The notes under the pieces are model-generated. The model made no database searches, had not been told where the DNA came from, and saw nothing but the letters and a program-made list of their open reading frames with translations. From positions 1 to 45,421 of the forward strand of contig CAJXZP010000027.1 in assembly GCA_913062955.1 (NCBI GenBank): a DNA stretch of 45,421 nucleotides. Reading direction: 5' to 3'. This stretch comes from an uncultured Flavobacteriales bacterium. GTDB lineage: Bacteria; Bacteroidota; Bacteroidia; Flavobacteriales_G; Salibacteraceae. This document shows, piece by piece, positions 1 to 45,421 of this stretch. The translations under genes were made by a program, and so were the position numbers. How positions within the stretch are numbered: the first letter of the stretch is position 1; the number at the start of each line of letters is the position of its first letter.

Positions 1-543
1 GAAGTCCCACCCGTAGTAGATCCAGTGACTTGCGCATTAGTCCCGCCATTACAAGCAATAGCGCTTGTTACCGATGAAGCAGCTACTAATGTTATCGGTT
101 CATTTACAGTTGTGGAAGCAGAATCGGTACATCCGTTTTGATCTGTTATTGTTACCGAATACGTCCCCGCTCCTAATCCGGTTTCCAAAGCTGCGATTCC
201 TCCCGTGTTCCAGATATAGGTAAATGGGGAAGTCCCACCCGTAGTAGATCCAGTGACTTGCGCATTAGTCCCGCCATTACAAGCAATAGCGCTTGTTACC
301 GATGATGCGGCTACTAATGTTATCGGTTCATTTACCGTTGTGGAAGCGGAATCGGTACATCCGTTTTGATCAGTGATGGTGATGCTATACGTCCCCGCTC
401 CTAATCCAGTTTCCAACGCTGCGATTCCTCCCGTGTTCCAGATATAGGTAAATGGTGATGTTCCACCGGTAGTAGATCCGGTGACTTGCGCATTGGTCCC
501 ACCATTACAAGCAATGGCGCTTGTTACCGATGAAGCGGCTACT
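1..543 (-). repeat. Tandem 228-bp coding repeats (76-aa SprB units)
   Basis: Positions 1-228 and 229-456 are near-identical at the nucleotide level, differing at only a dozen or so sites. A third unit begins at 457 and matches until about 543, where the sequence diverges into an older-looking repeat. The period is an exact multiple of three and each unit encodes one CNGGTNA-type repeat. The array continues beyond the left edge. Confidence 0.9.
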
Positions 544-2180
544 AAACCTGAGGTTGGTTGTGTAAGGGTAGTACTCGCTATAGACGTAATCGAATTATTG
601 TCTGTAATGGTAACTGTATAGGTGCCTGCGGATAAATTTGAGATAGTGTTAGTCGTTGCAGTGGTATGACTAATATTAGCACCATTACTCCAAGCGTAGC
701 TGAAATTAGCGGAGCCATTTGATGCGGTAGCGGTTAATGATCCGTTGGTTAACCCATGACAGGTGACATTCGTTTGATTTGTTATGGAAGCAGCTAAAGG
801 TGGCGCTAAACTGATGCTGGTGCCCGAAATGTCGAATGAGAAAGTGGTTTCATCGGGGTCATTATTCTCAATATGTATTTCCGCTTGCTTATTCCCCAAT
901 GTGGATGGGTCAAAGGTGATATCGAATGTGGTGAAACCATTGGTGTCCACAACGGCATTGGGTTGTTTTGAAATGGCAAACTGACTGGCGTTAGTCCCCG
1001 AAATTGAAATAGAAGGAATGCTGGTTAAGAATAAATCGGCTGCACCCGAATTTTTGATCGCAAAAGATTTAACCTCTGCTCCCGTGTTTGGGTCTACCTG
1101 ACCAAATAAGGTGTCTCCGAATACCGAGATTTCAGATTGGTTAATACCAGTAACGGGACCCAGGTATTGCTCGGTAGACATGGTGACAATACACCGACCA
1201 AAACAGAGTACGCTGTAATAAAATTTAAGTTGTTCCCCTGGACTCGGGATTACATTGGTAAATGCATCTTGTGAACCTTGTAATTGAAAAGTACCAGAAG
1301 GACCCTGTTTCACATAGAAATTGAGCGTTTTATCCCGCATGTCCAATTCCATCTTAATTTGGTCGCCTTTTACTAATGCAAGGCCAAATGGAGTAACTAC
1401 GCCATTTGAATAAGTTTCTCCTGTTTGCATGTAAGAATACTCTTTTGAATATGCGCCTAAATTATGCCTGTTATTTGCCGTATTTGTTGATCCAACCCCC
1501 ATAGTTATTCCTTTAGAGGATGCTGCGTCAATAAATACCTCGTCAATTTTAAGGATTAAAATATACACCGCATTGGTATCATCTAATACCGGACCACCAT
1601 ACATCGTTGCAGGAGGGAAAAATTGCAACTGGGAGGTTACACTATAAGAGTTGTTATCAAATATCATATGTGTTTGACAATTAGTACCCCCATATTGTTG
1701 GGCGCATGCACACTTATTAATACCCACACAATTTCCATGACCGCTACAAACTCCCGCATTATTTGGGTGAATCCCACTACATGTGGGAATAATACTATCT
1801 GTTATTTCTAAACTGGGAGAAGTATCAATGTATTCAAATCCTAATAGTGAGGTAGACCCATTTGAAGTATTTACGGTTAAACTTCCCGAAGCTCCCGATC
1901 CTACAATTGCCTGAATTTCGGTACTTGAAATTTTCTGAAAAGAGTTGGCATGGGAACCACCAAACCTAACGGAGTCTACAGATCCGGGGAAATTACCTAA
2001 AATGGTAATAGAAGCTCCCGTAATAGCGGTGTCTGGTGAGAAGGAGGTGATGGATTGCGCTATCCCAGAAAAATTAATCAGGAAGAGAGCGATGCAAACC
2101 AGGGAATAACGGGATTTGTTGCGTAGCGACTTCCCTTTTTTAGAGTGTCTCCAATGGTAAGCGTTTTTAATGATTTTCAT
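1..2180 (-). CDS. SprB-repeat surface protein (C-terminus outside window)
   Basis: This minus-strand frame is open from the ATG at 2180 to the window edge, so the gene is 3' truncated with at least 726 codons visible. The order read from sequence is: a basic N-terminus and hydrophobic signal segment ending near GIAQS (about residue 42), an IPT/TIG-like domain (about 43-118), an EGF-like Cys-rich module (about 137-172, with CSGHGNC and KCACAQQ), a lectin/SPRY-like stretch, a choice-of-anchor-D-like beta domain (about 350-455, with FDPSTLG), then SprB-type repeats (GLTNGS, then CNGGTNAQ units of 76 residues). SprB-repeat proteins in gliding Bacteroidota are large type IX-secreted adhesins. A C-terminal sorting domain would lie outside the window, so T9SS export is inference. 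It lies 97 bp downstream of a hybrid sensor gene on the same strand. Confidence 0.85.
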   Translation of the reverse strand, partial: MKIIKNAYHWRHSKKGKSLRNKSRYSLVCIALFLINFSGIAQSITSFSPDTAITGASITILGNFPGSVDSVRFGGSHANSFQKISSTEIQAIVGSGASGSLTVNTSNGSTSLLGFEYIDTSPSLEITDSIIPTCSGIHPNNAGVCSGHGNCVGINKCACAQQYGGTNCQTHMIFDNNSYSVTSQLQFFPPATMYGGPVLDDTNAVYILILKIDEVFIDAASSKGITMGVGSTNTANNRHNLGAYSKEYSYMQTGETYSNGVVTPFGLALVKGDQIKMELDMRDKTLNFYVKQGPSGTFQLQGSQDAFTNVIPSPGEQLKFYYSVLCFGRCIVTMSTEQYLGPVTGINQSEISVFGDTLFGQVDPNTGAEVKSFAIKNSGAADLFLTSIPSISISGTNASQFAISKQPNAVVDTNGFTTFDITFDPSTLGNKQAEIHIENNDPDETTFSFDISGTSISLAPPLAASITNQTNVTCHGLTNGSLTATASNGSANFSYAWSNGANISHTTATTNTISNLSAGTYTVTITDNNSITSIASTTLTQPTSGLVAASSVTSAIACNGGTNAQVTGSTTGGTSPFTYIWNTGGIAALETGLGAGTYSITITDQNGCTDSASTTVNEPITLVAASSVTSAIACNGGTNAQVTGSTTGGTSPFTYIWNTGGIAALETGLGAGTYSVTITDQNGCTDSASTTVNEPITLVAASSVTSAIACNGGTNAQVTGSTTGGT

Positions 2181-2277
2181 GTTTTAGTTTGTTGTTGTTC
2201 AAGGAACAATACTAAAACCAGAGGGAGTTTGATGGGTTGACCTATTTGAGCTAACCCTTGCCTTATTTGGTAAACTG

Positions 2278-5200
2278 CTAACCGAGGGTTGTTTTATTTT
2301 CGAGTACCATTTCGGTAGGACTGGCGTCAAACTGCGCCTTAAATACCCGGTTAAAATAGGAGATACTATTAAATCCGCAGGAGTAAGCTATTTCAGAAAT
2401 ACTTCCGCTATTCTGTTCTATTTGAGATTTCGCTAATTCCAAACGTTTTAATCGTAAATATACCTGTGGCGTTATTTGGTAATGCTCTTTCACCAAACGC
2501 TGAAATTTAGAAAGGCTCATCGCAAAATCATCCAGAGATTCATTAAAGCTGTAATCGGGATTACATAGGTTGTGAGCTACCGTTTCCTCAAATTGAATTT
2601 CAAAGGGGAGGCGATTATCTTTTGGAATCGAAGTTCCGGCAGCGATAGATTGCAAAATTTGTTGTTTTAATTGGCCTCTATTTTCTAAAATAGTTTTTAT
2701 CCTTATCGCTAACTCTGTGCTATTAAACGGCTTAGCTAAGTACGCATCCGCCCCTTCCTTCCACCCTTCTATTCGGGTTTGTTCGGTCCCTTTAGCGGTT
2801 AACAAAACCAAAGGAATAAAGTGGGTTAACTTTTCTAATCGGAGTTTTTTCAGCATCTCCATTCCATCCATTATCGGCATCATTATATCGGAAACAATTA
2901 AATCGGGTAGATGTTGTTTAGCGAGTAATAGACCTTCCACCCCATTTTCTGCTTCCAATACATTGTAATCATCCGCCAGTATTCCCCGAATAAAGCTTCT
3001 GATGTCTTGATGATCTTCTACAATTAATACCAGAGGTTGCTCTTCCTTTTTATTGGAGTCGTAAACGCAATCATTTGATGTTTTCAGGAATCCGTTAACC
3101 GAGTTTTTGCCTGCTATAGGAGCATCCAAAGTTTGAGGTGTACCTATATCGACTGGAGCAGGAAAAGGAATGGATATGGTAAATTTCGCTCCTTTACCGG
3201 GTGGGCTTATTAAGTGTACCGTACCTCCTAATAATTCGGAAAATTCCTTAACCACCGCTAATCCGATCCCACTACCCGTTAGATTGGATTGGTATTTATT
3301 ACTGGATTTATAAAAACGATCAAAAACATAGGGGGAATCCTCTTGATCCACCCCTTTTCCAGTATCGAGAATATCCAAGATGAATATTTCATTTTTTACT
3401 TGATACGATATAAAAACAGCTCCCTCCTCTGGGGTGAATTTTAGCGCATTAGACAATAAGTTGGAGATTATTTTTTCTAATATTTTCTTATCCGAGCGTC
3501 CAATTTCATCCCTACTTAGAGACCGTATATGAATCTTAATTCTTTTCTGTTCAATCCAATTTTTATGTTGGTTGACTATGTTATTAATGAGTGAACTGGG
3601 GTTAACCAGGCCATTTTTCACTTCGATGTTACCGTTTTCAGATTGTGCAATATCCAATAACTGAACAATCAACTGGTTGAGTTGCTCACTATTTTGTTCC
3701 ACTAATTTTAAATCACGAATGGTTTGAGGGTCCAAGGTGTTCTTCTTCTTTTCCAAGATAGCCGAAACCGGCCCTTTAATCAGCGTAAGAGGTGTTTTTA
3801 GTTCATGAGATACATTGGCGAAAAAATGGGATCTAGATTTATTTATTCGTTCCAGCTCCTGCCCTTGTTCGGCTACAGTGTTTAACGCTTCTTCGGTAAG
3901 TTCTTTCTCTCTTTGCAAGTCTTTGGTACGGAAGTCAACCTGGTTTAAAAGGTCTATTTCACGTAATTTAGCCCTTCTCTGAGTATTCCAAAACAGAAAA
4001 ATAATGAACGTAATAAGTCCTAAGCCCATGAAAACCTGAAAGCCCAATACTTCATAAAAATAAGGCGTGAAATAAATCGGTAGGGTTTGAATCACAGAGC
4101 TGTATACCCCTTCGCTATTTTTCGCACGTACTTTAAATATATATTTACCCGGGGCCAAACGGGTATAGGAAGCAAAGCGATTGAATCCAGAGCTTTTCCA
4201 CTCGGTATCGAATCCCTCTAATTGATACTCATAGGTTATCAATTCGGGCGCAAAAAAGGAGGGTGCTTTATACGAAAATCGAATATCTCGAAATTCCTTT
4301 GGGATACTAATTTTAGCTTTCGGGTAAACCAAAGAATCACCGAATGCAACTTGGTTAATGATCACGTTTTTTAATACCGGGCCATTTATTAATTCCTCGG
4401 TGTTAAACGTAGCTATTCCTTTAATCGTTGGATAGAGAATCGTATGCTTATTTAACATGACGCTTGCAGGCTGAAAGCCTCCATTGGTTTCAGAATTCCC
4501 CATTCCATGTGACTTATTGAAAACCTGACAGCTTATTTTTTCAAGTTTACCTTCGGCAAAGTCAATTAATGATTGTTTGCGTGTTTTAAAAACGCCTTGA
4601 TTACAGCTCATCCATAAAAATCCTTGGGAATCTTCGTTAATGGTAGATATTAAATTATCAAATAAGCCATTGGATGTATTAATTACAAAAAACTTCTCTT
4701 CCATTTCTAAGATTAAACCATCTCCATACGTTCCAATCCAAGTTCGCCCTTGCTGGTCAAAGTAAATATCTCGAATGGATACTTCAGATAAATGATTGAA
4801 AATTGATTTATGAATAACCGTTCCATTTGTGTTAATTATTTTATATCCATTCCCCTGTGTAGCGACATACAAAAGACGATCAGGCGAAATTACAAACTGT
4901 GTGACTCTTGCTTGAGTAATGGACTCCTTTATAAGTGTAGTCCACTCCCCATTTTTAAGTTGAAATCCCCCCCCTCTATCCGTACCTGCCAATAAGCGAT
5001 CGCCCGTAGTATCATAGAGCAAGGCCAAAACAATACTGCTTTCACCTCCCCAATTTTCAACCGGTTTAAACCCGATGTCATTATTTCTATTACAGGTAGC
5101 AATTCCATCTCCAAACGAACCTACCCATATGTTCCCAATCGTATCGGAGGCAATAGACCAAACATCCGAGGACGACATTTTTACTTGGTATGTGTAAGGA

Positions 5201-6258
5201 ACAACGTGTTTATTAGGTTCCTTCCAATAAAACTCACCCGAATTGGTGCCTATCCAAAGGTTGTTTTGATAATCCTGATGAATAGCGAGGATTAATTCAT
5301 CTTTTAAACCATCCTTCGTATCCATATTGGATATTGGATTTGGGGCCAAACGAACTAAACCACCTCCATTTAAACCAATCCATATCTCCTTATTATCTCC
5401 TGGGTAAATACTCGAAATTTCGCCAGGAGGAAGTCCAAATTGGGAAGTCCATTGAATTATTTGTTTCCCATTTTTCTTAAAAAAATGATCCGTTCCACCC
5501 CCAAAAAAGAAATCTTTCCCATGCGAAACAAATTGACGTGATAGTAGGTTATAATCGGTTTTCCATAAAAACTGAGAACTCATTTTTACCGTATCAATTT
5601 GATATAGTCCACTTTGATTTGCATGATATACAAGCCCTTGGTCATCCAATATAATGGCTCGACCATCTTCCGAACTCTTACTGTTTGCCACAAACTCCAA
5701 ATCACTACCGAGTTCTCTTAACCTGTAAACTCCAGTGGAACTGGTTATCCATAAATTTTTATTCTGATCCAGAATTACCTGATCAATGAGTTCTTCCCTT
5801 AGTTCTGGATAAGGGTAAAATCGCACTTTATTATTTATTATTTCAACTGGACCCTGTCCCTGGATAATTGCAATAATAGAATGGGGGGAAACTTGTAGTA
5901 AGTCCACTACTCCTTTTCCGGGTAATCCATTATGGGTAGAATAATGGTGGAGTTTATTGTTTTTTAAATGATACAGACCATTATTTTCTGTCCCCAACCA
6001 CATGGACGAATCCCTATCTTCCAGCAAGCTGACAATACGTGCGTATTTCAGTTCGGGAAATTGAAGTTTCTCAAATTCAATTCCATCAAATTTGGCAACT
6101 CCTCCATAGGTTCCTACCCATAAATACCCATCACTCGTTCTAAGAATAGTATTCACGGAGTTTTGAGGCAATCCATCTTCGGTGGACCAATGCTTTAACC
6201 GATACCCACTTGGATCTACTCGTTCTTGCCCGGTTAAAACACTCACAAAACCAAGCAT
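2278..6258 (-). CDS. Hybrid two-component system: propeller sensor kinase + response regulator + AraC output
   Basis: A one-protein signalling system of 1326 residues from the first ATG. Order: Reg_prop propeller repeats (about 20-640), Y_Y_Y domain (about 650-722), one transmembrane helix (about 735-757), HisKA with phospho-acceptor His818 in SHELKTP, HATPase (SNALKFTP, DTGKG), receiver with phospho-acceptor Asp1124 in SDIMMP, and a C-terminal AraC-type helix-turn-helix (about 1240-1320). Such HTCS proteins sense ligands in the periplasm and activate nearby operons; the nearest downstream target is the SprB-repeat gene, but that link is inference. Start: the open frame extends upstream to a stop at 6355-6357 and encodes a basic stretch plus LLSLIL before the first ATG, completing a signal peptide that ends near LTGQ. 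A non-ATG start (for example CTG at 6306 or ATT at 6297) is therefore likely. Confidence 0.93.
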   Translation of the reverse strand: MLGFVSVLTGQERVDPSGYRLKHWSTEDGLPQNSVNTILRTSDGYLWVGTYGGVAKFDGIEFEKLQFPELKYARIVSLLEDRDSSMWLGTENNGLYHLKNNKLHHYSTHNGLPGKGVVDLLQVSPHSIIAIIQGQGPVEIINNKVRFYPYPELREELIDQVILDQNKNLWITSSTGVYRLRELGSDLEFVANSKSSEDGRAIILDDQGLVYHANQSGLYQIDTVKMSSQFLWKTDYNLLSRQFVSHGKDFFFGGGTDHFFKKNGKQIIQWTSQFGLPPGEISSIYPGDNKEIWIGLNGGGLVRLAPNPISNMDTKDGLKDELILAIHQDYQNNLWIGTNSGEFYWKEPNKHVVPYTYQVKMSSSDVWSIASDTIGNIWVGSFGDGIATCNRNNDIGFKPVENWGGESSIVLALLYDTTGDRLLAGTDRGGGFQLKNGEWTTLIKESITQARVTQFVISPDRLLYVATQGNGYKIINTNGTVIHKSIFNHLSEVSIRDIYFDQQGRTWIGTYGDGLILEMEEKFFVINTSNGLFDNLISTINEDSQGFLWMSCNQGVFKTRKQSLIDFAEGKLEKISCQVFNKSHGMGNSETNGGFQPASVMLNKHTILYPTIKGIATFNTEELINGPVLKNVIINQVAFGDSLVYPKAKISIPKEFRDIRFSYKAPSFFAPELITYEYQLEGFDTEWKSSGFNRFASYTRLAPGKYIFKVRAKNSEGVYSSVIQTLPIYFTPYFYEVLGFQVFMGLGLITFIIFLFWNTQRRAKLREIDLLNQVDFRTKDLQREKELTEEALNTVAEQGQELERINKSRSHFFANVSHELKTPLTLIKGPVSAILEKKKNTLDPQTIRDLKLVEQNSEQLNQLIVQLLDIAQSENGNIEVKNGLVNPSSLINNIVNQHKNWIEQKRIKIHIRSLSRDEIGRSDKKILEKIISNLLSNALKFTPEEGAVFISYQVKNEIFILDILDTGKGVDQEDSPYVFDRFYKSSNKYQSNLTGSGIGLAVVKEFSELLGGTVHLISPPGKGAKFTISIPFPAPVDIGTPQTLDAPIAGKNSVNGFLKTSNDCVYDSNKKEEQPLVLIVEDHQDIRSFIRGILADDYNVLEAENGVEGLLLAKQHLPDLIVSDIMMPIMDGMEMLKKLRLEKLTHFIPLVLLTAKGTEQTRIEGWKEGADAYLAKPFNSTELAIRIKTILENRGQLKQQILQSIAAGTSIPKDNRLPFEIQFEETVAHNLCNPDYSFNESLDDFAMSLSKFQRLVKEHYQITPQVYLRLKRLELAKSQIEQNSGSISEIAYSCGFNSISYFNRVFKAQFDASPTEMVLENKTTLG

Positions 6259-6358
6259 AAGAATCAGGCTTAATAGCCGCGTTATTTGTTTATTAATAGA
6301 TCGCAGTTTCGTATAGATTGAATAGTGTGGTTTGATGAAATAAAAATAGAGTTTTCAT

Positions 6359-6566
6359 ATGGGATAGTAGAAATTGAATTGGAAACAAAAGTGATTTTTT
6401 TTAACAATACAACACTATCTAACCACCTAGTATTATAGTAGTTAACTCCTTCTCTATTTGAATTGTTAACTTAAAAGCTTAGATGGTCTTCTGTATACGC
6501 AAAAGTTGCTATTTGAATTTACCAATGAATGACTCTGCTCAAAAGCTTGATTTGCATATTTGATTC
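6359..6566. other. Intergenic stretch upstream of the hybrid sensor
   Basis: No gene seen. It should hold the hybrid sensor promoter, but I found no clean TAnnTTTG box. The right end (about 6536-6566, beginning CTCAAAAGCTTGATTTGC) resembles the last third of the 124-bp unit that follows, so a degenerate partial copy precedes the array. Confidence 0.4.
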
Positions 6567-7160
6567 GGGCAGGATGGCTTCGCATCCTTTCTGGTCCTAA
6601 TTCCGAGTCAAAAGCGCGTATCACTTCGTGATCCTGCTTTTTTGCTTTTATACCTGCGCTCAAAAAATGAGTATTGCATTATTGATTATTGGGCAGGATG
6701 GCTTCGCATCCTTTCTGGTTCTAATTCCGAGTCAAAAGTGCTTATCACTTCGTGAGCCTGCTTTTTTGCTTTTATACCTGCGCTCAAAAGATGAGTATTG
6801 CATTATTGATTATTGGGCAGGATGGCTTCGCATCCTTTCTGGTTCTAATTCCGAGTCAAAAGCGCGTATCACTTCGTGATCTTGCTTTTTTGCTTTTATA
6901 CCTGCGCTCAAAAGATGGGTATTGCATTATTGATTATTGGGCAGGATGGCTTCGCATCCTTTCTGGTTCTAATTCCGAGTCAAAAGCACGTATCACTTCG
7001 TGATCCTGCTTTTTTGCTTTTATACCTGCGCTCAAAAGATGGGTTTGATTTTTTATTGTTGGGCAGGATGGCTTCGTATCCTTTCTGGTTCTAATTCCGA
7101 GTCAAAAGCACATATCACTTCGTGATCTTGCTTTTTTGCTTTTATACCTGCGCTCAAAAG
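6567..7160. repeat. Five-copy 124-bp tandem repeat array, hairpin-rich
   Basis: Units start at GGGCAGGATGG at 6567, 6691, 6815, 6939 and 7061, giving spacings of 124, 124, 124 and 122 bp; the fifth copy stops at about 7160. Each unit contains two short inverted repeats: AGGATG-GCTTCG-CATCCT, and ATCAC-TTC-GTGAT inside a longer AAAAGC...GCTTTT pairing that is followed on the plus strand by a T-run, so it looks terminator-like. Period 124 is not a multiple of three, so the short open frames crossing the units break after about two copies and are judged non-coding. The array lies just downstream of the tRNA-Arg in the direction of tRNA transcription. Confidence 0.93.
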
Positions 7161-7195
7161 CTTCGCTTTTGGACTTGTTATAAAAGCAAAAAAGC
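7130..7195. repeat. 17-bp perfect inverted repeat with nested hairpin
   Basis: GCTTTTTTGCTTTTATA at 7130-7146 is exactly complementary, inverted, to 7179-7195. The 32-nt spacer itself holds a CAAAAGC-TTC-GCTTTTG hairpin at 7155-7171. The right arm overlaps the tRNA terminator stem and the left arm belongs to the last 124-bp repeat, so the structure bridges the tRNA and the array. Confidence 0.85.
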
Positions 7196-7219
7196 TCGAT
7201 ACTTTCGTATCGAGCTTTT
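7190..7219 (-). terminator. Rho-independent terminator of tRNA-Arg
   Basis: A 13-bp perfect stem (7190-7202 with 7207-7219) closes a four-base GAAA loop in the minus-strand transcript and is followed by more T (minus strand). It begins ten bases beyond the 3' end of the tRNA. Confidence 0.85.
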
Positions 7220-7228
7220 GATTCTTAG

Positions 7229-7302
7229 TGACCTCGGCAGGATTCAAACCTGCAACCGCCACAGCCGTAATGTGGTATTCTATTCAGTTGAACTACGAGG
7301 CC
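7229..7302 (-). tRNA. tRNA-Arg (anticodon ACG)
   Basis: Read on the minus strand, the acceptor GGCCTCG pairs with CGAGGTC (one G-T wobble) with discriminator A. The anticodon stem CCACA/TGTGG encloses the loop TTACGGC, giving anticodon ACG (Arg CGU, normally read after A34-to-inosine editing). The T arm is GCAGG-TTTGAAT-CCTGC. CCA is not encoded. The gene is 74 nt, stands alone, has its own terminator, and is followed by the tandem repeat array. Confidence 0.95.
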
Positions 7303-7315
7303 CTGTAAGCGGCTG

Positions 7316-7323
7316 CAAATATA
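7316..7323 (-). promoter_or_regulatory. Bacteroidota -7 box for tRNA-Arg
   Basis: On the minus strand this reads TATATTTG, a perfect TAnnTTTG match, 13 bases before the mature tRNA 5' end. No clear -33 TTTG is present at the usual distance. Confidence 0.6.
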
Positions 7324-7434
7324 GATAGAAAATTCAATGTATACCTAGTCTTTTGGAAGAAATTTAAATATTTTTTTATGTCTTTTCTCTCCATCGGATT
7401 TAAAGCCTTCATTCCCAATAGTAACAGTCCCTAT

Positions 7435-10400
7435 TTATTTTTCTTTTTTTAATTGACGTTTCAATTTTCTTTGAGATTTCTTAGTCGCTTTGTCTTTTTG
7501 CTTCTGCAGCTTCCCTTCTATCTTTAATCTGGTTTTACTTTCCTTGCTAAATTGTTTCCAGATATCCTTGTAGGCCTTTTTGGCTTCTTTTCCTTGTTTC
7601 TTTTTGATTCCGGCATTGGCTTGGACTCCCTGCAACTCAATTTTTATGAGGTAATTGATCCATCCTTTTTGAGTATTCCGCTCAAAATAGATATCCTGCG
7701 GTTTTTTGAAGTACGAATATTTGTTATTGGTCCGGACCACGGTATTCCCAATAAAGCTTCTAAATCTCTTGGCATGATGATTTTGTACTTTTAGGAATTG
7801 AAATTTAAAATCTTCATAAAAGAGCCCCATTTCACCAAATGCCAAACTATCATTCCCAATAACCTGCATCGTCATTTTATCCACCTGACCGCTGTTTATG
7901 GATGCTGAGTAACACGGTTCAATGTATGCATTTAATAAAGTAGCGTCCATACTCCCTAAAGAAGAATACATGAAAAATTGGTTGTCTGGAGTTAACATTT
8001 GATACTCCAGTTTTAAATACAAATTTGCCGTATCTAAGAATTTACTATTCATCACAATAGTCAACACAGAATCTTGATTTAGGCGAACCGTATCGTTGGT
8101 GAAATTCAATGCTTTAATATGTGTTCGTGTTAGTTTAATCACCCCACCTTTACGGCCTTCTTTCGGAAATTCTTCGTACCGTATTTTCATATCCTCTACC
8201 TGCACACTATCAAAGTATATTTTCATAGGAACCTTTTTAAATACCTCTGGAAGGATCTCTTTATGTACATCCGTTTCCGGTGCATTGCGTTTATCCTTAA
8301 AAACATTCAATAAGGGCCCCTGCACCCATATTTGACTTCCTTCTACTTCGAGGTCGTAAAGCAATTTATCAAACCTTAGATCCAGTACACTCACTTTTTG
8401 AATATTTAAATCAAATACATCTTTCTGAATCCCTCCTTTATGCAAAGCATACTCTATTCGAGGAACCGTAGGTGTGAGACTCATACGGCTCAATTCTAAC
8501 GATTGGTTTTTGGTAGAGAGCCAAAGCTTATCCGCTCCCACTTCGTAGAGACCATCATCCACCGTGGTGTAAATGTTTTGAACACTCAAACCCACGTTAT
8601 TAGCCCAAAACAACCGGTTAGAGTCCCGTTTCTCTCCTGGGAAAATATGAAAAGTGTCGACTGCTAAACTAAAGTGATCCATTTCTAGAGGAGTGGCTCG
8701 GCCATTCGCATACGTACGTAATTGCACATCCATTTTATTTACATCTATATCGTGTACCTCAATAGATTTAAACAACTTAAAATCAGGAACAGACGTAGGC
8801 ATTATGAGCGAATTATTCGTCTGACTCTTTCTAATATCTGCCTCTAAGAACCCGTTACTACTCACTATTTTTTCTATAATTAAAACAGAATCAGTTAGGT
8901 AGGAATAAATATCAGGGTTATTAAAACTTACTTTAGGTAAGTAAAAACTCAATTGTGTTTTATTACTCCCTCCCATTAGTTCGCGATTATTGAAATACAC
9001 CCCATAAACATCCAGTGCATTAGGAGAGAATGAATACTGGACACTATCCACATAATGACAAAAATTAACACCAGGTAATTGCAGACTTAAATCTTTCAGT
9101 TGTAAATCAAAATCGGAGGAGTATAAAAACCGATTTGGTGCCCATACCGAGGTTTTGGATATTTCGAAGTCCTGGGTGTACAAATCCAATTGCTTCACTT
9201 TTATCTCCAAATCATTCTTTGCCAGCTCAAAGTAACCGTTATTAATGGAAAAACCATGGGTCCGAATCATTTGAAACATTTCATTTACAAAATCAGATGG
9301 TAAGTTTTGAGGGAGTTCAAATGGCTTGGCGTTCTGTTTCTTTTTTACGGGAAGTTTGAATTTAAAACTAGGATCGTACAAGACTACCTTGCCAAGGGTT
9401 AATGTATCCATATTTTGACGTCCTAAAACACGGAATTCTGAAGCGGTTAGTTTCGGTATTTTTACTTTCATTAACGCAACAGTATCGGGTAACTTAACTC
9501 CAAATCCAGGCATCAAATTAAATCCACTAATTTCCAAATTAGAGTCATCCGATTTTCGGATTGAATCAATGCTGACCATGTATTGCTTCTCTTTAAGAGG
9601 CATAAAAAGTCTTTCTGCACCGAAATTATTGGAATCACTCGTTAATAACAGTTGTCCAAGAGATAATTTACTAGAATCTGCGACCAACAATTCGGTATCA
9701 AAAAAGCCCTTTGAGAACTTAATTAAAGAAGCGCCATCTTTTTGGATAAGTACATCCATGCTATCCAAATGAACATTTGCCAGTTTCAATATTTTCAATC
9801 CCTTTAAAAACTTTTCTAACCCACCTTTTTCGATTGGTATAGTACTGTCTGGACTAATAATATTGACTTTAGCCTCCATTTTATGCAAGTATACTTTGCG
9901 AATGTCAATCTCAGGAATGGGATATAAATGATCTAGGTCTACCCCGTTAACGATCAATAACTCGGTTTGAGTATTCGCTATAAATTTCACACCACTACTA
10001 TCCGATATATTGGGGGTGATCGCCCAATCTTTTAACTTTAATTGTCCTCCTCTCGAATCAATACTTAAAAATGAAATGTTTAAATCGTGCTGCGATTGGG
10101 GTATTTCAATTTTTACTTTGCGAACCTCAATTCGAGAACGACTAGAAAGTAAAAACTTATTCTGCTGGATACTTTGTTCATTTAAAACAAAATTATCCAG
10201 GTGAACATTCACACTTCCGATTTCATTTCTACCCTTATTTAAGTCTACTTTCCCATCGATAATATTCAGTCTCTTTACCGAATACCCCGTAATCTTATCG
10301 GTTAAAAATAGTTTTAAATCGATGTTAATGCTTTGCTTCTGGTTATTTTGGTTAACTAGTTTAAAAACAGGTTCTTTTATGTTTAATATCTCTATGTCAA

Positions 10401-11868
10401 TTTCATTTTCTAAAAGGATCTCACGGGGTTGAACTCCCAATAATTCAATAGATTTTATTTGGATATCTCTAGCTCTTTTGAATTTACTTTTGCCTCCCAT
10501 AACGGAAACATCCGTTATGATAATGGAGCTGTCATAGGTAGAGACCTCCAGTTTTCCAGCAGTAATCCTATCGCCATTCGGAATTTCAAATCGAGGATTG
10601 GCGACATCCATTTTTAAACCTTGAAATTCAGGATAGTATACTTCTTCGATCAGATCGCTTGCATCTAAAACAAAGCCTGTAAACTCTAAATTTAAATCCT
10701 TTAACTGAGCGGTATCATGGGCGGTACCAATTAATAATTCGGCATTGGCATGATTTATTATTAATTGATGAAGTTGGTATTCATCAAAAACACCTAGTAA
10801 TAATTTTATGACTCCATTGTTAACCGTGGTATCCCTATGGATTTTTGCAATGCTATGTTTCGATCGTTTCTTTTTTATAGACCCTAAAACCGCATGGATA
10901 CTTGTATTGTTGAAAATAAGGCTATCCACTTCTAATACATTTTCGGTGTACGCCTTTAAAAAATTTAAACCAATTATTCCTGCATAGGGGATATCGGTTT
11001 GATACTGATTCCAATGACTGAAATCAGTATCAAAAAATGGATGAGAAACACTATCTATTTTTAGGTTATACACTTCTACATTATTAGTCAATGTGCTAAT
11101 GATCAAGCTGTCAAAATGCATTTGATGAATTCCATCTCCAAGATCAATGGTTTGATTTTTAACGAGTACGGATACGGACTCTGTAAAAAAGAAACCCTTT
11201 TGCGCTTCCATTGCCGCACTATCCAAGAGGAAGTTCTGAATGGAAAAAGAAATATCGTTCACCGTATAATGAACCGGTACGGTGTCGTTCTGAGAAAAGT
11301 CTAAATACAGGTTATTGACTCTAAAGTCATCAATTTGGAAGGTCTTCACAAAACTTTGAACTTCCTTGTAAAAGTTACCTGTTTTGAAACTGAAATTTTG
11401 TTTTTTCTCTGGGGCTAGTAATTGGTGAATGGCAACTACTGGCTGATCTAGTGAGAAACTTTCTATATGAAGCTCCTTTTCCAAGTACACGCCCAAAATA
11501 GATTCTAAATTGATTTTTGCTGTTTGAGCGGAAAATGATATCTCTGTATTGATAACTGTATTGGAATCCATTCTTTGATAAGCAAATCCGTCCAGCGTTA
11601 TTTCACTTTCTCGCCAATCAATCAACAAGTTGTTAAATTCCACCGTGTAAATCCCTTGCGAATATTCCTCTACCTTATCCTTGATAAGTCTACCGGCTAA
11701 ATATCCCGTAACCTTAGCAAAACTTAGCACCAGTAGGAGTACGATTGCCAGAAAAATAAGGGTAATTTTCAAGCGTGTTCGTCCCCTTAAATCACCCTTC
11801 GGGGGCGTCTTTGTCTCTTCCTTTACGTTATTTATTTTGTCTTCCTCCACCACAAATACAGGCTCCAA
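7435..11868 (-). CDS. Giant AsmA-like membrane-anchored envelope protein
   Basis: 1477 residues. A basic cytoplasmic N-terminus (about 1-32) precedes one transmembrane helix (about 34-53, LIFLAIVLLLVLSF). The remainder is a very long, beta-rich region of short alternating strands, with many DSxxIxxxxG-type segments and no enzymatic motif. Near the C-terminus GEMGLFYEDFKFQFL resembles the end of AsmA/DUF748-like domains, whose members (AsmA, YhdP, TamB) form elongated grooves between membranes and act in lipid transport or outer-membrane assembly. The last 55 or so residues are extremely Lys-rich (KKQGKEAKK...KRQLKKEK). The family call is by architecture and weak motif similarity. It is the last gene on this strand before the tRNA, with a 210-bp gap to the methyltransferase upstream, so it is probably transcribed alone. 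Confidence 0.6.
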   Translation of the reverse strand: MEPVFVVEEDKINNVKEETKTPPKGDLRGRTRLKITLIFLAIVLLLVLSFAKVTGYLAGRLIKDKVEEYSQGIYTVEFNNLLIDWRESEITLDGFAYQRMDSNTVINTEISFSAQTAKINLESILGVYLEKELHIESFSLDQPVVAIHQLLAPEKKQNFSFKTGNFYKEVQSFVKTFQIDDFRVNNLYLDFSQNDTVPVHYTVNDISFSIQNFLLDSAAMEAQKGFFFTESVSVLVKNQTIDLGDGIHQMHFDSLIISTLTNNVEVYNLKIDSVSHPFFDTDFSHWNQYQTDIPYAGIIGLNFLKAYTENVLEVDSLIFNNTSIHAVLGSIKKKRSKHSIAKIHRDTTVNNGVIKLLLGVFDEYQLHQLIINHANAELLIGTAHDTAQLKDLNLEFTGFVLDASDLIEEVYYPEFQGLKMDVANPRFEIPNGDRITAGKLEVSTYDSSIIITDVSVMGGKSKFKRARDIQIKSIELLGVQPREILLENEIDIEILNIKEPVFKLVNQNNQKQSINIDLKLFLTDKITGYSVKRLNIIDGKVDLNKGRNEIGSVNVHLDNFVLNEQSIQQNKFLLSSRSRIEVRKVKIEIPQSQHDLNISFLSIDSRGGQLKLKDWAITPNISDSSGVKFIANTQTELLIVNGVDLDHLYPIPEIDIRKVYLHKMEAKVNIISPDSTIPIEKGGLEKFLKGLKILKLANVHLDSMDVLIQKDGASLIKFSKGFFDTELLVADSSKLSLGQLLLTSDSNNFGAERLFMPLKEKQYMVSIDSIRKSDDSNLEISGFNLMPGFGVKLPDTVALMKVKIPKLTASEFRVLGRQNMDTLTLGKVVLYDPSFKFKLPVKKKQNAKPFELPQNLPSDFVNEMFQMIRTHGFSINNGYFELAKNDLEIKVKQLDLYTQDFEISKTSVWAPNRFLYSSDFDLQLKDLSLQLPGVNFCHYVDSVQYSFSPNALDVYGVYFNNRELMGGSNKTQLSFYLPKVSFNNPDIYSYLTDSVLIIEKIVSSNGFLEADIRKSQTNNSLIMPTSVPDFKLFKSIEVHDIDVNKMDVQLRTYANGRATPLEMDHFSLAVDTFHIFPGEKRDSNRLFWANNVGLSVQNIYTTVDDGLYEVGADKLWLSTKNQSLELSRMSLTPTVPRIEYALHKGGIQKDVFDLNIQKVSVLDLRFDKLLYDLEVEGSQIWVQGPLLNVFKDKRNAPETDVHKEILPEVFKKVPMKIYFDSVQVEDMKIRYEEFPKEGRKGGVIKLTRTHIKALNFTNDTVRLNQDSVLTIVMNSKFLDTANLYLKLEYQMLTPDNQFFMYSSLGSMDATLLNAYIEPCYSASINSGQVDKMTMQVIGNDSLAFGEMGLFYEDFKFQFLKVQNHHAKRFRSFIGNTVVRTNNKYSYFKKPQDIYFERNTQKGWINYLIKIELQGVQANAGIKKKQGKEAKKAYKDIWKQFSKESKTRLKIEGKLQKQKDKATKKSQRKLKRQLKKEK

Positions 11869-12078
11869 TAGCCCTATATATTGCTAAAATAAGTCAAGAG
11901 GAGCTTTACACATAGAAAATACTTCTGAATTCCACATTTCACCCATTTCGCTCCCATTTTTCAAATAGAATATTCAAGTTGATCTTCATGGGTAATTAAG
12001 CGACTATTACCTAAATATCACTTTAATATACCAAGCATAAATTCCTAAGGTTTATCTAATTGTAATATTTTCCAAATT

Positions 12079-12687
12079 TTATTTGGTCTTTAAAACCAAT
12101 GTAGTCATCGACCTAATATCATTAATATTTACGGTCTTGGGCACCTCCAGAAAATCTACTTCCATTTGGGGTAAGAAGTCGTCTATTAACCAATTATAAT
12201 CCACAACGAATCTATGGGTTCCGTCAGGTAATCGAATAAACTTCCCCTTTTGATTCGGTTTCAAATTTAACGTGTGACTAGAAACGAATCGGCAAAACAC
12301 CTTCCCTCCTCCTTTGGCCAGTTTAATGAGGTCTCGAAACATGGCTTCAAAATGTGGCTGACTCTTTGCGAAATGAAGAACAGCATTACAAATCACAAAG
12401 TCATAGGTGGGTTCGGTTTTGGACAACACTCCCAACTCACCTACCCTAACCCTCACATCCGCATCGAATGATTTTCTAATTTCTGCATTTAATAATTCTA
12501 TTCTTTTGGGATCTTTATCTACCCCAACACATGAGTGCCTTAGCTGAGAAAACATCCATAAATTTCGACCAGTACCGCACCCCACATCCAAAATGGAAAT
12601 AGGTTGATCAAAATATCCTTTTTGCAACAAATCAATCAGATACATATCTGTATTACCTAATAAGTGCTTTATCTCTTGTATATTCAT
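12079..12687 (-). CDS. SAM-dependent methyltransferase (class I)
   Basis: 202 residues with a Rossmann-fold methyltransferase core: motif I ILDVGCGTGRN (about 33-43) binds SAM, the acidic GVDKDP follows the second strand, and FVICNAVLHF gives the motif IV region, followed by LAKGGGKVFC. The length and layout fit small TehB/UbiE-like enzymes; nothing visible fixes the substrate. It is transcribed divergently from the large operon starting at 12807, with a shared 119-bp gap. No lipid- or quinone-pathway gene is adjacent to hint at a role. Confidence 0.85.
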   Translation of the reverse strand: MNIQEIKHLLGNTDMYLIDLLQKGYFDQPISILDVGCGTGRNLWMFSQLRHSCVGVDKDPKRIELLNAEIRKSFDADVRVRVGELGVLSKTEPTYDFVICNAVLHFAKSQPHFEAMFRDLIKLAKGGGKVFCRFVSSHTLNLKPNQKGKFIRLPDGTHRFVVDYNWLIDDFLPQMEVDFLEVPKTVNINDIRSMTTLVLKTK

Positions 12688-12806
12688 AATGGATTCCTAA
12701 TGGAATGATATGTGAACTATTTGTGTATAACCCGTTTTGAATTAGCTATCTGAACCCAATAATATTATTTAATATTGAAACTATAGCTCAAGTTTAAAAT
12801 CATACG

Positions 12807-15800
12807 ATGAAAATAAAAGTAATTCTTACCAGTATCCTTACCCTACTCCATGTATTGGCTATCAGCCAAACCAAGTTATTATACACCCCTTCGGGTAAAG
12901 CTATTGACAAGGGAATTAAAGCGCATGACAAGGAAAATTACAAGTCGGCTTTAAACTATTACAACAAGGTGCACCCTGGAGATACCAATTATCATTTAGC
13001 ACAGTATGAGAAAGCCATGACCTATTTCGCTATGGAGGATTTTGAATCAGCGATCGAGATTTCAAAGAAAGAAATTGGGGATATTAAATATGTAACCAAT
13101 AGCTTTTATAATCTCCTAGGGAATGCATACGATGAAGCGGATCAAAAAGAAAAAGCCATTGAAGTTTATACCGAAGGGATTTCTAAGTTTCCTACCTTTT
13201 ATCGCTTGTATTACAACCGAGCGGTTACACTCGAGCGCATGGAGAGGCCCCAGGAGGCCATCGAAGATTTGAAGAGAGCGTTACAGTACAATCCTTATCA
13301 CGCTTCCTCCCATTTAAAAATGGCAAACTATGCCAAAGAGGAAGGACAAGTTACCAAAGCGATGATGGCGTACAACGCCTTTTTATTATTAGCTAACTCC
13401 AAAGAATCAGAGACTCTTTCGGAATACAACGATTATTTAGGAGAGGAATATGATAACGACCCAATTGACATCGAATTATCTACCGATGACTATTCAGATA
13501 TGGATGAATTGTTAGCTTCAGGTATCACCCAAAGTAAAAAGTACAAAACCCCCAATAAGCTGTCTCTACCTATGGTAAAACAAAATTACCTATTGATGAC
13601 TGAGCTTCAAAAGCGTACCCTAACGGATGGTTTTTGGGATTCTTTTTACGTGCCCTTTTACCTAAAAATAATGTCAGACGATAAGTTTAATGATTTGATG
13701 TATTACCAATTACGTTCCGCCACTAATGGGAGCATTGTTTCGGTACTAAATAAAAATATAAAGGCCATTAGCGCCTTCCCTGATTATGCCGGTCCAGTAT
13801 GGCAAAGCACCCATTCTGACCGCAAAGAGCTGTATGATGGAAAGGAACAAGAAGTTCATTATTACTGGGCCAATTCAAGTGCCATAGAAGGACGCGGAGT
13901 GGTTGTAGACAACGAACCTACGGGAGTTTTTGAATACTACTTCTCCACCGGACGTATCCAAGCACTAGGTCATTACGATATGGATGGCGAACGTAATGGA
14001 TCCTGGGTTTATTATTTTCAAAACGGGAATATATCGGGAAAAGAAATGTACCAAGAAGGGGATGTGATTGGATTGGATACCAGTTTTTATAAAAATGGAT
14101 ATGTAAAATCATCTACGTCCTATATGGATGGTAAACCAAATGGAAAGGAAATGAATTACTCGGGATTTGGAATCCTTCAAAGCGAGCTCATTTATGAAAA
14201 TGGGGACCTTTCCGGTCCTGCCAAATATTACAATGAGGTGGGTACTTTAGAGTATGATTTAAATTATTTGGAAGATGAAATTTCGGGTGATTTTATAGAA
14301 TACCACGACAATGGTCAAATATTTGAAAAGGTTCCTTTTGAATTTGGCAAAAGGCACGGGCAAGGAATTCGATTTTATGATAACGGTCAGAAAAGCGGTG
14401 AATACCATTATGTGCATGGAGATTTAGAGGGGCCACTTACCAAATGGTACCAAGACGGAACCATCAAATCCGAAGGAGAATACAAGGAAGGAATAATGGT
14501 AAATACCCAAAAGGACTATTACCCCAATGGAAAACTAGAATCAGACCAATTGTATGATGAAAACGGAAAAAAAACCGGTCGTTACAAAGAATATGATGAA
14601 GATGGAAATTTAAACCTTCAATTAGATTACAAAAAAGGAGATTTGATCGCCTATGCCGTTTTTCAAAAAGATGGTTCTTTAATTAAGGAAGCGAAAAAGA
14701 AAGGAGGAAACTTTTTGTTTGAAAACTTCTATTCCGATGGAACAAAAAAAGCTATTGGCTCGTATGTACCGGGTAACAAAGGGAAAGATGGGGTGTGGAA
14801 GTTTTATAACTATAATGGTAAATTAGATTCTGAAGGATCCTACTCTAGTGGAGAACAATATGGACAAAGTATTGATTATTATCCTTCCGGGAAAAAGAGG
14901 AAAACCACTACTTATAAGCACAACGAAGCCAACGGCCTATATGTAGAATATTATGAAAGTGGAGCCGTTTCGGAACAGGGATATTACGTCAATGACGAAC
15001 AAGAAGGATTATGGATTTCCTATTACCCTAACGGGACTATTTCTGGAGAGGCATTTTTTGTTCAAGGATTGTTGAACGGACCCCGAAAATCATTTTGCGT
15101 GAATGGAAAAATTGATTTAGTGGATTATTACGATAGAGATCTCCATACGGGATATGATGTTTTTGATACCAATGAAGTAGTCATTCAAAACGTGCAAATA
15201 TCGGGCGATTCCACTCTTTACGCTGTTAAATATGCTACGGGTGATTTATTACGAAAATTTACTATTGTGGGTAGTATTTCGCATGGAGAATCTATAAACT
15301 ACTACCCTTCTGGGCAAGTAAAGGCAAAAGGAAATTATGTCAATGGCAATAAGAATGAGGAATGGGTGTGGTTTTACAGCAATGGCCAAGAAAAACAAAA
15401 AGGATGGTATGCGAACGGCAGTAAAGAAGGTAAATGGGAATATTATTATGAGAATGGGAAGTTGAAACTGATTGAAAGTTACTTGAATGGATCATTAAAT
15501 GGTGAAAGAACATGGTATTATCCAAATGGAACACTAGAGGTTCAATACCAGTATGCATTTGGGAAATTGAACGGAAACACCACCTATTATGACGGAAATG
15601 GAGTTATTCAACACATCCGCTTGTATACCCATGGAAAATTTGTAGGATATTCCTATTTAGGGGCGGATGGAAATCCTATAGCTGTAATTCCTGTAAAAAA
15701 TGAAACGTGCGAATGCGTGTCCTATTTCAGTAATGGCAAAAAATCACGTGAATTCTCGGTAGCGGGAGATAATTTTAATGGACTATATACCGATTATTAT

Positions 15801-16073
15801 GAAAATGGTCAAATCCATGCGCAGAAAACGTATAAAAACAATCAATACCAAGGGGACCACACGTATTACTATGACAATGGTCAAGTAATGAAAGTAACGC
15901 ATCGAATTGATGATGCCATTGAAGGAGTGGTCAAACACTTTAACGTGGATGGTTCTTTACAAAAAACAGAAATGCATGTACAAGACGAACTGCACGGGCC
16001 AACTACCTATTACAAATCGGGGAAAGTGGTTAAAACAGAGATGTTTTACGATGGGGTTTTAATTTCGAAATAA
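12807..16073 (+). CDS. Exported TPR + MORN/YwqK-type repeat protein
   Basis: 1088 residues with a signal peptide (about 1-20, cleavage near AISQ). Residues about 25-215 form TPR-like helical repeats (NYKSALNYYNK, KAIEVYTEGISKFP, EAIEDLKRALQYNP). From about 375 to the end there are roughly 25-30 repeats of about 22-24 residues of the form G.w.yYypnGki..eg.Y..g, i.e. the MORN_2 variant found in YwqK-family proteins. Such repeats form extended beta surfaces; a scaffold or surface role in the periplasm is inference. It is the first gene of a four-gene operon: its TAA overlaps the next ATG (TAATG at 16071-16075), implying coupled translation. No enzymatic motif is seen. The repeats are diverged, unlike the near-identical SprB units at the left edge. 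Confidence 0.85.
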   Translation: MKIKVILTSILTLLHVLAISQTKLLYTPSGKAIDKGIKAHDKENYKSALNYYNKVHPGDTNYHLAQYEKAMTYFAMEDFESAIEISKKEIGDIKYVTNSFYNLLGNAYDEADQKEKAIEVYTEGISKFPTFYRLYYNRAVTLERMERPQEAIEDLKRALQYNPYHASSHLKMANYAKEEGQVTKAMMAYNAFLLLANSKESETLSEYNDYLGEEYDNDPIDIELSTDDYSDMDELLASGITQSKKYKTPNKLSLPMVKQNYLLMTELQKRTLTDGFWDSFYVPFYLKIMSDDKFNDLMYYQLRSATNGSIVSVLNKNIKAISAFPDYAGPVWQSTHSDRKELYDGKEQEVHYYWANSSAIEGRGVVVDNEPTGVFEYYFSTGRIQALGHYDMDGERNGSWVYYFQNGNISGKEMYQEGDVIGLDTSFYKNGYVKSSTSYMDGKPNGKEMNYSGFGILQSELIYENGDLSGPAKYYNEVGTLEYDLNYLEDEISGDFIEYHDNGQIFEKVPFEFGKRHGQGIRFYDNGQKSGEYHYVHGDLEGPLTKWYQDGTIKSEGEYKEGIMVNTQKDYYPNGKLESDQLYDENGKKTGRYKEYDEDGNLNLQLDYKKGDLIAYAVFQKDGSLIKEAKKKGGNFLFENFYSDGTKKAIGSYVPGNKGKDGVWKFYNYNGKLDSEGSYSSGEQYGQSIDYYPSGKKRKTTTYKHNEANGLYVEYYESGAVSEQGYYVNDEQEGLWISYYPNGTISGEAFFVQGLLNGPRKSFCVNGKIDLVDYYDRDLHTGYDVFDTNEVVIQNVQISGDSTLYAVKYATGDLLRKFTIVGSISHGESINYYPSGQVKAKGNYVNGNKNEEWVWFYSNGQEKQKGWYANGSKEGKWEYYYENGKLKLIESYLNGSLNGERTWYYPNGTLEVQYQYAFGKLNGNTTYYDGNGVIQHIRLYTHGKFVGYSYLGADGNPIAVIPVKNETCECVSYFSNGKKSREFSVAGDNFNGLYTDYYENGQIHAQKTYKNNQYQGDHTYYYDNGQVMKVTHRIDDAIEGVVKHFNVDGSLQKTEMHVQDELHGPTTYYKSGKVVKTEMFYDGVLISK

Positions 16074-18001
16074 TGAAGCATATTGGATTAGTCGTAATTT
16101 CTATACTCATTGGCTTTGGGGTGTTTGCACAACCTCAAGCCGAGCTTGAAAAATACCAAGCTTTGTATCCGGGGATGCAAATGGTAGTATTGGAAAAGGT
16201 CGAAGAAATTCGAATTGAGCAATACCGAGGCAAATTATTCATTTATGAAACGACTTATACCAAAAACATGTATCTCACGAAGGATGCTGGAATGTTTAGG
16301 GAACGGGAAATAGGGTTCTCGTCTTTTAGCTCCATTAGTGAAATCAGCGCCACTACCCTAGTTCCTACGGCAAAAAAGTACAAAAAGAACGTCACCAAAG
16401 AGTTTAAAGAATCAGATGATTTAAACTCGAGTGTTTTTCATGATGACTCCAAAATTATCCGTTTTAACTTTCTTGGATTGCAAATGGGAGCTATTACTGA
16501 ATTGAGGTACAAACGAAAAATAAAAGACCCTCACTTTTTAGGTCGTGCGGTTTTACAAGGAAGGTTTCCTATTGAAAACCAAGTATATCGAGTAGTTGTT
16601 AATGCGGATATAGAAGTTGAATTTACAGCCTATTTAGTACAACAAGATTACATTACTTACACCACCTTTAAAGAGAACGGGAGAACCATTTATGAATGGA
16701 CGGTTAAAAATGCTCCCGTCATCCATTCAGAAAAATGGGCTCCAGCAATGAGTTATTATTTACCACAGGTGTTTCCTCGGGTGGCGAGTTATACCTATAA
16801 TGGTAAAACTACCCGGGTATTAGGAAATGTAAAAGACTTATTTACGTGGTACGAAACGTTTGTAGACACCGTAAATACGGACACGGATAACCCGTTGATA
16901 CAAGCCACGGTTGATTCCATAGTTACCGGGGCTACGACAGATTTGGAGAAAGTGAAACGGGTATTTGAATGGACCCAAGAAAACATCAAGTATGTCGCTT
17001 ATGAAGCTGGACTCGGAGGTTTCGTTCCTCGTTCGGCCATTTCTGTGTGCACCAACAGGTATGGTGATTGTAAAGATATGGCCAGCACCATCACCCATCT
17101 ATTAAAGTATGCCGGAATTGAAGCCCATCTCACATGGATTGGAACCAATGCGATCCCCTTTACTTACGACCAACTCCCTACCCCTTCGGTCGACAACCAT
17201 ATGATTGCCACCTATATTTCGGAGGATGGCACGCATTATTTCATGGACGCTACGGGTAGGTACATGCCATTTGGTATGCCCAGTTCATTTATTCAAGAGC
17301 AAGAAGCTTTGATCCGATTGGGTCCCGGTTCTTTTGAAACCCTAAAAGTTCCCTTGGTAGCACCGGCTCAAAACGCCATTGACGATAAAATTAACGCCAC
17401 CTTAGTAGATGGTGTTTTTACTGGAAGTGCGGTGAGTTCGTTTAACGGTTATTACAAACAAAATTTGGAATATAAAATTGAAGATCAAACTCCGGATGAA
17501 AAAGCCAAATTCTATAAAGGGTACTTACGAAAAGGAAGTAATAAATTTATTCCGGATGGCTTTGAAGAAAGTCATGCCTATCCCGATGAGCAACCCTTTG
17601 AAATAGCCTATAACTTCACCATTGGTGATTATGCAATGGTGAATGGGAAGGAATGGTATGTCAATTTGAACTTGAGCGACTTCTTTTCAGGTGACAAGTT
17701 AGATCCCGAGAGAAAAACGCCTTTTATGTTCAAGTTTACCGCTAAACAAACCGAGACTGTCGCATTCACAATTCCAGAGGGGTTTTCACTGGACTATACT
17801 CCAAAACCTTTAGAAATCAATAATGAGCTGCTGTATTTCAAGGTTAGTTATACCGTTCAGGATAAAATCATTACCTTGAATACAGAATCTTACAAAAAGA
17901 AAATTTATTACCAAGCATCGGATGTAACCCTTTGGAACACCAGTGTTAACTCCATTATTAAATCGCAAAAAAATGTCGTTATCCTTAAGAAGACTAACTA
18001 A
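16073..18001 (+). CDS. DUF3857 / transglutaminase-fold protein, catalytic triad intact
   Basis: 642 residues with a signal peptide (about 1-19, ending VFAQ). The N-terminal half matches the DUF3857 beta domain and the centre is a transglutaminase-like core. The Cys-His-Asp triad is present: Cys333 in YGDCKDM, His376 in VDNHMIA and Asp392 in FMDATG. Members act on proteins or peptides in the envelope as transglutaminases, amidases or proteases; the substrate is unknown. A beta-rich C-terminal domain follows. The start overlaps the upstream stop by one base, and the 3' end overlaps the next gene by 29 bp. An active enzyme paired with a non-catalytic paralogue next door suggests the two work together. 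Confidence 0.88.
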   Translation: MKHIGLVVISILIGFGVFAQPQAELEKYQALYPGMQMVVLEKVEEIRIEQYRGKLFIYETTYTKNMYLTKDAGMFREREIGFSSFSSISEISATTLVPTAKKYKKNVTKEFKESDDLNSSVFHDDSKIIRFNFLGLQMGAITELRYKRKIKDPHFLGRAVLQGRFPIENQVYRVVVNADIEVEFTAYLVQQDYITYTTFKENGRTIYEWTVKNAPVIHSEKWAPAMSYYLPQVFPRVASYTYNGKTTRVLGNVKDLFTWYETFVDTVNTDTDNPLIQATVDSIVTGATTDLEKVKRVFEWTQENIKYVAYEAGLGGFVPRSAISVCTNRYGDCKDMASTITHLLKYAGIEAHLTWIGTNAIPFTYDQLPTPSVDNHMIATYISEDGTHYFMDATGRYMPFGMPSSFIQEQEALIRLGPGSFETLKVPLVAPAQNAIDDKINATLVDGVFTGSAVSSFNGYYKQNLEYKIEDQTPDEKAKFYKGYLRKGSNKFIPDGFEESHAYPDEQPFEIAYNFTIGDYAMVNGKEWYVNLNLSDFFSGDKLDPERKTPFMFKFTAKQTETVAFTIPEGFSLDYTPKPLEINNELLYFKVSYTVQDKIITLNTESYKKKIYYQASDVTLWNTSVNSIIKSQKNVVILKKTN

Positions 18002-19955
18002 TTCTATCCTTTTATTATTATGGATCTCCCTACCTGGTTTTGTTTTTTCAAAAACTCAATTAAATACGTATGATTGGGATCTGAAAATGGAAACCCCAGT
18101 AATACCGGACTCTTTAAAAAATGAACCTCAAATATATTTCAAGAAATACCAAAAAGTAGAGTTTGCTTTTGTAGACAAAAAGTTCATTCAGATGGAAGTT
18201 TTACACGAATTATTTTGGGTAAATTCAGACGAAGCAATCGATAGAAACAACAAAGTATATATTCCTATGGGAAAAGGGATCGATGTTCTTTCGACTAAAG
18301 CACGTGTGATAAACCCAGATGGTAAAATAACCCAATTGGATGAAGAGGACGTAAAGGAACTACGAGATGAAAATGAAAACACGGCCTATTATTTTGCTTT
18401 AAAAGGCATCGAAATCGGATCCTACATTGAATATTTCTATGTGATTAAAAAATCTGCGAGTTATACCGGATCTCGGAAAGTAGCGCAAGAATTAGCTCCC
18501 GTGTTTGATTATCAATTTGATCTGATATCCCCGCAACATTTAATTTTTGCTACTAAAAGCTACAATGGCTTTGGCGAATTGGAGGAGGATACATTTGATG
18601 AAGAATACAATCATGTGCTAAAACGAGTGAAATATATCCCGAAATTTGAAAAAGAAGATCAAGCCTACAATTTCCCGAATAGAATGGCAATCATGTACAA
18701 ACTAGAAGAAAATACAGGTTCTGGTGCCCATCATATCATCTCCTATGAATCTATTGGTAAAAACTTGATTAAGTCCTACACCGTTTCTACCAAAGCAGAC
18801 GCAAAAGGAATGAAAAGTATGATGAAGTCAGCCGCAATAGATGAAACCCAATCGGATTTGAAGAAGCTTCAAGATTTAGAATACTACTTCAAAACCCATT
18901 TCAGTATTTATCAGTCCAATACCCCTGATCTAGCTGATTTATCGTTTGTTTTAAAAAATAAGGTATCGAGTTCTCAAGGGTTTCTTAAGTTTATGGCTTT
19001 GGCCTGTAGGCAATTTAATATTGAGTATCGTTTTGTCATTACTGCCAGTAGAAAAAGTATGGCGTTTGATCGGGATTTTGAGGCTTACAACTTTCTACAA
19101 CAATATTTAATGTACTTCCCTCGGGAAGAGGTATATATGAATATGGAGGATAAATTAGAACGAATTGGATTTGTAAACCCCGATTTTCAAGATAATTATG
19201 GTGTTTTCTTTAAAAAAATAGAGGTAGGAGATATTGTTTCGGCTACCTATAAAATCAAATGGATTGAAGCTCCAGGTGCGCATGAATCTATGAGCGAAAT
19301 GGACATGAAAATCAAGGTTGCTGATGATTTCAGTTACTTAGAATTTGACTTAATCAATTCTACTTCTGGTTTCAATTCGTATAATGTTCAGCCCTACTTC
19401 GGATTAATTACTCCCGAGAAGGAAGAAGAATTAAAAGAAGACTTAATAAAATGGGTAGATCCAGACATGGATTTACACGAGGTAAGCGCTGATAATACAG
19501 GCTATGCCAATGTGGGAATTAAACCCTTAGTTATTAAAGGAACCTTTTCTGTAGATAAATACATTGTTCCGGTTAAAGATAAATACTTGATCAAATTGGG
19601 TCTATTTATAGGACCCCAAGCGGAAATGTATCAAGATGGAAAAGCACGCACCTTACCTGTAGACATGGGCTTTAGAAAGAATTACCATAGAGTCCTTAAA
19701 TTTGAAATTCCTAAAGGATATAAAGCTACCAATTTGGAGGCCATCTCAATGAATGTTTTAGCTCAAGAGGAAGATGGAACCGTTTACGCTGATTTTATCA
19801 GTATCTATTCTTTAGAAGGCAATATCCTAACGGTTACTTGTGATGAACGCTACCACAAAATTCATTATCCCGTGGCGCAATATGAGGACTATAGGAACGT
19901 GATCAATGCAGCCGCTGATTTTAATAAAATTGTGATTTATTTAGAAGAAATTTAA
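17973..19955 (+). CDS. DUF3857 / transglutaminase-like paralogue lacking the catalytic Cys
   Basis: I chose the ATG at 17973 because it gives a clean signal peptide (about 1-26, LLLLWISLPGFVFS); a GTG at 17943 would add ten residues. 661 residues, same overall layout as the gene before it: an N-terminal DUF3857-like domain and a central transglutaminase-like region. Aligned by hand on the shared helix ending ...NIEYR / ...GIEAH, the catalytic YGDCKD becomes VSSSQG, placing Ser334 where the neighbour has Cys333, and no DNH or DATG counterpart is obvious. It is therefore probably a pseudo-enzyme with a binding or regulatory role. It overlaps the previous gene by 29 bp and the next by one base (TTTAATGG), so all four genes are tightly coupled. 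Confidence 0.8.
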   Translation: MSLSLRRLTNSILLLLWISLPGFVFSKTQLNTYDWDLKMETPVIPDSLKNEPQIYFKKYQKVEFAFVDKKFIQMEVLHELFWVNSDEAIDRNNKVYIPMGKGIDVLSTKARVINPDGKITQLDEEDVKELRDENENTAYYFALKGIEIGSYIEYFYVIKKSASYTGSRKVAQELAPVFDYQFDLISPQHLIFATKSYNGFGELEEDTFDEEYNHVLKRVKYIPKFEKEDQAYNFPNRMAIMYKLEENTGSGAHHIISYESIGKNLIKSYTVSTKADAKGMKSMMKSAAIDETQSDLKKLQDLEYYFKTHFSIYQSNTPDLADLSFVLKNKVSSSQGFLKFMALACRQFNIEYRFVITASRKSMAFDRDFEAYNFLQQYLMYFPREEVYMNMEDKLERIGFVNPDFQDNYGVFFKKIEVGDIVSATYKIKWIEAPGAHESMSEMDMKIKVADDFSYLEFDLINSTSGFNSYNVQPYFGLITPEKEEELKEDLIKWVDPDMDLHEVSADNTGYANVGIKPLVIKGTFSVDKYIVPVKDKYLIKLGLFIGPQAEMYQDGKARTLPVDMGFRKNYHRVLKFEIPKGYKATNLEAISMNVLAQEEDGTVYADFISIYSLEGNILTVTCDERYHKIHYPVAQYEDYRNVINAAADFNKIVIYLEEI

Positions 19956-20626
19956 TGGACCAAGATTTAATACTCGACTTTGAGGAGAATCCTATCGCAG
20001 GAATTAATGAAGCCAATGTGCTTTACAAAATTTGGACGCGTCCGAAAGATACCATCCACTTTCTTTTAAAAAACCACCCAGGTAAATACATGCCTATACT
20101 TTTAGTTTTAGGTGGTATTTCCAGTGCTATCAGTAAATGGTCGGAAAAAAATGACGTAGGAGCGGAGGGGTTTTGGTTAGGTATGGTGTATGCTACGGTA
20201 GGTGGCGCCTTATTAGGATGGATCTTTTATTACATCTATGCGTGGGCTTTAAGTGCCACTGGAAAATGGTTAAAAGGTACCGGGACAGCCATTGAAATGC
20301 GAACAGTGGTGAGTTGGTCGCTCATTCCATCTATTGTTACCCTTTTATTGATTGTGCCCGAAGAATACTTTTCCATGCGAATTAATGACATGCTGTACGC
20401 AGATTATATGGAACGTGAATCTCTATTTCTTATGGAAGAAATTGCCTTGTATCTGGTAATTGCTATGGAAGTGATATTAGCCATATGGGGGATCTATATT
20501 TCCATAGAAGGCGTGTCCTATGTTCAAGGATTTTCGAGATGGAAATCATTTGGGAACTTAATACTCCCCATCCTGGTCCTTATTATTCCGGTGTTCATAG
20601 TGGTATTCATTTTCGCCAGCTTATAG
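19955..20626 (+). CDS. Yip1-like integral membrane protein
   Basis: 223 residues with a cytoplasmic-looking N-terminus (WTRPKDTIHFLL, similar to the start of bacterial YIP1 domains) and five predicted transmembrane helices (near residues 45-60, 70-98, 110-132, 150-172 and 195-218). Bacterial Yip1-family proteins have no firm biochemical role. Its ATG overlaps the stop of the DUF3857 paralogue, making it the last gene of the operon and its only obvious inner-membrane component; the other three encode proteins with signal peptides. Confidence 0.75.
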   Translation: MDQDLILDFEENPIAGINEANVLYKIWTRPKDTIHFLLKNHPGKYMPILLVLGGISSAISKWSEKNDVGAEGFWLGMVYATVGGALLGWIFYYIYAWALSATGKWLKGTGTAIEMRTVVSWSLIPSIVTLLLIVPEEYFSMRINDMLYADYMERESLFLMEEIALYLVIAMEVILAIWGIYISIEGVSYVQGFSRWKSFGNLILPILVLIIPVFIVVFIFASL

Positions 20627-20632
20627 ATCCCC

Positions 20633-20652
20633 TACCTTTTAATAAAAAGGTA
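20633..20652 (+). terminator. Hairpin after the four-gene operon (weak terminator or attenuator)
   Basis: TACCTTTT pairs with AAAAGGTA around the loop AATA, six bases after the Yip1-like stop. There is no T-tract after it, so termination may be partial, allowing read-through into the DUF2141 gene. Confidence 0.4.
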
Positions 20653-20700
20653 TAACTACCCCTCTAATTACACGTAGGTTAACACCTCTTATTTAAAGCT

Positions 20701-21135
20701 ATGATTAAAATCGTTTCATCTCTATTATTACTCGGGTTAATATGGGTTCCAATGGGTGCCTGGACCCAAGAAAAAAGCACCTTACAGCTGCATATTTCTG
20801 GCTTGGAAAATACCCAAGGTCAAATCATCGTATTTGTACACCATGGACCTGCAGGGTTTCCACGCAAACAAATGTACAAAGTGGTCAAATCAAGCGATTT
20901 AAAAATACCTGAAACAACGGTTACTATTGAAGGGATTCCGTATGGAAGTACGGCTATTTCCCTCTTACATGATGCGAACAATTCAGGGACAATGGACTAT
21001 AACTGGGTTCATTATCCGGTGGAGAAATTTGGTTTTTACAAATTCTTTAAGGTCACACTTTCCGAACCTAAGTACGAGGATGTCGCGTTTCAAGTGGATG
21101 CTCCCGAAATGGAATTGGATATCGTCATGCAATAA
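20701..21135 (+). CDS. DUF2141 secreted protein
   Basis: 144 residues with a signal peptide (about 1-22, MGAWTQ) followed by one small beta domain. The pattern fits DUF2141: IVFVHHG near the start, the LHDANNSGTMDYNW segment (family LHDxNxNGxxDxN) and KFGF near the end. The function of the family is unknown; members are common in Bacteroidota and Proteobacteria as single exported proteins. It lies 74 bp downstream of the four-gene operon on the same strand, separated by a hairpin without a T-tract, so it may be partly co-transcribed. Confidence 0.85.
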   Translation: MIKIVSSLLLLGLIWVPMGAWTQEKSTLQLHISGLENTQGQIIVFVHHGPAGFPRKQMYKVVKSSDLKIPETTVTIEGIPYGSTAISLLHDANNSGTMDYNWVHYPVEKFGFYKFFKVTLSEPKYEDVAFQVDAPEMELDIVMQ

Positions 21136-21224
21136 ATATACCCGATGAATTGGGGGAATACCGATCCCCAAATTAAGATTTATGATCTCCCCTATTTCTA
21201 CATGAAAAATAGCTAATAAAATAG

Positions 21225-21232
21225 TAAATTTG
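21225..21232 (+). promoter_or_regulatory. -7 box of P5C dehydrogenase gene
   Basis: TAAATTTG is a perfect TAnnTTTG match, 86 bases before the start codon, which implies an untranslated leader of about 80 nt. No strong -33 box is seen. The leader contains a short inverted pair, CCGGA...TCCGG, near 21249-21266. Confidence 0.55.
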
Positions 21233-21318
21233 CACTCGCTTAAACGAACCGGAATACAACAATCCGGATGGTTATAGCACCAACTAATAAAAGTGTTTAA
21301 TTAGAAATAACATTAGAT

Positions 21319-22944
21319 ATGCCAAAAGGAATTTTTACCGTACCCGTTCCCGTTAACGAGCCTGTTAGAGCTTATGCTCCAGGAAGCGCTGAACGTGAGT
21401 CTTTATTAAAGCAATACGATATCATGTACAATAGCACTATTGATGTGCCAATGTATATTGGAAACAAGAAAGTGACGACTTCTAATAAAAAGTCAATCAC
21501 TCCTCCACACGATCATCAACATGTCATTGGATCTTTCAGTTACGGTGATAAAACACATGTACAAGATGCCGTAGATGCCGCTTTGGCCGCTAAAGAAGGT
21601 TGGGAAAATTTAGGTTGGGAACATAGAGCTTCCATTTTCTTAAAAGCAGCAGAGTTATTAGCCGGTCCTTTTAGAGACCGAATGAATGCCGCTACGATGT
21701 TAGCGCAATCCAAAAATGTGATGCAAGCGGAAATTGATGCTGCCTGTGAATTCATTGATTTCTTACGTTTCAATGTACAGTTCATGGTGGACATTTATGC
21801 CAAACAACCGCAATCGGCTCCAGGTATCTGGAATCGTTTAGAATACCGTCCTTTAGAAGGATTTGTATTTGCTATTTCGCCATTCAACTTTACCTCTATT
21901 GCGGGTAACTTACCTGCTTCTGCAGCTATGATGGGGAATACTGTGATTTGGAAACCATCGGATACCCAAGTGTATTCGGCAAAAGTAATTATGGATCTTT
22001 TCAAGGAAGCTGGAATGCCTGACGGTGTAATCAATATGATTACGGTGGACGGACCAGATGCAGGGGAAGTTATTTTCAACCATAGAGATTTTGCAGGACT
22101 TCACTTTACCGGTTCTACGGGTGTATTCCAAAACCTTTGGAAAACCATTGGGAACAACATCCATAAATACAGAACGTATCCAAGAATTGTAGGTGAAACA
22201 GGGGGTAAAGATTTTATCGTAGCACACAAATCATCTCATGCAGCACAAGTAGCTACGGCTATTACCAGGGGTTCATTTGAATTTCAAGGTCAAAAATGTT
22301 CTGCTTCTTCTAGAGCTTACGTTCCTTCTAACATTTGGGAAGATGTAAAAACCGCTATTGTAAATGATGTAAAGTCATTTAAAATGGGTTCTCCAGCCGA
22401 TACAAGTAACTATATCAATGCGGTCATTGATGAAAGAGCTTTTGACAAAATTGCTTCTTACATTGATTTCATCAAGGAACAAGAGGATGCGGAGATTATT
22501 GCAGGTGGTACGTATGATAAATCAAAAGGATATTTCATTGAACCTACTGTGGTAGTTACGACCAACCCAAAATTCAGAACTTTATGTGAAGAAATTTTTG
22601 GACCTGTCATGACTATTTATGTATACGATGAAAATGAATTTGAAGCGACTTTAGAGTTGGTGGATTCTACTTCTGATTATGCCTTGACTGGCGCTATTTT
22701 CTCTCAAGATATTTACGCGGCTGAATTGGCCACTAAAAAATTGAAGAATGCAGCGGGTAACTTCTACGTGAACGACAAACCAACAGGTGCTGTGGTAGGT
22801 CAACAACCATTTGGTGGAGCTAGAGGTTCAGGTACAAACGATAAAGCAGGTTCTGAATTGAACTTGATTCGTTGGACTTCTCCACGTATGATTAAAGAAA
22901 CGTTTGTTACTCCTACGGATTACAGATATGAGTGGTTAGGTTAA
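21319..22944 (+). CDS. pruA: Delta-1-pyrroline-5-carboxylate (L-glutamate gamma-semialdehyde) dehydrogenase
   Basis: 541 residues, the usual length for the stand-alone long-form enzyme. It oxidises glutamate semialdehyde to glutamate with NAD+, the second step of proline catabolism. The aldehyde dehydrogenase hallmarks are present: the N-box region ISPFNFTSIAGNLP, the catalytic base Glu293 in VGETGGKD, the nucleophile Cys327 in GQKCSAS and the late motif EEIFGPVM. The characteristic N-terminus (GIFTVPVPVNEPV) also fits this subfamily. No proline dehydrogenase domain or neighbour is seen, so the partner is encoded elsewhere. It has its own -7 box and leader upstream and a strong terminator downstream, so it is monocistronic. 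Confidence 0.95.
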   Translation: MPKGIFTVPVPVNEPVRAYAPGSAERESLLKQYDIMYNSTIDVPMYIGNKKVTTSNKKSITPPHDHQHVIGSFSYGDKTHVQDAVDAALAAKEGWENLGWEHRASIFLKAAELLAGPFRDRMNAATMLAQSKNVMQAEIDAACEFIDFLRFNVQFMVDIYAKQPQSAPGIWNRLEYRPLEGFVFAISPFNFTSIAGNLPASAAMMGNTVIWKPSDTQVYSAKVIMDLFKEAGMPDGVINMITVDGPDAGEVIFNHRDFAGLHFTGSTGVFQNLWKTIGNNIHKYRTYPRIVGETGGKDFIVAHKSSHAAQVATAITRGSFEFQGQKCSASSRAYVPSNIWEDVKTAIVNDVKSFKMGSPADTSNYINAVIDERAFDKIASYIDFIKEQEDAEIIAGGTYDKSKGYFIEPTVVVTTNPKFRTLCEEIFGPVMTIYVYDENEFEATLELVDSTSDYALTGAIFSQDIYAAELATKKLKNAAGNFYVNDKPTGAVVGQQPFGGARGSGTNDKAGSELNLIRWTSPRMIKETFVTPTDYRYEWLG

Positions 22945-22964
22945 TCCCTACCCTATAACATTGA

Positions 22965-23001
22965 AAAATCCCCTTTCGTTGATTCGAAAGGGGATTTTTT
23001 T
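22965..23001 (+). terminator. Rho-independent terminator of P5C dehydrogenase
   Basis: A 14-bp perfect stem (22965-22978 with 22985-22998) around TTGATT, with a T-run ending at 23001. It begins 20 bp after the stop codon. Confidence 0.92.
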
Positions 23002-23018
23002 GTTTCTTGAGTTAAATA

Positions 23019-23060
23019 GGACTAGGACAAAGACTAAGACTATGACAATGACAATGACAA
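23019..23060. repeat. Seven-copy hexanucleotide repeat (NGACWA)
   Basis: Hexamers read GGACTA, GGACAA, AGACTA, AGACTA, TGACAA, TGACAA, TGACAA. Non-coding, between the P5C dehydrogenase terminator and the next gene. Confidence 0.85.
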
Positions 23061-24641
<1,581 letters not shown>

Positions 24642-24693
24642 GGATGCGATGAACCTTCTTTGGAAGAGAAATATTTAACATTCGAACTCTCCT

Positions 24694-24729
24694 AAAAAAA
24701 TCCCTCCTTGAAAAGCGCAAAGAGGGATT
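24694..24729 (-). terminator. Terminator of the GyrI-like gene
   Basis: The stem AATCCCTC (24699-24706) pairs with GAGGGATT (24722-24729), with a run of A at 24694-24700 that becomes a T-tract on the minus strand. It sits just past the stop of the minus-strand gene at 24741. Confidence 0.8.
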
Positions 24730-24740
24730 CCTGGTTTTAT

Positions 24741-25199
24741 CTACTTCACTCCAATCCAAATCTCCGCTTCACCATTGGTAGGATCCATGGCTTTTTCGCC
24801 ATACACCTCTATATCGGTTTTATAGGTTCTATTTAAGTCGCTTTGCCAAATTTTTGTCCACGCATCAATAACGGCATTCTCGGTCAGATTCCCTTTAGCA
24901 GTAAACGTTTCGTATTCGGCTACAGGAATGGTTTTAACCGTTAAATCCTTTGGAACATTCTCACCACTAGTTACTTCAAACCCCAACATCATCGTATAAG
25001 GTTTTGTATGGTCTCCTTCATAATCGGTATACACGGCATACATGGTGGAACAGGCTAAATCGCTTAGTTTTTCCGCAATATTGGCCTGCATGAATTTACC
25101 CCATAACTGAGGAATAGCTTGCTCCGCTTGTCCGGCATCGTTACGGGTTCTTATTTCCATTCCAGCAATAAGTAATTCTTTTGTAATTGACTTTTTCAT
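24741..25199 (-). CDS. GyrI-like / effector-binding domain protein
   Basis: 152 residues forming one stand-alone effector-binding domain of the GyrI/AraC-C-terminal type: an opening strand (ELLIAGMEIRT), a central VYTDYEGDHTKPYTMMLGFEV and a C-terminal IEVYGE...AEIWIGVK. There is no DNA-binding domain and no signal peptide, so it is cytoplasmic. Family members bind small hydrophobic or cationic ligands, and some hydrolyse or sequester toxic compounds; the ligand here is unknown. It is divergent from the MacAB-type efflux operon across a gap of about 410 bp, a setting in which a drug-binding role is plausible but unproven. Confidence 0.8.
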   Translation of the reverse strand: MKKSITKELLIAGMEIRTRNDAGQAEQAIPQLWGKFMQANIAEKLSDLACSTMYAVYTDYEGDHTKPYTMMLGFEVTSGENVPKDLTVKTIPVAEYETFTAKGNLTENAVIDAWTKIWQSDLNRTYKTDIEVYGEKAMDPTNGEAEIWIGVK

Positions 25200-25221
25200 A
25201 TGTAATAATTTTAGGTTTCCA

Positions 25222-25229
25222 CAAAACTA
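25222..25229 (-). promoter_or_regulatory. -7 box of the GyrI-like gene
   Basis: On the minus strand this reads TAGTTTTG, a perfect TAnnTTTG match, 22 bases before the start codon. A TTG lies about 23 bases further upstream (25253-25255), somewhat wider than the usual spacing. Confidence 0.5.
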
Positions 25230-25611
25230 GAAGCAGGAAAGACAGATGGTGTCAAGGGTGTTTTTATCTTTCTTAAAAAGGGGTATCCGCATTTTCTGTT
25301 TATATTTTCACCTTCCTTCTATCCCATTTGTTTTGTCCTGTTTTTCGTCTTTAAAACCATCTTAACCCCCATTATTTTTAGGGTTATTTCCATTATATTA
25401 ATCCATACACCCCCATCTGAAATATTTCACAGCAACAATTACAGGTGTAATACCCTTAAAATCAATATTTAAGAATTGATCTCGTCATTTGAATTACAAA
25501 TATGGGATTTGAACTACACCCATTCACCTTGGCCACCAACCGCTAAACGAAAACTCGTTGCAATCCTACAACTCACTCCCTAATTTGGTCATTGTTTACA
25601 AATACATTGCC
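25230..25611. other. Divergent regulatory gap before the efflux operon
   Basis: No gene supported. A TTG-initiated extension from 25558 would add 18 polar residues to the adaptor and is disfavoured. A small inverted repeat, TTACAGGTGTAA, lies near 25439-25450. I found no clean promoter for the plus-strand operon. Confidence 0.4.
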
Positions 25612-26853
25612 ATGGATAAACCGATACAAAAAAGCAAATTCAAAATCAAGACATACCTGTTTATTGCCCCGGGATTGGCGGTACTATTTGGTATTTCCTA
25701 TTTGGCTTTTACTGCGAATTCAAATGCCATGTATTACCCAAATGATCAATTACAGATTGCGGAGATCATACAAGGGGAATTTTCAGAATCCATTTCTACC
25801 CATGGAACGGTAATCCCGAGTCAAACCATTCAAATTGATGCTTTTGAAGGAGGCGTTATTGAGGAAATCATGGCGGAGAATGGGCAATCTATTGTGAAGG
25901 GTACTCCCCTATTAAAATTGAGTAATATGTCCTTGTCGTTAGATTTCATGAACCGGGAAACTCAAATAATAGAGCAAATCAATAACCTTAGGAATACCCG
26001 AATCAATTTAGAGCAGAACAAACGTAATGTACAAGAACAGTTGATAGATATCCGTTATGAACTGATCCAACAGGAAGCACAATTTGCCAGAGACAGTGTA
26101 TTGTACCACCAAAATGTGATTACCCAATCGGTTTTTGAGTCGAGTTGGAATTACATCCAGTATTTACAAAACAAAAAGGCGCTATTGGAAAACAGAACCC
26201 AAACGGATGAAAAATACCGATTAAGTCAGATGCAACGTATCGACAATTCCATTCTCCTTATGGAACGCAACCTAGAAGCAGTGAGAAAGAGTTTAACCCA
26301 ACTCACGGTCACGGCTCCATTAACGGGCCAATTGAATTCCTTTCAACACGAACTGGGAGCAACTATGCGTAAAGGCGAGCGTATTGGACGGATAGATATT
26401 ATGGATACGTTCCATATTAGAGCACATGTAGATCAGTATTTTCTCAATCAGATTGAAATAGATCAGTTGGCTCGCATAAAACTAGATGGAAAGGAACAGC
26501 ACTTATCGATCGCAAAGATATTCCCTACGGTAACGGATAATCAATTCGAAATACATTTTCGATTTAAGGATCAGCAACCAAAGAATTTACGGAGAGGCCA
26601 AAGTGCTCCCTTAAAAATTCAATTAAGTAATCAATCCAAAGCAGTACTTATTCCTAAGGGCAGTTTTTATTCCTCTGGAGGGGGTAAATATGTATTTGTA
26701 GTCCACGGAAATGAAGCCCAAAAAACCCCGGTGAAATTGGGCCGTCAAAACGATAAATACATTGAGGTAATAAACGGCTTAATACCCGGTGATCGGGTGA
26801 TCATCTCTCCGTACACCAATTTTAGAAACAACGATTTAATACTTATTCAATAA
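25612..26853 (+). CDS. Periplasmic adaptor subunit of a MacAB-type efflux ABC transporter (HlyD/MacA family)
   Basis: 413 residues from the ATG at 25612, chosen because it gives a short basic N-terminus (KPIQKSKFKIK) before one transmembrane anchor (about 14-33, LFIAPGLAVLFGISYLAF). The order is then a barrel-sandwich half (VIEEIMAENGQSIVKG), a long coiled-coil hairpin (about 105-215), the second half (LTVTAPLTGQL) and C-terminal beta domains (GLIPGDRVIISPY). Such adaptors link an inner-membrane transporter to an outer-membrane TolC-type channel. The ATPase and permease genes follow within 10 and 2 bp, so the three form an operon. No TolC gene is present nearby. Confidence 0.9.
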   Translation: MDKPIQKSKFKIKTYLFIAPGLAVLFGISYLAFTANSNAMYYPNDQLQIAEIIQGEFSESISTHGTVIPSQTIQIDAFEGGVIEEIMAENGQSIVKGTPLLKLSNMSLSLDFMNRETQIIEQINNLRNTRINLEQNKRNVQEQLIDIRYELIQQEAQFARDSVLYHQNVITQSVFESSWNYIQYLQNKKALLENRTQTDEKYRLSQMQRIDNSILLMERNLEAVRKSLTQLTVTAPLTGQLNSFQHELGATMRKGERIGRIDIMDTFHIRAHVDQYFLNQIEIDQLARIKLDGKEQHLSIAKIFPTVTDNQFEIHFRFKDQQPKNLRRGQSAPLKIQLSNQSKAVLIPKGSFYSSGGGKYVFVVHGNEAQKTPVKLGRQNDKYIEVINGLIPGDRVIISPYTNFRNNDLILIQ

Positions 26854-26863
26854 ACGCAAATCA

Positions 26864-27547
26864 ATGATTAACACAACCAATTTAACGAAGATATTTACGA
26901 CTGAAGAAATAGAAACTACGGCATTAAACAACATCAACATTCGTATTGATAAAGGAGAGTTTGTAGCCGTCATGGGAGAATCGGGATGCGGGAAATCTAC
27001 ACTTCTCAACACCCTGGGTTTATTGGATACTATAAGTGATGGTCAATTAATATTTAATGGTACCGATGTGAGTCAATTTAAAGAATCGCAACGCGCTATT
27101 TTGAGAAAGAACCAAATTGGATTCATTTTCCAAAGTTTTAATTTAATTGATGAGTTAACCGTATTTGAAAATATTGAACTGCCACTCACTTATCAAAACA
27201 TAGATAAACAAAAACGAAAGCTTATGGTCACTCAAACCTTGGAAAAAGTGAATATGGGACATCGGGCAAACCATTTTCCGCAACAATTATCGGGTGGACA
27301 ACAACAAAGGGTGGCTATTGCGCGTGCCATTGTACACGAACCCAGGTTATTATTAGCGGATGAACCTACGGGAAATTTGGATTCCAAAAATGGAACAGAC
27401 GTCATGAATTTATTAACGGATTTAAATGCGGAAGGTGCCACTATCATAATGGTGACCCATTCTACTCGAGATGCAAAATATGCACATCGGAAAATCAATT
27501 TGTACGATGGGCAAATAATTAGCTCTTCCAAACCTGTAAATGCGTAA
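26864..27547 (+). CDS. MacB/LolD-type ABC transporter ATP-binding subunit
   Basis: 227 residues, a complete nucleotide-binding domain: Walker A GESGCGKST (38-46), Q-loop FIFQSFNLID, signature LSGGQQQRVAIARA, Walker B LLLADEPTGNLDS and the switch His in MVTHS. It belongs to the LolD/MacB/FtsE group, which powers transporters that move substrates from the periplasm rather than importing across the inner membrane. It is the middle gene of the adaptor-ATPase-permease operon, separated from the permease by 2 bp. Confidence 0.95.
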   Translation: MINTTNLTKIFTTEEIETTALNNINIRIDKGEFVAVMGESGCGKSTLLNTLGLLDTISDGQLIFNGTDVSQFKESQRAILRKNQIGFIFQSFNLIDELTVFENIELPLTYQNIDKQKRKLMVTQTLEKVNMGHRANHFPQQLSGGQQQRVAIARAIVHEPRLLLADEPTGNLDSKNGTDVMNLLTDLNAEGATIIMVTHSTRDAKYAHRKINLYDGQIISSSKPVNA

Positions 27548-27549
27548 GT

Positions 27550-29961
27550 ATGAAATGGACACAATTAATACCTTTTTTACGTTTCTTAAAGCGTAATAAA
27601 CTGTATACCAGCATCAGTGTTATTGGCTTAGGAATTGGGATGGCATCTTGTATTTTAATTAGCTTATACATTAACTATGAAAGTAGTTACGATCATTTTC
27701 ATGAGAAAAAAGAACGGATCTATCGCTTAACCTCTAAACTGGATTTTAATGGCGTTATAGATGCCGCTTTGACTAATTTACCTACCGGCCCCACTTTATT
27801 AAATGATTATCCGGAAGTAGAATCATTTGTTCGGTTCCGAAGGTTTGGTAACGAAGCCCAACTAAAAGTGAATCAGCAAATACATCCTACCCCCCATGTT
27901 TGGTTGGTTGATTCTAGTGTTTTCAATATCTTTAGCTACCCAATGCTGATAGGGAATCCTCAAACTGCCTTGGTAAACCCGAATAGTATGGTGATTAATC
28001 AAAGCACTGCTAACCGTTTATTTGAAAATGGAGATGCCTTTGGGAAAACCATTCAAATCAACAATAGTGTGTATGAAGTCACTGGAATAATACAGGACAT
28101 TCCTCATCAAAGCGATATTCAGATCAATGCCTTAATAAGTATGTCTTCGCTCCCCCAACGATTCATGGATGCACACAATCAAGATTGGTTTCGGATTGGC
28201 TTTTACACGTATTTGTTATTTAAGCACCCGGTGGACATCCCCAATTTTGAGGGCAAACTGATTGATTTTGAGAAGAAGTATGTGCAGCCCTGGAGTTCAG
28301 AAAATCAAATTGAGGCTTCTTTAACCTATGCCATTACCCCCATCACCGAGCTTCATTTTGATAATACCAAAGAGTACGATCAACCGAAGGGAAATAAAAC
28401 CTATCTATTAATTTTTAGTATTCTGGCCATTTTCCTGTTGCTTATTTCGGTGATAAACTACGTCAATTTAAATTTAGCTCAAGGCAGTAAACGCGCTAAG
28501 GAAGTGGGCGTTAGAAAATCATCAGGCGCTCAACAAAGCGAAATATTCCGACAATTTATTTCCGAATCCTTTCTTCTCTCTCTGTTCGCTTTATGGGTTG
28601 GGATACTCTTTGTTTGGGCATCGCTCCCCTTCTTTAACCGTATTATCCAAGTCCAGTTATCCATGCGTGAATTAATAAGTCCCGCATTTGTTATAGTGGC
28701 CTTAGTCATTTTTGTAGTCGTTACCCTATTAGCGAATAGTTATCCTGCTTTGCTCTTGTCTCGTTTAAATCCCATTCAGGTATTGAAAGGAACTTCAAAT
28801 AAGGGAACGGATACCCGAAAACTGAATAACAGTCTTTTGTTTATCCAATTTTTGTTTTCCTTATTTATGATATCGGGGACGTTAATGGTCCAAAAACAAA
28901 TGGATTTTATCTCTGAATACTCGCTTGGGTTTAATAAAGACCAAATTGTATCTATTCAAATCCCCAGTGACACCACCATTAGGAATCAAATAACGCCTTG
29001 GTTAAGTACCTTAGAAAGTCAAGAAAATGTAATTGCCACCAGTCAAACACGAATGCCCAACGGAGATAATACCGGTCAGTTGATGTTTCGAGTGGAGCAA
29101 GATGAAAAAATGGTGGAACAAACTATCAATTACATTTTTGTAGACGACCAATTCATGGATGTTTTGGGACTAAATATGGAGGCGGGTCGGAACTTCGACC
29201 CGAATATTGCAACGGATCAACAACAGGCTTTTATTGTAAACAAAACAGCTGCTGAAGCTTTTGGTTGGTATAATGAATCGCTAGATAAACGGATACAATG
29301 GGGTTTATTGCCTAATGGACAGGCCGAACATGATGGAAAGGTAATTGGAGTTGTAGACGATTTTACTTTCCAATCTCTACATACGGAACTGGCTCCCTTG
29401 GTATTGTGCTATAATCCAAGAGGAGGAAATTCCTTAGCCATTCGATTCAATACAAGTGAATTACAACCGGAGATCACTAAAATTCAATCCAAATGGAATG
29501 AACTGGCCGGAGGGTTTCCGATGCAATACGGTGTTTTATCCACCTCCATTTCCAATAATTACCAAACAGAGAGACGGATGCAAGATGTACTCACCTATTT
29601 TAGTTACATCGCTATTGCTTTGGCATTGGTTGGTTTATTTGCCTTGGTGACCTACAGTTTGCAAAGACGATGGAAGGAAATTGGACTCCGTAAAATACTG
29701 GGAGCCAATAACACGCAATTGGCGTGGTTAATTGGACAACAGTTCGGCATCCTACTTTTAGCTGCTTCTGTAGTCGCCTCACCATTGGCCTGGTATGTTT
29801 TGCAGGATTGGCTCCATGGATTTGCGTATAAAACCACTATGGGAATCCTGCCCTTCCTTACGGCCATTGCCGTATTAGGAGGCTTATCTGTAATCACCAT
29901 AAGTTACCATGTTTGGAATATGAGTCGCATGGATCCTGTAGATGCCTTAAGAAGTGAATAA
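27550..29961 (+). CDS. FtsX/MacB-family ABC transporter permease (duplicated form)
   Basis: 803 residues, the long duplicated form typical of Bacteroidota. An N-terminal helix (about 20-42) is followed by a MacB-like periplasmic domain, then helices near 283-305, 333-356, 373-398 and 428-447, a second periplasmic domain, and three C-terminal helices near 677-699, 727-750 and 763-785, for eight in total. FtsX-type cores recur after both periplasmic domains (KEVGVRKSSGA, and KEIGLRKILGA). With the adaptor and ATPase it should form a tripartite efflux or mechanotransmission machine. The substrate is unknown, and the GyrI-like neighbour is only a weak hint at small-molecule export. Confidence 0.93.
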   Translation: MKWTQLIPFLRFLKRNKLYTSISVIGLGIGMASCILISLYINYESSYDHFHEKKERIYRLTSKLDFNGVIDAALTNLPTGPTLLNDYPEVESFVRFRRFGNEAQLKVNQQIHPTPHVWLVDSSVFNIFSYPMLIGNPQTALVNPNSMVINQSTANRLFENGDAFGKTIQINNSVYEVTGIIQDIPHQSDIQINALISMSSLPQRFMDAHNQDWFRIGFYTYLLFKHPVDIPNFEGKLIDFEKKYVQPWSSENQIEASLTYAITPITELHFDNTKEYDQPKGNKTYLLIFSILAIFLLLISVINYVNLNLAQGSKRAKEVGVRKSSGAQQSEIFRQFISESFLLSLFALWVGILFVWASLPFFNRIIQVQLSMRELISPAFVIVALVIFVVVTLLANSYPALLLSRLNPIQVLKGTSNKGTDTRKLNNSLLFIQFLFSLFMISGTLMVQKQMDFISEYSLGFNKDQIVSIQIPSDTTIRNQITPWLSTLESQENVIATSQTRMPNGDNTGQLMFRVEQDEKMVEQTINYIFVDDQFMDVLGLNMEAGRNFDPNIATDQQQAFIVNKTAAEAFGWYNESLDKRIQWGLLPNGQAEHDGKVIGVVDDFTFQSLHTELAPLVLCYNPRGGNSLAIRFNTSELQPEITKIQSKWNELAGGFPMQYGVLSTSISNNYQTERRMQDVLTYFSYIAIALALVGLFALVTYSLQRRWKEIGLRKILGANNTQLAWLIGQQFGILLLAASVVASPLAWYVLQDWLHGFAYKTTMGILPFLTAIAVLGGLSVITISYHVWNMSRMDPVDALRSE

Positions 29962-29970
29962 ACAGAATTA

Positions 29971-29996
29971 GAAAACTCCTTTAAAAAGGAGTTTTC
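29971..29996 (+). terminator. Terminator of the efflux operon
   Basis: GAAAACTCCTT pairs with AAGGAGTTTTC around TAAA, followed by TTCT. It begins nine bases after the permease stop codon. Confidence 0.8.
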
Positions 29997-30109
29997 TTCT
30001 ATTAAACTTAGGTTTTGGTTTTATCTCGTTTTAACTCCCGTAATAAACCACCATCTACCAAATTCATGATCCTGAAATTGTTACCTGTTTCTCCTAGGAG
30101 ACACCGTTC

Positions 30110-30487
30110 TTAATACATGGTGTTTCCATTCTGGGTTGTTTTGGGAATTTCTTGGATAGCATCCCAATGCTCTATGATCTTTCCCTGGCTATCAAATTTG
30201 AAAAAATCCATCGTTACATACTCTTCCTTCCCCGGCCAAATTTGATGGGTGTGTAAAGCCACTAAATCACCTTCGGTTATACTTCTAATAAACCGTATCG
30301 ATTTATCCGGATATTCTGTTTGCATTCTATTAAAGTAATCAATAAAAGGTTGCTTTCCATTCCCTACTAAAGGGTTGTGTTGAATGTATTCCTCCCCCAC
30401 ATAAAGCTCCATGGCCCCTTGGGGATTTCCTTCATAGGCCATTTTATAAAAGGCAATGGCATTCTTTTTGTTTTCTGTTAAAGTCAT
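30110..30487 (-). CDS. NTF2-like / SnoaL-type protein
   Basis: 125 residues with the compact alpha+beta cone pattern of the SnoaL/NTF2 superfamily: an N-terminal helix (KNAIAFYKMAYEG), then YIQHNPLVGNGKQPFIDYF, DLVALHTH and the final IIEHWDAIQEIP, which is very typical of the SnoaL-like group. These proteins bind small hydrophobic ligands; many have no known activity. There is no signal peptide. It lies 38 bp downstream of a GNAT gene on the same strand and is probably co-transcribed with it. The reading frame stays open for a further 33 codons beyond the stop codon (see findings). Confidence 0.85.
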   Translation of the reverse strand: MTLTENKKNAIAFYKMAYEGNPQGAMELYVGEEYIQHNPLVGNGKQPFIDYFNRMQTEYPDKSIRFIRSITEGDLVALHTHQIWPGKEEYVTMDFFKFDSQGKIIEHWDAIQEIPKTTQNGNTMY

Positions 30488-30525
30488 CTTACCATTTTAA
30501 TAAATTAGTTTATTCCTCCTAGAGA

Positions 30526-30948
30526 CTACGAAATGTTTTTTTGAAAATGAAAACCCAAAATCTCATATCCTTGATTAAAATAAAACTTATGCGAACGACC
30601 ATTTTGCACATAGGTATTCAATTCCACTGTTTTACACTTGTTGGTTTTAGCCCATTCTTCCAAAACTTGTAGAAACTCTGTGCCCACTCCCTGAGATTGA
30701 CAGTTGGGAGAAATAATGACATTATCCACCTCCAATTGCCTACCCGAGTATAACCTCACGGTAAGCCAACCACTTGATATAGCTACCAATGTATTCTCTT
30801 GGTAACCACCAAAACAAATATAATTCCCGAACTCAAACATTTCCATTTGACGTTCTTTTAAAACTTCCAATGTAGTTTCCGTATTCAGATGGTGTGTTAA
30901 TTCTAGAATTTCGGTGCAATTCTCTTTATTCAGTTGTTTAATAACCAT
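30526..30948 (-). CDS. GNAT-family N-acetyltransferase
   Basis: 140 residues with the acetyl-CoA binding motif A in DNVIISPNCQSQGVGTEFL (strand, then the QxxGxG-type loop and helix), followed by TVELNTYVQN and the C-terminal FYFNQGYEILGF characteristic of the fold. The substrate cannot be told from sequence. It is the first gene of a small minus-strand pair with the NTF2-like gene; neither partner suggests a pathway. Confidence 0.9.
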   Translation of the reverse strand: MVIKQLNKENCTEILELTHHLNTETTLEVLKERQMEMFEFGNYICFGGYQENTLVAISSGWLTVRLYSGRQLEVDNVIISPNCQSQGVGTEFLQVLEEWAKTNKCKTVELNTYVQNGRSHKFYFNQGYEILGFHFQKNIS

Positions 30949-31093
30949 AGTACCAAATTAGACAAACTTGGAAACACCCTAAAACTTTATGCTTAAAGTT
31001 TCAATTGGGGTCCTCGTCTTATTGATGTTACACTCGTTCATGAATTCCATTATTCGATATGAGCCATATTATCCAAACCATCCCATTTAACCA

Positions 31094-31532
31094 CTAATAA
31101 TTATTTTCACGGATTATCCAACGCAAATAGGTATTCCGTCCCCAAGTATACAGGTACACTCTGTACCCGATTAATGGCAGGGTTAATAAAAAAAAGAACA
31201 GTTTTAGAGTAATGCTATAATTAGTCATTAATACCGCTACAAAAACGCCTGTAAGGCGTAGAAAGCAATAGGGTGGTTTTTTCAAATCCATGTCCTTTCA
31301 AATAAGCATGATCCGTTCCATCTACATCTAAATCTACATCTAGTTGAAAAGTTATGGGTATACTCCCACACCCATCTATTCTGGCTTCCATTCGATGTTT
31401 TCCTGCGGAAATAGTAAATTCTTTAGTTTGCGTATTCGCAATAGTTCCAATCTCCACATTATCTAGGATAATGTGGATCAAACGATATTTATTCATCCAC
31501 TCTGAACCTCTATGTATAATAAGTTTAGGCAT
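31094..31532 (-). pseudogene. Beta-domain + membrane-tail small protein split by a frameshift
   Basis: Two overlapping frames read as halves of one protein. The first (from ATG 31532) encodes a beta-sandwich-like part (HIILDNVEIGTIAN, SAGKHRMEARIDGCGS) ending in FQLDVDLDVDG...YLKGHGFE, then runs into unrelated sequence and stops at 31221. The other frame carries KPPYCFLRLTG, two hydrophobic helices and the tail YTWGRNTYLRWI, ending at 31094. Removing one A from the six-A run (31277-31282 as T on the plus strand) joins them into about 146 residues, a layout I know from small Bacteroidota membrane proteins. It may be a sequencing error, a real mutation or a slippage-regulated gene. The start overlaps the M48 peptidase stop by 8 bp, so translation is coupled to it. 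Function unknown. Confidence 0.65.
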
Positions 31533-33612
31533 AAATAAATAAGGAATTTGATTCTCTTGAAATAGAATATAATTCCATTTGGTATTTCAATAATTTTTTC
31601 TTTTGTAAAAAATATGCTCGAGAAAGTAAAAAATGAGTCACCTCAAATGCTTGGGATAAGAGCCTTAAATTATCATCGTGGTAGGCCGTATTATCAAAGT
31701 ATTTCCAATCTTTAGACAAATACTTTTCCACTACTTCCTTTACCTCACCTATGATCTCCTTTTCAAATAGAGGGTCCTTAATAAGAGATTTAATCACCTC
31801 TTTAAATTGCGTTTCCTTAGGTGCTATTTCTATAAAACGTGCTTTTATTTGGTCAAACCCCAAATTTGCATGGGTAAACTCCAAAGAAATAGAAAAGGCA
31901 TTTACATGTTCATATTTTGCATTTAAGGTTTCTTCTAAATGGAATAAGTTTTTATACAAGGATTTTATTCTTCGCTCTTTTCCGGTGGCCAATTCCAATT
32001 GGAAAAAATAATGATATACCCTCTGATCATTTTCAACTATTTTTTGTTGAATAGGTTTTATTTCCTTTTTAATTTTTTGAAAGACCTTCATACTTTCATT
32101 CCATTTATATTTCCTCCCTTCATATTCAAAAGAGTTTAAGTCTATTTCTTTTTTTGAAATTTGAGTTAACGTTTCTAGGTCATTTTTCATAGAAACCAAT
32201 TCATATACCTGGTGGATTTGAGCATCGGAAAACAAAAATGCTAGCTTATTACTCTTATAGGATAGGTTTTCATTATCCAAATCAAACTTGGGGATAGTAT
32301 ATAAATCGTAATAGCCATTGTATGCCTTATGAAATGAATTGGCCCAGTAATCCTTTTCAAACTCCAGGTGAAAATCTTCTTTGGACATTTCGGTAGATGA
32401 TTCTTTAAATGGTAACTCCGAGAATAATTTTTGAGTGATCGTTTCTTGGAGCATTCGTGCATCATCTAAAAGTTGATTAGCCGGTGTTCCTGAAGGATTC
32501 CCAATGTTTTTAGGACTATCCATTACGTTGGCAATCCGATCCTCCAAACTTGGATGTGAAGCCCATTGATCCGTAATTACTAACTTGGACTTATTGAATT
32601 TATTAAGCTCCTCCAATTCTACATTTGGAAAACCATTGGCATATAAAAAATCATTCTTTTTCGCAATTAAATTCATTGCGTAAGTCTGGCTTTCAAACAC
32701 ATTTTTTGGCTTCTTATTATTGGCTATTTGTTTTTCGAAAAAATCCATCACCATAAGAAGAGAATGTTCTGCTAAGGACATACGTAATAAGGATTGCTGG
32801 AGAGGTTGATGTCCAGTAACGTTAACGGCAATTCCATCTGCATGAAATTCCATCTCTCTAGACAAGGCCATGTAGCTTTTGTTTACGATTTGATAAACCC
32901 ATCCTAAAATTAGTTGAATTCCCTGAATGACAAACATTCCTATACTTAAAAAAATGCCAATGAATCCACTAATACTAGCTACTTTATTCATAAACATTTC
33001 AAAGGATCCGTTATCAAATAAAATATTGAAAATAATATTATTAAGTCGGTATACATAACTGCCAACTTTCATAGATTTTTGGGAGAAATGACCAAATTCA
33101 TGTGCCAGAATTGCTTTTAATTCTTCCTCTGTAATGGTATTAATCAGCCCCATACCAATATGTAAATTTTTCTTCACCGGAAAAATCAAACTCCAAAAAC
33201 TAGAATCATAAAAAACGCTTGCGTTTACTTCATGACTTAGATATACTTTTTTGGGCGAATTGGTTCCTACCACAGTCACCAGTTCATTAATCATGGCAAA
33301 TAACCGGGGTTGCGATTTTGGGGTGATTTCCAGTAGTTTACTTACATCCATTTTATGGGATTTAAAAATAAATTTCACCAAAAAAACGAACAAAAACACG
33401 GATAGTGAAATTAATCCAATGGTTATTCCAAGACCAATCAAATTACGTAAAGAATCTAAAATAAGTAGCCCTAGGATCCCTAAATAATAGACTCCAAAAC
33501 AAGCTCCTGTTAGTAATGTTAAGTAGGTAATTCCAAACAATATTATGGCAAAAATTACCTTTATGGTTTGTATTTTAAATTCCTTAGAAAGTTTTACTTC
33601 CATAGTATGCAA
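31525..33612 (-). CDS. M48-family membrane metallopeptidase
   Basis: 695 residues. Two or more transmembrane helices lie at the N-terminus (about 15-45 and 55-80). The zinc site is HEFGH (His171, Glu172, His175) with the third ligand probably Glu255 in REMEFHADG, all as expected for Ste24/HtpX-type M48 peptidases. Further helices fall near 195-235. The C-terminal 350 residues are helical and charged and not recognised as a known domain. Family members degrade or process membrane and envelope proteins. A Met at residue 4 is an alternative start. The downstream small gene overlaps its stop by 8 bp, so the pair may act together. Confidence 0.9.
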   Translation of the reverse strand: MHTMEVKLSKEFKIQTIKVIFAIILFGITYLTLLTGACFGVYYLGILGLLILDSLRNLIGLGITIGLISLSVFLFVFLVKFIFKSHKMDVSKLLEITPKSQPRLFAMINELVTVVGTNSPKKVYLSHEVNASVFYDSSFWSLIFPVKKNLHIGMGLINTITEEELKAILAHEFGHFSQKSMKVGSYVYRLNNIIFNILFDNGSFEMFMNKVASISGFIGIFLSIGMFVIQGIQLILGWVYQIVNKSYMALSREMEFHADGIAVNVTGHQPLQQSLLRMSLAEHSLLMVMDFFEKQIANNKKPKNVFESQTYAMNLIAKKNDFLYANGFPNVELEELNKFNKSKLVITDQWASHPSLEDRIANVMDSPKNIGNPSGTPANQLLDDARMLQETITQKLFSELPFKESSTEMSKEDFHLEFEKDYWANSFHKAYNGYYDLYTIPKFDLDNENLSYKSNKLAFLFSDAQIHQVYELVSMKNDLETLTQISKKEIDLNSFEYEGRKYKWNESMKVFQKIKKEIKPIQQKIVENDQRVYHYFFQLELATGKERRIKSLYKNLFHLEETLNAKYEHVNAFSISLEFTHANLGFDQIKARFIEIAPKETQFKEVIKSLIKDPLFEKEIIGEVKEVVEKYLSKDWKYFDNTAYHDDNLRLLSQAFEVTHFLLSRAYFLQKKKLLKYQMELYSISRESNSLFIYA

Positions 33613-33774
33613 AGTCGAAAAGGTTATTCAAGTTTTGTATCAATTAAGGTAATTGAATTTAATTGGGTCCAAATTAATCAATTTTCGTAAGGAGAATAAA
33701 GCACGAGGATGAAGATATTAACAGAGGCTTAATTAACGTGACGAATACGTCCTGTATCGATTAAAAGAAGACAA

Positions 33775-33804
33775 AAAAGGTCTGTAATGACTTACAGACC
33801 TTTT
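33775..33804 (-). terminator. Terminator of the TonB-dependent receptor operon
   Basis: A 13-bp stem (33775-33787 with 33792-33804) around a TGAC loop, continued by a T-tract on the minus strand, 19 bp after the receptor stop codon. Confidence 0.88.
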
Positions 33805-33822
33805 AAAAATTGATGTGGGTAA

Positions 33823-36237
33823 TTACATATTTGCCCGAAGGGTAATGCTTAAGTTTCTACCTGGAGATCCAATATTGGATGCAAACACTCGGTAGTTTTG
33901 ATCTAACATGTTCTCCAAGGCCACTTGCAATTGAATATGTTTTGAAAACTGAAAAGCGGTACGTAAATTCAAGGTAGCCCAAGCTGGAGTATAGCCTTTT
34001 ATAGGATCGGCTGAATTGACATGATTATCTTCTCCTTGAAGATTGTAATCTTGCGATATTTTGGCCGCGCTATACATCACGAAAAACTCCCCTCTAAACT
34101 GCTTTATTCTTAAATTGAAACTCGACTTACCAAATACGGGTGAAATATGATCGAGTGGCATATCCACTGGATCTGCCTTGATCCGTCCATAGGTATAATT
34201 AATGGTATTTGTGATGGAGAAATTTTCGGTAATATCGGCATTCAAATACATATTAAAACCATAAATGTAGGCTTCTTTCGCATTCACATTCATGGTAACC
34301 TCACTTAATTCGCCATCATACAAAATGGAATCTTGCCCATTAAACGAAGTGGACATTATGGTAATGGCATCTTGATAGGCCGTATAATACATACTAGCCC
34401 CCAGGGTTATTTGATCCTTAATCACCTTAGAAAAACCAAAGTCAATATTGTAGGTATATTCCGGTTTAATGTCTGGATTTGGTACAATAACTTTCCCCGG
34501 AGATGAATCAAAGACTTTACTCAAATCATCCACATTGGGTGCTCTAAAACCAGATGAACCTAAAAGGCTAAATCGCCAATCATGCCCTGGCTTTAACACC
34601 AATCCGATATTACCATTCAATGCCGTGTTGTTTTGAGTCACGCTTTCAAATGGAAATGGAAAAAAGGTGGTATCCTTAAAATGGGCGTTCAACACCACAT
34701 TACTTAAACGGAGACCATCGGTTAAAATTAACTTCTGATTAATTTCTATGGAATGCGTGATATACCCTGCAACACTTTGCATAGACGAGCCCCCATCGGG
34801 ATAACGGGTATCTAAAGTTCCAATAGCACCCGAAATTATATTTTCTGTATATGCCGTGGATGTCACATCGTTGTACCACCCCTCTATTCCATATTTAAAT
34901 TCATTTTTACCGATTTTTTTGGCGAAATCAAAATTGGCGGTAACAATGTCTAATTGTTCCGTTCGATGTCCTAAATCTTCCTTTTGATACCTACGAGTAT
35001 GCCGACTTTCTTCAATATTTTGATATCCCACAATAAACAAGGCCTGGTCATACATGGTTCGATTACTTTTTAGTTTTAAAGAATACGATGCAAAGAAGCG
35101 TTTTTGCGGACCATAATACCATTGTCCATATTTTGGATGGTCGCCACTTACTTGGTTCAATCTATCGTATCTGGGAATATCAGATGTATTGGAAAATTGT
35201 AGGTTAACGATATGTTCTATGTTCTTATTGGGTTTAAACATAAACTTTTGTAATATGTCGTACTGCGTATAACCGGATTGTTTTTGAATATTCACCTGCT
35301 CATTTACAAATGTAGAATCCTGTCCATTTACTCGTTCTACGTAGAATTTACGTTTTCCCCAATCTCCGTAAAATGGATTTCGGCTTCCTCCCTGACGTAA
35401 ATCACCAAAATTAGAATACGAAAAAGAAGTTAACGAACCCAATTTCTTATTGGCAATACTAAAATCTGCATGTCCCGTAAATTCATTCGCAGCACTTGAA
35501 TAACGTGTATACCCATTGGTTTTAGTAAAAGGCTTATCGTTTTCAGAAAGAATGGGGTTTTTGGTTTGAAAACTCATCACACCACCTAGAGCATCACTTC
35601 CATAAATAACGGATCCAGGACCAAAAACAATTTCTACTTTATTCATGATACTATTATCCAAAGTCAAAATATTTTGTAGATGTCCGCCCCGATAAATGGC
35701 ATTATTCATCCGAACTCCATCTACCACCATCAACACTTTGTTGGTTTCAAATCCCCGAATAACAGGACTTCCACCCCCCAGTTGACTTTTTTGAACCATC
35801 ACATTACCCGATTGTGTTATAACATCAGCGGTGGTTTGTTGATTCATAAAAGCAAGCTCACGAGAGGTGATTACTTGTACGGGTTGGGCAATATTCTTAG
35901 CTTTCTCTTCGAATCTACTTGCTGCCACCACCACTTCTTCTAACGAAATGGTTTTCTCTGACAAATAAATGGTTACATCACCGGATGCAATATCGGAATA
36001 ACTGTAAAATTTAGGAAAGTAATCATCGTGAATAAATTGGATAAGTTCGCTTCCTTTAAATGCGCTTAAATCTGCTTTCCCATCCATATGGGTAAAAGCA
36101 GTATCCTTTACATTATCGCTATATATCGCCACATTTTCAATGGGCTGTAAATTGGTTTTATCAATGACCGTAATTACCTGTGAAATAGAAGTAAACGAAA
36201 TGGATAAAACAAGTATTAATAAACGTATTTGTTTCAT
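33823..36237 (-). CDS. TonB-dependent outer-membrane receptor
   Basis: 804 residues with a signal peptide (about 1-20, FTSISQ), a short carboxypeptidase-regulatory-like beta domain (about 20-95, ISLEEVVVAASRFEE at its end), a plug domain (about 105-215, with PVIRGFETNKVLMVVDGVRMNN and VIYGSDALGG split across it) and a 22-strand-type barrel ending in LSITLRANM. The plug resembles that of haem/haemoglobin and other metal-chelate receptors, and the barrel has a FRAP-like box (GFRAPNVDDL) and an NPDIKPE box, but there is no His between them, so haem specificity is not supported. It is 72 bp downstream of a small exported-type gene on the same strand and ends at a strong terminator, suggesting a two-gene operon. 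Confidence 0.93.
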   Translation of the reverse strand: MKQIRLLILVLSISFTSISQVITVIDKTNLQPIENVAIYSDNVKDTAFTHMDGKADLSAFKGSELIQFIHDDYFPKFYSYSDIASGDVTIYLSEKTISLEEVVVAASRFEEKAKNIAQPVQVITSRELAFMNQQTTADVITQSGNVMVQKSQLGGGSPVIRGFETNKVLMVVDGVRMNNAIYRGGHLQNILTLDNSIMNKVEIVFGPGSVIYGSDALGGVMSFQTKNPILSENDKPFTKTNGYTRYSSAANEFTGHADFSIANKKLGSLTSFSYSNFGDLRQGGSRNPFYGDWGKRKFYVERVNGQDSTFVNEQVNIQKQSGYTQYDILQKFMFKPNKNIEHIVNLQFSNTSDIPRYDRLNQVSGDHPKYGQWYYGPQKRFFASYSLKLKSNRTMYDQALFIVGYQNIEESRHTRRYQKEDLGHRTEQLDIVTANFDFAKKIGKNEFKYGIEGWYNDVTSTAYTENIISGAIGTLDTRYPDGGSSMQSVAGYITHSIEINQKLILTDGLRLSNVVLNAHFKDTTFFPFPFESVTQNNTALNGNIGLVLKPGHDWRFSLLGSSGFRAPNVDDLSKVFDSSPGKVIVPNPDIKPEYTYNIDFGFSKVIKDQITLGASMYYTAYQDAITIMSTSFNGQDSILYDGELSEVTMNVNAKEAYIYGFNMYLNADITENFSITNTINYTYGRIKADPVDMPLDHISPVFGKSSFNLRIKQFRGEFFVMYSAAKISQDYNLQGEDNHVNSADPIKGYTPAWATLNLRTAFQFSKHIQLQVALENMLDQNYRVFASNIGSPGRNLSITLRANM

Positions 36238-36309
36238 TATTGGTTGGTATGTAAATATTATTTTTGGAATCCCTATCCTACTTATAATGTACGATTCACG
36301 TACTAAAAA

Positions 36310-36846
36310 CTATACCACAAACGCTGGCGGAGGGGTGTCAGGTGCTCGGAAGTAGGATTCATAAAAATGATACCATCCCGTATTCCACTTTTCTTTTCTG
36401 GCAGAAGTACTTCCAAAGCCCAATGAAATGGGATTAGAATGAAATACATTTTTACAAAAATGGGCTAAACGTAAATGAGAGTCTTGTGTATTGGGATCCG
36501 TATTTAAAAACTGAAACAATAAGGACGTAACTTTTTTGTTTAAAGCGGTTTCCTTATGATCCCACCAACAGTAATATTGGATTGAATCTCCCGAGTCAAG
36601 GGTCTCTACCACATCGTACATTTCATTTTTGTACTGGAATTCTTTGGAATGTTTCCATTTCAAAACATGGGTAGCCTCTTGTTTAGAAAAGGATAACAAA
36701 ACGAGTTCTGCTCGATCCACTCCAGCCATTATGGCTCGTTTTATTTTTTTACGTTCTATTTTCTTTTGATACTCCAAATATGTAAACGTCCCTACAAAGG
36801 GTGCCACCAAAGCCAAAAAAAATACAAATGTTATTAATCTTTTCAA
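36310..36846 (-). CDS. Small membrane-anchored protein upstream of the receptor (unknown function)
   Basis: 178 residues, function not recognised. One N-terminal hydrophobic helix (about 3-23) is followed by a basic segment (EYQKKIERKKIKRAI), a segment YKNEMYDVVETLDSGDS that I recall from uncharacterised Bacteroidota proteins, a WWDHKETALNK stretch, and a proline-rich C-terminus (APDTPPPAFVV). The helix and topology suggest a periplasmic domain anchored in the inner membrane. It lies 72 bp upstream of the TonB-dependent receptor on the same strand with a -7 box before it, so the two probably form an operon and may act on the same substrate. Confidence 0.7.
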   Translation of the reverse strand: MKRLITFVFFLALVAPFVGTFTYLEYQKKIERKKIKRAIMAGVDRAELVLLSFSKQEATHVLKWKHSKEFQYKNEMYDVVETLDSGDSIQYYCWWDHKETALNKKVTSLLFQFLNTDPNTQDSHLRLAHFCKNVFHSNPISLGFGSTSARKEKWNTGWYHFYESYFRAPDTPPPAFVV

Positions 36847-36950
36847 GAACTACTTGTTTTATGCGTACACGATTATCTAAGCTATGAGTTGGGCAGATTC
36901 CCGGAAATCAATGAATACATCCCAAAAAAAGCTTTTGCTTTCGTAGACCT

Positions 36951-36958
36951 CAAAAATA
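36951..36958 (-). promoter_or_regulatory. -7 box of the receptor operon
   Basis: On the minus strand this reads TATTTTTG (perfect TAnnTTTG), about 105 bases before the start at 36846. A TTG at 36975-36977 gives a possible -33 element 16 bases away. Confidence 0.4.
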
Positions 36959-37118
36959 CATGTCCGGACAAAAACAAAAAGTCAAAAACCTGTTATTTTA
37001 TAAACGATTGCCATACCCCTTCGTTTTTTTTATACACACCACTAATTTACAGCTCTTTAACGGTCATAATCGAGTTGTATTGATACAGATTATATCGGAT
37101 CTAAAATAAAATTCAGGT

Positions 37119-38408
37119 CTACTTTTGAAAGTATAGGTCCCAAACCTGCTCTAACCGGTTGGCTAAATGAAATGCTAATAAGGGAGGTACGGCATTTCCA
37201 ATAACTTTATACGCCATGGACGGGCTCACTAAATACCTATTCCGCCCACCATTTTCTTTGGGAATCACGAATTCATAATCCATAGGAAAGGTTTGAATCA
37301 ATGCACATTCACGTGGGGTTAACCTGCGTTCTTTTAAGCCTCGATCTAACTCTTGCCATTGCACCCCTTCATTTAGTTTGGATAGCCGTCTAAACTCAAT
37401 ATTTCCATGATGTTCGGCTCTAATCGTAGGACTTATTCCCATTGGTTTTATTTCTATTTGTCCTTGACAATGGACGCCCATAAATTTAGCTTTTGAGTAA
37501 CTTTTTTGCGATAAATCATCCGATAACGAGGGTTCTTGAATCGTTTTAAAAAGTTCTTGTAATTGCACCGGCTTCTTTAAGTCCTCGCCTTCTATGTTAT
37601 AAGAATGAGAAGGTTTAGGATAGGGATTAAATGAATTGGAAATCTTTTCTTTCCCCAATTCTTTTAGGGCTTTAGGCGTCAAAGCGGACTTTTTTATCCC
37701 AATAAAAAACACGCGCTCTCTGGACTGTGGCACCCCATAATTGGCCGCATGTAAAACTTGGGGGTTAAGTACAATATATCCATCATTTCCTGCGGTGGCG
37801 AAATCTTTTTGAATGATGTCTTTTACATTCGCCAAATTGACTAATCCCTTCACGTTTTCGGCAATAAAAATATTAGGCTGGGTAATCTCGATGACCTGTT
37901 TCATCCACATGTATAATTGTCCACGAGACTCGGCCGAAGCCTTGTGATCTGTCATTATTTCGCCTTTATGATTTTTGTGGGATTTGAAACCATTTCGTTT
38001 ACCTGCAAGACTAAAATCTTGGCATGGAAAACCACCAATAACCACATCCACTTTTTTGGGGAATACCTGTTCTCCATTTAGATGCTGCTTTACTAAATCC
38101 ACTATGCTATCATGGCGATAAGTATTTGAAGGATGGCCTCTTTTTGCAAAATGATGCACCCATGCATTTCTGGCTTCTTTTAAAATATCGTTCGCAAATA
38201 CCGTTTTGAAACGGGTTTTTCTTAATTGGACAAAATCATCCTTTAAATATCGTTGAATAAATTGAGGTTCCTGATTTTCGTTAATAGATGATTTCAATAC
38301 CGAGAAATCACCTTCAAAACCTAAGTCCATTCCCCCACAACCCGAGAACAGAGAAACTACATGTAAATCTCGAGTCAATTTTGATGTTGATCTGGTCGGT
38401 TTTGTCAT
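37119..38408 (-). CDS. C5 DNA cytosine methyltransferase (no restriction partner seen)
   Basis: 429 residues with the ordered C5 motifs: motif I VSLFSGCGGMDLG (SAM binding), motif IV GGFPCQDFS with the catalytic Cys129, motif VI ENVKGL, motif VIII GVPQSRERVFFIGI, a target-recognition region of about 120 residues, motif IX RLTPRECALIQTFP and motif X YKVIGNAVPP. All key residues are intact, so it should methylate cytosine-C5 at a specific site, which cannot be named from sequence. No restriction endonuclease, vsr or McrBC-like gene is adjacent; upstream lie two exported proteins on the same strand with gaps of 37 and 31 bp. It could be an orphan regulatory methylase or a solitary remnant. Confidence 0.93.
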   Translation of the reverse strand: MTKPTRSTSKLTRDLHVVSLFSGCGGMDLGFEGDFSVLKSSINENQEPQFIQRYLKDDFVQLRKTRFKTVFANDILKEARNAWVHHFAKRGHPSNTYRHDSIVDLVKQHLNGEQVFPKKVDVVIGGFPCQDFSLAGKRNGFKSHKNHKGEIMTDHKASAESRGQLYMWMKQVIEITQPNIFIAENVKGLVNLANVKDIIQKDFATAGNDGYIVLNPQVLHAANYGVPQSRERVFFIGIKKSALTPKALKELGKEKISNSFNPYPKPSHSYNIEGEDLKKPVQLQELFKTIQEPSLSDDLSQKSYSKAKFMGVHCQGQIEIKPMGISPTIRAEHHGNIEFRRLSKLNEGVQWQELDRGLKERRLTPRECALIQTFPMDYEFVIPKENGGRNRYLVSPSMAYKVIGNAVPPLLAFHLANRLEQVWDLYFQK

Positions 38409-38445
38409 GCTGCCTTCTATTTAGAAATAGAACCCTCAAGGCTTG

Positions 38446-39048
38446 TTATTTCTTAAACTTTACGTGTTGGATAACTTGGTGGTATACGTCTTCACTTTTT
38501 TCATTTTCGGTATCCGAAAAATTAATCTGATAAAAATACTTTCCATTTGGAAAGGCGTAGGTCCAACTTCTAATCGTCCAAGGATCCCCCTTTTCATTCG
38601 GTAAATCAAACTGTGCTAAAAACGTGATTCCTTTGACACCATCCACATTAATTTCTTCTAAGGGACGAAGTAATTTGTAATTCTCAAAATAACTCGCCAT
38701 TTGCCCCATACTGGTCTTCATTATTTCTTTAAACTGGCCAAAACTTGAAGATCTATTGGGTCTTAGATTTACTTGAATGGTAGGAATAGGGCCTACAAAT
38801 TCTTGGGGGTCATATTTCATATAAATCACCACCGGAATACTCCCCTTATGCGATTGTAATAGCTTATCAATTTCTTCCTCGCTTAGGTCAAAGTTACTCA
38901 AGTTATCCTTAACACTAAGTTGCGTTTGATCGAACCAATTTTCGGGTAAGGGAATAAAAAACCCCGTTTTAGCAGAGCTAAGGGCACGGTATTCAAACCC
39001 CATAAAAACGACTGAAAGCACCGAAATGATAATCAATAATTGTTTCAT
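38446..39048 (-). CDS. Secreted PsbP/DUF1795-like protein
   Basis: 200 residues with an N-terminal signal segment (about 1-17) and then a beta-rich domain: FIPLPENWFDQ at the start, PTIQVNLRP in the middle, ITFLAQFDLP and a closing IRSWTYAFPNGKYFYQINF. This layout resembles PsbP/DcrB-like (DUF1795) domains, small alpha-beta-alpha proteins found in secreted and lipoprotein contexts. The call is by pattern and is moderate. It sits between a lipoprotein gene and the cytosine methyltransferase, all on the minus strand with short gaps. Confidence 0.6.
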   Translation of the reverse strand: MKQLLIIISVLSVVFMGFEYRALSSAKTGFFIPLPENWFDQTQLSVKDNLSNFDLSEEEIDKLLQSHKGSIPVVIYMKYDPQEFVGPIPTIQVNLRPNRSSSFGQFKEIMKTSMGQMASYFENYKLLRPLEEINVDGVKGITFLAQFDLPNEKGDPWTIRSWTYAFPNGKYFYQINFSDTENEKSEDVYHQVIQHVKFKK

Positions 39049-39079
39049 GAAAATGGTATTTAATAGTCAAATATACGAC

Positions 39080-39904
39080 TTACTTTACGCGAATATTTTC
39101 AATATTAGACTTTTTAATAATGGCTTCAATTTTCTCTTTATCGGTTCCCAAACTTACAATTTCAATATTCTTAAAGTTTTGATAATCGGTCACCAAACGA
39201 TAATCAGATGGCAACTCCTTTTTTAACCCATTGCAATAAATCTCACAATTCATCACCCCATTTTTGGTAAATACTTCCGCTACTTTACAATTGCCCATGC
39301 ATACTTTCAATTCCTTTTCTAACTCCTCTTTGGAAGATAGAGAATGTGCTAAACTAATCACCATTTTACCATCAAACTTTGCCCAAGCAGGTTCGTTTGG
39401 GTTATCTCCTAAAATCTCTAAGAAAATGCCATTTCTTTTCAAAATATCCCGAAGTTTAACAGCACTCGTTTTATCTTTTGCCACACAAACAACGGTTTGC
39501 AGTGGCGAATAACTGTCCATGTTCTTCGTGAAAATAGAATGATCAATTTCAAAATTACCTTTAGCCGTATGCAATTGTGATAATTCTTGATTGATGAAAA
39601 AATTGGATACCATCTCCCCATTTTTGGTAAATACTCCCACATAATTGGGTAGCGGTAATTTTTTCACCCCTCCAATAGGTTTTATACCATATAATGATTG
39701 TACCACATCTAAATCTGAAGTCTGAAATCCATTCCGTAATTCCCCTGGCAAATCATTCTTTGGATGAGGGTTGCGATCAGACATAATAGGCACTAATAAA
39801 AACTGAATCTCTCCGGAAGGCAAACTTGAGGTGTAAATACCATCTGTGGTACAACCCACCGTAATTAAAGTAATCAGGACTAAAACAATGGAATGAAACT
39901 TCAT
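39080..39904 (-). CDS. Lipoprotein of unknown function
   Basis: 274 residues with a lipoprotein signal peptide: hydrophobic segment VLVLITLITVG then the lipobox Cys near residue 18 (TVGCTTDG). The mature part has FLLVPIMSDRNP, several Lys/Glu-rich helices and a repeated KNG(E/V)M segment (FTKNGEMVSNF and FTKNGVMNCEI), suggesting an internal duplication. No domain is recognised. It is the first gene of a three-gene minus-strand cluster with a -7 box about 50 bp upstream. Confidence 0.7.
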   Translation of the reverse strand: MKFHSIVLVLITLITVGCTTDGIYTSSLPSGEIQFLLVPIMSDRNPHPKNDLPGELRNGFQTSDLDVVQSLYGIKPIGGVKKLPLPNYVGVFTKNGEMVSNFFINQELSQLHTAKGNFEIDHSIFTKNMDSYSPLQTVVCVAKDKTSAVKLRDILKRNGIFLEILGDNPNEPAWAKFDGKMVISLAHSLSSKEELEKELKVCMGNCKVAEVFTKNGVMNCEIYCNGLKKELPSDYRLVTDYQNFKNIEIVSLGTDKEKIEAIIKKSNIENIRVK

Positions 39905-39950
39905 TAATATTCTATCTTTAGTTTAATGCCCACAAGTTTAGGTATTCCCC

Positions 39951-39958
39951 CAAAGATA
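39951..39958 (-). promoter_or_regulatory. -7 box of the lipoprotein-methylase cluster
   Basis: On the minus strand this reads TATCTTTG, a perfect TAnnTTTG match, about 47 bases before the start at 39904. No -33 box at the usual distance. Confidence 0.4.
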
Positions 39959-40035
39959 ATAAGCGTACGCGTTCCTTTTTTTTCCATTTTAGGTAAGTCT
40001 GGAAACAATACGCTAACATAGTTCAAATGGCTTTC

Positions 40036-40065
40036 TTGCCTGATTCATAAAATAATATATATTCG
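40036..40065 (+). promoter_or_regulatory. Candidate promoter of the plus-strand lipoprotein gene
   Basis: TTG at 40036-40038 and TATATTCG at 40058-40065 (one mismatch to TAnnTTTG) are 19 bases apart, the expected Bacteroidota spacing. The start codon is 65 bases downstream. Confidence 0.45.
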
Positions 40066-40130
40066 CAACCAAAACCAAGAATAGAAATCCATTCTTGGAC
40101 CTTAATTTTTAATACATTACTTACATTCAC

Positions 40131-40814
40131 ATGAGAAAATTAATTAATTCAATGGCATTGTTTATGCTTTTTACGCTCGCTTTTTCAAGTTGTAAAACAG
40201 AAGGCTGTACAGATCCAAATTCCTTAAGTTACAATCCAGATGCCGATAAGGATGATGGTTCTTGTACGTATCTCACTCCTTCAGGAAGTATTTATGGTAG
40301 TATTGACCTTGATTCTGATCCTACTTTTAGTTTCGAAATAGATGGTGCCTTAACCGAGTATTCGGGATATCCTCAATATGGAATGTCTGGAACAAGTGGA
40401 TTAACGGGCGTCATTTCCAACCTAATTCGGGAAACAGGATTTTATGATGATGATTTAGAATACACCATTATTTCGATAAATAAAGGTATTCATACTTTTC
40501 CCACAGGTGATTTAACAGACGCTGATTTTTTGGCCTACTTCGCATCCGGGCATTATAGTTATGCTCCCTTAAATAGTGACGATGGAATTGTAATCCAAGT
40601 CGGTAAAACCACGGGTGAAATTTATAAATCAAATCTAGGTTCCCAAACTGGGGCTACTTTTGAAATAATTGAAAGCGAAGAAGATCTAACGGTGGGTTAT
40701 AACTACGTGAAAACATACTGTACGTTTTCATGTAAATTATATAATGTGGATAACCCAACGGACTATATCACCATTACCAATGGCAAATTGGTAAGCCATT
40801 ATGGTAATTTCTAA
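40131..40814 (+). CDS. Lipoprotein with CTDP...DDGSC motif
   Basis: 227 residues. The lipoprotein signal ends at the lipobox FSSC (Cys about 20), followed directly by GCTDPNSLSYNPDADKDDGS then CTY, a short two-Cys motif frequent in surface proteins of Bacteroidota, often directly after a lipobox or in repeats. The remainder (SGSIYGSIDLDSDPTFSFEIDG onward, read in parts) is beta-rich and unrecognised. It is monocistronic, with its own promoter-like sequence and terminator, and divergent from the lipoprotein-methylase cluster. Confidence 0.82.
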   Translation: MRKLINSMALFMLFTLAFSSCKTEGCTDPNSLSYNPDADKDDGSCTYLTPSGSIYGSIDLDSDPTFSFEIDGALTEYSGYPQYGMSGTSGLTGVISNLIRETGFYDDDLEYTIISINKGIHTFPTGDLTDADFLAYFASGHYSYAPLNSDDGIVIQVGKTTGEIYKSNLGSQTGATFEIIESEEDLTVGYNYVKTYCTFSCKLYNVDNPTDYITITNGKLVSHYGNF

Positions 40815-40835
40815 TTATAACTAACATTTTTGTGA

Positions 40836-40867
40836 GGCCAAATGGAATTGTCCATTTGGTCTTTTTT
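40836..40867 (+). terminator. Terminator of the plus-strand lipoprotein gene
   Basis: CCAAATGGA (40838-40846) pairs with TCCATTTGG (40851-40859) around ATTG, followed by TCTTTTTT. It lies about 20 bp after the stop codon. Confidence 0.88.
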
Positions 40868-41013
40868 ATGCTATTGGAATCCGAATTTTTTGATGTTCAT
40901 TTGGATAAGTTACCCCTTCAGATTTAGCATGGGGCACCTACCATTTTAGAAGTAGAATCCTACCTGTAATTTCACACTCAAAACAAATGCATACTCAACG
41001 AATAGCCTTTCTA

Positions 41014-41802
41014 TTATTTGTATTGGAAACCGGTATGACTCGGGTTCTTTAGGTCTACCCAAAAAATATGAATGGGTTCCTTTTCATCCATTTGACCGTT
41101 TTTATTTTGATCTAATCGAGCAAACACATACATCAAATCCTTTTGTTCATCATACTCAGAACTCATTACCGAATAGTTATTCGGAACCAAATTCCCTTTA
41201 TTCTCACCTTCTTGCCCAAATAAAACTAACCTTCTTAAATCGGTTCGATTAATAAAACCATCGTTATTGGAATCATCGGTATATACGGATACGATGAAAA
41301 AATCACGATTAATCGGAAGGAAATTTACGGTGTCGTTTGAATTCGCTGGATAGTACAAAGTATTAATAAGAACTGGACGTTTAAAGAATTGTGTTTGGTT
41401 TTGGGTCTCGCTATTATACACAGATACATTAAGAAAATTATATCCATAAATGGCCGAAAAGCCAGGCATAAAATTCTGATTCCAATTGTACCCTTCCCTT
41501 TTATCTCTATACCACGTAGAATGAAAAGAATTAGAACCGGTAAAAGCTTTACCCGTTTTTGGATGGTAATTTACCTTGTAAATCGGTGTTATTCTGTGGT
41601 TCAGACTTTTAGTTTCAAGTACATTTCTTGGACGAGTTTCTATATTTAAAGAATCTTTAGGAAGGCCTACTATTTTTTTCCCGTTTTGGTCCTCCGTTAT
41701 TTCACTTACTTGAAATCCTTTTTTTTCAAGCCTAGGCTCAGAACAACCGTAACTAGCTATGAGGCCAACTACTGCTACAATTTTCAAAATTCTATTCCTC
41801 AT
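41014..41802 (-). CDS. Lipoprotein with two EF-hand-like loops (A)
   Basis: 262 residues. The lipoprotein signal (about 1-20) ends at the Cys in SYGCSEP. The body is beta-rich. Two 12-residue loops fit the EF-hand/dockerin calcium pattern: D177-S-N-N-D-G-F-I-N-R-T-D188 and D231-Q-N-K-N-G-Q-M-D-E-K-E242, both with acidic or amide residues at positions 1, 3, 5, 9 and 12 and Gly at 6. Calcium binding is inference. It is the last gene of a three-gene operon: its ATG overlaps the stop of the upstream paralogue by one base (TAATG). No wider domain is recognised. Confidence 0.75.
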   Translation of the reverse strand: MRNRILKIVAVVGLIASYGCSEPRLEKKGFQVSEITEDQNGKKIVGLPKDSLNIETRPRNVLETKSLNHRITPIYKVNYHPKTGKAFTGSNSFHSTWYRDKREGYNWNQNFMPGFSAIYGYNFLNVSVYNSETQNQTQFFKRPVLINTLYYPANSNDTVNFLPINRDFFIVSVYTDDSNNDGFINRTDLRRLVLFGQEGENKGNLVPNNYSVMSSEYDEQKDLMYVFARLDQNKNGQMDEKEPIHIFWVDLKNPSHTGFQYK

Positions 41803-42617
41803 TATTGAATGTTATTTTCCAGTTGATTCATTAACTGAGTTGAAATAAATGGACTTATTTTTTTAGTTTCTAAAGAATAGTGTTTTAGAATATTAGGTTC
41901 TACATAACTTTCATATTCTCCATTTTTATTGATATCCTCCCCATATTGAATGATCAGTTCATCTGAATCATAAATTATTTTATACGAAATAAAGCCATGA
42001 TTATCAACCCTTAACTTCTGTATAGATTTACTTCCAATTTCATAGATATATAAATCGGCTAGATCAGAATAGTTTAATTTATTATCCTTATTAGAATCTA
42101 TGGAAGTCCCAACTATGATTAAATAAGACGTATTATTCACTTTCCAAAACTGAAAAGAACTCACCATACATTTAAAGTCAAAAATGGGATTTTTTGTATC
42201 TCTAATACCATCAAATAGGATCAAGTTATTAAAATCCCCATTTCTACGATATCCAATTTTCGCACTTTTTATTCTTCCACGCCTAGTCATTGGGATATCA
42301 TACATTGCGTTTTCAGAAGCATACACCTCTTGTGGAGTTTCTAGGGTTACTTGAGAAACAGTAATAATATGTATTTGGGGTAAAGTATCTAATAATACCG
42401 GCATACTATATACTAAACCTTGGGTTTTCAATGTGTCTTGAGTGGTATTAAGGGTTGGAGCAACCACTAAATCATTATCCTGATAGCGATTCCGATCTCT
42501 ATTCCAGTCCTCAAAAAATTCGACCATTAGGAATAGGAGTAAAAAGACTAAACCTAAAACAGCCAAAGAACCGAAGGTAGCGAGAAGAATCTGATTGTAT
42601 TTTTTAAGTTTTTCCAT
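41802..42617 (-). CDS. Membrane-anchored protein with two EF-hand-like loops (B), paralogue of A
   Basis: 271 residues. One N-terminal transmembrane helix (about 12-33, LATFGSLAVLGLVFLLLFLM) anchors a mainly beta exterior domain. Two loops match the EF-hand pattern: D174-S-N-K-D-N-K-L-N-Y-S-D185, and one starting D228-I-N-K-N-G-E. The 54-residue distance between the two loops is the same as in the downstream lipoprotein, and the sequences around them align (IV.TSIDSN / VSVYTDDSN), so the two genes are paralogues that differ in anchoring: one helix-anchored, one lipid-anchored. It overlaps the downstream gene by one base and follows the 178-residue membrane protein by 20 bp. Confidence 0.75.
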   Translation of the reverse strand: MEKLKKYNQILLATFGSLAVLGLVFLLLFLMVEFFEDWNRDRNRYQDNDLVVAPTLNTTQDTLKTQGLVYSMPVLLDTLPQIHIITVSQVTLETPQEVYASENAMYDIPMTRRGRIKSAKIGYRRNGDFNNLILFDGIRDTKNPIFDFKCMVSSFQFWKVNNTSYLIIVGTSIDSNKDNKLNYSDLADLYIYEIGSKSIQKLRVDNHGFISYKIIYDSDELIIQYGEDINKNGEYESYVEPNILKHYSLETKKISPFISTQLMNQLENNIQ

Positions 42618-42637
42618 GGGGTATTATAGTTAAAGAG

Positions 42638-43174
42638 TTAGTCATTCACTTTGTTATCTAGGAATACACTCCATTTCTTAAAGTTTGAAATTAGTAAATA
42701 CCCAATAATGAGTCCAATGCCACTATTAACCCAAAGACTTGTATTTATAGCCTGTCCATATTTAAGATCCAAGGCAGCCAACCCTGTGGGTTCATTGGCG
42801 GATATGGCAGTCTGAAATGCATGTAAAGTAAACTGAAAAAAGGGTGGGAAATTGTCGATCAAAAGGACTCCTCCAATTAACAGGACTGAAATTTTAATGA
42901 GGTCTAGGCTTTTCAATTTCGAAAAGTCTATTCTGTCATCATCAAACCCTTGGTTTAGCTTTAAGAGTCTCGTTAGTGTATCTGCTTTCAAAAGAAATAC
43001 GTACAGCAATGCTAAATTTCCAATAATAATGGTAGCCAACCACAAAACACCTTTCAAATCCGACCCCATAAATAGATAGGCGGCACTTTGAGGCATAATG
43101 GATAACAGAACAGAAACGAAGAAATACAGTCCGAAAATTTTAATTAATACGGTGAAAAAGTCTTTTTTGGTCAT
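42638..43174 (-). CDS. Four-helix membrane protein (unknown function)
   Basis: 178 residues with four predicted transmembrane helices (about 8-30, 42-62, 93-111 and 147-166), separated by a charged cytoplasmic-looking loop (GFDDDRIDFSKLKS). No family is recognised. It is the first gene of a three-gene operon with the two EF-hand-like paralogues, with a 20-bp gap to the next gene and a clean -7 box 34 bp upstream. A role as the membrane base of whatever the paralogues do is only inference. Confidence 0.7.
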   Translation of the reverse strand: MTKKDFFTVLIKIFGLYFFVSVLLSIMPQSAAYLFMGSDLKGVLWLATIIIGNLALLYVFLLKADTLTRLLKLNQGFDDDRIDFSKLKSLDLIKISVLLIGGVLLIDNFPPFFQFTLHAFQTAISANEPTGLAALDLKYGQAINTSLWVNSGIGLIIGYLLISNFKKWSVFLDNKVND

Positions 43175-43207
43175 TTTAATTTTTGTTTAGGTCAGCTATT
43201 GATGTTT

Positions 43208-43215
43208 CAAATATA
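43208..43215 (-). promoter_or_regulatory. -7 box of the EF-hand-like operon
   Basis: On the minus strand this reads TATATTTG (perfect TAnnTTTG), 33 bases before the start at 43174. A TTTG formed by the end of the upstream T-tract lies about 23 bases further upstream. Confidence 0.5.
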
Positions 43216-43239
43216 ACACTCTTCATGGAGAAATTACGC

Positions 43240-43271
43240 AAAAAAAAAATCAGGACCATAGTCCTGATTTT
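43240..43271 (-). terminator. Terminator of tryptophan dioxygenase gene
   Basis: An 11-bp stem (43246-43256 with 43261-43271) around CATA, followed on the minus strand by a long T-tract (A-run 43240-43249), 10 bp after the stop codon. Confidence 0.92.
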
Positions 43272-43280
43272 CAAATCGTC

Positions 43281-44219
43281 TTAATCGATGATTTCGTATC
43301 CATCTAGGTTAGTGATACCCCAGTTTTTCAACTCATCTTCACTCCATAAGTCGGGAAAGAAAATACGTTTTTGATATTTGGGGTGCATGTATTTTGTCCA
43401 ATCGCTACCTCCCGTAGCTTCACCACCACCAATGTATTTTTTAGCGGCATTTAAATGATGCATTACCCAATCTACATTCACCGTATGATCGTAGTGACGC
43501 ATGGCGTTGATTAATTTTTTATTTGCTTGTACTTCTTTCGGAAGGGATTTGAATTTAGTCCAAAGATTCAATGTATTGTAATCTTTCATGAACGTAATAA
43601 ACTCCTCCAAGTATTTATCTTCAAAATTGGTGAGCAACTTACTTTTATCACCCGTACTGTAATCTTTACCCGCTGCTTGCCAATACAAATGCTCAAAGGC
43701 ATGTTTAAAATCGGTATCCCGATCTATAGTGGCTCTAAAACGATTGTCAATAAGGTTGATCAATTCGGTAGACGCAAACTCGATTTTACGGTACTGGGCG
43801 CTTTGGAAACCAGATGCAGGAGTCAGTGTATCCCTAAATTTCATGTATTGCTCCTTCTCCATTCCTTCACCCATAATGTCGAATGAATTGGATAACATAT
43901 CGAAATACCGGCTAATTCGACCTAAATGCATGGTGAATTTTTCGGCTGTTACGGTTTCTGATTCCGATACTTGAGAAATTTCCCATAAAATCATTTTGAA
44001 CAAAAGCTCATTGATTTGATGGTACATAATAAATACCATTTCATCAGGTAATTGGGTTCTTTGTGTTTGAAGCCCTAATAAAGCATCTACTTGAATAAAA
44101 TCCCAATACTTCATAGGTTCTGCATGCAACAATCCAGATAAATGAACATCCGGATCTTGCCCCATATCCTTGTATTTTTTATCAATTGCATCGAGTAATT
44201 CTTCTCTAGTCATATCCAC
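43281..44219 (-). CDS. kynA: Tryptophan 2,3-dioxygenase
   Basis: 312 residues, a haem enzyme that opens the indole ring of tryptophan to N-formylkynurenine, the first step of the kynurenine pathway. Diagnostic segments are present: the N-terminal helix with YWDFIQVDALLGLQTQR, the active-site His in MYHQINELLFKMI, GFQSAQYRKIEF, and the C-terminal ATGGSDWTKYMHPKYQ and RRIFFPDLW-like ending (RIFFPDLW). The likely haem-ligand His is in WVMHHLNAA. It is monocistronic with a strong terminator. No kynureninase or formamidase gene is nearby. It lies divergent from the propeller sensor gene to its right. Confidence 0.95.
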   Translation of the reverse strand: MDMTREELLDAIDKKYKDMGQDPDVHLSGLLHAEPMKYWDFIQVDALLGLQTQRTQLPDEMVFIMYHQINELLFKMILWEISQVSESETVTAEKFTMHLGRISRYFDMLSNSFDIMGEGMEKEQYMKFRDTLTPASGFQSAQYRKIEFASTELINLIDNRFRATIDRDTDFKHAFEHLYWQAAGKDYSTGDKSKLLTNFEDKYLEEFITFMKDYNTLNLWTKFKSLPKEVQANKKLINAMRHYDHTVNVDWVMHHLNAAKKYIGGGEATGGSDWTKYMHPKYQKRIFFPDLWSEDELKNWGITNLDGYEIID

Positions 44220-44465
44220 TTATTTGTGGGCGCAATATAAAGCGCTCTTTTAGTTTAAGACCTCCTGATTCAAATGATTTATATCAGTTTTCAAATGTGG
44301 TAAATGTTTTAGGAAACCAGATTTCTAAAAAATTGGTATAATTTCAATGGAAATAGGTTATTGTTGTACCCAAATTCAATTCTAATCGAAACACCTTTTA
44401 ACATAGCACCGTTCATCCGAAGAGTTTTCCCTGTTCTAGTCATTGGGTTAGGACTTTTGAATTGG

Positions 44466-45421
44466 ATGAAACCCTTGTACGGACAAGGAATCTATGAATC
44501 AGTTAATTATATTAACTACTCTATTTCGGACGGTTTACCGAGTGCCGAAACCTACGATGTTTTTCAAGATTCCAAAGGATATATTTGGATAGGTACTGAT
44601 AACGGGGTGGTCCGATATGATGGAGCCAATTTTGAAACCTTTACCACTCAAGACGGGTTAACGGATAACACCATTTTCAAAATTTATGAAGATTATTTGG
44701 GCCGAATTTGGTTTGCTACCTATAATAGAAAATTATGTTTTTATGAGGAGGGTAAATTTATACCCTATCGGTATAATGATACGCTAGAAAAAAATACATT
44801 TAAAATTAAATACGGACAGACTATAACCAACTTGGAGTTTACAAAAGAGGATAGTCTTAAAATTGAATTTGTATCAAATGGGACGTATCCCATTGCCAAT
44901 ATTGGAATTGATAGTTCCGGAAATTTCAAACAATATTCCTTATCCAACCAAATTGAGGAAGTTTCCAAACTATGCCGTAATACCGATACGAATAAGTTGT
45001 CGTTATTTCATAGAATCAGCAATTTCTCGCTTCTAAAGGAGCAAAACCCAGGATATAGCCGTTTAATTCAGGTTGGAAAATATATGAGATGGCGAGTGGG
45101 AAAGGAGGCAGATATGTTTGTTTTTGGAACCTCAACGGGTATTTTTTGGTACTCCACCCAAAGCAACAAAATAAAAAGGCATGCTCTTTCGGAATTCCAT
45201 ATTACCTCAATGATTACTGATTTTGAAGGCGGTTATTGGTGTACAACACTTCATAATGGTGTTTTATACATTCCGAACTTAAATCTTCATAACTATTCTT
45301 TAGGTCAAATTAACCAAGGAAAAATACATGCGATCATCCCCACAAAAAAAGGGCTGGTTTTTTGCTTTGATGAACATTTCGGACATTTAATTTACAATCG
45401 AGATGAAAGCCAATTAATTCA
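44466..45421 (+). CDS. Propeller-domain sensor protein (C-terminus outside window)
   Basis: Open from the first ATG at 44466 to the window edge, 318 codons visible. It begins with the YSISDGLPSAETYDVFQDSK pattern of two-component regulator propellers, followed by GYIWIGTDNG and DYLGRIWFAT (Reg_prop repeats). Kinase, LytS-type or other output domains would lie beyond the edge. As with the hybrid sensor at the left, the hydrophobic signal segment (VLVIGLGLLNW) begins upstream of the first ATG, so the start is likely a TTG at 44361 or 44364, which gives a basic N-terminus and a cleavage site near LYGQ. It is transcribed away from tryptophan dioxygenase across about 145-245 bp. Confidence 0.85.
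   Translation, partial: MKPLYGQGIYESVNYINYSISDGLPSAETYDVFQDSKGYIWIGTDNGVVRYDGANFETFTTQDGLTDNTIFKIYEDYLGRIWFATYNRKLCFYEEGKFIPYRYNDTLEKNTFKIKYGQTITNLEFTKEDSLKIEFVSNGTYPIANIGIDSSGNFKQYSLSNQIEEVSKLCRNTDTNKLSLFHRISNFSLLKEQNPGYSRLIQVGKYMRWRVGKEADMFVFGTSTGIFWYSTQSNKIKRHALSEFHITSMITDFEGGYWCTTLHNGVLYIPNLNLHNYSLGQINQGKIHAIIPTKKGLVFCFDEHFGHLIYNRDESQLI

Follow-up and report, generated by a model that had tools for sequence, protein, structure and literature searches.

A conserved three-gene unit of Bacteroidia with active and degenerate transglutaminase-fold proteins and a MORN-repeat protein

Four overlapping genes on a Flavobacteriales contig

The window, by which we mean the whole 45,421-nucleotide stretch analysed here from an uncultured Flavobacteriales bacterium, carries four adjacent genes, all on the + strand as are the features within them. 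Gene 1 (12807..16073) encodes a probably exported TPR and MORN_2 protein of 1088 aa, gene 2 (16073..18001) a DUF3857 and transglutaminase-core protein of 642 aa with an intact triad, gene 3 (17973..19955) a 660-aa DUF3857 protein with a degenerate transglutaminase fold that lacks the catalytic Cys, and gene 4 (19955..20626) a Yip1-family membrane protein of 223 aa. Open reading frames and Pfam matches bear out the first-pass annotation on gene order, on domain content and on the overlaps of 1, 29 and 1 bases between the genes. The start given for gene 3 is the ATG at 17973; its longest ORF begins earlier, with a GTG at 17943.

In gene 1, MORN_2 (PF07661) scored 151.9 bits (cut-off 29.6), with 11 stretches passing individually at E 1, and TPR was also matched. 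Gene 2 scored 62.6 bits for DUF3857 (PF12969; cut-off 24.6) and 41.9 bits for Transglut_core (PF01841; cut-off 23.0). The corresponding scores of gene 3 were 38.6 and 23.7 bits, the latter borderline, and gene 4 matched Yip1 (PF04893) at 63.9 bits (cut-off 28.6). Signal peptides had been proposed for the first three products. By a Kyte-Doolittle rule only, each has a strongly hydrophobic start, with best 11-residue means near the N-terminus of 2.3, 2.9 and 2.2 for genes 1, 2 and 3, and the identical rule detected such a start in 55/55 MORN, 52/55 active and 54/55 dead homologues. The products of genes 1-3 are thus probably exported, as far as their sequences indicate. Gene 4 had been credited with five membrane helices; four separate membrane-like stretches were detected at the cut-off used, so that five are plausible and not confirmed.

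Gene order and co-occurrence across Bacteroidota

Conserved order of all four families had been put forward as a sign of a functional system. This holds for genes 1-3 and fails for gene 4. Among 84 loci with the dead paralogue, the active gene lies directly upstream in 74 of the 80 that offer a contig view. The MORN, active and dead genes are contiguous, in that order, at 57 of 76 assessable loci (a contig edge being an upstream view of <600 bases), these 57 coming from 26 families, and one further full module occurs in genome G602. Distances between module genes are mostly overlaps or <30 bases, as measured on longest ORFs, which inflates the overlaps across loci. The flanking genes vary between genomes, so that the tightly spaced block persists amid changing neighbours. 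Chance or generic synteny was considered and rejected, as only one accessory cluster of nearby genes (blastp 1e-8, genes of at least 90 aa, within 6 kb) occurs in more than four families. Its 12 genes, from 8 families, encode a TPR protein of about 310 aa; the next cluster, of a broad sugar-nucleotide enzyme type, reaches 4 families.

Across 395 genomes of the class, the dead gene was found in 76 and the active gene in 75, with 75 genomes sharing both. A full-length MORN protein was found in 62 of the 395, and 56 of these 62 also hold the active and dead genes. The cuts behind these counts (dead, at least 229 bits; active, at least 446; MORN, at least 493) were chosen after viewing the lists and the sets were compiled manually; the Fisher values for co-occurrence ignore relatedness. 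The active set includes contig-edge fragments of G286 and G241 and excludes G052, G407 and the second G228 match, which belong to the type B pairs described below. Class-scale searches scored two to three candidates per genome. Twenty dead-gene genomes lacked a full-length MORN protein, and in 16 of them none was found with up to 48 candidates scored; the other four, G231, G241, G268 and G286, are contig-edge cases. The active and dead genes were found apart in five genomes (G084, G214, G236, G275 and G319). Distance matrices of the three module proteins correlate with r of 0.53-0.71 (one locus per family), for which shared descent alone could suffice. In combination, the order, the co-occurrence, the triad pattern and the near-constant repeat array, the last two detailed below, are kept across families, and on these grounds the three-gene unit is real.

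A place for Yip1 as a fourth component was tried with profiles in 42 genomes of the order and rejected, as it adjoins the module in the window's genome only. In the window's two nearest relatives, G008 and G009, the place of gene 4 is taken by an unrelated protein of 194 aa; at E 0.001, G008 has no Yip1 and G009 has one, on a different contig. A relative of the window is represented by contig CAJXPI010000012.1 of an uncultured Flavobacteriales. At 42 of 82 loci a same-strand downstream neighbour (at least 90 aa, starting -120 to +150 bases from the end of the dead gene) is present. Yip1 was not among the families common to at least two of these 42 neighbours; with 25 of all 72 families listed, a single Yip1 case could be hidden. 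A tblastn search of gene 4 against loci L037-L189 matched only the window's copy and two purposely added Yip1 loci, and would miss distant relatives, since the added Yip1 loci L186 and L187 went unmatched. Gene 4 looks like a local passenger. As it was not found beside the module in relatives, the role of membrane anchor that had been suggested for the Yip1-like protein falls away.

Active and dead paralogues

Cys-His-Asp are the catalytic residues of the transglutaminase-like superfamily. In gene 2, sequence and alignment place the putative catalytic residues at Cys333 (codon 17069..17071), His376 (17198..17200) and Asp392 (17246..17248). Each of the three is present in 68/68 full-length active homologues, and conservation of the protein is highest around the active site. 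A profile alignment of the paralogues sets C333, H376 and D392 of gene 2 against S334, Q376 and N390 of gene 3. In all 80 dead homologues the catalytic Cys is absent from the aligned column and a G[DEN]C motif is absent from the catalytic region; in 12 of them a Cys lies about four columns or less from the aligned site, never in such a motif. At the level of sequence, the description of the two neighbours as an active and a dead transglutaminase-fold protein is therefore upheld, with the triad intact in gene 2 and the Cys missing from gene 3. In gene 3, conservation is highest near the C-terminus, where the near-invariant motif VINAAADFNK (19899..19928) retains N in 78, F in 77, the second N in 77 and K in 79 of the 80 aligned homologues. 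The AlphaFold model of gene 3, built on a two-sequence alignment, had a mean pLDDT of 31.7 and was left out of further analysis.

The pair resembles known DUF3857 and Transglut_core proteins such as PDB 3kd4, which the gene 2 profile matches at E 1.9e-7, and both genes pass the cut-offs of both families; however, these domain families alone imply neither a kept active-dead pair nor a MORN partner. Searched against PDB, the gene 3 profile matched no structure with DUF3857; its matches were two endoplasmin rows, at E about 0.08.

A tree of 90 proteins places type A active and dead proteins in separate clades (30/30 each, support 0.693 and 0.987). A second set of pairs, type B, has no MORN gene and splits along the same line of the tree (support 0.824). 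In a type B pair, as in the module's, the gene immediately downstream of the active one encodes a larger partner that lacks the GDC motif, and the two members fall on the respective sides of the tree alongside the module's active and dead proteins. The type B pair differs in that the partner is about 660-790 aa and matches the gene 3 profile weakly (50-106 bits), with no match for the G078 partners. As type B divides likewise, the duplication into active and dead forms looks older than both pair types, judging from this tree.

No MORN profile match was detected in the 16 type B loci examined, and the module's own pair occurs without MORN upstream at 13 assessable loci from 11 families, as well as in G516, of another class, and in G712. 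The MORN gene is thus dispensable to the pair. Conversely, six genomes from two genera have a full-length MORN protein and no detected active gene, a result unchanged by a recheck with a search that had no positive control. All three observations suit an explanation in which only the active-dead pair forms a complex and the MORN protein is a functionally separate member of the operon, perhaps one that binds lipid or sits at the surface and is needed under the same condition. We regard this as possible though unlikely: MORN directly upstream at 57 of 76 loci in 26 families exceeds a loose association, 56 of the 62 MORN genomes hold the pair too, and the six solo cases are confined to those two genera.

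The repeat protein and a proposed mechanism

The TPR region of gene 1, delimited by Pfam stretches, covers about aa 36-200 (12912..13406). A MORN_2 array lies at aa 364-1072 (13896..16022), with about 29.5 units of 24 aa; self-identity at an offset of 24 residues is 0.20, against 0.06-0.08 at neighbouring offsets. Among 55 orthologues, the array span is within 8 residues of the window's 708 in 46 and is longer by 15-22 residues in the other nine. Whole proteins are 1085-1142 aa long (longest ORFs), the exception being G015, in which the gene is split into two ORFs. The array thus has a near-constant length despite a mean identity of about 28% between families; the frame-length spread of other MORN-type matches is an uncontrolled comparison for this constancy. 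A scaffold role for gene 1 would fit such an array.

The AlphaFold model of gene 1 rests on a two-sequence alignment (mean pLDDT 44.0); at this low confidence it shows a helical first third followed by hairpins, and supports no more. TPR structures match its residues 26-117 with Z of about 10-11. MORN scaffold structures match parts of residues 436-648 with Z of about 8 to 10.7; for the aligner used, repeats with Z under about 13 may reflect only a common arrangement. Gene 1 shares a beta-hairpin repeat array with known MORN scaffolds (MORN1 of Toxoplasma, Plasmodium and Trypanosoma; SET7/9, radial-spoke proteins and junctophilin). It differs from them in that its array is much longer and of the MORN_2 variant, the protein is probably exported, and it has a TPR head and a near-constant length across families. 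Rhs and teneurin YD-repeat shells are, like gene 1, long chains of short hairpins, and were the top Foldseek rows for the same low-confidence model (E down to 9.6e-16), but with a TM-score of 0.07 and an rmsd near 39 A the match is no superposition. Rhs proteins are absent from the best 50 rows of a second aligner, which does not exclude them.

A repeat-type match of gene 1 to the LIC20035-family adhesin model (NF033566) raises another explanation, namely that the product of the operon is an adhesin or a similar array exposed at the surface, with the transglutaminase-like enzyme as its maturation protease. The DUF3857 relative 3kd4 is titled 'Putative protease'. The adhesin match reaches 107.1 bits, far below the curated cut-off of 250, and among the nearby genes covered no recurring surface-export gene was seen in the flanks. 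We consider this very improbable.

The first-pass annotation had allowed gene 1 to be either scaffold or substrate. As a substrate, the MORN protein would be crosslinked by the active enzyme into a polymer or onto another envelope component, with the dead paralogue presenting it. Gene order and spacing agree with this, a long, repetitive and probably exported protein would be a plausible crosslinking substrate, and K247 and Q259 are conserved in 87% and 82% of the 55 MORN proteins. Among residues conserved in at least 90% of them, however, there is no Lys, and the sole Gln is Q21, at the probable end of the signal peptide. This scarcity mildly weakens a substrate role, and pairs also occur without any MORN gene. 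On balance crosslinking of gene 1 seems improbable.

The explanation that we favour, holding it with about even confidence, is that genes 1-3 form a conserved functional unit of Bacteroidia consisting of an exported scaffold, an enzyme and its dead partner, with gene 4 as a passenger. It builds on the observed gene content, order, spacing, co-occurrence, triad presence and loss, and constant array. The three products would be exported to the periplasm or envelope. There gene 2, as a Cys-His-Asp thiol enzyme of the transglutaminase fold, would be acylated by a protein or peptide substrate to give an acyl-enzyme, whose acyl group it would then transfer or, as a peptidase, release by hydrolysis. 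Gene 3, an apparently ancient dead paralogue that is nearly always present, would most likely form a heterodimer with gene 2, through its strongly conserved C-terminal domain, and would set stability or substrate choice. Gene 1 would serve as a rigid scaffold of nearly constant length, built of about 29.5 MORN_2 hairpins behind a TPR head, that docks the enzyme pair and positions it beside its target. More tentatively, and with the odds against it, the unit may be an envelope machine of Bacteroidia in which the thiol enzyme and its dead twin act on the MORN scaffold, the array being constant in length because it is a ruler or closed enclosure that sets the reach of the enzyme.

Such an exported three-gene machine seems not to have been described previously. 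By titles and the starts of abstracts, no description of the unit was among the matches listed from a literature collection short of most subscription papers, and DUF3857 together with transglutaminase gave no match there. DUF3857 itself appeared in one paper of that collection, as a passing mention (PMC6341742). The unit joins scattered unknown domains into a single testable system of enzyme, pseudoenzyme and scaffold. A repeat array that stays so constant in length between families with a mean identity of about 28% is unusual and raises the question of what the length is for. A single deletion or point mutation is enough to take out the pseudoenzyme, the scaffold or the active site separately.

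Gene order of the module

Reading of the open reading frames (ORFs) bore out four plus-strand genes at 12807-20626 of the window, overlapping by 1, 29 and 1 bases. The domains described in the first-pass annotation are accurate by Pfam, with TPR and MORN_2 repeats in gene 1 (MORN), DUF3857 and a transglutaminase core in both gene 2 (the active paralogue) and gene 3 (the dead paralogue), and Yip1 in gene 4. The five membrane helices attributed to gene 4 were not confirmed, as simple hydropathy gave four stretches.

A survey of 42 genomes of the window's order gave matches to genes 1, 2 and 3 that adjoin one another in an unchanged sequence. They are contiguous in G000, G008, G009, G037, G034, G010, G033 (contig C5), G035, G041, G015 and G005, with some module genes split into two ORFs in the last two. 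The splits fall near the junction of DUF3857 and the transglutaminase core in both paralogues of G005 (locus L048) and in the dead paralogue of G015 (L047), where the MORN gene is split too. They reflect either a frameshift (real or an assembly error) or gene fission, and the second pieces have no evident signal peptide. In G030 the contig begins within gene 2, and G033 has an extra copy of the gene 2-gene 3 pair, without a MORN gene, on contig C55.

We searched 395 genomes of the class with a dead-paralogue profile, fetched 71 loci from outside the order set, and classified 84 dead-paralogue loci, those of the order included. MORN, active and dead genes occur together at 57 of the 84, active and dead genes without MORN upstream at 13, and a dead gene without an active gene upstream at 6; contig ends cut four pairs and four single dead genes. 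Of the 80 dead-gene loci with the neighboring position in view, 74 have the active gene immediately upstream. Five genomes (G084, G214, G236, G275 and G319) have the active gene elsewhere, and the dead gene is not downstream of it. The sixth locus lacking an upstream active gene, on contig C17 of G248, is an additional copy; that genome has a complete module as well.

The dead gene was found in 76 of the 395 class genomes and the active gene of the module kind (type A) in 75, all 75 of these having both; in the sole dead-only genome, G268, a contig end interrupts the locus. Full-length MORN was detected in 62 genomes, 56 of them also with both paralogues, using score cuts for co-occurrence that were chosen after the lists had been inspected. 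Two genera account for the six MORN-only genomes, and a recheck of these six found no active gene. In two genera, loci L151-L156 encode full-length members of this MORN family with no transglutaminase pair next door.

In a sample of 395 genomes from across the phylum, which overlaps that of the class, 12 matches had E 1e-40 or better, one of them outside the class (G516, a pair without MORN). In the same sample, G712 has a pair without MORN and G602, within the class, has the full module. Conserved gene order across Bacteroidota held for genes 1-2-3, with MORN upstream of the active gene in 57 of 76 loci with a view, from 26 families; it failed for gene 4, whose place is otherwise filled in relatives of the order. 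Genes 1-3 are a real, widespread three-gene unit, of which we found no description in the searchable literature.

Active and dead paralogues

By profile alignment, C333, H376 and D392 of gene 2 face S334, Q376 and N390 of gene 3. The C-H-D triad is present in all 68 full-length active proteins of the set. Among 80 dead proteins, none has Cys in the aligned column, two have the His and nine the Asp, and the complete triad occurs in none. In 12 of them a Cys lies no more than about four columns from the site, but the G[DEN]C motif is absent from this region in all 80. Conservation peaks around the active site in gene 2 (residues 301-400), and at the C-terminus (VINAAADFNK) and around residues G543-R573 in gene 3.

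DUF3857 pairs also occur in another form, type B (L167-L182), in which the active protein has immediately after it a larger partner (about 660-790 aa) that lacks the GDC motif; these loci contain no MORN match. In a midpoint-rooted tree of 90 proteins, type A active and dead proteins form separate clades (30/30 each; support 0.693 and 0.987). Active proteins of both types fall on one side (support 0.824), and type A dead proteins and type B partners on the other. The type B partner clade has support of 0.159, and type B actives alone form no clade. As type B pairs divide along the same line as type A, the division of labor between active and dead proteins looks, from the sequences, older than the association with MORN. 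We infer that MORN was recruited once the pair existed and was later lost in places, which fits the early-branching position of the MORN-less G104 and G384 among dead proteins.

The MORN protein and a proposed working

A low-confidence model of gene 1 has a helical first third followed by beta hairpins, and portions of this model can be aligned with solved structures of TPR and MORN proteins. Self-identity is 0.20 at an offset of 24 residues versus 0.06-0.08 at neighboring offsets. The span from residue G364 to residue G1072 is 708 residues in the window, 702-716 in 46 of 55 orthologues and 723-730, longer by less than one repeat, in the other nine, at a mean between-family identity of 27.7%. 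In the six solo MORN proteins it is 709-711 residues in five and 736 in one. Other MORN- or TPR-type proteins among the matches to the MORN profile listed below 200 bits, full-length members excluded, have frames of 251 to 631 aa, which is not a controlled comparison. Of all the module's features, this near-constant array length is the most unexpected.

The best-conserved residues of MORN proteins are mainly structural glycines. At 90% conservation there is no Lys and only one Gln, Q21, which argues mildly against a role as substrate, although K247 (87%) and Q259 (82%) fall only a little below this level. Most simply, the MORN protein would be a scaffold. The module products are probably exported, judging by their N-terminal hydrophobic stretches, and gene 2 presumably encodes a thiol acyl enzyme, as the chemistry of its superfamily suggests, with transfer and hydrolysis both compatible with its sequence. 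Enzyme-pseudoenzyme pairs exist as a general precedent, and by analogy the dead paralogue would most simply be the partner of the active one.

Gene 4 and the flanking genes

Gene 4 was rejected as a module component, since relatives carry other proteins in its place, and it looks like a passenger. G008 and G009 have an unrelated protein of 194 aa at this position, G033, G041 and G015 (L043, L046 and L047) an Lnb-family protein (Lnb_N and 5TMH_Lnb), and G035 a different protein. The Lnb-family cases come from three genera of the window's family, and in them the gene overlaps the end of the dead gene.

Several families have a TPR protein of about 310 aa next to the block (12 genes from 8 families in all), which could be a fourth, optional component. 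It lies directly downstream in G162, G221, G273, G378 and G228 (L082, L084, L090, L092 and L099), and directly upstream in G191, G288, G230 and G295 (L081, L095, L131 and L136). The remaining flanks vary among genomes, except for sets common within families, such as Cupin_5 and YjbR.

Elsewhere in the window, 2278-6258 on the minus strand encodes a hybrid two-component regulator with Reg_prop propellers, Y_Y_Y, HisKA, HATPase_c, receiver and AraC-type HTH domains. Positions 7435-11868 encode a protein of 1477 aa that has a hydrophobic stretch close to the N-terminus and matches no Pfam family at 1e-5. An efflux-type cluster at 24741-29961 comprises a GyrI-like protein followed by HlyD-type, ABC ATPase and MacB/FtsX proteins; all four occur in the same order in L038.
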